Part shown: positions 1 through 64,000 of the stretch, piece after piece
Layout of the letters: every line of letters begins with the position of its first letter
Numbering within the stretch: position 1 is the stretch's first letter
Source of the DNA: Dehalococcoidia bacterium
Lineage (GTDB): Bacteria; Chloroflexota; Dehalococcoidia; SpSt-223
DNA length: 64,000 nt
Assembly (NCBI GenBank): GCA_026003895.1
Contig: BPIC01000003.1
Span: forward strand, 504,999 to 568,998
Direction of reading: 5' to 3'
The notes under the pieces: generated by a model
What the model saw: only the letters and a program-made list of their open reading frames with translations
The model's database searches: none
What the model was told of the DNA's origin: nothing
Translations under genes and position numbers: made by a program

Positions 1-2
1 CG

Positions 3-2105
3 ACGATCACCCCGACGGCCACCGAAACGCGGACGCCGACCGTAACCCGGACCCCAACCCGGACGCCGACGCCGTCGTCGCGCAATCTGTCGATCCGCAC
101 GCTGGAGGTGACCCAGGCGATCCAGTGCATCACTGAGGTGGCCGGGGCGCCCGCCGACCCGGCCTGTCCGGAGAATGGCCTGCCGCTGCTGAAGAACAAG
201 ACGCTGGCCGTGCGGATGTATCTCGATCTGAGCGGCACAAGCCTCCCGCAGCCGAACGTCAAGGGGCGGCTGACCAGCCGCCCCTGCGGTCAACCGTCGG
301 GCGGCGTCGTTCATCCGCCGATCTGGCCGACGGCCCGTGTCCTGCCGAACCAAACGTTGACGGAGACGCGGGCCATCACCAGCACCTCGCTCACGTTCCT
401 CATCGATAAGGCGTACCTCGCTGGCGGCTGTCTCGATTTCGTGGGCGAGGTGAACCCCACCCGCGAAATCGCTGAGGCCCGCTACGACGACAACACGTTC
501 GAACTGCGGGGCGTCCAGTTCCACGCGTCGAAGAACCTGAACATCAAGTTCGTCCGGGTGGACTACTACCCCGGTTTTCCGAACCCCTTCGATCCTCCAG
601 CGCATAAAAAGCCCAGCTGGAGCACGATCGACTCGATGGTGCCGGTGGTTGCCAAACTCTTTCCCGTCGACCGCGTCGCGTGGTGGAAGGCAAGCAAAGA
701 GGTGAACATCACGTTCTTCACGGTGTTCAAGGACTTTGCGACCAAAGAGGCGTGGTGGTATGTCCTGACGAAGCTCTGGACGATGAAGACAGCGACCTCC
801 GATGAAGCGCCCGACATGCACTACTACGGCCTCGTCCATCCCTCGGTGCCGGATGGCGACATCAAGGGCTGGGGATCGGACGCAAACTGGAAAGTCGCCG
901 CCGGGGTGGCGGGGAACGGCGGCATCCTCGCCCACGAGCTTGGCCACAACGAGAACCGCAAGCACGCCCCCTGCGGTGGACCGGACGGCGTCGACCCGAA
1001 CTGGCCCGATGATCGCTATCCGAAGGCTCAGATCATGGAGAGCGGCTTCGACGTCGACGAGCGCGTCCCCCGTCCTTGGAACGAGTGGGAGGACGTGATG
1101 GCGTACTGCGACAAGTGGATTACGCCCTACACCTACCGGGCGCTCTACGGTCGCTTTCAGTCGTCGCTCACCGCTGCTGCCGAGGGGGATCCGGTCGATC
1201 ATCTGCTGGTCAGCGGGCTGGTGCTCGACGACGGACGGGTGCACCTGAACGATTGGTATCACCAAGGTGCGCCGCTGAGCGCTGGCCCGGTCGCGGGGCA
1301 GCTCGCGATTGTGCTGCAGGGGGCCGACGGCCGAACGCTCGCCAGCCGGCACGTCGATCCGCACACCCATCTTGGCGCGGTGGGGACTGGCCCCTTCATG
1401 GCCCTCGTGCCCTATCACCCTGAGACGGCGCGGGTCGCCATCATGCGCTCGGGCGTCGAAGTGGCGGCGCGGCAGGTAAGCGCCGGCGTGCCTCAGGTGC
1501 GTCTCCTCGCGCCAAACGGCGGCGAGCGGATCGCGGCGGGAGATACCTTGACGGTGACGTGGTCGGCCAGCGACCCGGACGGCGAGGGGTTGCGGGCGCT
1601 CGTCCAGTTCAGCCGGGACGGCGGGCTGACATGGCAGGCCCTCGAGGCCGATTGGGAGGGGACGAGCCTCCCGATCGAGGCAGCGCAGCTCCCCGGTAGC
1701 GACCGGGCGCTGATCCGGGTCGTCGTGACCGATGGCATCAACGTCGGACAAGACGTGTCCGACGCGGTCTTCAGCATCGAGCGGAAACCGCCGGAGGCTG
1801 TCATCTTCACGCCGGATGGAACGATCGTCGCCCCGGGCGCTGGCCTGCTGCTGCGTGGCGGGGCGTTCGACGCGGAGGACGGCCCGCTCGTGGAGGATGC
1901 GCTGCGCTGGGCTTCAGACCGCGACGGAGAGCTGGGAGGCGGCGAACAGGTTGTCGTTCAGCTTTCGCCCGGCGTTCACGTCGTTTCGCTCACCGCCCGC
2001 GACACTGATGGCGGCGAGACGACGGCGCGCGTCACGATCATTGTCGGGGAAACTCCCTCTCGCACCTTTGTCCCCGTGGCGCCGAACCACGCGCTGCCCG
2101 CCTGA
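3..2105 (+). CDS. Secreted zinc metalloprotease with C-terminal Ig/PKD-like domains (5' end missing)
   Basis: The reading frame is open from the window edge, so the start lies outside. The first 30 or so codons encode a Thr-Pro-Arg-rich linker typical of surface proteins of Chloroflexota. A metzincin-like zinc site HELGHNENRKH lies at about nt 930-965, followed by a possible Met-turn (DVMAYCDKW, about nt 1095-1120). After about nt 1480 come two beta-rich modules: one like bacterial Ig repeats (APNGGERIAAGDTLTVTW) and one PKD-like (TARDTDGGE). The likely role is extracellular or wall-associated proteolysis; substrate unknown. It ends 51 bp before comM on the same strand. Protease assignment rests on the HExxH motif only. 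Confidence 0.75.
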   Translation, partial: TITPTATETRTPTVTRTPTRTPTPSSRNLSIRTLEVTQAIQCITEVAGAPADPACPENGLPLLKNKTLAVRMYLDLSGTSLPQPNVKGRLTSRPCGQPSGGVVHPPIWPTARVLPNQTLTETRAITSTSLTFLIDKAYLAGGCLDFVGEVNPTREIAEARYDDNTFELRGVQFHASKNLNIKFVRVDYYPGFPNPFDPPAHKKPSWSTIDSMVPVVAKLFPVDRVAWWKASKEVNITFFTVFKDFATKEAWWYVLTKLWTMKTATSDEAPDMHYYGLVHPSVPDGDIKGWGSDANWKVAAGVAGNGGILAHELGHNENRKHAPCGGPDGVDPNWPDDRYPKAQIMESGFDVDERVPRPWNEWEDVMAYCDKWITPYTYRALYGRFQSSLTAAAEGDPVDHLLVSGLVLDDGRVHLNDWYHQGAPLSAGPVAGQLAIVLQGADGRTLASRHVDPHTHLGAVGTGPFMALVPYHPETARVAIMRSGVEVAARQVSAGVPQVRLLAPNGGERIAAGDTLTVTWSASDPDGEGLRALVQFSRDGGLTWQALEADWEGTSLPIEAAQLPGSDRALIRVVVTDGINVGQDVSDAVFSIERKPPEAVIFTPDGTIVAPGAGLLLRGGAFDAEDGPLVEDALRWASDRDGELGGGEQVVVQLSPGVHVVSLTARDTDGGETTARVTIIVGETPSRTFVPVAPNHALPA

Positions 2106-2156
2106 CATGAGGGGCCGGGCACGGTGAGGATGAGGCACCGTGCTACACTGGCACCC

Positions 2157-3219
2157 ATGTTCGCCAAGGTGCGGTCGGCGGCGGTGACGGGGCTGCAGGC
2201 GTCGCTCGTCTCGGTGGAGGTGGACATCACCAACGGCCTGCCGGCGATGCACATCGTCGGTCTGCCCGACGCGATGGTGCAGGAATCCAAAGAGCGGGTC
2301 CGCGCTGCGATCCGCAATGCCGGCGCGAGTTTTCCGATGAAGCGCGTCGCGGTTAACTTGGCGCCGGCCGATATCCGCAAGGAAGGCCCGTCGTACGACT
2401 TGCCGATCGCGGTCGCTATCCTCGCCGCGACCGGCCAAGTCCAGCTCGACCGGGACGATCGGCTCTATCTGGGTGAGCTTTCCTTCGAAGGAGACGTCCG
2501 GCCGACGAACGGCGTGCTGCCGATGGTGGCGCTCGCCCGCGCCGAGGGGATCGAGGAAGTGATCGTGCCCTCGGCGAACGCTGCCGAGGCCGCGCTCGTG
2601 CCCGGCGTGCGCGTGCTGCCCGCCGACCACCTCGTGGCCATTATCGCCCATCTCGCCGGCGGGGCGCCCATCGCTCCGCTCGAGCCGCGCGACCCCCTCT
2701 TGCTTGAGGACGACGTTGACGAATCGGTGGTCGACTTTGCCGAGATCAAAGGTCAGGAGCATGTCAAGCGAGCGCTCGAAGTCGCCGCGAGTGGCGGTCA
2801 CAACGTCCTGATGACGGGACCACCGGGCAGCGGCAAGACGCTTCTCGCTCGGGCGTTGCCCGGCATCCTGCCGCCGCTCACGCTCGACGAGGCGCTCGAA
2901 GTCACGACGATTCATAGCGTGGCCGGCTTGGTTCGTCCTGACCGTCCGCTCATTCGCCGTCGGCCGTTTCGGGCGCCGCACCATACCACGAGTTATGCTG
3001 CGCTTGTCGGCGGAGGCCGCAAGCCCGGCCCGGGCGAGATGAGCCTTGCCAACCGTGGTGTCCTGTTTCTTGATGAGCTGCCAGAGTTTCCCGGCAACGC
3101 GCTCGAAGCGATGCGTCAGCCGCTCGAAGACAAGGTGATTACGATCAGCCGCGTCCAAGGCTCGGTCGAATATCCCGCGAACGTGATGTTGGTTGCCGCG
3201 CAGAATCCGTGCCCCTGCG
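2157..3219 (+). pseudogene. comM: comM (YifB family Mg-chelatase-like AAA+ ATPase), 5' two thirds only, disrupted
   Basis: The ATG at 2157 opens a typical ComM/YifB protein: N-terminal Lon-protease-like domain with [17 protein letters not shown], then the Mg-chelatase AAA+ core with Walker A GPPGSGKT and Walker [11 protein letters not shown]. ComM is a hexameric helicase that extends D-loops in natural transformation. The conserved run continues to NPCPC, where the family reads NPCPCGYYGD. Here identity stops after the first base of the Gly codon (about 3219) and about 130-150 C-terminal residues (sensor 2 and Mg-chelatase C domain) are absent. The frame then runs on into unrelated DNA. comM is a known insertion hotspot (AbaR-type islands). 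The missing 3' part was not found anywhere in the window. Confidence 0.9.
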
Positions 3220-3241
3220 TCGGCAAATACCATAGTGCCGA
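3219..3241. other. Junction between comM and inserted DNA, with short inverted repeat
   Basis: Homology to comM ends at about 3219. Immediately beyond lies TCGGCA (3220-3225), a 10-bp spacer and TGCCGA (3236-3241), a perfect 6-bp inverted repeat that overlaps the GTG start of the next gene at 3235. It may be the terminal sequence of the inserted element, a recombination site, or an operator of the XRE regulator. No matching second copy was noticed. Confidence 0.5.
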
Positions 3242-3969
3242 ATCAAGTCGCCCGGGAACTTGTCATCACCGTCCCGCTGCCCGACGACCGGGGGCGGAGC
3301 GGCGACGGCCGGCCGAAGGTCCGCCGCTTCCGCAGCCACTGGCTCGAGCTCGGCCGACGACTCCGCGACTTCCGTGCCCGCTATGGCGTGACGCAGTCGG
3401 AGATCGCCCGGGCGATCGGCGCGGGCGACGCCTCGACGGTGGCGCAGTGGGAGAGCGGCGTGAACGTCCCCGAGGGGCTCCGACGGGAACACCTGATTGA
3501 GCTGCTGGACGGACAACGCTGGCCCGAGTTGCGCGCGGCCGCGCTCGCGGGTGACGGGCTGCCCGCGGCGTGGGACCGAGGTGCGCGCTGGTACCGCCGG
3601 GCCTCGCGCGAACGGCGCCAGCGCGAGACGGTCGGCGCCGCCGTGGCGGCCGTGCTGGCGCACCTGCGAGACGTCGCGTCGCCGGAGGCCCTGCGCCAGC
3701 GCTACTGCGCGCACGACGGCGAATGGGTGCGCGGCGTAGCGGTCCGGTGCGGGCTCGAGGAGGAGCAGTTGGTCGACCTGCGCCGCATCGAAGACGCGGC
3801 CTACGGGCTGCGGTGCCTCGAGATTGAGCACGATCGACAGTTCGACCTGCGGAAGTCCCTCGTGCCCCAAGTGTCGCTCGGCTTGCCCGACCAGGAGGAG
3901 GATCGGGCCTCAAACGGGGCAGCGTCCTCGACGGAGGCCGCGCGCCCGAAGGGGACTCGGGATGGCTGA
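3235..3969 (+). CDS. XRE-family helix-turn-helix regulator
   Basis: The GTG at 3235 gives a 244-residue protein. Residues of about 30-85 form a Cro/cI-type HTH ([20 protein letters not shown] then STVAQWESG). The remaining 150 residues are charged and alpha-helical and not recognised. It overlaps the downstream gene by 8 bp and is the first gene of a tight three-gene operon with the split Cas4-like pair, so it probably controls that operon. It is also the first gene of the DNA inserted in comM. An inverted repeat over its start codon could be an autoregulatory operator. Confidence 0.75.
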
Positions 3970-4330
3970 GCAGTCCGAACGGACAGGGCGATCGAGCGGC
4001 GCTGGCGGCCGCGCTCCCCGTGCCGAGGGTTGGCGGACGCGGGCCGAGCAGGCCCACGGGGGCCTGGTTCCGGATCCATCTCTGACGCTGACGGCCTCGG
4101 AGATCGGCGCCTACACCTTCTGCCCGCAGGCCTGGTACCTCCAGCGGTGCCGCGTGCCGGTCACCGCCATGGCCGAGGAACGCCGTCGGTCCGGCAGCGC
4201 CACGCACCGGGAGATCGGGCGTCAGACCGACCTCGTCCGGGCGGCGGGCGCATTGCGGACTATCCTGCTGTTCGCCATCGGCGTCCTGCTGGTCCTGCTG
4301 GTGGCGCTCGTGCTCAGGGGGCTCGGATGA
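3962..4330 (+). CDS. Cas4-like nuclease, N-terminal half, C-terminally membrane-anchored
   Basis: 122 residues. Residues 43-62 (ASEIGAYTFCPQAWYLQR) match the N-terminal signature of Cas4/AddB-type Fe-S exonucleases, with C54 as the first cluster cysteine. H82 in THREIG matches the motif I histidine. Residues of about 97-118 are a hydrophobic helix followed by a short Arg-Gly tail, so the protein should be membrane-bound. The D, ExK and remaining cysteines expected in Cas4 are absent here but present in the next gene, whose ATG overlaps this stop codon (ATGA). Together the two would make one complete Cas4 fold. No cas1, cas2 or array is nearby. Confidence 0.75.
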   Translation: MAEQSERTGRSSGAGGRAPRAEGWRTRAEQAHGGLVPDPSLTLTASEIGAYTFCPQAWYLQRCRVPVTAMAEERRRSGSATHREIGRQTDLVRAAGALRTILLFAIGVLLVLLVALVLRGLG

Positions 4331-4884
4331 GTGCCGAGCTACTCCTGCTCTGCCTGGTACTCGCCATGGCGGCCTACGTCCTGCTGGCCCGTTGGACACG
4401 GCACCGCCGCAGTGCGCTCGGCATAACCGACGGCGTGGTCGTCTCGGCCGACGATTCGCTCATCCGCGCGCCTACCCTACGTTCGGAGCGGCTGGGGCTG
4501 GTCGGCCGGTGCGACCATCTGCTGCGGGTGGGCGGGGCCTACGTGCCGGTGGAGCAGAAGCCGAGCGCGCGGCGCCTCCAGCAATCGCACATCCTCCAGG
4601 TCGGGGCGCTGTGTCTGTTGGTCCAGGAGGTCTACGGCGTCCGTCCGCCCTACGGCGTCGTGGTGCTGGCCGGCGGATCGCGGGAACGCGTGGTGTTCAC
4701 CGAGGAGCTGGAGCGGGGGGTGGTGCGCACGATGGCCGAGATGCGCCGGATACTGGAGAATGGTGAGGCACCCGGTCCCCGGTGGGTGCCCGCCAAGTGC
4801 CGCGCCTGCGGCTACCATCCCGTCTGTTGGGAGGACGAGGACGCCGGCGCGGCCGGCGACCGGTTCGCGCAGCGGGTGGGCTGA
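4327..4884 (+). CDS. Cas4-like nuclease, C-terminal half, N-terminally membrane-anchored
   Basis: 185 residues, starting at an ATG that overlaps the previous stop. Residues 3-22 form an N-terminal membrane helix. The PD-(D/E)XK core follows: D63 in LVGRCDHLL, E76-x-K78 in VPVEQKP and a Q-x-x-x-Y-like helix (QVGALCLLVQEVYG, residues 91-104). Three cysteines C158, C161 and C167 (CRACGYHPVC) complete the Cas4 Fe-S set whose first Cys is in the upstream protein. Predicted activity is a membrane-tethered Fe-S DNA exonuclease formed by two polypeptides. The split and double anchoring are unusual for Cas4. Confidence 0.8.
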   Translation: MSAELLLLCLVLAMAAYVLLARWTRHRRSALGITDGVVVSADDSLIRAPTLRSERLGLVGRCDHLLRVGGAYVPVEQKPSARRLQQSHILQVGALCLLVQEVYGVRPPYGVVVLAGGSRERVVFTEELERGVVRTMAEMRRILENGEAPGPRWVPAKCRACGYHPVCWEDEDAGAAGDRFAQRVG

Positions 4885-4950
4885 AGCCTGCATCGGCCTT
4901 CGACTCATCGTGCAGCCGACGGCAGAGCGAACCGGCCGAGAGCGGCGGAG

Positions 4951-5943
4951 GTGCACGTCGCCGAGGAGGAGGGCCGGTTGGAACAGGGGGCGGTGCGCCA
5001 ATCGGGAAACGTCGAGACGCGCCGCGCACGTCGAGGTGACGGGCTTGCGTCTCCTGGGCTCGGGGTGGTCGAGCAGCGGCCCGATGCACCCCGCTTCGGC
5101 ACCCTTGGCCGCCTCGACTACGACGCGCTCACCGACGCGCTCTGTTGCCACATCTGCGGCCAGTGGAAGCGCAACCTGGCCCAACACGCGCGCTTGGCCC
5201 ATCGGCTCAGCGCCGACGCGTACCGCGCCCTCGCCGGCCTGAACCGGACGACGAAGCTCGTCACGCCGACCATGCGGACGCGCCTGCGCGAGGTGGGCGT
5301 CCCCGTGATCGAACGGTTACGCGCCGAGGGCCGGCTCAGGCGCTGGGACGAGGACCGGGAGAAGTTCCGGCGGGACAAGGCGGCGGCGGTGGAGGCGATC
5401 CGGCAGGGGCTGCGGCAGGAGGGGCGACGCCGCCGCAGCGAGGCCTTCACCACAGCCGACGAGCGCCGGGATCGAGCCGAGCGGCGGCGCCAGCGCAACC
5501 TGGCGGGGCTCGACCGGGCGGCTCCCGCGGCGATCGCGGCCGGCATCCGCCGGGCGGCCGGCGAGCGCGCGTGCGAGCGGTGTGGCCAGCGGTACGCGGC
5601 CACCGCCACCCGGCAGCGGTACTGCCCCGCCTGCCGGATCGAAGCCGAGCGCGAGCATGGCCGCGACTCGGCCCGGCGGGCGCGGCTGCGGAAAAAGGTC
5701 GGCGAGGCCGCTGCCCCACGGCGCACGCCTCCGACCGCCAGGGACACCAGCCGCGTGGCGGTCTGTCCCCGCTGCCGCCGGCCCTTCCGGGCTGCCTCCC
5801 ACCGGGACAGGTACTGCCCGCCCTGCCGGCCGGAGGCGGCCCGCGCGTACCAGCGCGAGTGGAAGGCGCACCAGCGAGCCGACCAGGCCAAGCCTACAGT
5901 GTCCGACGTGGGTTCAAGTAATCGAGAAGTAATCGAGAAGTAA
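4951..5943 (+). CDS. MucR/Ros-like zinc protein with two extra zinc ribbons
   Basis: The GTG at 4951 (preceded by GGCGGAG) gives 330 residues; the true start could be later because the first 45 residues look unstructured. Residues of about 65-105 (CHICGQWKRNLAQHARLAH then LSADAYRALAGL) match the Ros/MucR zinc-finger and helix region that reads target DNA. Two C4 ribbons follow: CERCGQRY...YCPAC (about 210-230) and CPRCRRPF...YCPPC (about 268-290), separated by Arg-rich helices. It is probably a DNA-binding regulator of the island. The fusion of MucR with paired ribbons is unfamiliar to me. Confidence 0.6.
   Translation: MHVAEEEGRLEQGAVRQSGNVETRRARRGDGLASPGLGVVEQRPDAPRFGTLGRLDYDALTDALCCHICGQWKRNLAQHARLAHRLSADAYRALAGLNRTTKLVTPTMRTRLREVGVPVIERLRAEGRLRRWDEDREKFRRDKAAAVEAIRQGLRQEGRRRRSEAFTTADERRDRAERRRQRNLAGLDRAAPAAIAAGIRRAAGERACERCGQRYAATATRQRYCPACRIEAEREHGRDSARRARLRKKVGEAAAPRRTPPTARDTSRVAVCPRCRRPFRAASHRDRYCPPCRPEAARAYQREWKAHQRADQAKPTVSDVGSSNREVIEK
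5916..5943. repeat. Short tandem repeat, 11-bp unit, about 2.5 copies
   Basis: The unit AAGTAATCGAG begins at 5916 and 5927, with a partial third copy at 5938. It encodes the last residues and stop of the zinc protein. It is too short to be a recombination site on this evidence. Confidence 0.6.
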
Positions 5944-5964
5944 CTGAGCGAGGGGTCGCCAGCC

Positions 5965-6279
5965 ATGGCGAAGCTCAAGAAGTCCGATCAGCAGCAGCTC
6001 TGGGTCGAGGCGCAGCGGCGATGCCGGCTCTCCGACGAGGCCGTGCGCATGGCCAAGGAGCTGGGCCTCAGCCCGCGGAGCCTGATCAAGAACATCCCGT
6101 CGCCGAAGCAGCAGTGGAAGGCGCCCGTGGAGGACTGGGTGCGCCAGATCTACGAGAAGCGCCACGGCGCTACGTCGCGCCGGCAACCGACGAACCCGGC
6201 CGCGGATCAGCAGCCTGAGTCCAGGGCAACTCCGGCACCTAGTTCCCTGGTGGCTGGCCGCGAGGTGCAGCGCCGATGA
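5965..6279 (+). CDS. Small conserved hypothetical protein
   Basis: 104 residues, ATG at 5965. The N-terminal 68 residues (KSDQQQLWVEAQRRCRLSD, then AVRMAKELGLSPRSLIKN and QWKAPVEDWVRQIYEKR) resemble a small protein family I have seen widely in Gram-positive and Chloroflexota genomes with no assigned function. The C-terminal 35 residues are Pro/Ala-rich and look disordered. It follows the MucR-like gene by 21 bp and is probably cotranscribed with it. Confidence 0.6.
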   Translation: MAKLKKSDQQQLWVEAQRRCRLSDEAVRMAKELGLSPRSLIKNIPSPKQQWKAPVEDWVRQIYEKRHGATSRRQPTNPAADQQPESRATPAPSSLVAGREVQRR

Positions 6280-6519
6280 TCACCGCCCTGTCTGCCGAGG
6301 AGGCGATAGACCGACCAGCATGGGACAATAGAGAGTAGGCGAGGTGGCGGACGCAGCATTCGATCGACGCTGCGTCGGCAGGCGCTCATCCAGGTCACTC
6401 GGACCTCGCTCCCTCGTAGACGGAGCCTCCGAAGCCCGCTGTGGCAAGGAGGCTCGAATTGGGCATCAGGGTCCGCCGGGCGGTACGCGGGCTTGAGGGC
6501 GGACAAGGAGAAGCACACG

Positions 6520-9036
6520 GTGCCAATCGACTTTGGCAAGATAGCCGCGCCGAAGGCGGCGGCGCGGCCCACAGACCCGATCGCCCTGTTCCAATCTCTG
6601 CGTGTCACCGATCCCGCGATCAATGATCTCTGGCTCGCGCAGGGCGACGCGCTGCGCGAGTGGGATAGCCGTCGGGCGGTGCCTGACATCGCCATCGTCC
6701 TGAATACCGGCGCAGGCAAGACGCTGGTCGGCCTGCTCGCGGCGCAGTCGCTCGTCAACGAGACCAACGGCCATGTCGTTTACGCCTGTAGCTCGATCCA
6801 GCTCGTCCAGCAGACGGCGAGCAAGGCGCGCGGCTACGGCCTCAGCGTCACCACGTACGTCGGCGGGAACTTCAGCAACGACCTCTACCGGCAGGCCTTG
6901 GCCCCGTGCATCACCACATACCACGCGCTCTTCAACGGCCGCTCACGCTTCTTCGACGAGGATCTCAGCGCCGTGGTGTTCGACGACGCGCACACGGCCG
7001 GGCATCTCCTGCGAGACCAGTTCACGCTGCGCATCGGGCGGGAGGCTCTTCCTCAGACCTTCAGCCAGCTCGTCCAACTCTTCCGGCCGTACTTCACCCG
7101 TATCGGCAAGGACACGGGCTACATCGAGACCCAGGATCGCCTTGATGCCGCCACGTCCTGGTTCGTCCCGCCGTTCGCAGTGAAGCCGCAGCTCGCTGAA
7201 CTCCAACGGATTCTGCGCGAGGCTTCGCTCGGCGCGGTGACCGAGACGACCTTCGCGTGGGAGTACCTGCGGGACCACCTCGATTCGTGCGCCGTGTTCG
7301 TCTCGGGTGCGGAGGTATCGTTTACACCGCCCGTCGTGCCCGTGCGCACGCTGCCGTACTTCGGTGACGGCGTCCGGCGGCTCTATCTCTCGGCCACGCT
7401 CGCGGCGAAGGACGCCTTCTTGCGGGCGTTTGGCCGCGAGCCCGATCCGGTCATTACCCCGTCCACGACGGCGGGCGAGTGCGAGCGTCTGGTCCTCATT
7501 CCCGCTCTGCATCGGAGTGGCGGCCGGGCGGCAAGCGACAGCGAGGTGGCAAAGCGCATCGTCAGGGACCATAAGTGCCTGGTGCTGGTGCCGACGCGTC
7601 GTCGGGCGCAGGTGTGGGATAGCATCGCGACCAAGTACGACGACAGCGTTGCCGAGCAGGTTGAGGAGTTCAAGCGGGCCGGCTCCCCAGCGTGCTTGGT
7701 CTTGACCGCGCGCTACGACGGGGTCGACCTGCCGGGCGACACCTGCCGCGTCCTGGTGATCGACGATCTGCCGACAGGCCTCAACCCGCTCGAGCGCTAT
7801 TTGTGGGAGCGTCTGGGGCTGCTCAAACTCCTGCGATCGACGATCGCCTCGCGCGTGGTGCAAAGTTTCGGACGCATCTCCCGCGGGATGAGCGATCACG
7901 GCGTCGTGGTGCTGACGGGCCGCAAGCTGGTCGAGTGGATCCTCTCCCCGAAGAACCAAGCCTTGCTGCCGGAATTCCTGCAGCGCCAGCTCCAGCTCGG
8001 CATCCACCTCTCACGCCAGCTGGACACGGTGGACGAGTTGGTGGACGCGGCCCACCAATGCCTGTCCCGCGACGAGGGCTGGACCGCCTTCTACCAGCGC
8101 ACCATGGAAGACCTGGGGGCGACAACCCAGCCCGTGGAGGATGCCGAGGAGATCCTCCGGATTACCCGAGCCGAGCTCGACTTCGGCCACGCGTTGTGGG
8201 CACGCGAGTACGCGGACGCGGCGAAGGCGCTTGAGCGCGACCTGGAGCAGACCTTCACCGCAAGCCGACCGACCGGCGCGTGGCACGCCCTGTGGCTCGG
8301 CTACTGTTACGACCTGCTGGGAGATGCCACCCGGGCCCGCGAGCTGTACGAGCGCGCTCACCGGGCGGAGAGGAACATCCCGCCGTTCGATGTCCAAGGC
8401 GATGTCCAGACGCAGGCCGGGCACCCGGCTCAGGTGCTCGCCGTTGCCGCCTCGCTCCAGCGCGGCACCCAGGCACACCTGGAGCTGCCGAGGCACTTCG
8501 ACACCGAGCTCGCGGCGCTGGACGGGACGGGGACGGTGCCCCAGGTGGAGGCCGCCCTCGAGGCGCTGGGACAGTACCTCGGCCTCGAGGCCCGCCGGCC
8601 CGATAACGAGTCCGGCACGGGGCCGGATGTCCTCTGGACCACCCCAGGCGGTCCCGCACTGAGCATGGAGGCCAAGACGGGGAAGGGAGAGGGCGCTGTC
8701 TACAAGAAGGAGGATCTGGGCCAGCTCCGGGACCATCATCAGTGGGTCCGCGGCCAGCTGGGGGCGGTCGAGGTCCACTCGGCGTTCGTCGGACCGGCGG
8801 CGCGTGCGTCGCCAGATGCCAATCCCGACCCGGAGATGGTGGTGATCGAGCTCGAGGCGTTCCGTGGCGTCCGCGATCGCCTGCGAGCGGCGCTCGTCGA
8901 CATCTGTGCCGCGGCCGTGCCCGCAACGGCTCCGTCGGTAGTCCACGATGTCTTCGCGGAGCGCGGGTTGCTCTGGCCGGGGATCTACGATGAGCTTCCC
9001 AAGCACGTCCTGCGGGAGATTCCGCCGGGGCGGTGA
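6520..9036 (+). CDS. SF2 DEAD/DEAH-like helicase fused to PD-(D/E)XK nuclease
   Basis: 838 residues from the GTG at 6520, chosen because AAGGAG lies 8 bp upstream; a TTG at 6493 is possible. Helicase motifs: Walker A NTGAGKT (62-68), motif II DDAH (155-158), motif III SAT (291-293) and motif VI QSFGRISRG (448-456). Residues of about 520-680 are helical and TPR-like. The C-terminus carries a restriction-endonuclease-like core: D703 in GPDVLW and E717-x-K719 in MEAKTGK. It should be an ATP-driven DNA translocase that cuts. It is convergent with the Argonaute operon (93 bp between stops) and probably belongs to the same defence island, but I cannot name a known system. Confidence 0.8.
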   Translation: MPIDFGKIAAPKAAARPTDPIALFQSLRVTDPAINDLWLAQGDALREWDSRRAVPDIAIVLNTGAGKTLVGLLAAQSLVNETNGHVVYACSSIQLVQQTASKARGYGLSVTTYVGGNFSNDLYRQALAPCITTYHALFNGRSRFFDEDLSAVVFDDAHTAGHLLRDQFTLRIGREALPQTFSQLVQLFRPYFTRIGKDTGYIETQDRLDAATSWFVPPFAVKPQLAELQRILREASLGAVTETTFAWEYLRDHLDSCAVFVSGAEVSFTPPVVPVRTLPYFGDGVRRLYLSATLAAKDAFLRAFGREPDPVITPSTTAGECERLVLIPALHRSGGRAASDSEVAKRIVRDHKCLVLVPTRRRAQVWDSIATKYDDSVAEQVEEFKRAGSPACLVLTARYDGVDLPGDTCRVLVIDDLPTGLNPLERYLWERLGLLKLLRSTIASRVVQSFGRISRGMSDHGVVVLTGRKLVEWILSPKNQALLPEFLQRQLQLGIHLSRQLDTVDELVDAAHQCLSRDEGWTAFYQRTMEDLGATTQPVEDAEEILRITRAELDFGHALWAREYADAAKALERDLEQTFTASRPTGAWHALWLGYCYDLLGDATRARELYERAHRAERNIPPFDVQGDVQTQAGHPAQVLAVAASLQRGTQAHLELPRHFDTELAALDGTGTVPQVEAALEALGQYLGLEARRPDNESGTGPDVLWTTPGGPALSMEAKTGKGEGAVYKKEDLGQLRDHHQWVRGQLGAVEVHSAFVGPAARASPDANPDPEMVVIELEAFRGVRDRLRAALVDICAAAVPATAPSVVHDVFAERGLLWPGIYDELPKHVLREIPPGR

Positions 9037-9129
9037 CTACCGCCCAGGAGGCGCCGACGCCGGTAGGCCTCGGGCACGGCCATCCCTCAGGCCGTCGCGC
9101 TGCCGTACCGAGGCGTGCGGTGAACCGCA

Positions 9130-10596
9130 TCACTCCGCTGCCGCCATCGGCCGACGTGTTGGTGAGGGTGCCGCGGCGGCGTCGGGATCGGTCGGCGCCT
9201 TCTTGGTCCGGCCGCGCGATCGCCGACCCGGTGTCCCTTCACCATCGCCCGGCTGCGCCGGCAATTGGCTCGGTCGCGAGACGACAACGACATCCTCGAT
9301 CTGGGGCAGCTTCCGCAGGCCCATCTCGGTCAGGCCGTGCTCCTGGACGGACGCGGACTCGTCGTAGATGAACACCAAGATGCGGTCGTAGCGATCGCGC
9401 GTCTCCAGGAGGTAGGCGACCGAGTCCTCCATGATCTCCTTCTCGACCGCCTTGAAGTCGCCCGCCTTGCGGGCATACTTGGCTTCGATCAGTAAGCGCA
9501 GCGACGGGATGCCGAAGTCGGCGCGATAGGTGCTGTGGCCGACCTTGGGCAGGGTCTCCTCGTCGACCACGTCATCGAAGACTGAGCGCAGGATGAGCCA
9601 GAGGATGTCTTGGACCTCACGCTCGGCGGTGATCTCCCAGCGGATGGGGTGCTTGACCGCAGCGGGGTCGTCCCAGCGCCACCGGCGCATGGCGGCCTCG
9701 AAGCGCCGCAGCACGGCTGCGACGTGGCTGCGCGACAGCACGAGCTCGTCCGCGCTCCGCACGAGGGACGCGTGGACGGCGCTCCAGACGAGGGCAGCAC
9801 GGGCGGCCCCGAGCGCGGAGGGGTCCGCGACGGCCGCCGCGTCCAGCACGCGCGCCTGAAGCCTCGACAGGTCGACGCGCGGGTCGACGAGCAGCAGCGC
9901 CCCGCGCCGGCTCCCCCACTCCAGCAGCGCACGCTCCGCCACGTCGCGGTATTGGCGGACGTCGTCGATGGTGTCGGCGTCGCCGGTAAGGGTCCACCGG
10001 ATGTACCCGTAGAGCAGGGCGTGGTACGGCGTCGCGGCGCGACACCGGGGGTCGTCGAGCACGCTCACCAGCCAGGCGCGGGTCTCGTCACCCCCCTTGC
10101 CGAGGGCCACGGTGGCCAGGGCGATGCCGAGGAACAGCAGCGGGTCGAAGGCGAAGGAGACGCGGTCTTCGGGGAAGGGATCCCGCAGCCGCAGCTTCGC
10201 CAATCCGTCGGCGAGCCGCGTGACGACCGGAGGGGGCGCTGTGGCGCGGAAGTGCCGGAGCCCGTAGCCCAGCGCGGCGAGGGTCGGCATGTGCCCGAGA
10301 CGATCGGCGTTCGCGGCGAGCCAGGCCGGCGTGGCCGGGTTGACATCCCAGGCGAGTGGGAAGTCGGGCTCATCGTGCAGCACGTGGTAGGCGAACAGCC
10401 CCTCGACGTTGCCCGGCGCGTTCGCGCCCGCCACGCGGTCAACCAGGGCGCGCTGTTGCGCCCCGAGAGGGGCGACGATCGCGGACGGCCCGCGGGATTC
10501 GGGGGATCGGCCGCCGCGGGCTTTCGCGTCGCACCCTCCGGCCGCACCCAGGCCACCTCCAGCGCCGTCATCAGGCGCCGCGTCTTTCGCGCTCAT
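9130..10596 (-). CDS. PD-(D/E)XK nuclease paired with the Argonaute
   Basis: 488 residues. The ATG at 10596 overlaps the stop of the Argonaute gene (ATGA), so the two are translationally coupled; a longer in-frame extension to 10740 would overlap it by 148 bp and is less likely. Residues 50-330 are helical and unrecognised. The C-terminal domain has D360 (YRADFGIP) and E371-x-K373 (LLIEAKYA), followed by a helix with KEIMEDSVAYL and a strand ILVFIYDES, a complete PD-(D/E)XK core. The last 40 residues are a low-complexity basic tail. The likely role is an effector nuclease triggered by guide-loaded Argonaute. It is the last gene of the operon. Confidence 0.8.
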   Translation of the reverse strand: MSAKDAAPDDGAGGGLGAAGGCDAKARGGRSPESRGPSAIVAPLGAQQRALVDRVAGANAPGNVEGLFAYHVLHDEPDFPLAWDVNPATPAWLAANADRLGHMPTLAALGYGLRHFRATAPPPVVTRLADGLAKLRLRDPFPEDRVSFAFDPLLFLGIALATVALGKGGDETRAWLVSVLDDPRCRAATPYHALLYGYIRWTLTGDADTIDDVRQYRDVAERALLEWGSRRGALLLVDPRVDLSRLQARVLDAAAVADPSALGAARAALVWSAVHASLVRSADELVLSRSHVAAVLRRFEAAMRRWRWDDPAAVKHPIRWEITAEREVQDILWLILRSVFDDVVDEETLPKVGHSTYRADFGIPSLRLLIEAKYARKAGDFKAVEKEIMEDSVAYLLETRDRYDRILVFIYDESASVQEHGLTEMGLRKLPQIEDVVVVSRPSQLPAQPGDGEGTPGRRSRGRTKKAPTDPDAAAAPSPTRRPMAAAE

Positions 10597-12974
10597 AGGA
10601 ACCACCGGCTCGTGCGCAGCATCGTGGCGAGGGCATCGGGGTTCCAATTCCGGACATGCCGGAGCCGTCCCAAGAGCGAGGCGATCAGGTCCGAGTAGAG
10701 GATGGTCACCGGCCTGTTCGTTGGGAACAGACTGCGCCACGAGAGCGACGTGAACCGGTACAGCTGGCCTGCCAGGTACTCCAAGTCCTGGAACGTCGAC
10801 TCGCGGTGCAGCTTCAGCAAGAGTGGGCGCGGTGCGCCCTGGAGCGGGGTCATCAGGCCCCGCGGGCCGATCGTGGTCAGGAGGATCTCCGACCGACCGA
10901 GCGGGACGGCGTAGCCGCGGTCCGGCACGTACTCGCCCTTCCGCTGTCCCCGCAGCTGCGGGTCGGCCACCTGCCAGTCCTGCACGCCCTCGCTATTTCG
11001 GTCGAAGAGCATCCACTCGTGCTGCTCGCTCACGTGCAGGAACGCGAATTCGACGCGATAGTCATCGACCATTCCCTCTACAAGCCGCTTGACGGCCTGC
11101 GCCTCGATGTCCTTTAGGGGCTTGAATACGTGGAACACCAGCCGGATGGCGTCGCCGGTCTGCCAGGCGTTCCGCGCGCGGACCCAGTCCACCGTAGTGC
11201 GGAGTGTGGCGAGTAGCTCGTCCGGGTACTCGTCGTAGGGCACCTCGCGCGACGTGTTGTGGAGCAGGTAGTTCCCGTCAGCCGTGAAGACGGTAGTAAT
11301 CCCCACGACGCGCTCGGCCCCGGTCAGGCGTCCCGCGCCGAGCGAGGCACTGCCGATCCCGATCACCAACTCCTGCGCCAGGCTCTGGGCCGCGTTGATG
11401 ACGAACGGGATGCCGCCGAGCTTGGCGTAGGAGGCCAGGGCGATGCCGCTGAGGGTGTAGGGCACGCCGCGCTCGAGGTGGGGCGGCACCCGGATCGTCT
11501 CGATGGTGACCTCCTGCACCGGCACGCCTTGCGACATGAAGGCGGACTTCGCCACCAGGTACGGGTCGTCGTCCCCGCGGAGCTCCTTGTGCTCCTCCTT
11601 GATGATCACGAAGGCGAGGTGGGGCTTCGGGGTTAACCTCAGCGCGTCCAGGCAAGCCTGGCGGTAGCTGGCCGCCTCGCGCGGCCCGGGCTCGAACGCC
11701 TCGATGTGGAACGTGCAGTCGCTCAGGCGGTACTTGCGGATGAAGCCCTGCGCGAAGGTCTTGGCGTTGGGCACGCCCTGCTTGAGCTTGCGCAGGAAGA
11801 CCTCGGCATCGCCCTGAAAAGCCTTCGGGGTCACCACGGCGATGTGCGGCCGCTTGGGCGTGAAGACCTCCGCGTCGAACGGCCCGAAGTCCTCCATCCC
11901 CTGGTCGTGCGACCGGGCGGTCTTGGTGCCGGCCGGGTCGAAGACGAACGTCGGCGAGCGGAAGCGGCGGTACGTCCCCCCATCCATCCCCTGCTTCAGC
12001 GGGGACGGGGCGGCGACGGTGCATGAGAGGCCGTCCGCCAGCGCGAGCGCCCCCCGGCCCTTCAGCCAGTCGGCGATCTCGGCCACCCGGCGGTCGCGGC
12101 CCTTCGCGCCCACCACGCCGAAAACCTCCAGGTCGAGCTGGCGCAAGATGCCCTCAGGGTTCGGGACACCACTCAGCCGGACGGCGGCGGCGAAGTTCTC
12201 CACGCGTGCCTCCAGCCAGGCCCGATCGGCCGGCACTTCCGACAGCCGGGGCGCATCGCCGAGGATGAGCCGATCTCCGTTGACCGCGTCCACGCGCCCT
12301 TCGGTGCGCCGGCGGGTCGCCGGATCGCGTCGCGCATCGCGGGCCAGTTCATCCTCCTCGGCGAGCACGTAGCGGCCGCGCACGTCCATACCCCGAGCGA
12401 GCAGCGCGGCGACGGTGCAATCGATCTCGCGGCGTGTCTTGAAGCCGACCAGGATGCCGAACTGTGGTCCTCCCCGGCCGTGGAGCACACGGGCGTCGAG
12501 CGTGTACTGCGGGTAGACGTGCAGCCAGGCCACCGCCGGTGCGCCGTCACCTGCGCTTCGCGCCAGGAGGTCGCGTCGTGGCTGGCGCGCGACGAAGGAC
12601 GGCGGGTTGAAGTCCAGGAGCCGATATCCCCAGGCCACGAGCGATCGGATGAGGGCCTCCTGGACGAGGCGACGCACCAGACCCGCGGACTGGCGCACCC
12701 CGAAGCTCGCCGGCGCGCCGATCGGTGGTGCATCGGGCGTCAGCGGGACGCACGCGATCTCGTCGCCCTGGCGGCGGAAGACGTGCGTCGCCGCGTGCTC
12801 GGCGCGGAGGAGCGCCAACTGGTCGGACGACTCGAACGGGAGCAGGCCCCCGGCGAACTCCTCGGCCGACAGGGTGAGGGGCAGGAAATTGAGGACAAGG
12901 TCGGGCTCCGCCGGTGGGCGGTAGTTCGTCGGCGGACGACGGCGGAAGTCGCGATTCACGGCCCCTCTCGCCAT
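10593..12974 (-). CDS. Long prokaryotic Argonaute, catalytically inactive (long-B type)
   Basis: 793 residues. The C-terminal half is a clear MID-PIWI module: MID pocket residues Y472, K476 and Q487 (PYLVAKSAF...GVPVQ) and K518 (SYAKLGG), consistent with binding a guide 5' phosphate; then PIWI strands LVIGIGSASLG, VVGITTVFTADG, RLVFHVFKPLKD and the terminal signature SWRSLFPTNRPVTILY ending in WFL. The first catalytic Asp of the DEDX tetrad is Gly541 and HxFKxxxD replaces the usual Asp region, so it should bind but not slice. Inactive long-B Argonautes are typically encoded beside effector proteins, as here. Its start overlaps the upstream gene by 19 bp. Confidence 0.88.
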   Translation of the reverse strand: MARGAVNRDFRRRPPTNYRPPAEPDLVLNFLPLTLSAEEFAGGLLPFESSDQLALLRAEHAATHVFRRQGDEIACVPLTPDAPPIGAPASFGVRQSAGLVRRLVQEALIRSLVAWGYRLLDFNPPSFVARQPRRDLLARSAGDGAPAVAWLHVYPQYTLDARVLHGRGGPQFGILVGFKTRREIDCTVAALLARGMDVRGRYVLAEEDELARDARRDPATRRRTEGRVDAVNGDRLILGDAPRLSEVPADRAWLEARVENFAAAVRLSGVPNPEGILRQLDLEVFGVVGAKGRDRRVAEIADWLKGRGALALADGLSCTVAAPSPLKQGMDGGTYRRFRSPTFVFDPAGTKTARSHDQGMEDFGPFDAEVFTPKRPHIAVVTPKAFQGDAEVFLRKLKQGVPNAKTFAQGFIRKYRLSDCTFHIEAFEPGPREAASYRQACLDALRLTPKPHLAFVIIKEEHKELRGDDDPYLVAKSAFMSQGVPVQEVTIETIRVPPHLERGVPYTLSGIALASYAKLGGIPFVINAAQSLAQELVIGIGSASLGAGRLTGAERVVGITTVFTADGNYLLHNTSREVPYDEYPDELLATLRTTVDWVRARNAWQTGDAIRLVFHVFKPLKDIEAQAVKRLVEGMVDDYRVEFAFLHVSEQHEWMLFDRNSEGVQDWQVADPQLRGQRKGEYVPDRGYAVPLGRSEILLTTIGPRGLMTPLQGAPRPLLLKLHRESTFQDLEYLAGQLYRFTSLSWRSLFPTNRPVTILYSDLIASLLGRLRHVRNWNPDALATMLRTSRWFL

Positions 12975-13900
12975 GACGGCGGCCCGATCGAACGCCGGCC
13001 CTGTTCCACGTCCAGCGAGCGCAGGAACAGCTCCACCACCGCCGCCGCGTCCTGCCGGTGGCGGGCGTCCAGGTCGCGGCGTCCGGGGTCGGCCAGGAAC
13101 CGCGCGTAACTGATCGGGCCGTCCTTCCGCGCGCCGGGTGTCCGCTCGTCCGAGGCGAAGCGGGTGCGCAGGATCTCCAGTGCCCGGGGCAGGAGCAGCT
13201 CCTCGGGCCAGCGCGCGAGGTGCTCGGCGAACCGGGCCGCCACGTCCTCCGGCCCGCGGCCGAAGTGCATCAGGCAGTAGATCAGGTCGTAGGCGTCCTT
13301 CTCCTCGAACCTGTCCTCATAGGCGAGCGCCTTGAGGACGACGAATGGTACGACGTTGGCGACACGGACCGTCTCGGTGGCGACCCCGCGCTCATCAAGC
13401 AGCGTGGCGGTGAGCTCCACCTCGACGTGGTCCGCGACGACCAGGTGCGCGCCGGGGATCTTCAGCGCCGACAGCCGCCGCTCGCCCGGCAGCTCCGCGA
13501 CCTGCCCGCCTTCACCCAGGTCAGCGTCGCAAAGCAGATCCACGACGACCGTGACCCCGTCCCCCACGGGCTTGCGCCACGAGAAGTGCTGCACCCGTCC
13601 CTCCTCGTTCGTCCCGCGGACGAAGCCCAACGCCCGGAGGTTCTGCTCCAGCCGGCGGTAGGCCTCGACGCTGGCCAACACCTGGAGGTCCAGCACCAAG
13701 TCGACGTCCGTCGTGCCCGCATGCGGCGGCGGCCCCGGCTGGCCCTCGGGCGGCCGAGCGATGAGGTAGCGGGGCACCAGGCCGCCGGCCAGGTAGACGC
13801 CGGTTTTCCAGGGGCCGAGCCCCCGCAGCAGCGTCACCAGCGTCCGCTCGCACAGCTCGGCGTGGAGCGCGGTGTAGCCCCCTTGGTGCTTCGGCTTCAC
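12956..13900 (-). CDS. Nucleotidyltransferase of the AbiEii/AbiGii-like (MNT) type
   Basis: 314 residues, ATG at 13900. The polymerase-beta-type nucleotidyltransferase signature is present: GG at 39-40 (VYLAGGLVPRYL) and D65-x-D67 (TTDVDLVLDL), followed by a helical region with LKALAYEDRFEEKDAYDL, typical of AbiEii-like proteins. Such enzymes transfer NMPs to tRNA or protein targets and act as toxins paired with a winged-helix AbiEi antitoxin. The upstream gene fits that partner. Its 3' end overlaps the Argonaute start by 19 bp, so toxin-type NTase, Argonaute and nuclease are made from one message. Confidence 0.75.
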   Translation of the reverse strand: MKPKHQGGYTALHAELCERTLVTLLRGLGPWKTGVYLAGGLVPRYLIARPPEGQPGPPPHAGTTDVDLVLDLQVLASVEAYRRLEQNLRALGFVRGTNEEGRVQHFSWRKPVGDGVTVVVDLLCDADLGEGGQVAELPGERRLSALKIPGAHLVVADHVEVELTATLLDERGVATETVRVANVVPFVVLKALAYEDRFEEKDAYDLIYCLMHFGRGPEDVAARFAEHLARWPEELLLPRALEILRTRFASDERTPGARKDGPISYARFLADPGRRDLDARHRQDAAAVVELFLRSLDVEQGRRSIGPPSWREGP

Positions 13901-13928
13901 GGCTCATCCTCACCCATCGGTCGCCCCG

Positions 13929-14948
13929 TCAGTAGCCGAGCCGCTCGGCGCGGAGGTGGCGGGCCTGATCTTTGCCACGCTGCGGCCACGCCCACAGGTC
14001 CACATAGAGTTGGACGTCGCTCGCCACCCAGAACCCTTGCACCTGTCGCCGGAAGAGGAGCGGCGAGCGCTCGCGCGTCATGAGGAACGTCACCGCCTCG
14101 CCCTCCTCGACGGGCAGCAGATCGCTCGCCCGCGCCATCCCCTCCAGCCGGCCGGCGGCGCCGGCAGGCACGAGCACCCAGGCCCGCTCGGCGTCCGTCC
14201 CGTAGGGGGCGACGAGCCGCGCTCCGGAGCCGAGCGTCAAGGCGTGCTCAATGCCGGCGCCGGCGAGGGCGTCCGTGGCGGCGTGCAGGAGCTCGACGGG
14301 CTCGCGCACCCAGCGGTGGAAGCGCCGGGCCTCGTACTCGGCCAGGGAATGCGCGGCCGCCCAGGCGTCCAGCAGGGCACCGGGCTCGCGGAGCACGCGC
14401 ACAGCGCGTGGCCCCTTGCCCGCCTTGTCCATCCAGAGCTGCGCCTCGAGGAACGTACAGACCTGATGCACCGTCGAGAGCGAGACCTGCGCGCACTGGG
14501 CCAGCTCGCTGACGTGCCAGGTGCGGCCGGGCTCCAGCAGCAGCGCGTGGAGGACCTGGGCGGTGCTGCCCCGGTAGACGTTGCGCAGGACGCGCGGTCG
14601 CCCCGCGGGGACCGGTCGGTCGACCCAGAAGAAGGCCCACGGCAGGTCGATGTAGATGCTGCCCCCGGCGTCCCAGTAGGCCAACTTGTGCCGCCGCAGC
14701 AGCTCACGGCTGGCCTCGGAGATGGCCGGGGCCGCCAGGAGCGGCACGTCGGCGACGGGCTGCTCGAGGCGGCGCAGGCCGTCGAGCTGCCAAATCGCCT
14801 GCTGCACGTCGCGGGGGTAGCCGCTCGCCTTGGCCTCGACCAAGAACCGGACAGGTCGACCCTTCACCTCGCCGAGGACGGCGAGATCCAAGGCGCGGCC
14901 GTCGACGCGTGGTTCCGGGTCAACGGAGCGGATCTCGACATCGGGCAA
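13929..14948 (-). CDS. AbiEi-type protein: nuclease-like N-terminus plus winged helix
   Basis: 339 residues if the TTG at 14948 is used. No ATG or GTG lies between it and the in-frame stop upstream; a GGAG sits 8 bp before an in-frame ATC (14975 region), a rare possible start. The N-terminus resembles a PD-(D/E)XK fold (LDLAVLGEV...FLVEAKASG). Residues of about 120-190 form a winged helix (WHVSELAQCAQVSLSTVHQV). The C-terminal half is unrecognised. This layout matches AbiEi-like antitoxin/regulators next to AbiEii nucleotidyltransferases. First gene of the four-gene operon, 28 bp before the NTase, downstream of an 18-bp palindrome it may bind. Confidence 0.65.
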   Translation of the reverse strand: MPDVEIRSVDPEPRVDGRALDLAVLGEVKGRPVRFLVEAKASGYPRDVQQAIWQLDGLRRLEQPVADVPLLAAPAISEASRELLRRHKLAYWDAGGSIYIDLPWAFFWVDRPVPAGRPRVLRNVYRGSTAQVLHALLLEPGRTWHVSELAQCAQVSLSTVHQVCTFLEAQLWMDKAGKGPRAVRVLREPGALLDAWAAAHSLAEYEARRFHRWVREPVELLHAATDALAGAGIEHALTLGSGARLVAPYGTDAERAWVLVPAGAAGRLEGMARASDLLPVEEGEAVTFLMTRERSPLLFRRQVQGFWVASDVQLYVDLWAWPQRGKDQARHLRAERLGY

Positions 14949-15017
14949 CTGGGCGAGGGCTTCGGCGACGGCGCGCGACAGGTCGATGGCGTCTGCTCCT
15001 ACGGCTAGGACGAGCTA

Positions 15018-15035
15018 TTTCGCTGTACAGCGAAA
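15018..15035. promoter_or_regulatory. Perfect 18-bp palindrome, probable operator of the Argonaute operon
   Basis: TTTCGCTGTACAGCGAAA is perfectly self-complementary and unusually AT-rich at the ends for this DNA. It lies about 70 bp upstream of the first operon gene. AbiEi proteins autorepress by binding inverted repeats at their promoter, so this is the expected target of the winged-helix protein. Confidence 0.7.
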
Positions 15036-15170
15036 ATACCACATCGCCCGAAAGAAGGCAAGGCTCCGCCGCTCATCGCTCGGGCCGCGTGGCCAAGGAA
15101 CTGAGGTCAAGACGCGGAACGTGATGCCGCTGCACTGCATCACCATCCGGGGGTTGGCTTCGTAGCCCAC

Positions 15171-15611
15171 GTGCTTGTCCAGCGTGGCTACCCCGAAGCG
15201 GTCGGTCTGGGCCTGCCGGAGCCGGAGTTCTGGGAGGACGGTTTCAGCTTCGTGATCACCTTCCGCAGCATCGCCCCGCGTGAGGGGGTTGCGCCGACGC
15301 CTGACGCCTTCCGGGCGCTGTTGGAACAGAGGGAGATCACCGATCGGCTGGACCGCGGGCTACTGCACGCACGGGAGCACGGGACCATCGCTCGTCGCGA
15401 GTACGTGGCGGTGACCGGCGTGTCAGAGCGGATGGCGGCGAACGACCTCGCCGATCTGGTGCGCAAGGGCCTGCTTGAGGCCACGGGCGGGCGGGGCCGG
15501 CGGGACTGCGTACCGCTTGCGCCACGAGGCAGGCTGAGAATCGTGCTGCCCATTGCACGATACTTGCACGATTCCTGCCCGTTCGCGGCGCGTCGGTCCC
15601 TCCAGCGATAG
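15171..15611 (+). pseudogene. C-terminal fragment of an AlbA_2/HATPase-type winged-helix regulator
   Basis: The frame from 15171 resembles only the last part of divergent-AAA (AlbA_2) ATP-binding transcription factors: the end of the ATPase domain (GLPEPEFWEDGFSFVITFR) and the winged helix (REYVAVTGVSERMAANDLADL). The N-terminal two thirds is missing and no recognisable sequence precedes it, so it is most likely a remnant, possibly marking the right border of the accessory block. Confidence 0.55.
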
Positions 15612-15615
15612 GGCT

Positions 15616-15816
15616 ATGAGCAAGCAATCACTCTGCCGCATCTGCAAGAAGCGGCCGCCCTGGAAGTACAAGAACTGCCCGCCAGGGATCTGCAAGCGTT
15701 GCTACCACAAGCACGTCTGGCCTGAGCGACCTGCGGTACGGAAGCAACGTCCGCGCGGCGACGAGGAAGCGGACGCGGCCGAGTGGGACGGAACCGAGCC
15801 GCCTGCGACCGGCTAA
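15616..15816 (+). CDS. Small Cys-rich (zinc-ribbon-like) protein
   Basis: 66 residues from the ATG at 15616. Cysteines are arranged as CRIC near residue 7 and CPPGIC...CYHKH near 25-35, consistent with a small zinc-binding module, followed by an acidic tail. Function unknown. It converges with the flavoprotein gene, the two stops overlapping by 4 bp. Confidence 0.5.
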   Translation: MSKQSLCRICKKRPPWKYKNCPPGICKRCYHKHVWPERPAVRKQRPRGDEEADAAEWDGTEPPATG

Positions 15817-17216
15817 CCTTGGTCGGACTGCCCTACACCCACGGCCGCGACCTCCGCCTCGCGCCGCTGGTCCAATGCCTTCGCCCAGGCCTGAGCGGCC
15901 GCGTGCACCGGGTCCCATGGGCTGCTGACGGGTGGGGTGTAACTCAGGTCGAGGTCGTTGAGCTCCTCGACACGCATGCCGTGGAAGAGGGCGGTGGCGT
16001 AGATGTCGATCCGCTTGGCCACCTCGGAGCGATACGGCCCCACCATCTGCACCCCAAGCAGGCGTCCGCTCTGCCGGTCTCCGGTGACGCGGATCAGCAA
16101 CTCCTCGGCGCCCGGGTAGTACCGCTTGTGATCCCAGATGGTGACCTGGGTGGCAACGGGGTCGAAGCCAGCCTCCGACGCCTCATGGTCGCGAAGCCCC
16201 GTGCGCGCCGCCACCAGTTCGAACACCTTCACCACCTGCGTGCCTAGGCTCCCCGCGAACTCGCGCTCTCCCCCCGCCGCATTCTCGCCGGCCACTCGCC
16301 CCTGCTTGTGCGCGGTCGTGCCAAGCGGCAGGTAGGCATACCGCCCCAGCAGGCGGTGCCAGGTCTCGACGCAGTCGCCGGCGGCATAGACGCCGGGGAG
16401 ATTGGTCTCCATCCGGCCGTTTACTCGGATCGCACCTTTGATCCCGGTCGATACGCCCGCCGCCGCGGCCAACTCGCTGTTGGGCCGGACGCCGACGGCG
16501 ACCAGCACGACGTCCCCGCTCCGCTCAAAGCCAGCGGGGCCCGCGACCACCAGGCGCGAGCCCTCCGCCCGGATGGCCTGCACGGGCATCCCGTTGATCA
16601 CTTCCACCTCGTGGCGGCCGAGCTCCACTTCCAACACTCGGCCGAGGCTTGGGGCCACGGTCGGCAGCACCGAAGGGGAGCGTCCGACGAGCGTGACGCG
16701 CAGGCCGCGCAGCGTCAAGGCATCGGCCATCTCCAGGCCGATGTAGCCGGAGCCGACAATCACCACCGACTCGGGGCGCTCCCTCAGCAGGTGCTCGTGC
16801 ACCAGGAAGCTGTCTTCCATGGTGTGGAGCGGGAACACCCCTGGCAGATCCAGCCCGGGGATGTCGGGCCACACCGGCACGGCCCCCGTGCCGATCACCA
16901 GCCGGTCATAGGGGAGCTGCCGCGCCTGGCCTCGCCGGTCCACTACCGTCACGGTTTGCCCGGCCGGGTCGATCTGGGAGGCGACGTGCTCCAGCAGGAG
17001 CCCAACGCCCTCGCGCTCGATCTCGGCGACGGTGCGATGGGCCAACAGCTGCGGGTCGGGCACCTCGCCGCTCACGTAGAACGGCAGCCCGCAGATGCTG
17101 TAGTTGGGGAAGGCGTCGGCCACGACCACGGTCACCTCCAGGTCCGGCGCCACCTCCCGCGCCCGGAGCGCCGCGCCGGTCCCCGCGTCGCTACCGCCGA
17201 TGATCACCAGACGCAC
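15813..17216 (-). CDS. FAD/NAD(P)-dependent disulfide oxidoreductase (CoA-disulfide-reductase type)
   Basis: 467 residues from the GTG at 17216. Two Rossmann motifs: LVIIGGSDAG at the N-terminus (FAD) and VVIVGSGYIGLEMADAL near residue 160 (NAD(P)H). The redox-active single Cys of the CoA-disulfide reductase/NADH oxidase group is in FPNYSICGLPFYVSGE (about residue 43). The third FAD motif VYAAGDCVE and the C-terminal dimerisation domain are present. It overlaps the aquaporin gene by 26 bp, so it is the last gene of the arsenic operon. Members of this group occur in ars operons, where a role in thiol or arsenical redox is plausible but unproven here. Confidence 0.8.
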   Translation of the reverse strand: MRLVIIGGSDAGTGAALRAREVAPDLEVTVVVADAFPNYSICGLPFYVSGEVPDPQLLAHRTVAEIEREGVGLLLEHVASQIDPAGQTVTVVDRRGQARQLPYDRLVIGTGAVPVWPDIPGLDLPGVFPLHTMEDSFLVHEHLLRERPESVVIVGSGYIGLEMADALTLRGLRVTLVGRSPSVLPTVAPSLGRVLEVELGRHEVEVINGMPVQAIRAEGSRLVVAGPAGFERSGDVVLVAVGVRPNSELAAAAGVSTGIKGAIRVNGRMETNLPGVYAAGDCVETWHRLLGRYAYLPLGTTAHKQGRVAGENAAGGEREFAGSLGTQVVKVFELVAARTGLRDHEASEAGFDPVATQVTIWDHKRYYPGAEELLIRVTGDRQSGRLLGVQMVGPYRSEVAKRIDIYATALFHGMRVEELNDLDLSYTPPVSSPWDPVHAAAQAWAKALDQRREAEVAAVGVGQSDQG

Positions 17217-18006
17217 ATTCGGCCTCCGATCCCCTGTCACCTGAGACACCGTGAGGGACGACCGCCTCCCTGGCCACGGCGGCGATGCCCGGATAGAGCA
17301 GGCGGACGGTCCCGACACCAAGCACGCCGCCGAGCGCCTGGAAGAGCACAAAGGCTGGCGCCGAGCTGGGACTGATGCCGGCGAACGTATCCGAGAGCGT
17401 GCGGGCGATCGTGACGGCCGGGTTGGCGAAGCTCGTCGAGGAGGTGAAGAAGTAGGCACCGGCGATGTAGGCGCCGACCGCGAACGGGGCCGCCGTGCTG
17501 CGGCCCGAGCGGACGACCCCGAACACCACCAGGATGAGGCCGAAGGTGGCGACCACTTCCCCCAACCACAGCCCCGCGCCTGTCCGCACCGTCGCTGCCA
17601 CCTGCACGGGCGGCAGGGCGAACATCAGGTTGGCGAGTACCGCGCCCGCGAGGGCGCCGACGACCTGCGCGATCGCATACACGACGGCTGTCGTGGCCCT
17701 GAGGCCGCCAAAGACCCGATCCGCCAGGGTCACGACCGGATTGAGATGGGCGCCGGAGACCGGCCCTACGGCAAGGATGATGGCGACCAGCGCGGCCGCC
17801 GTCGCTGCGGCGTTCTCCAGGAGCTGGAGTCCGACATCACCAGGGCTGAGCCGCTGGGCCGCGATGCCGGAGCCAATCACGGCCACCAGGAGCAGCGCCG
17901 TCCCGACGAATTCGGCCACCGCCTGGCGCAGGAGCGTCGCGGTGCTCAACCGCGAGCGTGCTGGGTGACCGAGAACCGGTCCATTCTCTCTTGCCGGCGC
18001 CCTCAT
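17191..18006 (-). CDS. MIP-family aquaglyceroporin, probable arsenite channel (AqpS-like)
   Basis: 271 residues from the ATG at 18006 (GGGAG upstream). Six hydrophobic helices with two pore loops: GAHLNPVVTL (first NPA box, here NPV) and SFANPAVTIART (second NPA). An uncharged second box and a following Arg are normal for MIP channels. In Sinorhizobium, AqpS in the ars operon lets arsenite made by ArsC leave the cell by downhill flow. That role is inferred here from the operon context and from the absence of an arsenite pump gene. Confidence 0.82.
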   Translation of the reverse strand: MRAPARENGPVLGHPARSRLSTATLLRQAVAEFVGTALLLVAVIGSGIAAQRLSPGDVGLQLLENAAATAAALVAIILAVGPVSGAHLNPVVTLADRVFGGLRATTAVVYAIAQVVGALAGAVLANLMFALPPVQVAATVRTGAGLWLGEVVATFGLILVVFGVVRSGRSTAAPFAVGAYIAGAYFFTSSTSFANPAVTIARTLSDTFAGISPSSAPAFVLFQALGGVLGVGTVRLLYPGIAAVAREAVVPHGVSGDRGSEAECASGDHRR

Positions 18007-18053
18007 GATCGCTCCCTCGTTTTCTGCCCTGTCGGCCAGCGGCATCTCGGAGG

Positions 18054-18536
18054 CTACCTCCGCTCAGTGGCGCGCAGGATGCAGACGAGGCACGCGGCCC
18101 GATGCAGCACGTACTCCGACACGCTGCCGAGCAGCGCCCGCTCCAGCGCCGATTTGCTGGCCGCGGCCATTACGATGGCGTCGGCCCCTCGCTCCTTCGC
18201 CAGACGCACGATCGCCTCACCGGGCCGGCCGCGCGCGACCAGCGTCGTGGCGGGAACGCCGTGTCGCCTCGCCAGGTCCGCCACCGCGCCAGTCGCCCGC
18301 TCACCTTCCTCGGCCAGGACGTCCGCGCCGCCGGTCAGGTAGAGGCCGGTCTGGCCGACGAGCTTCTCATCGACGACGAAGACCGCCAGGAGCGCCGCAC
18401 CGGCATGCTTCGCCAGGGCTACCGCATGCAGACTGGCCGGCCAGGATGCGGAGGACCCATCGGTCGGGTTGAGGACCAGGGAATACTTCGGCAGTACGCC
18501 CGGATCGGAGTCCGGCGTCGGCTGTCCGCCGGTCAT
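18054..18536 (-). CDS. Universal stress protein, UspA family
   Basis: 160 residues, ATG at 18536. A single Usp domain: beta strand YSLVLNPTDGS, helix-rich centre, and the nucleotide-binding signature near the C-terminus (ARGRPGEAIVRLAKERGADAIVM, then a serine loop SVSEYVLHRA). The canonical G-2x-G-9x-G(S/T) motif is only partly conserved (AAASKSALERALLGS). It lies between arsC and the aquaporin gene in the same orientation and is probably cotranscribed. Confidence 0.85.
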   Translation of the reverse strand: MTGGQPTPDSDPGVLPKYSLVLNPTDGSSASWPASLHAVALAKHAGAALLAVFVVDEKLVGQTGLYLTGGADVLAEEGERATGAVADLARRHGVPATTLVARGRPGEAIVRLAKERGADAIVMAAASKSALERALLGSVSEYVLHRAACLVCILRATERR

Positions 18537-18577
18537 TTCGCTTCACCTCCCTGGCGGCCGGTCATCCAGGACGGCGC

Positions 18578-19219
18578 CTATCGCGCGCTCAAGACGCCCA
18601 GTTCGGCCAGGAGCCGTTCGACGTGCGCGCGGATCGCGTCGCGGATCTCGCGCACCTTCTCGAGCGGCTGACCGGCCGGATCCTCGATCGACCAGTCCTC
18701 GTACTTCTTGAATGGATACAACCGGCAAGCATCGCCGCAGCCCATCGTGACCACCACGTCGGCCGCCCGCACCACCTCGTCGGCGAGCGGCTTGGGGAAC
18801 TCCTGCGAAAGGTCTACGCCCAACTCGCGCATCACTTCGACCGCGGCCGGGTCGATCTGCTTGGCCGGCGCCGACCCGGCCGAGTGGGCCTCGATCGCCC
18901 CGCCGCTCAGGTGCTGGGCCAGGGCGGCGGCTATCTGCGAGCGGGCGGCGTTCCGCACGCAGACGAACAGGATGTGCGGCCGGTCCACTGGCCGCAGGCC
19001 CTCCACCCCAGCCAGCGCCAGCAGCCGCTCGCGGGTGAAGCGGTACGCGAAGATCGGCAGGTATCGCTTGACGCGAGCGCCGGTTAGCCAGCCCACCGAC
19101 TCGCGGGCGCAGCGGTCGATGGTCTCCCGGCTGAACATGCCGCGGAACTCATCGGCAAGCCGCTCGACCTCCCGCCTCAGCAGGTCGTCGGTCTCAGGAT
19201 CGAGGGAGGCCTCCCCCAT
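18578..19219 (-). CDS. arsC: Arsenate reductase, LMW-PTPase fold with N-terminal three-helix domain
   Basis: 213 residues from the ATG at 19219; a GTG at 19276 would add 19 residues. Residues of about 5-65 form the helical N-terminal domain found in actinobacterial-type arsenate reductases (LLRREVERLADEFRGMFSRETI). The phosphatase-like domain follows, with P-loop CVRNAARS (C-x5-R), and an aspartate loop EDPAG. It reduces arsenate to arsenite, probably with mycothiol- or thioredoxin-type electrons. It is the third ArsC-type domain in the operon. Confidence 0.85.
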   Translation of the reverse strand: MGEASLDPETDDLLRREVERLADEFRGMFSRETIDRCARESVGWLTGARVKRYLPIFAYRFTRERLLALAGVEGLRPVDRPHILFVCVRNAARSQIAAALAQHLSGGAIEAHSAGSAPAKQIDPAAVEVMRELGVDLSQEFPKPLADEVVRAADVVVTMGCGDACRLYPFKKYEDWSIEDPAGQPLEKVREIRDAIRAHVERLLAELGVLSAR

Positions 19220-19247
19220 CTGAGCCTTGTCGTTCCCACCCAATGCC

Positions 19248-19694
19248 TTACCTCTGGTGGTCTTGTCGCGAGCCACTCGCGATCAGTTCGGTCTCGGTGC
19301 GCTCGCGGACGGCGTCACGCACCTGCCGATAGACGGCAAGCTGCTGATCTTCGCTGCCGGTTGCCTTCGACGGATCCGGGAACGACCAGTGCAGCCGCTC
19401 GCCGCCGCCGGGGAAGAGTGGACAGGCCTCGGCGGCCTGGTCGCACACGGTGATGACCCAATCGAACGGCTGGCCGAGGTACTCCTCGATGGTCTTGGAG
19501 CGCTGGCCCGAGATGTCGATCCCGACCTCCGCCATCGCGCGGATGGCCAGCGGGCGCACCTGAGTGGCCTCGGTGCCCGCGCTGTGGGCCTCGAAGCGAT
19601 CGCCGGCGAGGTGACGCAGCCAGCCCTCGGCCATCTGCGACCGCGCGGAGTTGTGGGTGCACACGAACAGAACGCGCTGTTTCTTGTTGGTCAT
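19248..19694 (-). CDS. arsC: Arsenate reductase ArsC, LMW-PTPase type
   Basis: 148 residues, ATG at 19694 overlapping the stop of the ArsR-ArsC gene (ATGA). P-loop CTHNSARS near the N-terminus, resolving-cysteine region [17 protein letters not shown] (two Cys separated as in thioredoxin-coupled ArsC) and the aspartate loop FPDPSKA. Length and layout fit S. aureus pI258-type ArsC. Cotranscribed with the fusion gene upstream and the second ArsC downstream. Confidence 0.9.
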
Positions 19695-20524
19695 AGCTCC
19701 TCCCGGCCATCACGTGCTGCGGCGGGCGAGGCAATCCGGCGCAGGCGCTGCCCCGTAGCGGGGTGCGGCAGGCTCAGCAGGTAGCGGACGCGCGTCAGGA
19801 GCTCCCGGCGGACCTGCTCGAAGACACGCCGCTGCTCCTCTTCGTCCTGGACCGCCACCGGGTCGGGCAGGCTCCAGTGAATCCGCGTGGGATCACCCGG
19901 GAAGACCGGACAGGTCTCGCGGACCCGGTCGCAGACGGTGATCACGTAGTCGAAGTGCTGTCCGATAAACGCGTCCATGGCCTTTGACGCGTGGCGGCTC
20001 GGGTCCAGGCCCCACTCCTCCATCAGCTCGGCAGTGACGGGGTGGACGCCGGTCGGCTGCGAGCCGGCGCTGTAGACCTCGACCTGGTCGGCGCCGAGTT
20101 GCCGCAGGATAGCCTCGGCGAGCTGCGAGCGTGCGCTGTTGTGCGTGCACAGGAAGAGCACCCGCAGCGGCCGGCCGGGTTGGGTCGGGGCCGAAGACGC
20201 CTCCGGCTCGCACGCGATGCCGGGATGCAGCGTGCTGCCAGCCTGCGCGTACAGCGCGTGCAGCCGTTCCAGGTCGATGCTGTAATAGACATCGCGCGCA
20301 TCCCAACCGCCCCGGCGGTCTCGAAGGAGCCCCAGGGAGCGCAGCTGCTTGAGGTGGTAGGACACGGCGTTCTGGGGCGCTTGGAGACGCTCCACGATTT
20401 CCCCTGCTCGCAGGTCGGTCAGCGCCAGCAGCCGAACGATCGCGAGTCGGGTCTCGTCGGCGAGCGCCCTGAAGAACGCTGCGACATCGGACGTGGGGAA
20501 CGCCACCGCATGGATTGCCACCAT
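19691..20524 (-). CDS. ArsR-ArsC fusion: arsenic-responsive repressor joined to arsenate reductase
   Basis: 277 residues from the ATG at 20524, which has GGGG 7 bp upstream; a GTG at 20542 lacks a ribosome site. Residues of about 10-95 are an ArsR-type winged helix ([17 protein letters not shown], then [17 protein letters not shown]). Residues of about 125-255 are a full ArsC domain with P-loop CTHNSARS, Cys pair [17 protein letters not shown] and loop LPDPVA. It probably represses its own operon and reduces arsenate. The metal-site cysteines of classical ArsR (CVC) are not visible in the recognition helix region, so sensing may differ. Confidence 0.88.
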
Positions 20525-20543
20525 GCCACTACCCCGGATCACT

Positions 20544-20572
20544 TCAAAGAAAGTTGAATCAATTCCATTTGA
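20544..20572. promoter_or_regulatory. 29-bp dyad, probable ArsR operator
   Basis: A symmetric site centred at 20558: TTGAATCAA in the middle, TCAAA at 20544-20548 and TTTGA at 20568-20572, with 10 of 14 arm positions matching. It is AT-rich in GC-rich surroundings and ends 20 bp before the ArsR-ArsC start, where an ArsR-family repressor site is expected. Confidence 0.7.
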
Positions 20573-20870
20573 TATTACTCCCGCGAGCGGATGCCGTCAA
20601 GCCTCTGGGGAGTGCCGTGGAAGGGCCCACCGCCGAGGGCGGAACCGCCTCCCGAGCAGGGGCACGCAGGTGGCATCGGTCTGTGGAGGCCCGTCTTGTG
20701 GCGATGGCGGTGTGGGCCGACCTTCCACGTGCCCGGTGACACGTGCTGAGGATCACACAAGCATCGCGCAGTTCATTGCGCGATCACTGCCCGATGGATG
20801 CATGCTCGGCGCCACGGAGCGCCCGATGTGGCAGGACCAGAGGCGTTCGCGCCCCACCCGCAGTCGCGCA
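20573..20870. other. Noncoding spacer between ars promoter and PRTRC-island terminator
   Basis: About 300 bp with no convincing gene. The only structure seen is an 8-bp stem hairpin, ATCGCGCA at 20763-20770 and TGCGCGAT at 20777-20784. It lies between two blocks of different origin. Confidence 0.5.
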
Positions 20871-20934
20871 GGGCAAACAAAAAGGCCGGCTCATACAGGG
20901 AGGGGAAAGATCCCCGCTCCCGATGAGCCGGCCT
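20871..20934 (-). terminator. Rho-independent terminator of the PRTRC-island operon
   Basis: On the minus strand a 12-bp perfect stem (AGGCCGGCTCAT with ATGAGCCGGCCT; arms 20923-20934 and 20883-20894) is followed by a T-rich tract (TTTTTGTTTG). A smaller G/C hairpin lies in the loop. It is 19 bp past the stop of the SNF2 helicase gene. Confidence 0.9.
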
Positions 20935-20952
20935 CGTGCTTCGGTTCCCGGG

Positions 20953-23235
20953 CTAAGAGCTGAACAGGGCTAATTGCCCTTCGGGGGTCGGCCTCGACCG
21001 TCGCTTCCGAGGTCGGAGCAGCTGGGCCAGCTCCGCGAAGGTCACGACCTTGCCGACCGGCGGCGCGTTCGCCGAAGGCGACAGCGCTCGGTCGGTGGCG
21101 AACAGCGGCAGGTCGTCCAGCGGCCCGGGCTCCACGGGCGCCGAGCGCACCGGGAACGGCGTCGGCTCCCGCGGCATCTCGGCCTCCTCGTTCCAGTCGC
21201 CCTCCACCAGCAGCTCGTCCGCCTCGTCCTCGCTCCGGCGGGCCTCGGCGAACAACGCTTCGAGGGAGTGCGCCCGGCCGTCACTACCTTCGCCCGGCTC
21301 CGCGAGCCGCCGCGCCAACGCCAGGTAGACGTCGCCCCCGTCGCCGTCCAGTGCGGCCAGTCCGTCCTCGGGCAGCTCGCCCTCGACCATCAGCGAGGCG
21401 CGCGTCTTGGCCGCCACCAGCGCCAGCGCCTCGGCCTGGAGCGTGCCGGCGTAGGTCAGGAACGTGACCTCGACCGGGTGGCGCTGCCCGATCCGCCAGG
21501 ATCGGCGGCTGGCCTGGCGCAGGACGTAGACCGAGTAGTCGACCTCGGCCCAGACGACGCTGGGAAAGTCCACCAGGTCCAACCCGGTCTGCACCAGGCG
21601 CGGATTCGTGACGAGGATGTCCAGCCCCTCGCGCACGCGGGCGGCGACCCAGTCCTCGCGGCGTTCGGCCGGGACCGTGTCCGCCTTGAGCACGGCCACC
21701 CGGAAGCCGGCCCGCTCAAGCACCGACCGCAGCCGCGGCGTGATGTCCCGCAGATTGGTGTGGGTCGCGTAGACCAGCACGCGTCTCCCGCGCCCGCGCT
21801 CCCGCCGTACGAGATCGACCAGCGCCCGCTCCTTCGGGTACAGCCGGTCCTCCGGCAGCGCCGGCGCGTGGGCGAGCACCTCGTTCGAGCGCGGGTCGAG
21901 GACCGTCTCTTCGCGCGTGCAGGCATCGGGATACGCGAGCAACGCCTGGAGGTAAGTGCCGAGCAGGCGCTTGGAGCCGGCCCGGAGCGCCTGCTGCACC
22001 GCGGACCGCAGGTCGGTCGCGAGCTGACGGTAGCAATGCGCCTGGGATGGCTCGTCGGGTTCGGCCGCTTCGTCGAGCGGGACCAGCAGCACCTGCTCCT
22101 TGTACGTGGGCAGGTGTTTCGCCACGTCCCGCAGCCGCAGGAAGACGGTGTTGCCGACGAGGTGGAACAGGATCGGCGGGGTGACGCCCGGCTTCTCGAC
22201 CACGCGCGTCAGGTAGGTGCGCCGCTTGGACTGGCGCCCGTCGTCGGCGCGCGCGTCCGGGTCCCGCTTGGTGATGCGCGCCAGGTAGCCGTAGCGCGCG
22301 ACCCACTTCGCCTCGTCGCCGTGGGCGAACTCCGCCCGGATGGCGGGGCTGAAGCGGTACAGGAGGTGGAAGAGGGTGGACGCGTAGCCGCCCAGCAGCG
22401 TGCCGGTCAGCACGAGCGTCTTCCCGCACGCCTCGGCCAGCGCCGCCCCGGCCAGCCCCTGCGCGGTGCCCTTCCCCTTAAGTTCATGCACCTCGTCCAC
22501 GATGAGCAGGTCGAAGTGGCCGCGCATGCGCCGCAGCAGGTAGTCGGCGAGGGGGACCCGACGGGGACCCGTCCGGTCGGCCTCCCAGAGCGCGCCGCCG
22601 CACGCGTCGCAGCGCCGCTTCTTCCGCTCCAGGTCGGCCCACGCGAGCGGCACGCCCTCGTCGTCGACGATCGGCGCGAAGCAGGACGGGCAGCAGTGGA
22701 GGCGGGCGACGGCGCCAGTCTCGTCGCGCACCGCCGCCCCGCCCGGGCCGCGCGCGAGCCGGGTGACCGCGGCCGGCCGCCAGCGATAGCCCAGCTTCGC
22801 CTGCTCGCGGGAGCAGATCACGAACTCGACCGAGCCGCCCAGGCGGCGCGCCCGCTCGAGGTCCCGGAGCGTGCGGACGATCGCGATGCGGGCGCCCGGC
22901 ACGGTGCGCTCGATCTCCCGTCGCCACTTGCGGACCAGATGCGGCGGGCAGAGCAGGAACACGCGCCGGCACCCGGCGAGGTACGCCGCGGCCGCCGCGC
23001 AGTACGACTTCCCGCAGCCCATCTCCCCGACGACGATCGTCCCCGCCTGGCGCTGGAGCGAGAGCGCCGTCGCTCGGATCGCATCGGCCTGGGCGCCGAG
23101 CGGCCGCCTGAGCAGACGGCGGAGGTCGAAGCCGCACGCGCGGCGCGTCTCGGCGTCGTAGAGCGGCGGGTAGGTCCGCACCACGGCGTCGGTGATCGCG
23201 TCGCGGTAGCTATCGAGAAAATCTGCGAGTCTCAC
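20953..23235 (-). CDS. SNF2-family DEAD/DEAH helicase of the PRTRC island
   Basis: 760 residues from the GTG at 23235, which overlaps the methyltransferase stop (GTGA). Walker A-like GEMGCGKSYCAA (near residue 63), a C4 zinc insertion (CCPSCF...RCDACGG), motif II DEVHELKGKG, motif III LTGTLLGG, and helicase C motifs NPRLVQTGLDL and ASRRSWRIGQRHPVEV (motif VI) typical of SNF2 translocases. An acidic, low-complexity C-terminus ends in QLALFSS. It is probably a DNA translocase acting with the adjacent DNA methyltransferase. Last gene before the terminator. Confidence 0.82.
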   Translation of the reverse strand: MRLADFLDSYRDAITDAVVRTYPPLYDAETRRACGFDLRRLLRRPLGAQADAIRATALSLQRQAGTIVVGEMGCGKSYCAAAAAYLAGCRRVFLLCPPHLVRKWRREIERTVPGARIAIVRTLRDLERARRLGGSVEFVICSREQAKLGYRWRPAAVTRLARGPGGAAVRDETGAVARLHCCPSCFAPIVDDEGVPLAWADLERKKRRCDACGGALWEADRTGPRRVPLADYLLRRMRGHFDLLIVDEVHELKGKGTAQGLAGAALAEACGKTLVLTGTLLGGYASTLFHLLYRFSPAIRAEFAHGDEAKWVARYGYLARITKRDPDARADDGRQSKRRTYLTRVVEKPGVTPPILFHLVGNTVFLRLRDVAKHLPTYKEQVLLVPLDEAAEPDEPSQAHCYRQLATDLRSAVQQALRAGSKRLLGTYLQALLAYPDACTREETVLDPRSNEVLAHAPALPEDRLYPKERALVDLVRRERGRGRRVLVYATHTNLRDITPRLRSVLERAGFRVAVLKADTVPAERREDWVAARVREGLDILVTNPRLVQTGLDLVDFPSVVWAEVDYSVYVLRQASRRSWRIGQRHPVEVTFLTYAGTLQAEALALVAAKTRASLMVEGELPEDGLAALDGDGGDVYLALARRLAEPGEGSDGRAHSLEALFAEARRSEDEADELLVEGDWNEEAEMPREPTPFPVRSAPVEPGPLDDLPLFATDRALSPSANAPPVGKVVTFAELAQLLRPRKRRSRPTPEGQLALFSS

Positions 23236-24296
23236 GCCGCCCTGGCCTCCGGGTCCGGCTCGGCCGCCGCCGCGCCGCCCTGCTCGACCACCTCCACCGC
23301 GCCCGAGTCGAGGTCGAGGACGGCGACGGAGGTGCGCAGCACCTCGCACTGCACCTCGGTGTGCTCGTCGTCGCTCTCCATCCGGACGAGCTCCTTGCGC
23401 GTGCGGCCCTTCACCAGCACGCGCCGCTCGCCCTGGTGCAGCGCCACATTGTTGAGCAGCCCCGCCGCGATCAGCAGGGCGAGGTGGCCGCGCCGGAGCG
23501 GCATCAGCGGCCGCACCGGCCGCTCGTCGGGGGGCCAGAGCTGCTCGGCGAAGGCCGGCTGCGCCCAGACCCCCCGCCGCCGCGCCTCCCGCGCGGCCAG
23601 GTGCGGGTCGAAGGCCAGCGGCGCGAAGAGGATCTCGCCGCGCGCCAGCGCCGGCACCACGACCGCCGCGTCGTCCGGCTCGTCGGGGAGCGGCGGGAGA
23701 TCGGCCGCGCTCCACGCCTCGAGCCGCGCCTGGGTCTCGGCGTCGGGGGTGGCCTGCCCCTTCTTCTTCGCGAGCAGCGCGATCTGGCGGAAGGCGCCGA
23801 ACTCGGGGTCGGGGAAGCGGTACGCCCGGAAGTCGGTGTAGTGGGCCGCCAGGTAGCGGGCCGAGACGGCGAGGCGCGCCTGGGGGATCAGGAACTCCAG
23901 CACCCCGCCGGGGCAGAGGGCCCGCGAGAGGCTGGTCAGGAAGGCGTGCTCGAGGCGGCGCTTCTCGTCGTCCGCGTCGTAAGGCGGGTTGAGCCAGAGC
24001 AGCGAGAAGGCGCCGTTGGCCAGGCGGACCGAGAAGGCGCTGGTGGCCAGCAGGTGGTCGAGGCGGGCGCGGCACTGGCCCGCTCGCTCCTCATTGATCT
24101 CGATCCCGTAGCTCTCGCCGCCGAGCGCGCGGGCCATCGTCGCCGCCGGCTCGCCGGTGCCGGCGCAGGGGTCGAGCACGCGGACCACCCGCCTGGCACC
24201 GGCGGCCGTGGCGGTCAGCTGGCGGCAGAGCGCCGCGACCACGCGGGGCGGCGTGGGGAAGAAGAGTCCCTCGGCGACCGCTTCAAGCCGTGCCAT
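23232..24296 (-). CDS. N6-adenine-type DNA methyltransferase
   Basis: 354 residues from the ATG at 24296. SAM-binding motif I VLDPCAGTGEPA and catalytic motif IV LNPPYD identify an amino-methyltransferase; the N-terminus FFPTPPRVVAALC is typical of plasmid/island enzymes paired with SNF2 helicases (DUF6094-like). No specificity domain was recognised. It overlaps the LAGLIDADG gene upstream by 14 bp and the helicase downstream by 4 bp, so methylation and translocation are probably one functional unit. Confidence 0.8.
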   Translation of the reverse strand: MARLEAVAEGLFFPTPPRVVAALCRQLTATAAGARRVVRVLDPCAGTGEPAATMARALGGESYGIEINEERAGQCRARLDHLLATSAFSVRLANGAFSLLWLNPPYDADDEKRRLEHAFLTSLSRALCPGGVLEFLIPQARLAVSARYLAAHYTDFRAYRFPDPEFGAFRQIALLAKKKGQATPDAETQARLEAWSAADLPPLPDEPDDAAVVVPALARGEILFAPLAFDPHLAAREARRRGVWAQPAFAEQLWPPDERPVRPLMPLRRGHLALLIAAGLLNNVALHQGERRVLVKGRTRKELVRMESDDEHTEVQCEVLRTSVAVLDLDSGAVEVVEQGGAAAAEPDPEARAA

Positions 24297-24909
24297 AGAG
24301 CTTCCTCCACTTCCTTTCCAGCCGGTAGCCATTGTCGGAATACATCCAGTCGCGGATGCGCCGGCTGAGGAGAACGCCATACAGCAGGTAGAACTCGTCC
24401 GGTCGGTTCGATCGGCGGTTCGGCACACGGCTGCCCAGTCCGTGCCGCTCGAAATCGGCCGCCAGCCCCTCCAAGAATGCTCTCGACCTGCTGTAGAAGA
24501 TCACGCGTGGTTTACCTCTGGTGTGAAAGCTCACGCTCCCATCACCGTCGAAGTAGCCTCGAACGAACGGCGCCAGATAGGGGCCCGGAACCTCAGGGAA
24601 CCGCATCGTGCCGCTGTGTCGCCCTGGTTCTAGGCCGAGTTCGGCCAGGCGGTGGACCACCCCCACGCCGCTGATGCGGATCGCCCAGGTATGGCTGAAC
24701 CGGACCAGCCGCACGTGGCTGCAGCCTATCAGTTCCCGGAGACCGAGCAGGAAGCCCTGGTCGGCACTGCCGAGTTCGAGCCGGTATGTCCTATACGCTC
24801 GGTCTACGGCCACGTGCCCATCGGCGAACGCGTAGCCGAGCACGTAGGCCATCGGCGGCGACCACTCGTCGAAGAACCCCGCGACCGCCTGGCTCGCGAG
24901 GCGACTCAT
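24283..24909 (-). CDS. LAGLIDADG homing endonuclease, free-standing
   Basis: 208 residues, ATG at 24909 overlapping the previous stop (ATGA). Two LAGLIDADG motifs: YVLGYAFADGHV (residues of about 21-32) and FVRGYFDGDGSVS (about 122-134), each with the metal-binding Asp, so it is a pseudo-dimeric single-chain enzyme. No intein or intron boundaries are visible; the flanking genes are complete and read through by overlaps. It either spreads this locus or has been domesticated within the operon. Confidence 0.85.
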   Translation of the reverse strand: MSRLASQAVAGFFDEWSPPMAYVLGYAFADGHVAVDRAYRTYRLELGSADQGFLLGLRELIGCSHVRLVRFSHTWAIRISGVGVVHRLAELGLEPGRHSGTMRFPEVPGPYLAPFVRGYFDGDGSVSFHTRGKPRVIFYSRSRAFLEGLAADFERHGLGSRVPNRRSNRPDEFYLLYGVLLSRRIRDWMYSDNGYRLERKWRKLYGTA

Positions 24910-25214
24910 CGCTTGTTGACCCCCGCGCTGACGCGCTCCAGGGCGGCCGGCCGCCACTGGATGCCCGTGGCGCGGAGAGTCCGGCTGCGGCGCAGCCAGG
25001 CGTTGGCCTCGCGGTAGTCGGCGACATAGGCCCCCACCCTGGAGCCATAGTCGAACGTCGCGACCACGAGCGCGGGGCGCGGGTGCAGCTCCGGCCGTGC
25101 CGGGTCGTAAGCGTAGGAGCCGTCCAGGTCCACGATGCGGGCGGACCGGGCGCTCAGCCAGCGGAACGACCGGAGCGCGATGGCGGTACTCGGTCCATGA
25201 GAGAGTCTGGGCAT
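24906..25214 (-). CDS. Hypothetical protein, 102 residues
   Basis: The ATG at 25214 has a perfect AAAGGAGG 6 bp upstream. The sequence has Tyr/Asp-rich strands (VDLDGSYAYDP, VVATFDYGSRVGAYV) and a C-terminal basic helix (NAWLRRSRTL). No family recognised. Its stop overlaps the homing endonuclease start, suggesting coupled translation. Confidence 0.55.
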   Translation of the reverse strand: MPRLSHGPSTAIALRSFRWLSARSARIVDLDGSYAYDPARPELHPRPALVVATFDYGSRVGAYVADYREANAWLRRSRTLRATGIQWRPAALERVSAGVNKR

Positions 25215-25378
25215 CAGTGCCTCCTTTCGGTGTGACAGTGCGCGGGCGCCGGCCGCCGACCGTCTCGAGGTCCGGCCGAGCGCCCCGGCGGCGGGCAGTC
25301 GTCGGGGTCGGGTTGTGGTCCTCGTCGTAGAAGCCGCACCACGCACGGCATCGGCCTGGACGGCGCGACGCGGCGTGG

Positions 25379-26005
25379 CTAGCCCGCCGGACCAGTCGGG
25401 GTCGCGGCGCTGCCACCGTCGAGACGCAGCACGCCGGCGCGCACGGCAGCCGAGACGTCGGCCACCAGCGCGTCGGGGTCCGGGCTGCACCGATAGGCGG
25501 CGATCCCCTCGGCCTCGAGGGCGACGGCCTCGCCCGCCCGGAGGGCGCGCTCCCACAGCCAGGTGCACCAGCCCGCGTGGAGCGGCAGGTCCACCCGGCG
25601 GTCGAGGAAGCGGAAGTGGAGCAGCGGTGCCTCCTCGCCCGTGCGCGGCAGAAGGAGGAAGTCGTCGCGCACGGCGGTGTGGCGGGCGGCCTCGGGCAGC
25701 AGCGCGAGTTGGTGGCCGCCCGCGGCCGGCAGACTGGCCGTGAAGGAGCGCCAGGCGCGCGGGCCTTCCGGCGCGAGGGCGCAGAAGTGGACCTGGCCCA
25801 GCGCCTCGCGACTCAGCGTGGCGAGCTCGCCTTTCACCAGCCGCGCCCAGAGCGCCTTCAGCGCCTGCTGCGATCCGAGCAGCGAGAGGAACCAGAGCCG
25901 CATCCGGCGGGCGGCCAGGTCGGGGTCCGGCTCCCAGGCGAAGGCGTCGACCGTCGCGCTGAAGCCGCCGGCCTGGAGGACCGAGAGGGCCTTACTCTCA
26001 GGCAT
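25379..26005 (-). CDS. Hypothetical protein of the PRTRC island, 208 residues
   Basis: ATG at 26005. No motif recognised. An N-terminal helical part (LWFLSLLGSQQALKALWARL) is followed by an alpha/beta region (FCALAPEGPRAWRSFTASLP, VDLPLHAGWCTWLWERAL). It lies after ThiF, separated by a GC-rich hairpin, in the same orientation as the whole island. It could be an accessory PRTRC protein; evidence is positional only. Confidence 0.6.
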   Translation of the reverse strand: MPESKALSVLQAGGFSATVDAFAWEPDPDLAARRMRLWFLSLLGSQQALKALWARLVKGELATLSREALGQVHFCALAPEGPRAWRSFTASLPAAGGHQLALLPEAARHTAVRDDFLLLPRTGEEAPLLHFRFLDRRVDLPLHAGWCTWLWERALRAGEAVALEAEGIAAYRCSPDPDALVADVSAAVRAGVLRLDGGSAATPTGPAG

Positions 26006-26073
26006 GCCGGGGCTCCTCGCGAGCGTATGAGAGCGGTCTGAACGGGTTGGGCATAGAGCACCTCCACTACAGA

Positions 26074-26101
26074 GACGGGGAGCCCGTTCCGGCTCCCCGT
26101 C
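26074..26101 (-). terminator. GC-rich hairpin between ThiF and the downstream genes
   Basis: GACGGGGAGCC (26074-26084) pairs with GGCTCCCCGTC (26091-26101), an 11-bp stem with a 6-base loop. The minus-strand sequence after it (TCTCTGT) is only weakly T-rich, so it may attenuate rather than stop transcription. Confidence 0.5.
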
Positions 26102-26130
26102 GCGTGGTCTCGCGGGCCGCTGGGGCGGTG

Positions 26131-27006
26131 TCAGGCCCGCCGCGCCCGCGGGGCCACCGCGTTGACGTGCAGCCCGGCGATGGCGGCCACGGTCTTCGGC
26201 TCGGCGGGGACGCAGCGGAGCGTCCCGTCGTCGAGGTCGAAGTAGCTCGCCATCCAGCCGCAGGTCCGGCTGAGGAGCTTCTCGACATAGCTCGCCGCCA
26301 GCGCGGCCACGACCTGGTTGATGGTCGGGCCCTGGTCGCCGCTGGCGACCGCCTCCGCACAGTCGGGCAGCGGCCGCGGCTCGGGCGGCGCGTCGAGCAG
26401 GTCGGGCCGTTGCAGGCTGGGCGCGGGCAGCGCCCGGCACAGCTCGCCGGACGCGACGAACGCCCCGCGCAGCGCCTCCGGGCGCGTCGCGTTGCCGAGC
26501 AGCACCTGGCCGCTGTTGCGGCCATTGCCGGTATCGAGCCACCATACGGGCTGCGGCGGGCGGGGGTAGGCGTAGCCCCAACGGCGCTCGTCGAGGGTGG
26601 CAGCGATGGCCCGGCGCGCCCCGCCGTTGTCGACGCAGCCGATCAGGAGATCGAGCCGGCTGCGGGCGTCGCCGAAGACCTGCGCGTGCAGGTCGCCGTC
26701 GTAGGGCAGGACCGAGTAGCCCACCTCGCGCCCGAACCGCCGGGCGAGCCGCTCGGCCAGGACCTCGGCTTTGAAGCGGCCCACGTCGGCCTTATCGAAG
26801 GTCTGGCGCGCCACGTTGTGCGGCTCGACCCGGTCGGGATCAATGAGGTAGAGCCGGGCGGACCGGCCGAGCAGGAGCCGGCAGACCGCCTCGGCCAGGA
26901 AGCCGCCGGTGCCGCCGCAGCCGACGACCACGATGGTCGCCTCGCGCTCGTAGCGCACGAGCTGCGTGCCGTCGCCGGTCGGGCTGGGGTCAATCCGGTA
27001 CGCCAT
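26131..27006 (-). CDS. PRTRC system ThiF-family protein (E1-like adenylation fold)
   Basis: 291 residues from the ATG at 27006. N-terminal nucleotide-binding motif VVVGCGGTGGFLAE and the E1-type signature LIDPDRVEPHNVARQ (Asp-x-Asp...Asn...Arg-Gln). Layout matches ThiF proteins of PRTRC cassettes. ThiF-like enzymes adenylate the C-terminus of a ubiquitin-like partner; no such Gly-Gly partner is obvious here. Overlaps protein A by 17 bp. Confidence 0.88.
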   Translation of the reverse strand: MAYRIDPSPTGDGTQLVRYEREATIVVVGCGGTGGFLAEAVCRLLLGRSARLYLIDPDRVEPHNVARQTFDKADVGRFKAEVLAERLARRFGREVGYSVLPYDGDLHAQVFGDARSRLDLLIGCVDNGGARRAIAATLDERRWGYAYPRPPQPVWWLDTGNGRNSGQVLLGNATRPEALRGAFVASGELCRALPAPSLQRPDLLDAPPEPRPLPDCAEAVASGDQGPTINQVVAALAASYVEKLLSRTCGWMASYFDLDDGTLRCVPAEPKTVAAIAGLHVNAVAPRARRA

Positions 27007-27607
27007 CGCCGTCGGTCCCCGCGGGCGGGTCGAAGTGGACGTCGCGGAACGGGCCACGGTCGCCCTCGAAGACCGCCTCCCACGGCACCGGCAGGAAGTA
27101 GCCGTAGACGCCCACCCGCAGCGCCACCTCCGGTCGCTCGGTGCCGAGCCGGCCGATTACGCCGTACAGGCCGAACCCCTGCTCGTCGGCGTCGTCGGTC
27201 CGGCTGAAGCAGGCGGGATAGACGCCGTGGGAGTGGATCTCGAGCAGGACGTCGGCCAGCGGTCGGTAGACCACCCGCAGCCGCCCGGCGACCTGGGTCG
27301 GCCGCAGGAGCTGATAGCCCGACGGCTCCACGCTCACGGCCAGGAGCAGCTCGCGCTCGGGCCGGGCGCCGGCGGCCGCGACGATCTGGCCCCAGAGGCA
27401 CTGGGGGAGCCGCCCGCGCCGAAGCGCGAAGCAGGGGTGGAGGGACGGTAGCCCCCGGACAGTCGCGCGCGCCACCGGGACCCGCGCGGCCAGGTGCAGG
27501 CCCTCGGTCGCGACGTACAGCCCGTCGCCGGCCAGCAGGTAGTCGTAGGCCAGCCCCCGACGCGGCGGGGGGCCGTCGCGGGCGACCAGGTACTCGACCA
27601 GCGCCAT
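26990..27607 (-). CDS. PRTRC system protein A, JAMM/Mov34 metallopeptidase
   Basis: 205 residues, ATG at 27607, two bases after the stop of protein B. JAMM motif: E123, H125-x-H127 (LLEIHSHG), S135 and D138 (CFSRTDDADEQ), the full zinc ligand set. JAMM peptidases remove ubiquitin-like modifiers, and pairing with ThiF suggests a conjugation/deconjugation pair. Substrate unknown in PRTRC systems. Confidence 0.88.
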   Translation of the reverse strand: MALVEYLVARDGPPPRRGLAYDYLLAGDGLYVATEGLHLAARVPVARATVRGLPSLHPCFALRRGRLPQCLWGQIVAAAGARPERELLLAVSVEPSGYQLLRPTQVAGRLRVVYRPLADVLLEIHSHGVYPACFSRTDDADEQGFGLYGVIGRLGTERPEVALRVGVYGYFLPVPWEAVFEGDRGPFRDVHFDPPAGTDGDGVPD

Positions 27608-27609
27608 CG

Positions 27610-28251
27610 TCAGCCGCCGATCGTGAGCGCGTCGGCGACCCGCAGCGCCGGCACGAGGTCGTCGAGCGGGTAGGCGCGCTCGCCATCGAGCTCGGCCCAC
27701 AGGGCGCCGACGTCGTCGGGGTGCCGCTGCGACTTGCCGCGGGCGGTATCGCCGGTCGCGGAGAAGTAGGAGCGGAAGAACTCCTCGGGCACGCGCGCCG
27801 GGTCCGACGGGAAGGCATGCGAGCCGGTGCAGACCCGCCCGGAGCCGAAGACGTTGTACGCCGGCGCGTGATAGAGCTGGTCGTCGGGCGTCTTCGGCCG
27901 TGCCTTCGCCGCGAAGACGTAGGGTGCCTGGCGCGCCGGCAGGCAGAGGAAGAGGAGCCCGGGCAGCGGCAGGCGCAGGCGGCGCGGCGGTGCGTCGTAG
28001 CGCTCGCGCAGGCGCACACTCCAGACCCGTGGCTCGCGCCAGACGGCCACCCGTTCGCCGCTCGCGGTCCTGGCCCACCAGAGCGTGTCCGGTGGCAGGA
28101 TGCCGCTCGCCAGGTCGAGCTCGCGGGCGAGCGCGTGGGCGACGTCGAGGGCGGAGACGAGTTTGGTGCGGACCACGCCGCCGGCGTAGTCGTGCAGCAC
28201 CACGCTCTCGCCATGGAAGTCGAGGCGCAGCCGCAGCGGGTCTTCCCGCAC
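27610..28251 (-). CDS. PRTRC system protein B
   Basis: 213 residues from the GTG at 28251, 7 bp after the upstream stop; the ATG at 28259 is in another frame. Family signatures in the second half: APAYNVFGSGRVCTGSHAFP, and FFRSYFSATGDTARGKSQRHP. No enzymatic motif known. Lies in the conserved order E-C-F-B-A-ThiF. Confidence 0.8.
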   Translation of the reverse strand: MREDPLRLRLDFHGESVVLHDYAGGVVRTKLVSALDVAHALARELDLASGILPPDTLWWARTASGERVAVWREPRVWSVRLRERYDAPPRRLRLPLPGLLFLCLPARQAPYVFAAKARPKTPDDQLYHAPAYNVFGSGRVCTGSHAFPSDPARVPEEFFRSYFSATGDTARGKSQRHPDDVGALWAELDGERAYPLDDLVPALRVADALTIGG

Positions 28252-28258
28252 CTCGGCA

Positions 28259-29134
28259 TCAGGCGGCAGCGCCCAGCGGTAGGGGGAGGGACTCGGCGTC
28301 CTCCGGCTCGTCGTGCGGGACCGGGAGGAGCCCGTGTTCGGTGATCTCGCAGGCATAAAACCTCCGCATGCGTTCGTACTCCAGGTAGGCGTCGCGCCCG
28401 AGCGCGGCAGCGAGCAGCCGCTCGAAGCGCGCCGCCGGGTCCGCCTCCAGCCAGCGGGCGAGCTCGCCGGTGCGGTCGAGGAGCTCCCTGGCCAGCCGCC
28501 AGTGGTCGGCCAGCTCCAGGACGTTCTCGCGCGTCCACTCGATGTCGGCGACCGTCTGCTCGTCCACATCGAGGAAGACGCTGCCGGTGTCCCCCCAGAG
28601 CCAGTCGGCGTACTCCGCCGCCGCGGCGTAGGGGGTGCCGTCCAGTCGCTCGTGCAGTTCGGCCGGCGTCAGGCCGGCCTCCGGGAGCTCGGCGAGGAGC
28701 GCGCGCGGCACGTGCGCCTCGGCCGCGTCGAGCAGCGCGACCCGACTGTCGTAGCCGCTCTCGTACGGCTGGGCGCAGAGGGCGAACAGCAGCAGCTCGC
28801 CGGGAGACAGGTCGAGCTCATGGAAGCGGTCGTACGACCAGGCGTTCCTGACGAACGGGATGCCGCAGAGGACCTGCTCATACTCGTCGTACTCGTAGAC
28901 CGGGAAGTACTCGGCCTCGACCTTGTGCAGGAACGCCCAGACGCGGGCGCTCTCGCGGTCTCCGTCGCGCCCGGTGGCTGCCAGGATCTCCGCCTCGGCC
29001 TCGGGGAACACGTCCCGGACGAGCTGGCGGAACGCCAGATAGGCGCCGTGGCGCTCGAGGAGGTCGACGACGGACGACGGCGCGACCGGCGCCCGCCGCA
29101 GCGCCTCCCCGAGCGCCTCCAGGCTCGGGATCAC
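28259..29134 (-). CDS. PRTRC system protein F (by position)
   Basis: 291 residues from the GTG at 29134 overlapping the protein C stop (GTGA). Acidic, all-alpha sequence with RVWAFLHKVEAEYFPVYEYD, repeated Tyr/Trp-rich segments and no catalytic motif. Assigned to F because it occupies the F slot between C and B; sequence similarity to F I cannot confirm unaided. Confidence 0.6.
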   Translation of the reverse strand: MIPSLEALGEALRRAPVAPSSVVDLLERHGAYLAFRQLVRDVFPEAEAEILAATGRDGDRESARVWAFLHKVEAEYFPVYEYDEYEQVLCGIPFVRNAWSYDRFHELDLSPGELLLFALCAQPYESGYDSRVALLDAAEAHVPRALLAELPEAGLTPAELHERLDGTPYAAAAEYADWLWGDTGSVFLDVDEQTVADIEWTRENVLELADHWRLARELLDRTGELARWLEADPAARFERLLAAALGRDAYLEYERMRRFYACEITEHGLLPVPHDEPEDAESLPLPLGAAA

Positions 29135-29538
29135 CGCGCCGGGAGCTGGCGCAGCGCCTCCGTCGCCTGCTGGGTCGCCCGCGCGTAGGCCCGCGCCTCG
29201 GCCAGCGCCAGGTTGAGCTCCGGCTGGCGGGCGGCCGCCCGGTCGGCGTCGAGCTCGCCGTCGCCGTCGAGCAGGTCGGCGGCGAGGTCGAAGATGCGGA
29301 GCCGCCTGGCCGGGACCCGGCGCAGGACGGCGACGACGTCGCGCGAGCGCCGGCGGCCTTTCGTGCCGATCCGCTTGGTGAAGGTCACGACGGTGTCCTC
29401 GGCGCGCTGATCCTCGCGCGTATCGGCGTTGGCCAGCTCCGGGAAGAATTCGGCGAGCTGCTTGCGCACCTCGTCGACCGCCAGCTTCGGGTCCGGGTCG
29501 GGGAACTCCCGGCCGTCGTAGACGAACACGCGTGCCAT
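29131..29538 (-). CDS. PRTRC system protein C with C-terminal extension
   Basis: 135 residues, ATG at 29538 after an AGGAGG site. The first 65 residues match the short PRTRC C family (RVFVYDGREFPDPDPKL, then TFTKRIGTKGRR), normally about 70 residues long. The second half (about 70 residues, helical, RAAARQPELNLALAEARAYA) is an extension absent from the standard family. The fold of C is ubiquitin-like in proposals for PRTRC, which would make it the ThiF substrate; that remains an inference. Confidence 0.8.
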   Translation of the reverse strand: MARVFVYDGREFPDPDPKLAVDEVRKQLAEFFPELANADTREDQRAEDTVVTFTKRIGTKGRRRSRDVVAVLRRVPARRLRIFDLAADLLDGDGELDADRAAARQPELNLALAEARAYARATQQATEALRQLPAR

Positions 29539-29560
29539 GTGAACCTCCTGGAAGGTGGAC

Positions 29561-29977
29561 TCAGCCGAAGAGCGAGAGCTGGCCGGGGCGGGCCGGCTCT
29601 CCGGTCGCGTCGGGGATCGGCCCCGCAGCCTCCGGCTCAGGAGGAGCGGGCGGGAGCGATGCCGGCGGGCCGCTCGGTCGGGCGGGGCGGGCCCTGGGCG
29701 CCGGCCGCACCGTCGGGTTGCGCGGGTGTGTCTGCCAGCGGTCCTCCGCCTCGGCGACGAGCGCCGGGACCTCGTCGAGGGCGCCCTGCAGGTCGCCCGC
29801 CTCGGCCGAGCGCAGCAGTGGGTCGCAGCCGTCCGCCCCGAGCGCCAGGAGGGCGCGGTAGCCCGCCCCCTCGACCGGCCGCAGCGTCACGACGAGCTTG
29901 AGCGACCGGCGCGGCGTCGGCGCCGCCGGTCCGGCCGCAGCCATCTCGGCACCAGGCGGCTCATCGGTTGCCTCCAC
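29561..29977 (-). CDS. PRTRC system protein E
   Basis: 138 residues, ATG at 29977. The N-terminal 75 residues (SLKLVVTLRPVEGAGYRALLA) resemble PRTRC E; a Pro/Ala-rich linker follows and the protein ends in GQLSLFG, similar to the QLALFSS tail of the SNF2 helicase. Such short C-terminal LF tails can be clamp-binding motifs. First gene of the PRTRC operon. Confidence 0.65.
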   Translation of the reverse strand: MEATDEPPGAEMAAAGPAAPTPRRSLKLVVTLRPVEGAGYRALLALGADGCDPLLRSAEAGDLQGALDEVPALVAEAEDRWQTHPRNPTVRPAPRARPARPSGPPASLPPAPPEPEAAGPIPDATGEPARPGQLSLFG

Positions 29978-30350
29978 AGTCCCGGCGCGGGCGCCGTCCG
30001 CCGGCTGCCGGGGCGGGGCGCAGCCGCAGCCGTCGGCCGCCCGGACGCCGTGGGCCGGCAGCTTGGGCCTCGGCAGTCGCCGCCGTGCCAGCCCCGGCCT
30101 CGGCCGCTGCCTGGCCAGCGGGCCGATTCCCGTGACCTCCGGGCATGGACACGTGCGGCGACCGGCGGAGGGTGCCAGTAGCGGAAACAGCGGGGCGCCG
30201 ACCTGGTGGGCGGTGTGCCCCTATGATCAGGGAGAAGGCGCCGCCGCCGAAATCCCCGGGCCGCGCCGGACCGAACCGGGTCCGAGGCACACACTGGTCT
30301 CGGCTGGTCGTTCGCCAGTCATCGGCACCGCCCCTCGCGCTGCGTCGGCC
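29978..30350. other. Noncoding region upstream of the PRTRC operon
   Basis: About 370 bp holding the presumed PRTRC promoter. Open frames here are short, Pro/Arg-rich and unlike any family. No inverted repeat was seen. No parB or PRTRC D gene precedes protein E. Confidence 0.5.
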
Positions 30351-31703
30351 TCACTGCCGCGGCAGGCGGGAGCTGATGAGCGGAGCCTTGCCGGCAGCGG
30401 TTCTCGGAATGGCTGCCACTCGGCGCACCATGACCCGCGGCACGACGATGCCCTGTGCCGCGAGTTCGTGCTCCAGGGTGGCTGCCAACTGCTCGTCGGC
30501 CAGCGAGCCGTCGGCTGAGCCAGCGAGCAACACGTGCAGCCCATCGGGTTCCTGCACCACCTGCCATTCCGCCACCGGGGCGGCCTCCATCACGCGGTGG
30601 AAGACGTTCGGGTGGATGGCCGCCTGCCCGCCTGCGACCGCGGGGAAGTGGAGCACGTCCTCGGCGCGCCCCTGGATACCGTCGAGCAGCGCGAAAGGCC
30701 GCCCGCACGCGCATCCGCCGGTACCCAGTCGCAGGCTGTCGCTCATCTCGTAGCGGATGAGCGGCTGGGTGCGACTGAACAGCACCGTGACCAGCACCTT
30801 GTCACCGTAGAGGCCGGTCGACACCGGCCGATTGTGCTCGTCGACGACCTCGGCGATGACGAGATCCTCGAACAGGTGCATCCGATGATGCTCGCACTCC
30901 GAGGCAATGCCGGCGCTCTCGGTCGCGGCGTAGACGTTGAAGGGCGCTCGTCCCCAGGCCTCGGTCACGCGCCGTCGGGTCTCGTCGGTGAGCACCTCGG
31001 ACGCGGTGAACACCACGCGCGGCGAGATGCGCAGACGGCCGGCGAGCTGCTCTCCCGCGAGCAGCCGAGCCATCGAGGCGTAGGCCACGAGTGTCTCGGG
31101 CTGCCAGACGTTCAATCGCTCGACGACGGAGTCGGTCGGGTCGGTGGCGTCCAGGCGCAACGTCGGCACCCACCAACTGCGCAGCGTCGCACCAACGCGC
31201 GCCGACTGATGCCACGGCGTCGTGGTGCTGACGACCGCGAGCTTCATCCGCCTCGTCAGGCCGGCCCGCGCACCGCCCCAGTCGTTCGCGCGGGCATAGG
31301 AGGCGAGCACGGTGATCCATTCCGCGAGGTTCGACAGGAACAGACCCCGCCGGCCGGTGCTGCCCGAGGTGGCGCTGAGCCAGTACCGACCCAGGAAGCG
31401 CTCGTCTCCTTGTAGCGTCGCCAAGTGGGCCTCCACGTCCCGCAGGCGGATGGCGCGGTCCGTTACCAGCTCGTCGAAGTGTTCCATCGCGAGGGCCTTC
31501 GTAAGGACCGGCAATTCAGGCAACGGTCGGTCGGTCAGGCCGCGGTGGAACCGCTGGTAGAAGGGCGAGCGCGCGTAGGCGTATTGGCGGAGGGCGGCCA
31601 GCGAGCGGGCCTGGTGGGCCTCCAGTTGTGGGCGCACCCAGCGCTCGTGCCGGCGGAGTTGGCGGCGCAGCCACAGCAATCGGGCCATGATTCGGACGTC
31701 CAT
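30351..31703 (-). CDS. PaaK-like adenylate-forming ligase (phenylacetate-CoA ligase / F390 synthetase group)
   Basis: 450 residues from the ATG at 31703 (GGAG upstream). AMP-binding P-loop YWLSATSGSTGRRGLF (about residues 105-120), adenylation motif YAATESAGIASECEHHRMH, and the hinge SRTQPLIRYEMSDSLRL with a C-x-C (GGCACGRPF), all typical of PaaK-type enzymes. C-terminal Lys in RTAAGKAPLI fits the catalytic lysine. Substrate unknown: an aromatic acid or a capsule/coenzyme precursor are options. Not obviously in an operon. Confidence 0.85.
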   Translation of the reverse strand: MDVRIMARLLWLRRQLRRHERWVRPQLEAHQARSLAALRQYAYARSPFYQRFHRGLTDRPLPELPVLTKALAMEHFDELVTDRAIRLRDVEAHLATLQGDERFLGRYWLSATSGSTGRRGLFLSNLAEWITVLASYARANDWGGARAGLTRRMKLAVVSTTTPWHQSARVGATLRSWWVPTLRLDATDPTDSVVERLNVWQPETLVAYASMARLLAGEQLAGRLRISPRVVFTASEVLTDETRRRVTEAWGRAPFNVYAATESAGIASECEHHRMHLFEDLVIAEVVDEHNRPVSTGLYGDKVLVTVLFSRTQPLIRYEMSDSLRLGTGGCACGRPFALLDGIQGRAEDVLHFPAVAGGQAAIHPNVFHRVMEAAPVAEWQVVQEPDGLHVLLAGSADGSLADEQLAATLEHELAAQGIVVPRVMVRRVAAIPRTAAGKAPLISSRLPRQ

Positions 31704-31799
31704 TGGTTTTCTCCGTTCTTCGGTGGCGGCTTCGCGGGCGACGAGGTCGATCCGCACCCGAGTCGAGGGCCGCACAGCCGGCCGGGGCTGGCCCCGACC

Positions 31800-32160
31800 G
31801 TGCGCCGAGGGTCGCGGTGCGGGAGCCACGAGCCTCTCCCGCTCGCGACCGGCAACTCCTCGTGGAGCGGGCCAATCTCGCGGGTGCACTCGTATTCGCC
31901 CCCTGTCCGGACGACAGCCCGATGGGCACGGCTTCGCCCGCCGCCGGTCCGCCAGTCCCTGCCAAACCCGCCAAACGCGACCACCGGTGAGCCCGCCGTG
32001 GTCGCATCAGGGCGGAAGTTGCAGCGGACGACCTTGCCCTGCAGGACCAGGAGCATGGTGGGCGTCTGCCGCGCGGCCCTTCGCCACCAGGATGGCCTCC
32101 TGGTGGCCGGCGGACCTGGTCACGGCAGGGTCCTCCCGGGCGCGGCCGCAAGCAGAACTG
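31800..32160 (-). pseudogene. Degenerate cupredoxin gene, second copy
   Basis: Minus-strand frames give EAILVAKG, then GKVVRCNFRPDATTAGSPVVAF and GEYECTREIGPLHEELPVA. These align in order with the cupredoxin at 55224-55605 ([31 protein letters not shown] and GEHEFACQMGMLRGKLVV). The segments are in different frames and the copper-ligand region is eroded, so this copy is a remnant. Confidence 0.55.
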
Positions 32161-32255
32161 AAGCATCTCTGCCCTGACCACCGGCTCGTCACCCGCCGCA
32201 GCTGTCGTCGTCGCCCACATCTCTCGCCGTCGACCGCCGGCGCCAGCGTCGGCGC

Positions 32256-32676
32256 TTACGTTCCCGTCCAGTACAGCGCCACCGCGCTTGCCCACAGCAG
32301 CCCGAAGCCAAAGAGCAACCACTTGAAATCCGAGTCGATGAGGAAATTGACGGCGGCCATCCACCCGATCGAGGTCATTCCCGCCACGGCAACAATCGCG
32401 GCCACGCCGCGGGCCCGCGTGCGGAAAGAGGTGAGGGCGATGTAGAGGGTGACGAGGGCCGGTAGTGAAGATGTAGCCACCCATCACCCAGAAGACGCGC
32501 CGCAGCCAGCTCTGAAGCCCGGGGGCCGCCACCGCGAGGTCCGCGGCCGATGCCCCCATGTACCGGGGATCTTCCGGCAGGAGCGGCGGCCGCAAGAGGA
32601 CGAAGTACAGGCCCAGGCCGATCAGGCTCAGGCCGGCCAGCGAAAGAACGGTTGAGGAAGGCGGCAGCGACTTCAC
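32256..32676 (-). pseudogene. Four-helix membrane protein, single-base frameshift
   Basis: ATG at 32676. The first frame gives helices LSLAGLSLIGLGLYFVLL and VFWVMGGYIFTT, then a CCC run at about 32460-32464 shifts into the second frame with VTLYIALTSFR, IVAVAGMTSIGWMAAVNFLI and WLLFGFGLLWASAVALYW. Removing one C gives a continuous protein of about 139 residues, so it is probably intact with a sequence error. Function unknown. Confidence 0.6.
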
Positions 32677-32941
32677 CGCAATCCGACCTGAAAGGCGTCG
32701 ACGCGGTGGCCCTCACGCCCAGCTGTCCGTCGTGGTGAGGCCAGGTTTCCCGCCCCCGGGCGGGACCGGGGCACGGCCTGCGGTCCGGACAGCGGTCTTG
32801 TCCCCTCGGTCATGGCGTCTCCTCGGGGACGAGCCCTGCAGCTGCCGAGCTCATCGACGCCTCTCTGGCGCCCCGACCGTGGCGCGAAGTTCTCCACGTT
32901 AGCCCAATGCCGTACTCCGCCGCCGGGTGGCTTGCGCGGTG

Positions 32942-33172
32942 TCATCGCACAGTCGGTTCGCCGGCCCGGAAGCCCACGCGTTCGACGGCAACGACGAGCT
33001 GCTCAGCGCGGGCGAGCGCCGGGTCATACTCGACGTACGCCATCTCGGTCGCCGGATTGACGTAGGCCCGGCTCACCCCCGGCACCTTTGCCAAGGCGCG
33101 CTCCACGGTCAACGCCCCGCCGCCCCCGCATCCCAGGCCGTAGATTGCCATAGTGAGACGCTCGGTCCGCAT
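32942..33172 (-). CDS. HMA-fold (CopZ-like) protein lacking the second metal cysteine
   Basis: 76 residues. The ferredoxin-like HMA fold is clear (ALTVERALAKVPGVSRAYVNP, then ATEMAYVEYDPA and VVAVERVGFRAG), but the metal loop reads GLGCGGGGAL where copper chaperones have CxxC. The second Cys is Gly, one base from a Cys codon. It may be a non-metal adaptor or an altered sensor. Directly downstream of CTGAGG array A, whose -10 lies about 37 bp before the start. Confidence 0.75.
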   Translation of the reverse strand: MRTERLTMAIYGLGCGGGGALTVERALAKVPGVSRAYVNPATEMAYVEYDPALARAEQLVVAVERVGFRAGEPTVR

Positions 33173-33208
33173 CGTCTGACCTCACTCTCCTCAGCCGCTC
33201 CTGCGAGC

Positions 33209-33263
33209 AGTATCAGGCCGCCTCCTGAGGGGGACCTGAGGCGGGCCTGAAGCTTCCCTGAGG
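33209..33263 (-). promoter_or_regulatory. CTGAGG array A with -10 box (HMA gene promoter)
   Basis: CTGAGG at 33225, 33236 and 33258 and CTGAAG at 33247, exactly 11 bp apart. Ten bases separate the array from the minus-strand -10 hexamer GATACT (33209-33214). Same 55-bp design as six other promoters in the window. Confidence 0.85.
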
Positions 33264-33291
33264 AGCCGGCGGATGCAGGGCGGGTGCGCGC

Positions 33292-34773
33292 TCAGGGGGG
33301 AGGCGACGTGCGGTGGTCGGCCATCGTCTGTGTCCCCGTTCCGGCCCTCGCTCGAGCGCCGACGGGGAGGCGAACCGTGGCGATGGTGCCCTTCTCGGGC
33401 TCGCTCGCGAGCGTGAGCTCCCCCCCGTGCTGCTCGGCGATCCAGCGGGCGATGGGGAGGCCGAGCCCGGTGCCGCTGGGGTCCCGGGCCCGGGCCGGGT
33501 CGGCGCGGTAGAAGCGCTCGAAGACGTGGGGCAGGTCGTGCGCCGCGATGCCCACTCCGGTATCGCGGACGGTGACCTCCGCGGCCGTCCCGTTCCGGCT
33601 GAGTCCGAGCGTGACCTGTCCGGTCGGCGGCGTGTACTTGAGCGCGTTGTCGAGCAGGATGAGCAGGAGTTGCCGCAGCCGGTCCGGGTCGCCCTCAACC
33701 AGCGCCGGCTCCAACTTGGCGACGTCGAACCGCTGCCCTCGCGCCAGGTGGCGCGCCTCGCCCAAGACGTCCAGCACCACCCGGTCGAGCTCGACGAGCT
33801 GCCGGCGGAGCGGCACGCCGGCGTCGGCGCGGGCCAGCATCAGCAGGTCGGCCACCAAGACCGCGAGGCGGCGGGCCTCCCGGGCGGCCTCGCCCACTGC
33901 CTCCTGCTGCTCGCTGGTCGGCATGTTCGGCCGGCGCTCGAGCAGCTCGAGGTTCGCCTGGATGGCGGTGAGCGGCGCCCGCAGCTCATGTGAGGCATCG
34001 CTGACGAAGCGCTGCTCCGACCGGTATGCGCGCTCCAGACTGGCCAGCATCTCGTTGAAGGTAGCCGCCAGGCGCCCCAGTTCGTCCTGTTGGGGGCCGA
34101 CCGCCACTCGACGATCGAAACCGCGCGAGCGCGCGATCGCGGCGGCCGTCTCCGTGAGCGCCGCCACCGGCCGCAGGGCGCGGCCGGCCAGCAGCACCGC
34201 GGCCACGAAGGTCAGGCCCGCGCCCGCCACCACGAGCAGGGCCACCAGCAGGCGGAATCGCGCGACGGAGGCATCGATCCGCTCGAGCGGTGCCGCCGCC
34301 AGGAGGAAGCGGGCCGACCCATCGGTCGGCAGCACGTACAGCCGCCAGCGGTGGCCGTCGGGCCCGGTGGTCAGCCCGAACGCGCCACGGCCGGGGTCTT
34401 CGGAGATGAGGGCGGGCGCCAGGCGCACGACCGGGTCGAACGGCGGTCCGGACGGCCGCGCGATGATGGCGCCTGGGTCGACCGGGGGCACCAGCCCGGC
34501 GCTCGGCGACTCGGCCAGGACCTGACCGCCGGGCCCGTAGACTCGCAGCGCGGCGTCGGGCGCGGCGGGTACCGCCAGCGGGCCCGCTAGATCGGCAGAC
34601 GACCCGGCCCCTGTGTATTCCTCGACGACGTGCTCGGCCGCACTCCGCAGCGCCCGGTCCAGGTCATCGTAGTGCGCGCGGGTATGCGCCGCGTAGGCGG
34701 CCATGGTCACCATGGCACAGCACAAGAAGGCGAGCCCGCCGTAATACAGCGCCAGGCGCCAGCGGATGGGCAC
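33292..34773 (-). CDS. Sensor histidine kinase of an OmpR-type two-component system
   Basis: 493 residues. Two membrane helices (about 10-28 and 174-197) flank a periplasmic sensor of about 145 residues; a HAMP domain follows (RALRPVAALTETA), then HisKA with H262 in SDASHELRAPLTA and HATPase motifs N (LLILLDNALKYTPP), G1 (DTGVGIAAHDL) and G2 (GTGLGLPIA). The architecture is MprB/CpxA-like. It starts 2 bp after the response regulator stop, so the pair is cotranscribed. The signal is unknown; the genes under the CTGAGG promoters suggest copper or redox stress. Confidence 0.92.
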   Translation of the reverse strand: MPIRWRLALYYGGLAFLCCAMVTMAAYAAHTRAHYDDLDRALRSAAEHVVEEYTGAGSSADLAGPLAVPAAPDAALRVYGPGGQVLAESPSAGLVPPVDPGAIIARPSGPPFDPVVRLAPALISEDPGRGAFGLTTGPDGHRWRLYVLPTDGSARFLLAAAPLERIDASVARFRLLVALLVVAGAGLTFVAAVLLAGRALRPVAALTETAAAIARSRGFDRRVAVGPQQDELGRLAATFNEMLASLERAYRSEQRFVSDASHELRAPLTAIQANLELLERRPNMPTSEQQEAVGEAAREARRLAVLVADLLMLARADAGVPLRRQLVELDRVVLDVLGEARHLARGQRFDVAKLEPALVEGDPDRLRQLLLILLDNALKYTPPTGQVTLGLSRNGTAAEVTVRDTGVGIAAHDLPHVFERFYRADPARARDPSGTGLGLPIARWIAEQHGGELTLASEPEKGTIATVRLPVGARARAGTGTQTMADHRTSPPP

Positions 34774-34775
34774 GG

Positions 34776-35450
34776 CTACTCCTCCCGGAGCACGTACCCC
34801 GTGCCGCGCAGCGTGTGGATCAGCCGCGGCTCGCCCTCGGCCTCGAGCTTCTGGCGGAGCTGCTTCACGTACACCTCCAGGACGTTCGTGCTGCCGTCGA
34901 AGTCGTAGCCCCAGACCCGGTCCATCAGCATGTCTTTGGGCAGCACTCGCCTCGGATGCTCGAGGAATTGGCGCAGGAGATCGTACTCGGTCGTGGTGAG
35001 GCCGATATCCCGCGCTCCGCGCCGCGCTCGCCGCGTACCGGTATCCAGGCTGAGGTCCGCGAACCGGAGCACCGGTGGCTGTTCGGCCTCGTGTCGCCGG
35101 AGCAGCGCCCGCACGCGGGCGAGGAGGACTGCGAAGGTGAATGGCTTCACCACATAGTCGTCGGCTCCCTGCTCCAGCCCCCGGACCTGATCGGCCGGGG
35201 CGTCCTTGGCCGTGAGCAGGAGGACCGGGAGTCGAGGGTCGGCCGCCCGCAGTCGCTGGAGCACCTCGAGCCCATCGAGGCCGGGCATCATGATGTCGAG
35301 GATCACCAGGTCCGGCGGCCGGTCGCGGGCGATGGCCAGCCCCTCGGCCCCCGAGCTGGCCGTGTCCACAGCAAAGCCCTCGTAGGACAGGCCGCGTTTC
35401 AGGACGCTGGTTACGGCCGGATCGTCGTCAATCACCAATGCGCGCTGCAT
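34776..35450 (-). CDS. OmpR/PhoB-family response regulator
   Basis: 224 residues from the ATG at 35450. Receiver domain with acidic pair DDD (8-10), phosphoacceptor D52 (LVILDIMMPG), T/A and K102-type switch (DYVVKPF). C-terminal winged helix with RARRGARDIGLTTTEYDLL and the wing RGTGYVLREE. OmpR-family proteins bind direct repeats about 11 bp apart, which is the spacing of the CTGAGG arrays in this window, so it is the best candidate for their regulator. Confidence 0.92.
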   Translation of the reverse strand: MQRALVIDDDPAVTSVLKRGLSYEGFAVDTASSGAEGLAIARDRPPDLVILDIMMPGLDGLEVLQRLRAADPRLPVLLLTAKDAPADQVRGLEQGADDYVVKPFTFAVLLARVRALLRRHEAEQPPVLRFADLSLDTGTRRARRGARDIGLTTTEYDLLRQFLEHPRRVLPKDMLMDRVWGYDFDGSTNVLEVYVKQLRQKLEAEGEPRLIHTLRGTGYVLREE

Positions 35451-35726
35451 GCACAGTGCCCTCCGCTTGTCGCCGGCCGACGCGGCGCGTCGAGCGCTGT
35501 GTATGCGAGCGGCGAAATCCGCCGGGTGACTCCGCCAGGGGACAGCGTCAGAGGCCGGCAGGCGGTTCCGCGGGTGTGCCACGCTTCGGCGGCATCACGC
35601 CATACCCTCCGGGCGGGCGCAGCGGGCTGCGCCTTCACCAACAGCACTCGCCTCGATGATGCGGCGAAGCCGGGTTCTCGATCGGTATTGTACCACCGGG
35701 CCAGCAGCCGGGGCCTCGCCACGCGC
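35451..35726. other. Noncoding spacer upstream of the two-component genes
   Basis: About 275 bp between the response regulator start and array B. No CTGAGG-type repeat lies near the response regulator start itself, and no gene was recognised. Confidence 0.45.
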
Positions 35727-35781
35727 GCTCAGCCCGGCCTCAGCCCCCCCTCAGGCTTGATTCAGCCACCACCGATACGCT
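35727..35781 (+). promoter_or_regulatory. CTGAGG array B with -10 box (ubiB-like gene promoter)
   Basis: On the plus strand the reverse complement appears: GCTCAG 35727, CCTCAG 35738 and 35749, ATTCAG 35760, 11 bp apart. Ten bases later is TACGCT (35776-35781). The orientation relative to the gene is the same as at the minus-strand sites. Confidence 0.85.
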
Positions 35782-35812
35782 GTGACTACCAACGCACGCG
35801 GCGGGGAGTGGC

Positions 35813-37486
35813 ATGGCGAACGCGCGCGAGGCTGGTCACCGGCTCCGCTACCGTCAGATCACGGATATCCTGACCCGCCACGGGCTCGGCTACCTGGCCG
35901 GCGCCGTCGGCGTGGAGCGGTTCGCGCCGTTCCACAAGGGATTGCTGGGGCATGCTCGGCGCGCAGAACCCTATACGCGGCCTGAGCACGTCCGGCTGGC
36001 ATTCGAGGAGCTCGGGGCCACCTTCATCAAGCTTGGCCAGATCCTGTCGACCCGCGCCGACCTGCTGCCGCCCGAGTACCAGGCGGAGTTGGCCAAGCTG
36101 CAGGACGCTGCCCCGTCGGTGCCGTCGGCCGTGGTGCAGGAGGCGCTCGTCGCGGAGCTCGGCGTCCCGATCGAGGCCGCGTTCGCGAGCTTTGACCCCG
36201 CGCCGCTGGCCGCGGCCTCGATCGGCCAGGCCCACGCCGCGACCCTCCTGGATGGGACCGAGGTCGTGGTCAAGGTGCGCCGACCCGGCGTCGTCGAGCA
36301 GGTCGAGGAGGACCTCGAGGTCCTGCAGAACCTGGCCGCGGCGGCAAGTCGCCGCTGGGAGGTGGCCGACCAGTACGACCTGGTCGGGCTGGCCCAGGAG
36401 TTCGCCCAGACCCTCCGGGCCGAGCTCGACTACCTCCGCGAGGGTCGGAGCGCCGAGCGCTTCGACTCGAGCTTCGCCGACGATCCGGACGTCCACATCC
36501 CGCGGGTGTTCTGGGAAACCACCAGCTCGCGAGTGCTGACCCTGGAACGGGTTCGCGGGATCAAGATCAGCGACGTGGCCGCGCTCGACGCCGCGGGTAT
36601 CGAGCGGGCTGCCTTGGCCCAACGGGCGGCGCGCATCGTCCTGAAGATGGTGTTCGAAGACGGCTTCTTCCACGCCGATCCGCACCCCGGCAACTTCTTC
36701 GTCGAGCCGGGCGGTCGGATCGGGCTGATCGACTTCGGCATGGTCGGGACGGTCGACGAGCGCACGCAGGAGCAGCTCGTGCGGCTGCTCCTGGCCATCA
36801 CCAGCCAGGAGGCCGATCGGCTCGTGGACGCCTTCCTGGAGCTTGGCGTCGCGCGGCAGCGCGTCGACCGCGGCCTGCTGCGGCAGGACCTGGAGCATCT
36901 GGTCTCGCGCTACTACGGCCGGCCACTCGGGGAGATCGCGCTGGCTTCGCTGCTCAACGACAGCCTGGACGTCGTCCGGCGCCACCACCTGCAGCTCCCG
37001 CCGAACCTGATGCTGCTGCTCAAGACGGCCGCGATGTGCGAAGGGCTGGCGGCGCAGCTCGACCCCTCCTTCCGTTTGACGACGGTGCTGGTGCCCTATG
37101 CCGAGCAGCTGATGCTGCGGCAGTATTCGCCCTTCGTCTGGGGGCGACGCCTGGGAGAGGCCGGCCTCGAGGCGGCCCAACTCGGCGCCGAACTCCCGCG
37201 ACATCTGCGGCGGCTGATCGCCGACCTGGAGCGCGGCAATCTCGAGGTGGGCATGCGGCCGACCGGCTTAGAGCCGCTGGTGCGCCGACTCGAGCTACTG
37301 GCCAACCGGATCGTGCTCGGCATTCTGGCCGCGGCCTTCATCAACGGCCTGGCGATCCTGATGTCGGTCTACCACCCGCGGGGCCTGGAGCAGTGGGCCG
37401 GAGCCCTCTTCGCCATAGGGTTCGTGCTGGCCGGTGTGTTGGGCGCCTACCTGGCGGTCAGCATTCTGCGCTCCGGGCGGGCCTGA
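35813..37486 (+). CDS. ABC1/AarF/UbiB-family atypical kinase
   Basis: 557 residues, ATG at 35813. Family motifs: KxGQ (FIKLGQILSTR), Ala-rich loop AAASIGQAH replacing the Gly-rich loop, VVVKVRRPGV with the ATP lysine, catalytic ADPHPGNFF and metal-binding DFGMVG. Two C-terminal membrane helices (ILAAAFINGLAILMSV, FAIGFVLAGVLGAYLAV) anchor it. UbiB-type proteins support quinone biosynthesis or lipid homeostasis by ATPase activity. Preceded by array B, so part of the stress regulon. Confidence 0.93.
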   Translation: MANAREAGHRLRYRQITDILTRHGLGYLAGAVGVERFAPFHKGLLGHARRAEPYTRPEHVRLAFEELGATFIKLGQILSTRADLLPPEYQAELAKLQDAAPSVPSAVVQEALVAELGVPIEAAFASFDPAPLAAASIGQAHAATLLDGTEVVVKVRRPGVVEQVEEDLEVLQNLAAAASRRWEVADQYDLVGLAQEFAQTLRAELDYLREGRSAERFDSSFADDPDVHIPRVFWETTSSRVLTLERVRGIKISDVAALDAAGIERAALAQRAARIVLKMVFEDGFFHADPHPGNFFVEPGGRIGLIDFGMVGTVDERTQEQLVRLLLAITSQEADRLVDAFLELGVARQRVDRGLLRQDLEHLVSRYYGRPLGEIALASLLNDSLDVVRRHHLQLPPNLMLLLKTAAMCEGLAAQLDPSFRLTTVLVPYAEQLMLRQYSPFVWGRRLGEAGLEAAQLGAELPRHLRRLIADLERGNLEVGMRPTGLEPLVRRLELLANRIVLGILAAAFINGLAILMSVYHPRGLEQWAGALFAIGFVLAGVLGAYLAVSILRSGRA

Positions 37487-37531
37487 ACTTCCGAGCTGGC
37501 CGTCTGACGCCGCGACTCTCGCCGACACGAA

Positions 37532-37565
37532 GACGGGCCGCGATCCCCACGATTCGCGGCCCGTC
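37532..37565. terminator. Hairpin between convergent genes
   Basis: GACGGGCCGCGA (37532-37543) and TCGCGGCCCGTC (37554-37565) form a perfect 12-bp stem with a 10-base loop, between the stops of the UbiB-like gene and the beta-propeller gene. It lacks a clear T-tract, but its position suggests bidirectional termination. Confidence 0.65.
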
Positions 37566-37615
37566 GGCTCTGCTTGCGGTGGGCGGCTCCGGGGCTCCGC
37601 AGCCACCCAACACGA

Positions 37616-38803
37616 TCAATGCTGCATACCAGGCATCGGCGCGTCGTCCGTGTGTTCGGGCAACGTCAGCTTGATCTCCGGCGCGGCGGCCGGTGCCGGC
37701 GGCAGCGATGAGAAGCTGATCCCGTTCGGCCCGGCGCCGGTCGGGATGGTGGCGACCACGCCCCCTTCGAGCAGGTCGATCACCGAGACGTTGTCGGCGT
37801 AGATGTTGCTGATGTAGGCATGGCGGCTCGACGGGTCGATGACGACGCCGTGCGCGCCAAGACCGGTTTCGACCGTGCGGACGACCTCGAAGCGGCCCGT
37901 GTCGACGATCGAGACGGTTGTGCTCGGATTGCTCCGCGTGCCCTGGTTGGCTACCAGCAGGAACTTGTCGTCCGGGCTGACGTACACCTGAATCGGGCCG
38001 ACGCCCACCTGGAGCTTCCCGAGCAGCGCCCGCGACGCCACATCCAGCTTGCCGACGGCGTTCTCGGCATTCAGCGAGAAGTACGCGAACCGGCCATCGG
38101 CCGAGAAGCCGACCTGGACGGGGCTCTGGCCGACTTCAACGTCAGCGATGTTCGCGTTGCTGGCGGTGTCGATGATGCTGAGCGTCCTGTCCCTGGCGTT
38201 GGCGACGTAGACCCACTTCCCATCCGGGCTCGGGCGCAGGCCGTGCGGGTACTCGCCGACCGGGATGGTCGCGATGGCCTGCATGGTCGCGACGTCGATC
38301 GCGGTGACGGTGTTGTCGTCGCCGTTGGTCGCGTAGGCGGTCCTCCCGTCCGGCGTCAGGATGATGTGGGCCGGCTCGTTGCCGGTGGGGACGGTGCCGA
38401 GTAGGCGGTAGGTCGCCGCGTCGATGCTCAGCGCGAGCTTCTCGTGGCCGCTGACCGCCCAGACGGTCTGTCCATCAGGCGCGACCTGCAGGTTGTGCGG
38501 CCCCTCGACCCCGGTCAGGCGGGTGACGACTTGGTTGGTGGCGGCGTCGATCACGGTCAGGCCGTTGCCGTATTCGTCGGCCACCCAGACGGTACCCTGC
38601 ACCACGCCGACGTGGCCCGCGCTGACCTGGGACTGCGCTCCTGGATGGTGCTGCTCGTGGCCGCCGGCCTGGGCAACTGCCTCCTGAGCCGCGGCCCGCA
38701 TGGCGAAGCCAAGACTCGAGCCGCCGACGGTCACGGGGAGCGAGGCCAGGCCGCCCGCCAGAGCCAGCCCGAGCAAGAGCGTGCGGACGTTGACGCGTTT
38801 CAT
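37616..38803 (-). CDS. Secreted YncE-like seven-bladed beta-propeller protein
   Basis: 395 residues from the ATG at 38803 (GGAGGAGG upstream). An N-terminal signal sequence (VRTLLLGLALAGGLASLP) precedes a His-rich linker (GGHEQHHPG) and repeated 40-residue units of the form V-x-VIDAATNQVV...P-x-G-x-x-P-H (YNVTVIDLLEG, NTVTAIDVATMQ, RTLSIIDTASN). This is the YVTN/surface-layer propeller family, extracytoplasmic. Function unknown; some members sit in metal or redox operons. Controlled by array C. Confidence 0.88.
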   Translation of the reverse strand: MKRVNVRTLLLGLALAGGLASLPVTVGGSSLGFAMRAAAQEAVAQAGGHEQHHPGAQSQVSAGHVGVVQGTVWVADEYGNGLTVIDAATNQVVTRLTGVEGPHNLQVAPDGQTVWAVSGHEKLALSIDAATYRLLGTVPTGNEPAHIILTPDGRTAYATNGDDNTVTAIDVATMQAIATIPVGEYPHGLRPSPDGKWVYVANARDRTLSIIDTASNANIADVEVGQSPVQVGFSADGRFAYFSLNAENAVGKLDVASRALLGKLQVGVGPIQVYVSPDDKFLLVANQGTRSNPSTTVSIVDTGRFEVVRTVETGLGAHGVVIDPSSRHAYISNIYADNVSVIDLLEGGVVATIPTGAGPNGISFSSLPPAPAAAPEIKLTLPEHTDDAPMPGMQH

Positions 38804-38868
38804 GCTGGTTTCCTCCTCCCGACCTGTCAGCACGGGCCAGCTGGCAGATCGGTTCTCAGGTTGTGTAG

Positions 38869-38923
38869 AGGGTAAGTCGCGAAGCTGAGCGCAGGATGAG
38901 GCACAGCTGTGCGCTGCCTGAGG
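38869..38923 (-). promoter_or_regulatory. CTGAGG array C with -10 box (beta-propeller promoter)
   Basis: CTGAGC 38885, ATGAGG 38896, CTGTGC 38907 and CTGAGG 38918 at exact 11-bp steps; 10 bp to the minus-strand -10 TACCCT (38869-38874). Confidence 0.75.
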
Positions 38924-38985
38924 AACGCCACACGGTCTTGCGCGCGCGTCGATCACTCCGATCGAATGGGTCGTGCGCAGCGTCG

Positions 38986-39231
38986 CTACCGAGGCGCTCC
39001 GACCGACTGACGTCCCGCTCCTGCCGGTGTGGGCCGTCGGGTCAGGTATTCCTCCACCTCGACGCCCCAGAAGACCACAGAACTCAGGACGAGGCTGAGG
39101 GCCAGGTCTTGCGGCGACTAGGCCATAGTGTCAAAGAAGTCCTGGAGAAACGGCACGTACACCACGGCCCGGATGGCGGCGTTCATGCCTGGCGCGACGC
39201 CGCCACTCGTCACGACCGCGACCCGCCTCAT
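38986..39231 (-). pseudogene. Chimeric remnant: pfkA start fused to the C-terminus of a cation P-type ATPase
   Basis: The ATG at 39231 overlaps the ldh stop (ATGA). The first 24 residues (MRRVAVVTSGGVAPGMNAAI and on) are the ATP-binding N-terminus of 6-phosphofructokinase. They run directly into YVPFLQDFFDTMA, a TAG stop, then in the same frame SPQDLALSLVLSSVVFWGVE and EYLTRRP, which is the C-terminal tail of a Ca2+-type P-type ATPase. A deletion has joined two genes, and one nonsense codon interrupts the tail. The original downstream partner of ldh was evidently pfkA. Confidence 0.75.
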
Positions 39232-40193
39232 GCCTCGCCCTCGCGGAGGTGGCCGATGATCCCCTTGAGCACGTCGGCCGAGCGGCGCAGCCGGGCGACC
39301 TCATCGTCGCTCAGGGGCAGTCGCAGGACCTGCGCCAGGCCGCGGCGGTCCACGACCGTCGGCAGGCTCAGGCAGACGTCGCGGATGCCGTAGTAGCCCT
39401 CAACCAGGCTGGAGACCGACAGCACGGTGCCCTGGTCGCGCAGGATCGCCTCGACGATGCGCAGCAGCCCGGCCGCGACCGCGTAGTAGGTGGCACCCTT
39501 GCGGCGGATGATCTCGTAGGCGGCGTCTCGGGTCTGGCGGAAGATCTCGTCCATCGCGGCGCGCTGGAAGGCCAGGCCCTGGGCCGCGCAGAAGTCGGCC
39601 AGGCGCATGCCGGCGATGTTGGCCAGCGACCAGACCGGCACCTCGCTGTCGCCGTGCTCGCCGATGATGTAGGCGTGGACGCTGCGGGAGTCGATGCCGA
39701 AGTGCTGGCTCAGCAGGTGGCGGAAGCGGGCGGTGTCGAGGATCGTGCCGGAGCCGATCACGCGCTCCTTCGGCAGGCCGGAGAGCTGCAGCGAGGCGTA
39801 GGTCAGCACGTCGACCGGATTCGTCGCAATCAGGAGGATGCCGTCGGGGTTGTGGCCAGTCACTGCGGGCACGACCTGGCGGAAGATGGCCGCGTTGCGC
39901 TGCAGGAGGTCGAGGCGACTCTCGCCCGGCCGCTGGTTCGCGCCGGCCGCGACGACGGTCACCGCTGCCCCGGCGCAGTCGGCGTAGTCGCCGGCCCAGA
40001 CACGCGTCGGGCGGGCGAAGGGTACGGCGTGGTTCAGGTCCATCGCTTCGCCCTCGGCCCTGGCTCGGTCGACATCGATGAGCACGATCTCTACCGCCAG
40101 GCCGCTGAGCAGCAGGGCGTAGGCGAAGGTGGCGCCTACGTTCCCGACGCCCACAATGGCAACCCGGGTCGGATACGGGCGTATTTGCAGCAC
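39228..40193 (-). CDS. ldh: L-lactate dehydrogenase
   Basis: 321 residues. NAD-binding VAIVGVGNVGATFAYAL, substrate loop GANQRPGESR (Gln before the Arg, as in LDH and not malate dehydrogenase), active-site His in IIGEHGDSEVPVW, and GTILDTARFR. It interconverts pyruvate and lactate and regenerates NAD when respiration is limited. It lies downstream of galT in the same orientation and was coupled to pfkA by an ATGA overlap before that gene was truncated. Confidence 0.93.
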   Translation of the reverse strand: MLQIRPYPTRVAIVGVGNVGATFAYALLLSGLAVEIVLIDVDRARAEGEAMDLNHAVPFARPTRVWAGDYADCAGAAVTVVAAGANQRPGESRLDLLQRNAAIFRQVVPAVTGHNPDGILLIATNPVDVLTYASLQLSGLPKERVIGSGTILDTARFRHLLSQHFGIDSRSVHAYIIGEHGDSEVPVWSLANIAGMRLADFCAAQGLAFQRAAMDEIFRQTRDAAYEIIRRKGATYYAVAAGLLRIVEAILRDQGTVLSVSSLVEGYYGIRDVCLSLPTVVDRRGLAQVLRLPLSDDEVARLRRSADVLKGIIGHLREGEA

Positions 40194-40203
40194 GTGGTCT
40201 CAA

Positions 40204-40478
40204 CTCGCTTTCAGGCCAAAACCGGCCCGGAGGCTGTGCTGAGGGCCGCTGCTCGACTCGGTGCTGGAGCCCGGGCCGATAGCCGCCCCCGCCGCGTAGT
40301 GCTCGATCTGCCACAGCAGCGCGGCATCAGGTTGATGCTCAGCCGGACGCCCCTCTGCTCGGGCACCAGGGCCGCCAGCGAGTGGTCGTCGCGGGTGGCG
40401 TGCAGCGGCCCCCGCGGCTCGGGGTAGCTGCCCACCTCGTAGCCGGACGAGGCGTCCTTGGAAGCCTGCGCTACTCAT
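40204..40478 (-). pseudogene. Frameshifted small reading frame between galT and ldh
   Basis: Two coding-like segments in different frames: YEVGSYPEPRGPLHATRDDH then, after a shift near 40325, ALLWQIEHYAAGAAIGPGSS ending in GFGLKAS and a stop. Joined, they give about 85 residues. No family recognised. It may be the end of a longer deleted gene. Confidence 0.35.
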
Positions 40479-40529
40479 GCGAGCGGAGGGGCAGGGGGCG
40501 CGCAGGCTCGTCCATGGCCGCAGTCATCC

Positions 40530-41552
40530 TCACCCACCCCGTCGCATCCCCTCGTCTTGGTCGATCGCACGACGAAGCGCAGCCGCGGTGTCTTCGGGCC
40601 GCGAGGGGTTGACGAGCATGCCCGAGCCGAGCTCGAAGCCGGCCGCCGTCGAGAGGCGCGGGACGATGCGCAGGTGCCAGACGAAGTACTCGCGGCCCTC
40701 ATCGCCGACCGGCGCGCTCTGGATGACGTAGTTGTAGTCCGGATCGCCGAGCTCGCGGCTCAGGCCGCTGAGCACCGAGCGGAGAATCGAGGCCAGGTCA
40801 TTCAACGCGTCGTCGTCGGCGTCTCCGAACGAGGGCTGGTGGAAGCGAGGCATGATCCAGGTCTCGAAGGGTGAGGCCGAGGCGAACGGCTGGAAGGCCA
40901 CGAAGCGCGCGCCCTCCAGGACGACGCGCCGCCCGTCGCTCAACTCCCGACCGAGGATGTCGACGTAGAGGCAGGTACCGAGGTCATCGTAGTGCTGCAT
41001 GGCCACGTCGAAGCGCTGGCGGATCTGGACCGGGACGACCGGGCTGGCGACGATCTGGGAGTGTGGGTGGGCCAGCGAGGTGCCGGCGCCCGGCCCGTGG
41101 TTGCGAAAGACGATGACCAGCGCGCTCCCCCCGGCGCGCAGCTCTCGATAACGGGCGCGGTAGGCTTCCAGCACGTTTCGCACCGCCGCATCATCCGCCC
41201 GAGCCAGATCGGCGCCGTGGTCGGACGATTCGATCACGACTTCGTGCCATCCGACGCCCGGCATCGCCACGAAGCCCTCGGGGCTGACGTGCCGGCGAGC
41301 GCTGCCATCGCCGGCCAGCAGCGCGAACTTGTTCGGCACGACCCGCACTCGCCAGTTGCCGTCCGGCCCGTCGAGACGCCACAGCTCGCCCGGCGTCTCA
41401 GCCTCACGCCCCGGGCAGAACGGGCAAGCTGCATCACCTGGGAGCCGGCCCCGCTGAGCGCGGAACACATCCGGCCGCCGGCCGCGTTCCGGGGCGATGA
41501 CCACCCAGTTCCGCGTGGATGGATCCTGGCGGAGCTCGGTCATGGCTGCCAT
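40530..41552 (-). CDS. galT: Galactose-1-phosphate uridylyltransferase (HIT superfamily)
   Basis: 340 residues. Zinc site CPFCPGRE, catalytic HPHSQIVASP (HxHxQ), and the second His region FVWHLRIVPRL. Length and motif order match GalT; ADP-glucose phosphorylase-like members cannot be excluded. Its ATG directly follows the TreT-YHS stop (TGAATG), so the two are coupled. Together they suggest trehalose or nucleotide-sugar metabolism feeding glycolysis. Confidence 0.9.
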   Translation of the reverse strand: MAAMTELRQDPSTRNWVVIAPERGRRPDVFRAQRGRLPGDAACPFCPGREAETPGELWRLDGPDGNWRVRVVPNKFALLAGDGSARRHVSPEGFVAMPGVGWHEVVIESSDHGADLARADDAAVRNVLEAYRARYRELRAGGSALVIVFRNHGPGAGTSLAHPHSQIVASPVVPVQIRQRFDVAMQHYDDLGTCLYVDILGRELSDGRRVVLEGARFVAFQPFASASPFETWIMPRFHQPSFGDADDDALNDLASILRSVLSGLSRELGDPDYNYVIQSAPVGDEGREYFVWHLRIVPRLSTAAGFELGSGMLVNPSRPEDTAAALRRAIDQDEGMRRGG

Positions 41553-43004
41553 TCACTCGCCGCTCCGGGGTGCTGCGGCCACGGCCCGCAGGAAGCGCTC
41601 GGGTGCGCCGGTGAACTGCTGGCGGCAGGCTTCCGAGCAGAAGGCATAGCGTCGCCCTTGGTGTTCGATGGCTAGCGCCGTGCTCGGGTCGAGCTGCATG
41701 CCGCAGACCGGGTCGCGTAGCTCGCCCGCCAGGCCGACTTTGGCCGCCGGGGCCGCAGCGACTGAAGGCGTCCCGAGCAGGGAGCCGTACAGCCGGAGCT
41801 CGTCGGCGATGAGCCGGGTCAGGAGGAAGCGCTCCCGCACCAAGTCCCGCCCGCGTTCCGCAAGCGCCCGGCCGTGGTCGGGGTGTCGGAGCAGCCAGAG
41901 CGTCCGTTCGGCGCAGGCTTCGACGGAGTCCACCAGGAAGCCACCCGCCGCGCCCTGGAGCTGCAGCGGGATGCCCCCGGCCCGACCGGCCACGACGGGG
42001 GTCCCCTTCCAGAGGGTCTCGGACACCACGAGACCGAACCCTTCGCGGAGCGACTTCTGGATGACCACGTCCGACAGGCGTTGGAAGGCGTTGACCTCGA
42101 CGTTGCCGACACCGGTCAGGTTGGTAAAGAGGTGGATGCTCGGATCGAGCCTTGCCGCGTCTCGAATCTGGCGGTACACGTCCCAACCCTCCGGGTCATC
42201 GAGCGCCATCGAGCCGACCAGCGCCAGCTGCAGGTCGGGGACCTCGGCCTTGACGAGGCGATAGGCGGCGATCACGCCGAGCGGATCTTTCCAGGGGTCG
42301 AAGCGGCTGACCTGGGTCACGAGCGGCTTGTCGACCTCCACTCCGATCCATTGCAGCACGCGCCGGGCGAGGCCCGCGCCGAGCTCGATGTTCTTCGGGC
42401 TCTCCGGGTCGATGGCCGGTGGGATGATCTCGACGCGGCCAACCGGGAAGTCAGGCGGGACGAAGCCGCCGAGCGTGAAGACCGCCGCGTCGTAGCCGAC
42501 CAGGTACGGCCGCAGGAAGCCCCAGACCTGGGGGTTCGGCTCGGAGGTGTCGATGTGGCAGCGCCAGATCCACTGCGCCGCGCCCTTGCCGTGCAGCTCG
42601 AGCAGCGCCAACGGCTGCGGGTCGTGCACGATGATGAGGTCGTACTGCTCCTCGAGCAGCCGCGCGTTGCGGGTGGCGTTCGCGAGATACGTCTCCTGCT
42701 CGGCCGCCGTCAGCTCGCGCCCGGCGCCCTGCAGGCCGTTGTGCATGGCTTTGGTGACCGAGAAGAAGGCCTCGTCGCCGGTGATCAACTTCCAGTCGGC
42801 CGCCAATCCGAGGTCGCGCAAGAGCGGGATCTCGGAGCGCAGGATCTCGGCCACGCCGCCTCCGTAGGGCGTGGCGTTCAGGTGGAGCACGCGGGCGCCG
42901 CGCAGCGGGGCCGCCAGCGCGCGGAGTTGCGCGACAGGCGCGGCCCCGGCGCTCGCCTCATAGCAGTCGATGCACTGCACCCCAACATCGACGGTCTCAA
43001 GCAT
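41553..43004 (-). CDS. Trehalose synthase-like glycosyltransferase (TreT type) with C-terminal YHS domain
   Basis: 483 residues from the ATG at 43004 (GGGGAGGA upstream). GT4-type fold: [17 protein letters not shown] at the N-terminus, HIDTSEPNP, then the nucleotide-sugar site [13 protein letters not shown] and [18 protein letters not shown]. These match trehalose glycosyltransferring synthases that use NDP-glucose and glucose. The last 50 residues are a separate YHS metal-binding domain ([26 protein letters not shown]) like the one at the start of CopA in this window. This fusion is unusual. Confidence 0.85.
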
Positions 43005-43110
43005 GCGCGTCCTCCCCCTGTCGCCTGGCACCCGCCACCAGCCGCCCCAGGATTAGGCCGATTAGTACGACGATCAGGCCGGGGATCGGCAGCCACAACT
43101 CGGGGAGCAT
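42997..43110 (-). CDS. Small single-helix membrane protein
   Basis: 37 residues if the ATG at 43110 is used: [21 protein letters not shown] then a basic tail. Its stop overlaps the TreT start by 8 bp, which supports a real coupled gene, but the start codon lacks a clear ribosome site. Confidence 0.4.
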
Positions 43111-43259
43111 GCGGTCAGCACGGCGCCAGTGGAGCATCGGGCCGGACCGCTTGACCCCGATCGGGATCACCGACGCGGTCCAGTCCCGCAGCGTGGTGCC
43201 TCTCGAGTCGCACCGAGTCAGGGACGCCCGCCCCGCCGTCCGCTGTGGTGCCCGCCGGC

Positions 43260-43568
43260 TCAACGGCGGGCCCAGGTGTTGTAGAGCCACGCGAAAGCAG
43301 CGGTTCCGAGCCAGACCGAGCCACCAAAGGTGACCAGTCCAACGATGAACTCACCCGGTCGGAACCACGCACCCGTTGGGCGCAGGGGGTCTAGCGAGAG
43401 GCCGTGGAACCAAGGCTGGAAGACCCAGATCAGCGCTTCCGGCGCCACGAGGGCAAGCGCCGCGCAGATCAGATACCCGGCCAGTGCCACCGTTGCGGCA
43501 GCGTTGGCCAACGCCCGCGCCTCGAGCCTCATGGCGAGGTCCGCCTGCTCTCGTGCGATGCTAGCCAT
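43260..43568 (-). CDS. Small membrane protein, DUF5676-like
   Basis: 102 residues from the ATG at 43568 (GGAGG upstream). Starts with a helix MRLEARALANAAATVALAGY and has two to three membrane segments (LICAALALVAPEALIWVF, FIVGLVTFGGSVWLGTAAFAWLY). Similar small proteins occur beside copper and multicopper genes. First gene behind array D and likely the head of the TreT-galT-ldh operon. Confidence 0.7.
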   Translation of the reverse strand: MASIAREQADLAMRLEARALANAAATVALAGYLICAALALVAPEALIWVFQPWFHGLSLDPLRPTGAWFRPGEFIVGLVTFGGSVWLGTAAFAWLYNTWARR

Positions 43569-43633
43569 CGCAACCTCCTTTCGGCCGAGGAGTCGTTCGG
43601 GCCGGCGCGCGGGCCCCTGCCCCGGTCGTTCCC

Positions 43634-43688
43634 AGCGTACGGCGGCAGCCTTAGCGCAGCCTGAGGCGAGACTGAGGACTACCTGAGG
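43634..43688 (-). promoter_or_regulatory. CTGAGG array D with -10 box
   Basis: CTTAGC 43650, CTGAGG 43661, 43672 and 43683 at 11-bp steps; 10 bp to minus-strand -10 TACGCT (43634-43639). Would drive the DUF5676-TreT-galT-ldh genes. Confidence 0.85.
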
Positions 43689-44203
43689 AAGCGGACGGGT
43701 ATCGGACACGAGTCGGAAGCGGGCACGCCGGGTCGCGCCGGCTGAGCGGGTCGTCAATTGCTTCCGGGAACGAGGACCGCGCCCCGGCTACCACGACGCA
43801 GGATCGCCCCGCCGGTCGAGCTGTCGCCGAGGTGCTCCTCCGAGAACGCTGACCGCTCAGGACGACGCCGGCGGGGGAGTGGCGGGACCACGACGCGAGG
43901 AACAAGCCGAACCTGGACACGACAAGGGCCAGGGCCCGCGTGACGACGCTCGATCTCTCGACGGGCGGCGAAACTACCGGCCCGTTGCAGCGGTAATCAC
44001 GCGAGTTGAGCCGGAAGGGGCAGGCCCAGACGGAGGTTCCTCTACATGTAGCCGTCGAACTGGTGGTAGACGCAGGCGGTGGCGGCAGACCCAGGCGGTG
44101 GCGGCTCACCATCCCACCGGCCGGACCCGAGAGACCCCCTTCGCGGCCTCCCGAACGTTCGGGGTGCCTCTCCTGCTGCCCGTTGAGGTGGAACGCACTC
44201 CTC
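43689..44203. other. Noncoding region
   Basis: About 515 bp between array D and the DUF6544-like gene. Open frames here are Arg/Pro-rich and look like composition artefacts. No repeat or RNA gene recognised. Confidence 0.45.
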
Positions 44204-45028
44204 TCAGAGTCCGGAGGCGTGGATGTACTGCGACACCTCGACGTTGTAGGCGACATGCTCCAGGCTCACCACAAGCCAGGGCCTCGCCTGGTCAAGCCAG
44301 GTCACGGCCGCGGGCGATGGGAGGCGGAGCCCGTGGAAGGTCAGCCAGCCCAGGGGCTCGATCCGCCACGGGAGCTTGGCCGCGTCCCGCGCCGCACGGT
44401 AGCGCAATGCCTCCATCGACCGGATGAGCCCGGTCTGCTCGTCGAAGGCCACGGTGAAGTTGTCCTCCGCCTCGCCGAAGGGCACGACCAGGCGCGCACT
44501 CGTCCGGTCGATCGCCTCCCACCTCACCCTTGGATCGGTGGCGATGATGGAGGGCAGCCAGATCGACTCTCCCCAGAGACTCAGATTGGCGGCCATGTCG
44601 ACCTCCGGCTCGTTCGCGACCACCCCGAAGGGCAGCTCCATCCGGGCGTGGCCGTCCAGGTAGGCCTCGTGCACCTTGAGCACGGGCATGCCGAACCAGG
44701 TGCACTCGATGTAGTGCCGGTACCCGCGGCCCGCCTCGTGGGTGAAGCGGATGCGGGTGGGGAACGTCAGCCCCGCGAATCGCAAGCGTCCTCTGCCGGT
44801 GAGCACCGCCGATTCGATGATCGGCACTCGGTTTCCCAGGGCCGCGCGGAAGTAGCGGTCCACGGGCGCGGGCAGGTCCGCCGGCAACGCAACGGTCTCC
44901 GGCCTCACTGTCGATTCCGGGTATGGGGCGAATGAGGCCGGCTCGACTTTCAGCCCTAACCACCCTGCCCCGAGCAGTGCGCCCAGCCCTGCGGTAGTTC
45001 CGATTCCGATGCTGGTCATCCGCTGCAT
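44204..45028 (-). CDS. DUF6544-like protein with N-terminal membrane helix
   Basis: 274 residues from the ATG at 45028, chosen because GGGAG lies 7 bp upstream; an ATG at 45034 is too close to it. One N-terminal hydrophobic segment (IGIGTTAGLGALLGAGWLGL), then PAPVDRYFRAALGNRVPII and repeated beta-strand segments (GRGRLRFAGLTFP, HYIECTWFGMPVLKVHEAYLDGHA). No catalytic motif. The upstream sequence is an insertion-sequence remnant. Confidence 0.7.
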   Translation of the reverse strand: MQRMTSIGIGTTAGLGALLGAGWLGLKVEPASFAPYPESTVRPETVALPADLPAPVDRYFRAALGNRVPIIESAVLTGRGRLRFAGLTFPTRIRFTHEAGRGYRHYIECTWFGMPVLKVHEAYLDGHARMELPFGVVANEPEVDMAANLSLWGESIWLPSIIATDPRVRWEAIDRTSARLVVPFGEAEDNFTVAFDEQTGLIRSMEALRYRAARDAAKLPWRIEPLGWLTFHGLRLPSPAAVTWLDQARPWLVVSLEHVAYNVEVSQYIHASGL

Positions 45029-45034
45029 GGTCAT

Positions 45035-45215
45035 GCTCCCGATGCTGTGCTCGGGCGCCTCGGCTGGCGTCCGGTCGGTCTCGTGCCATAGCCGGAGGTA
45101 CCGCTTGAGCGTCGTCGACGACACACCGAACACCAGCACCACCTGGCCCCACGGCACCCGACGGCGACGGCCGCGAGCGCTCGCACCCCGAGGTCCCGGA
45201 AGAGGCGTTCAGGCC
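45035..45215 (-). mobile_element. IS630-type transposase N-terminal remnant
   Basis: Minus strand reads RALAAVAVG then, after a frameshift, PWGQVVLVFGVSSTTLKRYL and RLWHETDRTP, the helix-turn-helix start of IS630-family transposases (normally RERIVAAVDxG...AxxFGVSxxTVKRYL). The DDE domain is absent and no terminal repeats were seen. It is joined in frame to the sequence just upstream of the DUF6544-like start. Confidence 0.6.
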
Positions 45216-45443
45216 CCGAGGGTCGCACCCGCGTCAGTTGCTGGGCGAGCTGCTGAAGGGGTCTGCAAAGGCGCGGGTCAGGTTGCACCGTAGCTGTCAG
45301 GCAAGTCACGTCAAGAGGCTGCCGAAGCAGCGTTCCCGGCCCCGGATGCTCCCATGCGGGTCACCCGGATGTCGCGTCATTGACAGTGTGCTCGCCATCT
45401 CGAACGGCCGGGCCGGTGGCCAGCATGAGGGCGCCCATCGGCC

Positions 45444-45887
45444 TCAGCCCGCCACCTCGTCGGCGATGCGGAACACCGGGTGGCGGGCCGCCTCGGCCGC
45501 GAACGCCTCGACCGGCGCGTCCGGCGACGCATCGAAGTAGGGTCGGGTGATCGGCACGCGCGTCGCGTACAGCCTGAGCACGGGGGCTGCGTCCGAAGGG
45601 GCGAGCTCCTCGATCTTCACCGTCTCCGAGCGGCGGCCACGCGCGAGGGTGACCTGCCCGGCCGCCCGCACGTTGCGGACCCAATTGACCGGGCCGTACG
45701 GCGCCACGAGCCACCTGCGGCCGCCCTCCTCCACGAGCGTCACCGGGGTGGTGTGCGGCCGGCCGCTCTTGCGCCCGCGCACGGTGAGCAGATAGGTCGT
45801 GTTCGGCGCTACGCCGAGCCGCAGCAAGGCGCGCATCAGCCGGTTCGCGAGCTTCCGTTGGAAGTTGAGTCTGTAGGTGCGTGCCAC
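45444..45887 (-). CDS. F420H2-dependent nitroreductase-fold protein (DDN/DUF385 family)
   Basis: 147 residues from the GTG at 45887. Split-barrel signature LLTVRGRKSGRPHTTPV, then RRWLVAPYGPVNWVRNVRAAG and TVKIEEL. These residues bind the F420 phosphate tail in the deazaflavin-dependent nitroreductases. Its presence implies the host makes F420, common in Chloroflexota and actinobacteria. It follows the carboxylesterase-side genes only by orientation. Confidence 0.85.
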   Translation of the reverse strand: MARTYRLNFQRKLANRLMRALLRLGVAPNTTYLLTVRGRKSGRPHTTPVTLVEEGGRRWLVAPYGPVNWVRNVRAAGQVTLARGRRSETVKIEELAPSDAAPVLRLYATRVPITRPYFDASPDAPVEAFAAEAARHPVFRIADEVAG

Positions 45888-45944
45888 GGGTCGCGTACTC
45901 CGAGACCACCCTCAGTCACCACACGGGCGCAGCGGCTGCAGCGG

Positions 45945-47462
45945 CTAACGCACGCCTTGCCACAGCGCCCGCTCCGCGGAGCGAGGATCGTCCACGACCT
46001 CCGACGTTGTGTCGAAGCGCATGGTTGCCCGGCGGCTGAGCTCGTACTGCGGCCAACCGCAGTCTCCATTGGTGGCAAACGCCACCCAGGCGGCGTGCAC
46101 CGTGTCGGCGAGCTGTTGGGGAGGGTCGGACCCGAGAAGCGGCCCCAGCATCGGCTTGAACTCCTTGGCGAGCGTGTCGAAGACGAAGGCAATCTCGAGC
46201 GCATGGCAGGCGCCGAGGAGTCCATTGAACGCCGGTGAGCGCCAGGCAAACTCGTACATATAGGTGGCCGAGGCGCTCGTCGCGTGGGCGTCGGCGAGGC
46301 GGAGGGCGGGGAGGCGGCACCACCAGTCGGTCTGGATGGCCGCGAGCAGGTCGCCGGGACTCGCGCCGGGATACGCGGCCCGATAGGCGGCCAGCGCCGT
46401 CTCGACCGGGAGTCGATAGGCCGCCAGGGCCTGATACCCGTAGTCCACTACAGGCCCGGTCAAGACCTGGTCGGTGATGCGCTCGATCGCGCCGCTGGCG
46501 ATGACGAACAGTCTCCATTCGTCGGTGTTCGTCCCGACCATGACGTCGATATCCGCGCCGGCTCGGGCAACAATCCGATCGATCGGACGCGCGGGGATGA
46601 TGTCCCCGTCGATCACCGGCTGCCACGGCAGCGTGCTGGCCACCACCTCGTCGCCCCAGCGCTCCGGGTCGGGATGTGCGAGAAGCTGGGCTTTCAGTTC
46701 TGCCTGCGCGGCGAGGAGGCGTTCGACGGGGACCGCCGCGATCGCCTCGCGGGTGGCTTCGACGCCAAGCTGCTGGGCAAGGTACCGGCCAACCCGCTGC
46801 GCGGTCGCGGCCGAGATCACCTGATGCGCTGCCCCACTCTGGGCGATGGCTCGCCGGAACAGACCGTCGGCACGGGGCGTGGCCAGCAGCGTGCCGACGC
46901 TCATCGCACCGGCCGACTGGCCGAAGATGGTGACGTTGCCGGGATCACCGCCGAAGGCGGCGACATTCTCCCGCACCCACTCGAGGGCGGCGACCTGGTC
47001 GAGCAGACCGAGGTTGGCGGTGCCGTCGCCGAGATAGAGGAACCCATCGGCCCCGACACGGTAGTTGATGGTCACGCAGACGACGCCGTCGCGGGCGAAG
47101 CGGCTGCCGTTGTACGACGCCCCCGATCCCACCTCGAACATGCCGCCAGGGATCCACACCATGACCGGGAGCCCGGCCGATCCCAGGTCGGGCGTCCAGA
47201 TGTTGAGGTTGAGGCAGTCCTCACCAGGGACGGCAGGGTCTGGCGCGAGCGCCGCAGCCTGCGGATCAGGGCGCAGCTGGGGTGCCTCCGGGCCAAAGGT
47301 GAGGGCGTCGCGCACGCCGCTCCAGGGCTCGACCGGCTGTGGCGGCCGGAGGCGATTGGCGCCGAACGGTGGCGCCGCATAGGGAATGCCCTTGAAAGTG
47401 TTCACGCCGTCGGCAACGCTGCCCCGCACCTCACCATGCCGGGTTCTGACAACTGCATTCAT
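45945..47462 (-). CDS. Type B carboxylesterase / para-nitrobenzyl esterase
   Basis: 505 residues. Alpha/beta hydrolase with FKGIPYAAPPFGANRLRPP, EDCLNLNIWTP, nucleophile elbow FGQSAGAMSVG (Ser), oxyanion WIPGGMF and the His region GACHALEIAFVF near residue 400. Length is normal for the family. No signal peptide, so cytoplasmic. Monocistronic by spacing. Confidence 0.92.
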   Translation of the reverse strand: MNAVVRTRHGEVRGSVADGVNTFKGIPYAAPPFGANRLRPPQPVEPWSGVRDALTFGPEAPQLRPDPQAAALAPDPAVPGEDCLNLNIWTPDLGSAGLPVMVWIPGGMFEVGSGASYNGSRFARDGVVCVTINYRVGADGFLYLGDGTANLGLLDQVAALEWVRENVAAFGGDPGNVTIFGQSAGAMSVGTLLATPRADGLFRRAIAQSGAAHQVISAATAQRVGRYLAQQLGVEATREAIAAVPVERLLAAQAELKAQLLAHPDPERWGDEVVASTLPWQPVIDGDIIPARPIDRIVARAGADIDVMVGTNTDEWRLFVIASGAIERITDQVLTGPVVDYGYQALAAYRLPVETALAAYRAAYPGASPGDLLAAIQTDWWCRLPALRLADAHATSASATYMYEFAWRSPAFNGLLGACHALEIAFVFDTLAKEFKPMLGPLLGSDPPQQLADTVHAAWVAFATNGDCGWPQYELSRRATMRFDTTSEVVDDPRSAERALWQGVR

Positions 47463-47883
47463 GTGTGCACCTCCTTCAATGTCTCAGCAGCAGCACGATG
47501 GTGACCGCCGCCCCGACCGGGCACCGCAGCCCGGGGTTCCTGCCCGGGGCGGCGCACCGTCTCATCGGGGCTCGCCGGGGAGCGCTCCCCGGTCAGGCGC
47601 GGTCGGGCGGCAGGCGAGATGGCCATGGGAACCTCCCCTCAGCTCGGATCCGGCCGCCGGTGCGTCGGTCCGCCCACGCGGATCGGAGTGCTCGGCGCGG
47701 TCGTCCAGCAGTGCGCCGTCGAGCAAGCCGAGCACCCGCGCGGACCACTGCGTAGATGCAGGGTGAGTCTGCGCCGTGGCGGGGCGGGCGCGGGCAACCA
47801 CCCTCAATGGACGCCCACCCAGGCTAGGTCTAGCTAAGGCTAAGCTAGATGGTGGACGCTCCGCCGTTACCAGCGGCCGCCGC
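47463..47883. other. Noncoding region upstream of the esterase gene
   Basis: About 420 bp with no recognisable gene. It includes an AT-rich stretch at 47822-47849 with repeated CTAGG/CTAAG elements, possibly a promoter or protein-binding site. Confidence 0.4.
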
Positions 47884-48538
47884 TCAAGGGAAGCCAAGAC
47901 TCCGCCGCAGCCGTTCGGCGTAGTCGATCATTGCCTGGCCATTGCCGGTCAGGTGGCCACCGACTTCGCGCATCGTCTGGGCCGCCTGGAGCAGGTCGGC
48001 CGCGGCCTGACCCTGCAACTGATGCCGCGTGACCATCACCTCGGCTTCCTCGACCATCACCCGGCCGTGATCGGCCATGTTCTGGCCCTCCGCCCGCATG
48101 GCCAGACCGTTCCAGCGGAGCGCCTCCAGATCGACGCCTCGCGCCCGGCTCGGGTCATGGAGCATCGCCTCGGCGGCGCGCGTCAGCTCGCCCCAGTTGC
48201 CCTGCCTCGAGAGCTCGGCGGGTGAGCTGACCAGGGCTGCTGGGCGCAAGGGGATTCATCGCCAGCCACTGCCCGCGCTGCGCGAGGACCAGGCCATCGT
48301 TCAGCCAGTGCTGCCCGTGGGCGGTCAGGTCCTGGTCACCCGACCGCTGCCCCTCGGCGAGCATCGTCTGGCCATGGCTTTGCATGACCGCGCCGGCCTG
48401 CTGCAGCGCCGCCGCGCTGTCGGCCATCGAGACCAGGTGCAACCTCTCGACGGATGGCCGGCTCGCTCGGGCTACCACGCTGAAGCCAACCAACGCCACG
48501 GCCACCGCGATGGCGGCGACGATCGTCAGCTTGCCCAC
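47884..48538 (-). pseudogene. Secreted helical protein of the multicopper oxidase operon, single-base frameshift
   Basis: The ATG at 48538 opens a signal-anchored protein (TIVAAIAVAVALVGFSVV) rich in helical repeats of the form M-x-x-HGQ-x-M-x-x-G (SHGQTMLAEGQRSG, DLTAHGQHWLNDG). A CCC run near 48236-48240 shifts frame; the other frame continues with LSRQGNWGELTRAAEAML and EGQNMADHGRVMVEEAEVM. One surplus C restores about 217 residues. The repeated His/Met pattern could bind copper. Follows the multicopper oxidase. Confidence 0.65.
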
Positions 48539-48555
48539 GGCGCATACCTCCTGCC

Positions 48556-49677
48556 TCAGTGCCGCATGCCGGGCATATTGGCCGGCATCGGCGTCGGCGT
48601 GGCCGGCGGAGTGGCGGCGTTCGCCGGCGTATGCCCCTCGTACTGGATGACCTGCATCAGGCCGCCTGGCTCGACCCCGTCGTTCTCGGTGTGGTGCAGC
48701 TCGTGGCAGTGGAAGACCCAGGTACCCGGGTTGTCGGCCCGGAAGACGACGTCGTAGGTCTCCCCGGCGTCGACCGAGAGGGTGTTCAGCGTCTGCTGGA
48801 GCTCCGGCCGGATCGCCTCGCCATCCTTGGCGACGACCGTGAAGTCGTGCCCGTGCAGGTGCATCGGGTGGGCCAGGTTCGAGATGTTGATGAGCCGCAC
48901 GCGCACCAGCTCACCTTCGCGGACCGTCCACGTCTCGTTCGCCGGGAACGCCTTGCCGTTGATGGTGAAGTAGTTGTAGGCCATGCTCATCCCGCCCGCG
49001 GTCTGATTCGGGCGCGGCATGCCGCCGCCAGCCGGCATCCGATGGTCGCCCCCCGGCATCCCGCTCGTGTCCCAGGCCGACAGCAGCATCGTGAACTCCC
49101 TGTCGAAACGAGCGGGCGGCGGCGTGGCCGGGTCGATGATCAGGGGCCCGTAGAGGCCGCGGTCGATCTGCTCGACGGCGTTCAGGTGCGAGTGGTACAT
49201 GAAGGTGCCGGCGTGGCTGGCCGGGAACTCGTAGGTGAAGCTCTGGCCAGGCTCGATCGGCGCCTGGGTGAACGGCGGGACGCCGTCCATCGCGTTGGGC
49301 ACGTGGAGGCCGTGCCAATGGATCGTGGTCGCCTGCTTGAGCTCGTTCTTCAGCGTCACCCGCAGCGTGTCGCCCTCCGTGACGCGGATCAAGGGGCCGG
49401 GCACCTGGCCGTTGTAGGTGATGGCCGGCACGCTCACGCCCGGGGCGATCTCCCACGGGGCCTCCTTCGCCACGAGCTGGACCTCGCGCACCTGGCCCGT
49501 CGGTGCTGGCTTGCCCGCCACGCCTAGGTCGAAGCCGCCAGCCGGCTGCTGGGCGCGAGCCCCGGTGGACGGCGCGCTGGCCCGGCCGATGCCCCAGGCC
49601 ATTGCTGCGATGAGCACGATGCTCAGGCCGGCTCCGGCCAGCCGCCACGAGAAGGGTTGTCGGGCTCCACTGTTCAT
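48556..49677 (-). CDS. Multicopper oxidase (cuproxidase-like), exported
   Basis: 373 residues from the ATG at 49677 (AAAGGAG 8 bp upstream). N-terminal export signal, then cupredoxin domains with all copper ligands: TTIHWHGLHVPN, GTFMYHSHLNAVEQ, LAHPMHLHGHDF and WVFHCHELHHTENDG. The Met/His-rich loop (MPGGDHRMPAGGGMP) and C-terminus (MPANMPGMRH) resemble cuprous oxidases. It would oxidise Cu(I) or phenolics outside the membrane. Operon: 122-residue protein, methyltransferase, this gene, frameshifted helical protein, behind array E. Confidence 0.93.
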   Translation of the reverse strand: MNSGARQPFSWRLAGAGLSIVLIAAMAWGIGRASAPSTGARAQQPAGGFDLGVAGKPAPTGQVREVQLVAKEAPWEIAPGVSVPAITYNGQVPGPLIRVTEGDTLRVTLKNELKQATTIHWHGLHVPNAMDGVPPFTQAPIEPGQSFTYEFPASHAGTFMYHSHLNAVEQIDRGLYGPLIIDPATPPPARFDREFTMLLSAWDTSGMPGGDHRMPAGGGMPRPNQTAGGMSMAYNYFTINGKAFPANETWTVREGELVRVRLINISNLAHPMHLHGHDFTVVAKDGEAIRPELQQTLNTLSVDAGETYDVVFRADNPGTWVFHCHELHHTENDGVEPGGLMQVIQYEGHTPANAATPPATPTPMPANMPGMRH

Positions 49678-49714
49678 GCAATGTGCTCCTTTCCAGGACA
49701 CAAGACTAGGCCCC

Positions 49715-50459
49715 TTAGGACGTCCGTACGTCAGGTTGGCACGGCAGAAACTCATCGGTCACCCGGCAGCACTTGCCGACGGTCGCGACAGTCGTCAGCC
49801 CGCCCGAGAACTGCTTCAGGCTCGCGCTGGCACAGTGATGGAAGGGTCGCTCGCCCTCGGCCAGCAGGTGCGACAGGGCTCGCTCCTTCGAAGCCACTCG
49901 CGCGATCACGTGCTTCAGGACGCTGCCGATGGCGCCCTCGGGCAGGCTGCAGAAGGCGTACACCACGAAGCCACCGGGCTTGATGACCCGAATGAGCTCC
50001 TGGACGGCCGCGCGCGGGGTCGGCCATGATCTCGATCGCCCAGCTGCACGAGACCACGTCGAACGTGTCGTCATCGAACGGTAGGCGCTGCAGGTCTCCG
50101 AGCATGAAGCGCACGCGCGGGTCGCGGATCTTCGACCGGGCGATGTCCAGCATCGCCGCCGAGGCGTCCAGCGCGATAACGTCTCCCGGCTCGCTGTGTC
50201 GCAGGATGGCCAGCGTCCGCTCGCCGGTGCCCGCGCCGGCATCGAGCACGAGCGCGCCGGGCGGCACCCGCTCTTCGACGATGCGGTCGAAGTGCCCGAG
50301 GGCCGGGGCCGCGATGCGCCGATCCCAGACCTTCGCGAAGCTGTCGTACACCGAGGCCACCTCGTCGTAGGAGCCGGCCGGCTCACCCCGGTGGCGCCGG
50401 ATGAGGCCGAGGTATCCGGTGAGCTTGCTCCGCTCGCGTCCGTTTACGCCAGCGTCCAT
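49715..50459 (-). pseudogene. SAM-dependent methyltransferase (UbiE-like), single-base frameshift
   Basis: ATG at 50459. Motif I VLDAGAGTGERTLAIL, motif II VIALDASAAML and post-motif LPFDDDTFDVVSCSWA. Near 50010-50016 a surplus base in a CGCG run moves the frame; it continues AAVQELIRVIKPGGFVVYAF to the stop at 49715. Corrected length about 248 residues. A C-terminal CRVTDEFLPCQP Cys pair is present. Overlaps the upstream gene by 16 bp. Confidence 0.75.
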
Positions 50460-50812
50460 CGCAGGAACCTCTCCGGCGCCCCGGCCACGTCGCGGATGGC
50501 CAGGTCGACCGCCGGCGTGCCCGGCCCGATGGGCGGGCTGCCGTCAGCCGTGACTTCCGGCTGGACATCGCTGACCAACGCGAAGACCGGCCCTGCACTC
50601 GGGCCCAGCCAGGTCGCCTTGAGCGTCACCTGGCCGCCTTCGCCGGTCTGCACCTCGGTATCTGGCCCGAGAATCGGCGCCGGGTCGCCCACGGCGGCGA
50701 GGGAAAGGGTGCTGCCGAGCGCCGAATGCGCCGGCTCGAACGCCATCGTGACGGCCGCGAGCGCTGCCGGCATACCCTCCCTCGTCACGCCATTCAGAAG
50801 ACTCTTGGGCAT
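50444..50812 (-). CDS. Hypothetical protein leading the multicopper oxidase operon
   Basis: 122 residues from the ATG at 50812. No family recognised. Beta-rich, with FEPAHSALGSTLSLAAVGDP and VTLKATWLGPSAGPVFALVSDV. No signal peptide or cysteines. Directly behind array E. Confidence 0.55.
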   Translation of the reverse strand: MPKSLLNGVTREGMPAALAAVTMAFEPAHSALGSTLSLAAVGDPAPILGPDTEVQTGEGGQVTLKATWLGPSAGPVFALVSDVQPEVTADGSPPIGPGTPAVDLAIRDVAGAPERFLRWTLA

Positions 50813-50864
50813 CGTGATGAAGCTCCACCCCGTGTTAGTCGCAGCCCTCGCCGCAGCTGCATCA

Positions 50865-50919
50865 AGCGTAGCCAGCTCTCCTGAGGCCCTCCTGAGGTGC
50901 CCCTGAGGGTTAGCTGAGG
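50865..50919 (-). promoter_or_regulatory. CTGAGG array E with -10 box (multicopper oxidase operon)
   Basis: Four perfect CTGAGG copies at 50881, 50892, 50903 and 50914; 10 bp to minus-strand -10 TACGCT (50865-50870). The cleanest site in the window. Confidence 0.92.
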
Positions 50920-50966
50920 ACGCGAGACTCGGGACAAGGGCCGGGCGGTGCCCGGCGCAGACGGTG

Positions 50967-50999
50967 GAGGCCGACGGGTCAATGCGACCCGTCGGCCTC
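50967..50999. terminator. Perfect 14-bp hairpin
   Basis: GAGGCCGACGGGTC (50967-50980) pairs with GACCCGTCGGCCTC (50986-50999) around a 5-base loop. No T-tract follows on either strand. It isolates array E from the SRPBCC gene upstream and probably ends that transcript. Confidence 0.6.
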
Positions 51000-51218
51000 G
51001 TCACAGCTTCGGGAGGTCACAGCGCTCGGAGCAACTAAACTATTCACCTTGGCGTCTGTGATGACCATGTGCCTGTCAGCCAGCCCTAGCGAAGGTGGCG
51101 CGCCAAGCTCACGAACTCAGCGTGACTCTGCCGACTTTGCTGCTGTAAGAACGGGTTCGGATTGGCGCGCCATGCGTCGATCCAACCCAGCGCGCGGGCG
51201 TCCCGAATAATCTGCCGG

Positions 51219-51692
51219 CTAGTGTGTGCCTCCCGGTGGCCTCTCTCGCGCCTGGAGAAACACGTCCCTCAGGTTCCGCACGGCCTGTCTTCCCTCAACC
51301 TCGATGCGGCGACGCAGGAACAGCCAATCCATCGCCGCCCAGAACGGGTTGGTCATGGCGTACACGAACTCGCGCGTACAGAGCGTGCCGTCCTCTTGGG
51401 CGCGGAACGTCCAGGTGATGTTGCCCCGACCAATACCGGCGAACGTCCCCTCGATCGCCCACCTCTGTGGGAAGGCTCGCTCCACCACGGTCCAGATCGC
51501 GTGCACGCGCCTTCCCGCGGCCACCAGCAACTCTTCGGTGAACCGTTCGCCCGCCTCCACGGGATGGTCCGTTGCTCCGCTCACCCCCAGCGATGTCGGA
51601 TGCCATAGCGGCGCGTTCAGCGGTGTGCTCACGTAGTCGAAGACCGTTTCCGCGGGCGCAGGGACTTGAATTGATGCGTAAACGCGTGCCAT
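51219..51692 (-). CDS. SRPBCC (START-like) family protein
   Basis: 157 residues from the ATG at 51692, with GAGG 8 bp upstream; the ATG at 51701 is too near the ribosome site. Polyketide cyclase/dehydrase-type fold: VYASIQVPAPAETVFDYVS, then PTSLGVSGATDHPVEAGERF and FRAQEDGTLCTREFVYAM. Binds a hydrophobic ligand; ligand unknown. Confidence 0.85.
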   Translation of the reverse strand: MARVYASIQVPAPAETVFDYVSTPLNAPLWHPTSLGVSGATDHPVEAGERFTEELLVAAGRRVHAIWTVVERAFPQRWAIEGTFAGIGRGNITWTFRAQEDGTLCTREFVYAMTNPFWAAMDWLFLRRRIEVEGRQAVRNLRDVFLQARERPPGGTH

Positions 51693-51754
51693 GACATTCA
51701 CCTCGCAACAAGCTGCCCGGTGCCCCGCAGCATGGCTCCCCAGCCATCGGGGCG

Positions 51755-52126
51755 CTAGCGCTCCAGGACCTGGCGCATCTGCTCGTACTCTTCCCGGGTG
51801 ATCTCGCCGGCCGCGTAGCGGCGCTTCAAGATCTCGAGCGCCGACTCCGTGCTCTCACCGGTCGGGCCGGCAATCGAGCCGCCGAGCCAGCGGACGAGCA
51901 GGATGGCGCCCACGATCAGCCCACCCCAGAAGGCCAGCATCGCCAACCAGCCAAGCCCCATCGCCAGGCCCCAGCCCCAGCCGCCGACACCGGGAGGAGC
52001 TCCTGGGGCACCCCAGCCCCCCATCATCCCCGGTCCCATCATTCCGCCGCCCAGGAGTGGGCCGAGCAAGACGACCAGGACCAACACACCCAGGATGAGC
52101 AGCAGCCTCCGATCCTCCGTGCGCAT
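51755..52126 (-). CDS. SHOCT-domain membrane protein
   Basis: 123 residues from the ATG at 52126 (GGAGGAGAAGG upstream). Two membrane helices with a Gly/Met-rich loop (GGGMMGPGMMGGWG) and the C-terminal SHOCT motif ALEILKRRYAAGEITREEYEQM. Frequently found beside copper genes; function unknown. Downstream of the ICMT-like gene. Confidence 0.85.
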   Translation of the reverse strand: MRTEDRRLLLILGVLVLVVLLGPLLGGGMMGPGMMGGWGAPGAPPGVGGWGWGLAMGLGWLAMLAFWGGLIVGAILLVRWLGGSIAGPTGESTESALEILKRRYAAGEITREEYEQMRQVLER

Positions 52127-52152
52127 GACCTTCTCCTCCCCAGAGCTCAAGC

Positions 52153-52809
52153 TCAGACGCTCTTCGGCTGTCGCTGACCGAAGCGTGGGACAAAGGCCGG
52201 CGTGACGGCGGCGTAGCGGGCGTACTCGTCGCCGAACGCGGCCAGCACCTCCCGCTCCTCGCGCTTGGCCAGCCGCGCGTACATCGTCACCAGGATCGGG
52301 AACATGAGCAGCGTCAGCAGGGTCGGCCACTGGAGCAGGAAACCCAGCATGATCAGCACGAAGCCGACGTACTGCGGGTGGCGCATCGAGGCATAGGGCC
52401 CGGTGGTGGCGAGCTGCCCGGCGCGCTGGGCCCTTGTACAGGACGTCCCCAGGCGGCGGCGATCAGGACGAACCCGCCGAAGATCAGGAGGTTGCTCAGC
52501 AGGTGCAGCGGGTTCAGGTGGGGGTCTCCCTCCCAGCCGAAGAGCGTCTCCCAGAGATGGCCGGCATTGTGCGAGTACAGATCGAGCCCCGGGAAGCGGG
52601 TGCCCAGCCAACCCGACAGCAGGTAGATGGTGAGCGGGAAACCGTACATCTCGGTGAACAGCGCCACCACGAAGGCCGAGAACGCCCCGAACGAGCGCCA
52701 ATCGCGACCGGTCCGCGGGTGGGTGAAGCTGAACGCGAAGATGATGAACACCGCCGCGTTGATGACGACCAGCAGCCAGAGGCCGTAGGCGGGGGGCTTC
52801 TCCGCTCAT
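52153..52809 (-). pseudogene. Isoprenylcysteine carboxyl methyltransferase-like membrane protein, multiple frameshifts
   Basis: Start at 52809 overlaps the DUF2933 stop. Three frames must be joined: after a C run near 52790 the protein reads WLLVVINAAVFIIFAFSF; shifts near 52440-52450 lead to GQLATTGPYASMRHPQYVGF and ILVTMYARLAKREEREVLAA. The RHPQYxGF and EExxL-x-x-FGxEY motifs are the SAM-binding part of the ICMT/PEMT family. Corrected length about 218 residues. Such proteins are common in metal-resistance clusters. Confidence 0.7.
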
Positions 52810-53051
52810 CGCTGGCCCCCGTCGGCTCCCTGGTTCGAGCCGCCGTGGCCGCCATGGCCGCCGTGCATGAATAGGTGCATCAGGGGGCAGAGCAGCAGCA
52901 GGAGAAATGGCAGCGCGCCGAAGAGGTGGGCGGTGTGCTCGGTCAGCAGGAAGAAGCCCGCCACCGCCAGGAAGCCCAGCAGAACCAGCCCATTGCGCGA
53001 GCGGAGCCAGCCGGCCCTTCCGTGTGAATGTTGCGAGTGTTCGTCGTGCAT
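52806..53051 (-). CDS. DUF2933-type His-rich small membrane protein
   Basis: 81 residues. His-rich N-terminus (MHDEHSQHSHG), two helices (GLVLLGFLAVAGFFLLTE, LFGALPFLLLLLCPLMHLF) and a His/Gly C-terminus (MHGGHGGHGG). Typical of copper-cluster proteins of unknown function. Its stop overlaps the next start. Confidence 0.8.
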   Translation of the reverse strand: MHDEHSQHSHGRAGWLRSRNGLVLLGFLAVAGFFLLTEHTAHLFGALPFLLLLLCPLMHLFMHGGHGGHGGSNQGADGGQR

Positions 53052-53066
53052 CTCGTCCTCCTCAGA

Positions 53067-53788
53067 TCAGGTGTCGAGCCTGGTGCGGGCCGTGGCGTCC
53101 GCGCCGGCGACCCGGGGCCGGAGCAGCCCCTGCGCCCCACTCGGGCACGTCGCACGTCGCGCGCTCTTCGACCGGCCGGCCCGGCGCGGACTCTGCCACG
53201 GGGGGGCTCCAACGGCGCGGGGGGAGCGTCCCGGTCTCGCCGCGTGCCGACCCTGGTGGCATTCGATCAGCCGATCGACGAGCCGGGCCGGGTCCTCGTC
53301 GCAGAGCACCGGTCCGCCGCCCGGCTTGCCGCAGACCCGTGCCAGGCCTTCGACCGCGTCGGCGATGCCCCGCGTACGGGTGAGGACGCCGATTGGTCGC
53401 CCTTCGTCGTAGGCGATGCCGAGTTCGACCGGCCGCCCCGCGCGGTCGCCAACCACGATCACGACATCCGAGGAGCGGACGCCCTCGATCTCGCACCCCG
53501 CCGGCCCCGCGCCGGTGCAGACGACCGTGTCGAACCCTTGCGTCGGCCAACCGTACTGCTCCAGGTGCTCGGCCGTGGACCGCGCCGGCGAGATGCCGAC
53601 CACGAGGCCGCCGGCGTCGCGAGCGCCTTGCACGACGGCATGATGGAGCCCAGGGGCGCGCGGCGGTGAGCAGCGCGTGGCCGCGTTCGGCGATGGTCCG
53701 GCCCGAGCCGGACGAGCTTTTCCCGAGTCACGTCGTCGCCCGACCGCGTTGTCGAGCCGAGGACGCCGATGGTCAGCTTCATGGTCAC
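53067..53788 (-). pseudogene. LOG-family (TIGR00725-like) protein, second copy, frameshifted
   Basis: The GTG at 53788 opens KLTIGVLGSTTRSGDDVTRE; shifts at about 53685 and 53645 are needed before GARDAGGLVVGISPARSTAEH and DVVIVVGDRAGRPVELGIAYDEG, in line with the paralogue at 54618-55220. The catalytic GGxGTxxE motif is VGDRAGRPVE here, so the Gly-Gly, Thr pattern is eroded. It has its own array F promoter, so it may have been functional recently. Confidence 0.65.
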
Positions 53789-53806
53789 GCCTCCGCTTTC
53801 GGGGAC

Positions 53807-53861
53807 AGCATCACACCGTTGCCTGAGGCCCGCCTGTGCCCGGGCTGATGGTTGGCTGAGG
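53807..53861 (-). promoter_or_regulatory. CTGAGG array F with -10 box
   Basis: CTGAGG 53823, CTGTGC 53834, CTGATG 53845 and CTGAGG 53856 at 11-bp steps; 10 bp to minus-strand -10 GATGCT (53807-53812). Located 18 bp before the LOG-like start. Confidence 0.78.
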
Positions 53862-54610
53862 GTCGCGCCGGAGTCCCCGGGAGCAGGGCCTCCCGGGCGG
53901 CGATCGAGCAGGGTCGCCCCGCCGGACGGCGAGGGTGAACGACGGGACGAGGGTCAGCGGCCGAGGGGTGCGCTCCTCGTGTCGCTGCCTCGGTGTCGCG
54001 CCACGCTCCAGCTTGTCCTGCAGGGCGAACAGGCCCAGCACCGGGTCCTTGAACTGCACCCCGGCCAGGACGTCGGACGCTTCGCGCAGGCGGTCGGCGA
54101 TGAACTCAGCACACCGGCGCAACGTGACGGTGTGGACCCCGCGCTCGGCAGCATCCCCGCGTCCGGCGAACACCACCAGCCGGACGCGACAGCGCATCCC
54201 CCCCCGGCATCGTGAACTCCCGCTGGCCGGCGCCGACGACCGCCCGGGCCTCCTCCTCGACCTGGTCGTCCGGACAGCAGGCCACCCGCCGTAGCGCGAA
54301 CGCCGCCGTGTCCGCCCGCCGCAGCGCCGGGTTCAGCCGCGCCTGGCCTTCCTTGACCTCCCCGATGACCACGTCGACGCCCTCCTCGAAGGCGTGCAGG
54401 GCAGGGGTCGACGCCGAGAAACACCTCGAGTGGCCGAGCGGCGCGCCCGGAGAGTTGCCGCGGTGTGTAGGGGAAACGGACCGCGACGATGTCCAGGTCC
54501 GTCACGTCGTGGTAGCCCCAGCGGTCTGCTGCCCGCACCGGCAGCTCGGCCAGCACGAAATACCCGCTCAACTCGAGGTAGGACTTGACGAGACCGACGG
54601 CGGTGTCCAC
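53811..54610 (-). pseudogene. Possible PD-(D/E)XK-like protein of the copA operon, frameshifted
   Basis: The GTG at 54610 starts LVKSYLELSGYFVLAELPV, then VTDLDIVAVRFP. A shift near 54400 leads to VVIGEVKEGQARLNPALRR (together a D...ExK pattern), and another near 54200 to RVRLVVFAGRGD and FKDPVLGLFALQDKL. Corrected, about 220-250 residues. The final part overlaps array F, so the true stop is probably earlier, near 53930. Nuclease function is only suggested by the motif. Confidence 0.5.
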
Positions 54611-54617
54611 GGCACAC

Positions 54618-55220
54618 CTACCCGCTGGGGGCGGACACCGGTCGCGCCGGCCCGCAAAAGCAGTTGGGATGCTTGTAGTGCTCGGTGCGGTAATACTCGA
54701 TGAGGCGGTCGACCAGGTTGGCGGGGTCGTCGTCGTACAGCACGACGGCGCCGGTCGGCTTGTCGCAGAGCCGCACCAGCGCCTCGACCGCGTCCGCGAC
54801 CCCACCCGTGCCGGTCAGCACCCCGATCAGCCTGCCTTCGTCGTAGGCCATGGCGAACTCGCCGAGCGTGCCGGAGCGGCCGCCGGCGATCACGACGATG
54901 TCCGACGAGCGGATGTTGTCGATCTCGCGGCCCATCAGGCCGGAGCCGGTGTAGATCAGGACGTCGAAGCCCTCGGTCGGCGACCGATACTTCTGGACGT
55001 GCTCGACGAGCGACAGCGCGGGCGAGATGCCGACCACCAACCCCCCGGCCGCCCTCGCGCCCTGCACGGCGGCATAGGGCAGCCCGGGGCAGGCGCCGGT
55101 GATCAAGGTGCAGTCGCGCTCGGCGATGGTGCCGCCCAGCCGGACGAGCTTGGCCCAGTCCTCATCGCCGGACGAGGCGCCGGCCGAGCCCATGACGCCG
55201 ATGGACAGCTTCATGGCCAC
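54618..55220 (-). CDS. LOG-family (TIGR00725-like) nucleotide-binding protein
   Basis: 200 residues. Rossmann-like SIGVMGSAGASSGDEDWAK, then LVVGISPALSLVEH and the LOG catalytic signature AGGRSGTLGEFAMAYDEG (GGxGTxxE). LOG proteins cleave cytokinin-type or other nucleoside 5'-monophosphates; TIGR00725 members have no firm substrate. It is 3 bp downstream of the cupredoxin gene in the copA operon, and a damaged paralogue lies next door. Confidence 0.88.
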   Translation of the reverse strand: MAMKLSIGVMGSAGASSGDEDWAKLVRLGGTIAERDCTLITGACPGLPYAAVQGARAAGGLVVGISPALSLVEHVQKYRSPTEGFDVLIYTGSGLMGREIDNIRSSDIVVIAGGRSGTLGEFAMAYDEGRLIGVLTGTGGVADAVEALVRLCDKPTGAVVLYDDDPANLVDRLIEYYRTEHYKHPNCFCGPARPVSAPSG

Positions 55221-55223
55221 GCC

Positions 55224-55605
55224 TCACTCCACCACCAGCTTGCCCCGGAGCATGCCCATCTGGCAGGCGAACTCGTGCTCGCCGGGCTTCTCCGGCAGGA
55301 ACTCGATCGGCACGGTCTCGCCTTCCGGGAGCCTGGCGCTCTTGTTGAAGTCCGCCAGGACGACCATCTCCGAGCAGGCGGCCGTCTCCTCGCGGCGGAA
55401 GTTCAGCCGCACCGGCTTACCGTGCTGGACGACGATCACGTCGGGCGTGTAGCCGCCCTTGACCAGGATCATCGCCTCCTGGTAGCCGCTCGGAGGTGGC
55501 CGCCGCCGGTAGCCGCCCTGGCGCGCGGCCCCAGAAGAACCAGGCGATCGCCGCGATCAGCGGCCAGCCCGCCCAGGATCGACCAGCGATGTCCGTCGTC
55601 GTCAT
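55224..55605 (-). pseudogene. Membrane-anchored cupredoxin, single-base frameshift
   Basis: The ATG at 55605 overlaps the copA stop (ATGA). An N-terminal helix ([14 protein letters not shown]) is followed by a shift near 55520-55530, then a cupredoxin domain: [37 protein letters not shown] and copper loop GEHEFACQMGMLRG (His, Cys, Met). Corrected length about 126 residues. Probably carries copper to or from CopA on the outer face. Confidence 0.78.
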
Positions 55606-58260
55606 TGCGCTACCTCCCCGGGACGCCACCGCTTCAGGCGGTTGGCGTTCGAGATGACGGTCACCGAGCTGAACGCCATCGCGCGCTGCCGCAGGATCGG
55701 GCGAGAGCAGATGCCGGTGAACGGATAGAGGAGCCCCACGGCGACCGGCAGGCCGAGCGACGTTGTAGACGAAGGCGCCGAACAGGTTCTGGTAGACGTT
55801 CCGCATCGTCGCCCGCGAGATGTCGATCGCCGCGACCACGCCCCGCAGGCTGCCGCTGATCAGGGTCACGTCGGACGCCTCGATCGCGACGTCGGTGCCC
55901 GGTGCCGATGGCGAAGCCGACGTCGGCCTGGGCGAGGGCCGGGGCGTCGTTGATGCCGTCGCCGACCATGCCCGACCGTCTTGCCCTCGAGCTGGAGCTT
56001 GCGGACCTCGGCGCCTTGTCCTGCGGCAGCACCTCGGCCAGCACGCGGTCGATCGCCCACCTGGCGGCGATGGCCGCCGCCGTGCGCCGGTTGTCGCCGG
56101 TGAGCATCACCACCTCGAGCCCGAGCCGCCGCGAGCGGCGCATCGCGGCGATGGATCCGGCTTGACGGTGTCGGCCGACGGCGACGACGCCGGCCGGCGC
56201 GCCGTCGATCGGCGACGAAGATCGGCGTCTTGCCCTCGTCGGCCAGGCGCCGGGCCTCGGCCTCGAGGCGCCGAGCGCGACGCCGCGCTCGGCCATCAGC
56301 GCGGCGTTGCCGAGCAGGACCGTCCGGCCCGTCGACGCGGCCCGACGCCGTGGCCCGGGATCGCGTCGAAGTGCCCCGGGCCTCGAGCCGCCTCGCTCCG
56401 GGCGCCCTGCGACGATCGCCTCGCCAGCGGGTGCTCCGAGCCCGCTCGACGCCGCCGCCAGGCGCAGCAGCTCGTCCGCGTCGACGCCCGGCTCCGCAAC
56501 GACGTCGGTCAACGCCGGCTTGCCGCGGGTGATCGTGCCGGTCTTGTCGAGGACGATCGCGTCGAGCCGCTCGGCGGTCTGGAGGGCGTCGCCGCGACGG
56601 ATCAGGATGCCGTGCTCGGCCGCCTTGCCGATGCCGATCGTGAGCGACATCGGCGTGGCCATGCCCAGTGCGCACGGGCAGGCGATGATCAGCGTCGTGA
56701 CCGCGACGATGCGGCGTAGGCGCAGGCCGGGGCCGGGCCGAAGTCGTACCAGATCACGAAGCCGATGATCGCGAGGATCATGACCGCGGGACTGAAGTAG
56801 CCGAGACCGCGTCGACGAGCCGCTGGATCGGCACCTTCGAGCCTGGGCGTCCTGACCATGCGGACGATCTGGGCCAGCGCGGTGTCCTTGCCGACCTTGG
56901 TGGCGCGGAAGCGAAGGCTGCCGGTCTGGTTCACGTGGCGCCGATGACCTCGTCCCCCGGGCTTGTCGACCGGCATCGACTCGCCGGTGATCATCGATCT
57001 CGTCGACCGCCGAGTGCCCTCGACGACCACGCCGTCGACCGGGATCTTCTCGCCCGGCCGCACGACGACGATGTCGCCGACGACGACCTCCTCGACCGGC
57101 ATGTCGACCTCGCGCCGTCCCGAACGACCCGCGCGGTCTTGGCGCTGCAGGCCGATCAGCTTCTCGATCGCCTCCGACGTGCGGCCTCTCGGCCTTCACC
57201 TCCATCGCCAGCCCGAGCACCACGAGGGCGGTGACCACGACCGTGACGTCGTAGTACACCTCGGTGAACTCCGCGGCGGGAACAGCCACGGGAAGCCAGG
57301 GCGACCGTCGAGTAGAGCCACGCCGGCCGGTGCCGATGGCGATCAGGGTGTGCATGTTCGCCGACCGGTGCTGCAGGGCCGCGCCAGGCGCCGGCGAAGA
57401 ACTGGCCGCCCCGAGTAGGCCAGCACGGCGAGGGCGGCGGCACGCCCATGATCACCCACCAGCCGGCGCGGAGCTGGCGCGCTCCCCCGCGGCAGGAGGT
57501 CCCGCAGACCCGGGGATGAGCCAGGGGTAGGACAGCACCATCGTCGGCGCGGCCGACCGCCGCCGCCGAACCACCACTTCCGCATCAGGGCCGCGGTACT
57601 CGCGCTGCTGGTCCGCCTCCTCGCGGCCCAGGGCCGACTCGGCCGGGGCCGGCGCCTCGCGCGCCTGATAGCCGGCGCTCTCGATGGCCCGACTCAAGCC
57701 GGCGCTATCCACCAAACCGGGCAGGTACTCCACCCGGGCCTGCTCGGTGGCCGGGTTGACGCTGGCCGCCAGCACGCCGGGCGTCTGTTCGAGCGCCCGC
57801 TCGATCCTGGTCACGCAGGAGGCGCAGTACATGCCCTGGATGCCGAGTTGGGTCGACGCGGTACCGACGGTGTACCCCGCCGCCCGGGCGCAGTCGACGA
57901 GGCTTCGCACGCCCGTCTCAGTCGGGTTGAACGCGACCCGCGCGAGCCTTTCGGTCGGATTCACGGTCACCCCGACCACGCCCGGTAGCCCTGCGAGGAG
58001 CTCGCGCAGCCGCGCGGCGCCGTGACGGCCGTCGAGCTCGACGATCGGCAGCTCGATGCTGCGCGGGCCGCCCACGTCCGCCATGCCGGTAGTGGCCGAC
58101 GCGGCGTGCTCGCGATATCGAACTGCCGGAGGCAGCGCTCCGAGCAGAAGTAGTAGGTCGTGAGATCCTCCGTGCGGCTCGCGACGGCGCGGGTCGGCTC
58201 GATCTTCATGCCGCAGATCGGGTCGCGAGCGGCGGCCGGTTGCTTAGTTGCGGTTGCCAT
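55602..58260 (-). pseudogene. copA: YHS-HMA-HMA-CopA copper-transporting P1B ATPase, many frameshifts
   Basis: The ATG at 58260 starts a YHS domain (DPICGMKIEPTRAV, YYFCSERCLRQF). A shift near 58118 leads to two HMA domains, the second with GMYCASCVTRIERAL. The ATPase core follows in pieces: [30 protein letters not shown] (Cu site in helix 6), [11 protein letters not shown] (phospho-Asp), [14 protein letters not shown] and [20 protein letters not shown], ending [11 protein letters not shown]. At least 12 indels interrupt it, mostly short and mutually compensating, with all motifs preserved, which argues for sequence errors. Behind array G. Confidence 0.88.
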
Positions 58261-58307
58261 CCACCCCTCCAATGTGAAGGGCCGGTTGCCCCGAGGTTTG
58301 TGTCTAC

Positions 58308-58362
58308 AGTCTTGGGCCCGAGCCTGAGGGCTTCCTGAGGACCGCCTGAGGCTGGGCTGAGA
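58308..58362 (-). promoter_or_regulatory. CTGAGG array G with -10 box (copA operon)
   Basis: CTGAGG 58324, 58335 and 58346 and CTGAGA 58357 at 11-bp steps; 10 bp to minus-strand -10 AAGACT (58308-58313). 48 bp before the copA start. Confidence 0.9.
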
Positions 58363-58424
58363 GCTCGAATCGCGGGAGCTGGCCGGGCCTCAGCCCGTGT
58401 CGCCAGGCGGCCCTGGCGCCCTCC

Positions 58425-59753
58425 TCAGGCCGGCGGTCGGGACCTGGCCGGGCGGCGCGGGCCGCCGAGATTGAGCGCGAACAGCCCTACGGCCAGGAGC
58501 CCGGCCAGCCCGGACGCGGCCAGGGCCACCGCGGCGCTGCCGGCCGGGAACAGCGGAGGCAGCAGCAGCGGTCCCGTGCGCAGGGCGGCGGCGAGGTTGC
58601 CGAGCGCGAGGGTCGCCCAGACCAGCGCGCCGCTGCGCAGCGGGCGGCGGGCGAAGCCCGGCAGCAGGTTGACGCCCTCCCCGAGGATCAAGAGCGTCAC
58701 GAAGCCGGCGCCGACGACATGCGCTTCGGCCGCCAGCGCCGTCCGGCCGAGCTCTGGCCATGCCCACGCCGCGGCGCCGAGCCCGAGCAGGGCGGCGTCG
58801 ACGACCAGCCAGGCGAACGCGGACAGCCCGTGCCACTGCGCGGCGTCCGCGTGCCAGGGCCGTCGCTCGCCCGGCACAGCGCGCCGCGGCGCGAACACGC
58901 GCAGCCCGATGGTGAACGCGCCGAGCGCCGCCGCCATGCTCGCCAGCCCGAGGGCCGTGGCCGCCGTCAGGCCGGCCAGGTCGCCGCCCAGGCGGAGCAC
59001 CAACCCGGCGATGAGCCAGCCGAGCCCGATCCGGAGCAGGCCGATGTGCGGGGTCGGGGTCCCGAAGTGCAGTGGGAACAGACGCGCGCCCATCCCCACC
59101 GAGATCGCCACGAGGAACCCGTAGATGCCGACTAACGTCGCATAATGGCCCGCCGCGACCGCTTGTCCGGCGGCGCCCGCGGCCAACGCCGCGACCGCCA
59201 CCACGTTGGCCGCGAGCGCGTGCCAGAGCGCGCCACCCGCGGCCGCGAAGAGCGGCAGCACTGACGCGAAGCCGGTCCTGCTGCGCACGGGCGGATCGCC
59301 GCGCAAGGTGAGCGCGAAGAGTCCCAGCCCGACCGTGGCACCCGCCAGCTCCAGCAAGCCGGACAGCACCAGCGCTGCGCCGAGCAGCGGGTGGGGGGTC
59401 TGCGCCTGCCACGGCTGGGTTATGACGCGGAGTACCAGTCCGCCGGCCATCAACGCCAGGACGGTGCGGGCGTGCTCGGGGTGTGCCAGCGGCCGCCCCC
59501 GCAGGCGCGGCAGGAAGTGGAAGCCGACACCGAACACCATCAGGCCCGCCCAACCGAAGAGCTGCGCGTGGCCGTGAGCGTGCCCGGCCGCCGCCCACCA
59601 GGCCCCGAGGGGCAGCCCCAGCGCGATCGCCAGGAACAGCGCCCCGCCCAGCCCGAAGCCGCCCACGAGCGCGAACGCCACCGCGGCCGCGACGAACGGG
59701 AGCCAGACGGCCCCCGCCTGCGACGATGTGTGCACGCCTCCGCCCTTCAGCAC
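58425..59753 (-). CDS. NnrS/haem-copper-type 12-helix membrane protein
   Basis: 442 residues from the GTG at 59753 (GGAG 5 bp upstream); an ATG at 59816 would overlap the upstream gene. About twelve hydrophobic helices. A His-rich helix HAHGHAQLFGWAGLMVFGVG, followed by FHFLPRL, resembles haem/copper ligands of NnrS and cytochrome oxidase subunit I-like proteins; further His at AAGHYATLVG and AEAHVVGAG. NnrS proteins respond to NO stress. Downstream of the small membrane gene in the same orientation. Confidence 0.75.
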   Translation of the reverse strand: MLKGGGVHTSSQAGAVWLPFVAAAVAFALVGGFGLGGALFLAIALGLPLGAWWAAAGHAHGHAQLFGWAGLMVFGVGFHFLPRLRGRPLAHPEHARTVLALMAGGLVLRVITQPWQAQTPHPLLGAALVLSGLLELAGATVGLGLFALTLRGDPPVRSRTGFASVLPLFAAAGGALWHALAANVVAVAALAAGAAGQAVAAGHYATLVGIYGFLVAISVGMGARLFPLHFGTPTPHIGLLRIGLGWLIAGLVLRLGGDLAGLTAATALGLASMAAALGAFTIGLRVFAPRRAVPGERRPWHADAAQWHGLSAFAWLVVDAALLGLGAAAWAWPELGRTALAAEAHVVGAGFVTLLILGEGVNLLPGFARRPLRSGALVWATLALGNLAAALRTGPLLLPPLFPAGSAAVALAASGLAGLLAVGLFALNLGGPRRPARSRPPA

Positions 59754-59787
59754 CTTGGCTCCACGGTAAGGCCGGCCGCCCGCCCGG

Positions 59788-60088
59788 TCACCGCCGGAGG
59801 AGGACGAGCCCGGCAATGGCGAGGAGGAGGCCCCAGCGCAGCCAGTAGAGCGCCTCGGCCCACCAGACCCGCGGCGCCATGGCGTCGAGACGGTGGCGCT
59901 CGAGCATCCCCCAGGCGTGCATGGCGACGCCCACGTCGAGGAGTGGGAGCGCGTAGGGCCCCGACGCCCACGTACTGGGCGGCGAGTGCGCCGAGGCCCG
60001 CCCCCAGGATGCCCGCGCCGACGCCCGAGGCGAGCTCGGCCTGCTTCAGCCGCGCCCGATGCGTGGTCCGGTCGTCGGCTGCGTTCAT
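59788..60088 (-). pseudogene. Small two-helix membrane protein, single-base frameshift
   Basis: ATG at 60088: KQAELASGVGAGILGAGLGA, then a GGGG run near 59958 shifts frame to YALPLLDVGVAMHAWGMLER and VWWAEALYWLRWGLLLAIAG, ending at 59788. One surplus G restores about 99 residues. Function unknown. Preceded by the degenerate array H. Confidence 0.65.
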
Positions 60089-60155
60089 TGCCTGCACCTC
60101 CCGCGGTCGTGGCCCCCTACCTGAGGGTCCGTCGCTCCCGCTCTGCACTCGGCCG

Positions 60156-60194
60156 ATGAGGCCGAGCTGAAGCGCGGCTGCGGATTCCCTGACA
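60156..60194 (-). promoter_or_regulatory. Degenerate CTGAGG array H
   Basis: ATGAGG 60156, CTGAAG 60167, CTGCGG 60178 and CTGACA 60189 keep the 11-bp spacing, 68 bp before the small membrane gene start. The -10 at the expected place (CAGAGC) is weak, so this site is less certain. The rest of 60089-60436 shows no gene. Confidence 0.45.
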
Positions 60195-60436
60195 GTCACG
60201 CCACGTCCCGGCGCGATGCCTCGGCGCCGTCGGTCGCCGGGCGTTGCCGACCCGTTGGACGCACGCGGGCCGACGCGCCCTCGGGCGCACGACCGGCGTT
60301 CCGTTGTCCGGCGCGACTGGGCTGGCAAGCGTGGCCGTTCCGACCTCCCGCACGGAACCAACCCAATCGATCGCCGCCAGGAGCGGTGCCTGCACGCGAA
60401 CTGAGGCCCGGCTGGGGGCTGGAGGCCCGGGGCCAT

Positions 60437-62880
60437 CTAGCTGCCTCCGGGCACGCCCGCCGGCTGGCCGGCCGCCCGGCCCCGCGGTCCGGCTGGGAGG
60501 CCGGCCGTCGGCGCCCCCGTCCAGCGCCAGCCGCGGATCTCGGGCGGGTCGTCGCCGCGCGCGAGGATGTGCTGGCGGTGCTCGATGAGCCGGTCGCGGA
60601 ACGCCTGCTTGGCGTAGGCCGCCGTGGCGCCGAGCTGCGGGACGCGGTCGATCACGTCCATGCGCGAGGTGGAAGCGGTCGATGTCGTTCAGCACCGCCA
60701 TGTCGAACGGGGTCGTCGTGGTGCCCTCCTCCTTGTATCCGCGCACGTGGAGGTTGCGTGGTTGCGTGCGGCGGTAGGTCAGGCGGTGGATCGAGCCACG
60801 GGTAGCCGTGGTAGGCGAAGATCGATCGGCTTGTCGGTGGTGAAGATGGTGTCGAACTCGCGGTCGGAAGCCCGTGCGGGTGCTCGCTCGGCGGCTGCAG
60901 CGTCATGAGGTCGACCACGTTCACGACCCGGACCCGAGCTCCGGGCAGTCGCCGCAGCAGGATCGACCGCCGCGAGCGTCTCGAGCGTCGGCACGTCGCC
61001 CGCGCAGGCCAGCACCACGTCCGGCTCGCCGCCCTCGTCGTTGCTCGCCCACTCCCAGATGCCGACGCCCGTCGTGCAGTGCTTGATCGCCGCGTCCATG
61101 TCGAGGCACTGGAGCTGCCGGCTGCTTGCCGGCGACGATCGACGTTCACGTAGTTGCGGCTGCGCAGGCAGTGGTCCGCACGAGAGCAGGCGTGTTGGCG
61201 TCCGGCGGCAGGTAGACGCGGATCGATGTCGGCCTTCTTGTTCACGCACGAGGTCGATGAAGCCCGGGTCCTGGTGGCTGAAGCCGTTGTGGTCCTGGCG
61301 CCAGACGTGCGAGGTGAGCAGGATAGTTCAGCGAGGCGATCGGGCGGCGCCAGGGGACTCGCGGCACCTTGAGCCACTTCGCGTGCTGGTTGAACATCGA
61401 GTCGACGATGTGGATGAACGCCTCGTAGCACGAGAAGAGCCCGTGCCGGCCGGTGAGCAGGTAGCCCTCCAGCCAGCCCTGGCAGGTGTGCTCGCTGAGG
61501 ATCTCCATCACCCGCCCGTCGGGCGCGAGGTGCTCGTCCTCCGGCGACCGCTCCGGCCACGCGCGGTCGGTGGCCTCGAACAGCGCGTCGAGCCGGTTCG
61601 AGGCGGTCTCGTCGGGGCCGAACACGCGGAAGTTCGCGGTCGGCGTTCGCGCCATCACGTCGCGCAGGAACGCCCGAGGACGCCGCGTCGCCTCGGCCGC
61701 GACGTGCCCGGGTCGGGCACCGCGACCGCGTAGTCGCGGAAGTCGGGCAGCCGCAGGTCCTGCAGCAGCAGTGCCGCCGTTCGCGTGCGGGTTGGCGCCC
61801 ATGCGCCGCGGCCCCGCGGGGCCAGCGCGGCGAGCTCCGGCCGCAGGCCGCCCGCGTCGTCGAACAGCTCCTCCGGCCGGTAGCTCCGCAGCCACCGCTC
61901 GAGCTGCCGCAGAGTGCGCGGGATGCCGCGCACGTCCGCGGAGCGGCACCTGGTGCGAGCGCCACGATCCCTCCGTCTGCTCGCCGTCGACCTCTTCGGG
62001 CCGGTCCAGCCCTTCGGCGTGCGCAGCACGATCATCGGCCAGCGGGGCGCCCGCGGCGCGTCGCCTCGCGCGCCTCGCCGCTGGATTGCGCGGATTCGCT
62101 CGATCACGGGTCGAGCGTCGCGGCCATGCGCTGGTGCATCGCGGCCGGCTCGTCGCCCTCCACGAAGTAGGGCCGTAGCCGTAGCCGTCGAGCAGAGCTC
62201 TCGAGCTCCTCGCGCTGATCGCGCGCCAGCACCGTGGGGTTGGCGATCTTGTAGCCGTTCAGGTGCAGGATCGGCAGCACCGCGCCGTCGTGCACGGGTT
62301 GAGGAACTTGTTCGAGTGCCAGCTCGCGGCGAGCGGGCCGGTCTCCGCCTCGCCGTCGCCCACCACGCAGGCCACGATCAGGTCCGGGTTGTCGAAGGCG
62401 GCGCCGAAGGCGTGCGCGAGCGAGTAGCCGAGCTCGCCGCCCTCGTGGATCGAGCCGGGGTCTCCGGCGCGACGTGGCTCGGCACGCCGCCCGGGAAGGA
62501 GAACTGCTTGAACAGCGCTGCATCCCGTCCCGTCCTGCGGGACGTTCGGGTAGACTCCGAGTAGGTGCCCTCGAGCCAGGAGTTGGCGACAGCGCCGGGC
62601 CCGCCGTGCCCGGGCCCGGCGACGTAGATCATGTTCGAGGTCGTGCTCGTTGATCGACGCGGTTCAGGTGGACGTAGACGAAGTTGAGCCCCGGGGTCGT
62701 GCCCCAGTGGCCGAGCAGCCGCGGCTTGACGTGCTCGAGCCTGAGCGGCTCCCGCAGGAGCGGGTTGTCGAGCAGGTAGATCTGGCCGACCGACAGGTAG
62801 TTCGCGGCGCGCCAGTAGGCGTCGATGAGCCGCACTTGGGAGTCGGAAAGCACCCGCGGCTCGGGAGGAACGTTGGTCAC
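60437..62880 (-). pseudogene. xfp: Phosphoketolase (Xfp family), many frameshifts
   Basis: The GTG at 62880 has AAGGAGG 8 bp upstream and starts [36 protein letters not shown]. Across several frames follow [31 protein letters not shown], the TPP region, and the C-terminal EHTCQGWLEGYLLTGRHGLF, DIFTTDKP-like segment and [16 protein letters not shown]. Length is right for a complete enzyme of about 800 residues. Phosphoketolase splits xylulose 5-phosphate or fructose 6-phosphate to acetyl phosphate. At least ten indels, motifs intact, so probably functional with sequence errors. Paired with ackA. Confidence 0.88.
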
Positions 62881-62950
62881 CGAATGGCCTCCTTACGGTG
62901 TTGTTGGGTCGCCCGCCACGCCTGGGGTGCCGGGGGCGTAATGAGCCGAA

Positions 62951-64000
62951 TCACCCGCGCTGGGGGACGAGCGTCGGGTACAGGAGCCGCCGGACCTCGG
63001 CGAGCACGGTCAGGTCCTCTCGGGCTGCCACGACCAGGGCGCGCACGGCGCCGAGTCAGCTGCCGCCACGTCAATGTCGCCGGTCGGGGCCGCGTTCCTC
63101 GTCCCGTCCAACTGCAGGCCCGCGTAGCCGAACGCGTCGGCGACGGCCTGGCGCACCCACGGGCTGTGCTCGCCGATCCCGCCCGTGAAGACGAGCGCGT
63201 CCAGGCCGCCCAGGGCGGCCAGCATGGCGCCGACCGCGCCAACCAGGCGGTGCGCGAACATGGCGCGGGCCAACGCGGCGTGCTCGTCCCCTGCGTCGGC
63301 CGCCGCCATCACCGCGCGCATGTCCGCCGAGATGCCGGAGACGCCCAGGAGGCCCGAGCGCTCGTTGAGCGCCTCGTCGAGCTCATCGACTGTCACCGCC
63401 CGGCGACCCAGGAGGTGCAGCAGCAAACCGGGATCGACCGACCCGGAGCGTCGGCCCCATCATGAGTCCCTCCAGCGGGGTGAAGCCCATGCTGGTGTCG
63501 ATCGACCGGCCGTCGGCGACGGCGGTCACCGAGCAGCCGGCGCCCAGATGGCAGACCACCAGGCGCCGCGGCACCGCGCCCAGGAGCTCGCGACTGCGGC
63601 GCACCGCGTACTGGACGCTCAGGCCATGGAAGCCGAACCGCCGCAATCCCCACCTCTCCGTCCATTCCCGAGGGAGCGGGTAGAGCGCCGCCGCTTCGGG
63701 GATGGTGGCGTGGAAGGCGGTGTCGAAGGCGGCCACCTGCGGCACCTCGGGGAACGACTCCGCCGCCGCGTCGATCCCGGTCAGCGCGGCCGCGTTATGC
63801 AGCGGCGCCAGTTCCGTGAGCGCGGCGATCGCCGCACGGACCCGCTCGTCGACCACCGCCGCCTCGCGGAAGGCCGCGCCGCCGTGCACGACGCGGTGGC
63901 CGACGGCGTCCGGGCGCGGGACCGCCACCAAGGCGGCGCGCAGCTCTGCCTCGTGCCGCCCGCCCGCCACGCCGTCCCAGGTAACCGTGCCCTGCGTCTC
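62951..64000 (-). pseudogene. ackA: Acetate kinase, 5' end beyond window, frameshifted
   Basis: From the right edge: VGHRVVHGGAAF, AFDTAFHATIPEAAALYPLP, FHGLSVQYAVRRSREL, VVCHLGAGCSVTAVADGRSI and SMGFTPLEGLMMG, all acetate kinase motifs. A shift near 63445 leads to ALNERSGLLGVSGISADMRA and LVFTGGIGEHSPWVR; a second near 63052 restores the end VLAEVRRLLYPT and stop at 62951. Makes acetate and ATP from the acetyl phosphate of phosphoketolase, whose gene follows after 70 bp. Confidence 0.9.

What the first reader, a model, noticed from the sequence alone, without database searches (positions are those of the whole stretch)
10593..14948. Four-gene operon joining an AbiE-like toxin pair to an inactive long Argonaute and a nuclease
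An AbiEi-type winged-helix protein, AbiEii-like nucleotidyltransferase, long-B-type Argonaute and PD-(D/E)XK nuclease (9130-10596) run head to tail on the minus strand with a 28-bp gap, a 19-bp overlap and an ATGA overlap. Long-B Argonautes with a single effector are known; adding an AbiE-like module in the same translation-coupled unit is not something I recognise. A guide-loaded Argonaute might license both a nuclease and an NTase toxin.
Basis: partly seen in the sequence, partly recalled or inferred. Interest (0 to 1): 0.93.

Follow-up and report, generated by a model that had tools for sequence, protein, structure and literature searches.

The report
Toxin-antitoxin pair leads Argonaute operon
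In this bacterium the genes for an Argonaute, a protein predicted to recognise invading DNA with a short guide, and for its likely DNA-shredding partner sit directly behind what looks like a toxin-antitoxin gene pair, whose predicted DNA-binding member would probably keep the whole set switched off from one conserved control site.

Summary
In detail: AbiEi-like, nucleotidyltransferase (NTase), long-B Argonaute and PD-(D/E)XK nuclease genes lie head to tail on the minus strand (9130-14987). The last two form a BPAN-type system (long-B pAgo + bAgaN). The first two are an AbiE-like type IV toxin-antitoxin pair. They are separate modules: 0 of 7 distant Ago relatives with readable flanks have the pair, and the pair occurs without Ago on many plasmids and chromosomes. 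Yet the junction is not a one-off: a second genome, G439, same phylum and apparently another class, carries an intact pair joined at the same place to a decayed Argonaute 5' end (87% DNA identity over 2.3 kb). A palindrome, TTNRCTGNNCAGYNAA, lies before the AbiEi-like gene in 19 of 21 loci; in the window it overlaps the likely promoter and is unique in the held genome. Related pairs front other defence genes (HsdR, Mrr-type, Druantia-E-like helicase, Ppl-like ATPase; less directly a SIR2-like gene). Best reading: an autorepressing toxin-antitoxin cassette has captured a BPAN effector unit. That Argonaute licenses the NTase toxin is not supported. A new variant of known kinds, with a testable idea: AbiE-like pairs as portable lead cassettes for defence operons.

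The parts
15018..15035 (.). perfect 18-bp palindrome TTTCGCTGTACAGCGAAA, predicted operator of the AbiEi-like repressor
   Evidence: only match with up to 2 mismatches in the held 3.98-Mb genome (80.5% complete); same core upstream of 19 of 21 AbiEi-like genes at 11-12 of 12 positions
15033..15061 (-). likely promoter TTGCCT-17-TATTTT (8 of 12 consensus), its -10 overlapped by the palindrome
   Evidence: read from sequence; the consensus scan, which needs 9 of 12, found no promoter in 8900-15300, so this is inferred
13929..14987 (-). AbiEi-like protein: PD-(D/E)XK-like domain (about 1-124), winged helix (130-213), NTase-like fold in which I see no DxD motif (228-352); start probably ATC 14987 or CTG 14981, listed ORF starts at TTG 14948
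12956..13900 (-). AbiEii/MenT-like nucleotidyltransferase, predicted toxin, motif residues kept
10593..12974 (-). long-B (class II) Argonaute; likely start GTG 12959, giving a GTGA overlap with the NTase stop
   Evidence: PDLC02379 E 3.4e-247; EcAgo E 1.8e-107; P0121 96% identical, starts at the GTG
9130..10596 (-). bAgaN-type PD-(D/E)XK nuclease (Aga_Helical-REase), ATGA overlap with the Argonaute
   Evidence: PDLC02407 E 1.3e-146; DpnII-MboI E 2.9e-38

Best explanation
An AbiE-like pair, likely a toxin and its antitoxin, lies directly in front of a long-B Argonaute-nuclease (BPAN-type) pair in one close-packed gene array behind a single conserved palindrome, so the AbiEi-like protein is predicted to repress the whole array, while the Argonaute, once guided to invader DNA, would likely switch on the nuclease to destroy the cell's DNA. 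Shown by sequence: gene order, overlaps, family of each protein, the palindrome and its conservation, the shared pair-Argonaute junction in a second genome, and purifying selection on all four genes. Inferred: the AbiEi-like winged helix binds the palindrome; the four genes share one transcript; translation of Argonaute is coupled to that of the NTase; the NTase is a growth-arresting toxin held in check by the AbiEi-like protein and makes the island hard to lose; Argonaute and nuclease work as in EcBPAN (guide RNA, target DNA, collateral DNA degradation). In this model the NTase does not need the Argonaute; the pair supplies control (repression of a dangerous effector) and addiction.
For: Pair and Ago/nuclease are separable modules: 0 of 7 Ago relatives with fetched flanks have the pair; 7 of 20 Ago homologues at 60% identity or more share a contig length with a listed bAgaN homologue, 0 of 20 with a listed NTase homologue; NTase relatives in 60 plasmid records, Ago relatives in 10, no record in both lists. 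Junction recurs: G439 contig L065 matches window 12734-15044 at 87% DNA identity, including 218 bp of Ago (80%, E 6e-47), after which Ago is lost while the pair stays open. Operator: 19 of 21 loci, 10 of the 12 loci not used to write the motif; 28 of 28 perfect matches in 785,850 held bases lie within 260 bp before an AbiEi-like match (several held loci overlap). Constraint: dN/dS 0.36, 0.21 (AbiEi, NTase; L065), 0.22, 0.33 (Ago, bAgaN; L003). Related pairs directly before other defence genes in four loci, and before a small antitoxin and a SIR2-like gene in a fifth. AbiE precedent: AbiEi represses its operon by binding inverted repeats over the promoter (PMC3985639, passages).
Against: Promoter match is weak (8 of 12; one search found none). 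No expression data. The second junction is a decayed copy, so only one intact four-gene array is known. Locus L003 (Ago 84%, in G439) is cut at the contig edge before the junction, so the nearest intact Ago relative is silent. Most pairs read have no close defence cargo. Two of 21 loci (L037, L039) lack the motif, and L039 is one of the pairs with a defence cargo. AbiEi-like carries an N-terminal nuclease-like domain that the passages of PMC3985639 do not describe for AbiEi, so repression/antitoxin roles are by analogy. The parts may have been joined here only recently.
Confidence: 0.6

Rival explanations
1. Chance neighbours: a mobile AbiE-like pair landed in front of a BPAN unit; read-through makes them one transcript, but each works alone and the pair has no role in controlling Argonaute.
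For: In 11 of 15 annotated plasmid loci no annotated same-strand gene starts within 100 nt of the NTase, and G439 lost the Argonaute next to it but kept the pair.
Against: GTGA/19-nt overlap with no room for an Argonaute promoter outside the NTase gene; the same junction in two genomes 87% identical over 2.3 kb; two other pairs also overlap a defence gene by 4 bp (L012, L039).
Confidence: 0.25
2. One reading: one integrated four-part system in which guide-loaded Argonaute licenses both the nuclease and the NTase toxin.
For: Gene order, overlaps and a second copy of the pair-Argonaute junction.
Against: Ago-nuclease relatives occur without the pair, EcBPAN acts with Ago and bAgaN alone (PMC10620215), and the pair persists without the adjoining Ago (L065).
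Confidence: 0.08
3. Back-up suicide: the NTase pair is a fail-safe triggered when the Argonaute/nuclease response shuts down expression or destroys DNA, so that the antitoxin is lost and growth stops.
For: Close packing in one array and kept toxin motifs; the idea itself rests on general knowledge of toxin-antitoxin pairs beside defence genes.
Against: No direct evidence; type IV antitoxins need not be labile.
Confidence: 0.07

Closest known systems
BPAN systems (long-B pAgo + bAgaN; EcBPAN, PMC10620215)
   Same: Long-B Argonaute followed by an overlapping PD-(D/E)XK nuclease, same order and family
   Different: An AbiE-like pair and its operator stand in front; the main text of PMC10620215 has no 'AbiE', 'toxin' or 'nucleotidyltransferase' at a word start; its Fig. 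1 legend mentions a putative HTH regulator among the genes shown
AbiE type IV toxin-antitoxin (AbiEi/AbiEii, PMC3985639)
   Same: Regulator gene first, NTase second; winged helix; inverted repeats before the pair (two sites 54-55 bp apart in four Pseudomonadota loci; one in the window)
   Different: Extra N-terminal PD-(D/E)XK-like domain; possibly the COG4861-COG4849 branch named in that paper (not tested); followed by defence effectors in one array
BrxR/CapW WYL-domain repressors of defence islands (PMC9122601, passages)
   Same: A repressor gene at the head of a defence operon acting on inverted repeats at the promoter
   Different: WYL protein without a toxin; here the repressor is half of a toxin-antitoxin pair
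CreTA guarding CRISPR-Cas (recalled, not looked up)
   Same: A toxin-antitoxin element coupled to a defence system
   Different: RNA-based pair regulated by Cascade; no Argonaute

Membership tests
BPAN (long-B pAgo-nuclease) | Long-B Argonaute | tested here: met
   PDLC02379 E 3.4e-247; EcAgo E 1.8e-107 over 26-793
BPAN (long-B pAgo-nuclease) | Loss of the DEDX catalytic tetrad | tested here: inconclusive
   First PIWI motif reads GIGS, aligned to GIGS of EcAgo and GMGL of 6d95_A; no active Argonaute was aligned, other positions not tested
BPAN (long-B pAgo-nuclease) | bAgaN gene directly downstream in the operon, with D...(D/E)xK motif | tested here: met
   PDLC02407 E 1.3e-146, ATGA overlap; ADFG...LIEAK read in the sequence
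BPAN (long-B pAgo-nuclease) | Guide-RNA/target-DNA activation of collateral DNA degradation | not testable with these tools
   needs biochemistry
AbiE type IV toxin-antitoxin | Regulator gene preceding an NTase gene | tested here: met
AbiE type IV toxin-antitoxin | AbiEi family with winged helix | tested here: inconclusive
   winged helix in model; AbiEi_2 in 8 of 15 aligned sequences but not in the window protein; extra N-terminal nuclease-like domain
AbiE type IV toxin-antitoxin | AbiEii NTase with conserved motifs | tested here: met
AbiE type IV toxin-antitoxin | Inverted-repeat operator over the promoter | tested here: met
   palindrome at 15018-15035, conserved; binding not shown and promoter only inferred
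AbiE type IV toxin-antitoxin | Toxin neutralised without protein contact | not testable with these tools
   needs experiment

The most novel reading that the evidence does not exclude
AbiE-like pairs are portable lead cassettes: one autorepressor, one toxin and one conserved palindrome that clip onto the front of unrelated defence effectors (Argonaute-nuclease, type I HsdR, Mrr-type, Druantia-E-like helicase, Ppl-like ATPase, SIR2-like), placing each under the same antitoxin-controlled switch and tying its retention to a toxin.
Probability: 0.4. Interest if true: 0.78.

Novelty: new variant of a known kind. Interest (0 to 1): 0.6.

Why it matters
How potentially lethal Argonaute suicide systems are kept silent until needed is, to my knowledge, largely open. 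Here sequence offers a concrete hypothesis: a toxin-antitoxin repressor with a defined 16-bp operator at the head of the operon. Related pairs before four other defence genes, and near a fifth, suggest that AbiE-like pairs may be general switches of defence operons, and the operator motif gives a direct way to find further members and to test control in a laboratory strain.

Tried and rejected
Rejected: Argonaute as licence for the NTase (pair occurs and persists without it). Rejected: ordinary BPAN locus with an unrelated neighbour gene (overlapping genes, shared junction in G439).

Led nowhere: genome-contig scan with the Ago gave only 2 loci; viral-contig scans gave one NTase relative and no Ago relative; pAgo_II in 77 genomes of the phylum of G440 rang nowhere, controls included, so it shows nothing; profile searches of the PDB by sequence gave no NTase-toxin relative and, for AbiEi-like, DNA-binding regulators and weak NucS/EndoMS matches; Foldseek gave no NTase match at E 0.001 or better, so the MenT resemblance rests on the second-look aligner. 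The contig-length join is weak evidence: lists are capped at 120 (NTase: 120 of 975; bAgaN: 120 of 433), partners 90% or more identical hide in one cluster (the closest Ago, P0121, is uninformative for that reason), and three of the seven Ago-bAgaN contigs (4343, 4306, 4692) look too short to hold the pair as well. One shared length, 5451, between an NTase and a bAgaN comes from different sources and is probably coincidence. Paper searches for Argonaute with AbiE, AbiEii or nucleotidyltransferase and for AbiEii with type I restriction in one operon (no paper held all terms) listed no paper whose title or abstract start describes this arrangement; only listings were seen for these. The motif was written from the window and 8 other loci, so only the other 12 loci are an independent check, and some of these are close relatives of each other. 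The ORF caller missed NTases overlapped by longer spurious ORFs (L011, L012), so absence of the pair at Ago loci was rechecked by tblastn.

Full report
Observation. Four genes run head to tail on the minus strand: AbiEi-like 13929-14948, NTase 12956-13900, Argonaute 10593-12974, nuclease 9130-10596. The first gap is 28 nt; NTase and Argonaute overlap by 19 nt from ATG 12974 or by 4 nt (GTGA) from GTG 12959; Argonaute and nuclease overlap by ATGA. The closest Argonaute relative (P0121, 96%) begins at the GTG position. The AbiEi-like frame has no ATG/GTG/TTG before 14948 back to the preceding stop, but homologues align further up, and an ATC at 14987, 8 nt after AGGAG, with a CTG at 14981, is conserved in L065; the true start is therefore probably not a standard one.

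Two modules. NTase relatives occur in 60 plasmid records and Ago relatives in 10, with no record in both lists. Seven Ago loci with readable flanks (G008/L048 and plasmid loci L005-L010) have no AbiEi-like or NTase match by tblastn at E 0.001 with ten queries (L012 as positive control); the bAgaN family follows in 6 of these 7. They are distant: about 30-35% identity for the five full-length genes; L009 is split by an insertion element and L010 keeps only a C-terminal piece. Four more distant Argonautes in the phylum sample (L030-L033, 1.5-kb flanks) also show no pair member. In the sample of 400 genomes of the phylum, 15 have the NTase at E 1e-10 and 4 have pAgo_II at E 1e-20, the window's genome included in both; only the window's genome and G144 have both, and in G144 they lie on different contigs, the NTase match having stops inside. 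The contig-length comparison (7 of 20 close Agos share a length with a bAgaN, 0 of 20 with an NTase) points the same way, with the limits given under Tried and rejected.

The junction recurs. The closest Argonaute locus outside the window's genome, L003 (Ago 84%, bAgaN 79% identical), is cut by its contig end inside Ago. Its genome, G439, carries on another contig (L065) an AbiEi-like gene (85.5%) and an NTase gene (89%) followed, at the same junction, by DNA 80% identical to the first 218 or so bases of the Argonaute gene (E 6e-47); small gaps interrupt the frame and the similarity then ends. Overall, window 12734-15044 matches L065 at 87% DNA identity. G439 belongs to a class with 110 held genomes, whereas 393 were drawn from a larger set for the window's class; both lie in the same phylum (the sample returns the places), so the joined unit has probably moved between classes. 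The pair there is open and under constraint (dN/dS 0.36 and 0.21), and so are Ago and bAgaN between window and L003 (0.22, 0.33). So the pair outlived the Argonaute beside it.

The operator. A perfect 18-bp palindrome at 15018-15035 overlaps a likely -10 box (TTGCCT-17-TATTTT; 8 of 12, below the threshold of the scan). It is the only site with up to two mismatches in the held 3.98-Mb genome (80.5% complete). Palindromes of the same form stand before AbiEi-like genes elsewhere (not every locus had a significant one in that first, motif-free scan). The motif TTNRCTGNNCAGYNAA scores 12 of 12 in 14 and 11 of 12 in 5 of 21 loci, and 8 of 12 in 2 (L037, L039). Nine loci served to write the motif; of the other 12, 10 score 11 or more. 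All 28 perfect matches in the 785,850 bases held (101 sources, several overlapping) lie within 260 bp before an AbiEi-like match. L011, L012, L013 and L061 have two sites 54-55 bp apart; the window has one. In the AbiE system of PMC3985639 AbiEi binds two inverted repeats over the promoter and represses it (passages).

Other cargoes. Of 36 loci holding an NTase relative (L081 and L037 end at or soon after the NTase), six have a defence-type gene or its remnant starting within 100 nt downstream on the same strand: the window (Argonaute), L065 (Argonaute remnant), L039 (HsdR, -4 nt), L012 (Mrr-type endonuclease, -4 nt; QatABC further on), L013 (Druantia-E-like helicase, +89) and L057 (Ppl-like ATPase, +71). 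A seventh, L034, has a weak Phd-like antitoxin ORF at +30, then a 337-aa protein without a family match and a SIR2-like protein. L046 has a gene there that does not look defensive (judged from its first 40 residues), and many have only short doubtful ORFs or none. Of the 16 plasmid records fetched of 60, 15 are annotated at the locus, and in 11 of these 15 no annotated same-strand gene starts within 100 nt. In L039 the pair sits between a 115-residue HsdR-like N-terminal piece and a full HsdR gene, but L039 lacks the motif.

Mechanism. Most likely the AbiEi-like protein represses the operon at the palindrome; the NTase is a growth-arresting toxin whose antitoxin is the same protein; Argonaute and nuclease are the invader-triggered arm. 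Control of a lethal effector and addiction are the benefits. The repression, antitoxin and shared-transcript steps are inferred. The nearest concept in print of which I saw passages is BrxR, a WYL repressor at the head of defence islands (PMC9122601). 'AbiE' does not occur in the main text of the BPAN paper.

Setting. A comM-like gene (named from its sequence, no family search made) is broken at about 3263; its C-terminal part matches contig C4. The stretches 3.3-20 kb and 32-52 kb have only weak, scattered matches in two same-genus genomes (20-32 and 52-64 kb were not searched), and a PDC-S28 candidate-defence helicase gene lies next to the array. This looks like an accessory island, though a wrong join in the assembly is not excluded. 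The phylum is probably Chloroflexota: contig G219:C183 has the length (22318) of the contig of P0023, named Chloroflexi, and G219 is listed as same phylum.

Noticed in passing
window 6493-9036 (+): 847-aa helicase with a C-terminal domain, PADLOC candidate defence family PDC-S28 (E 3.3e-270), convergent with the Argonaute array.
   Followed up: partly
window 2124-3263; G000:C4:56707-57144: comM-like gene broken at about 3263; its C-terminal 147 residues match another contig. 3.3-20 kb and 32-52 kb have almost no match in two same-genus genomes: accessory island in comM or a wrong assembly join.
   Followed up: partly
window 14979-15000; L065 near 4987: AbiEi-like gene seems to start at ATC or CTG after a good Shine-Dalgarno; the ATCGACCTG stretch is conserved in G439. 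A weak start could keep the repressor scarce.
   Followed up: partly
L039 5943-11518: AbiE-like pair lies between a 115-residue HsdR-like N-terminal piece and a full HsdR gene, as if inserted with a duplication.
   Followed up: partly
L011 3817/3871; L012 3818/3872; L013 2808/2862; L061 4790/4845: Four Pseudomonadota pairs carry two perfect operator copies 54-55 bp apart, the window only one.
   Followed up: partly
window 4030-4884 (+): Cas4-like (PF01930, E 2.3e-9) nuclease domain; no search for CRISPR genes was made.
   Followed up: no
window 17191-20542 (-): Row of ArsC-like phosphatase, ArsR-like regulator and aquaporin-like genes: probable arsenic resistance cluster, judged from sequence only.
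   Followed up: no
window 15171-15611 (+): 146-aa divergent ORF with a weak AbiEi_4/SoFic-like winged-helix match, E 0.0027 and 0.037, perhaps a gene fragment.
   Followed up: no
L034 8489-10855: After the pair in G219: a 337-aa protein with no family match and a SIR2-like 441-aa protein, perhaps an undescribed defence pair.
   Followed up: no
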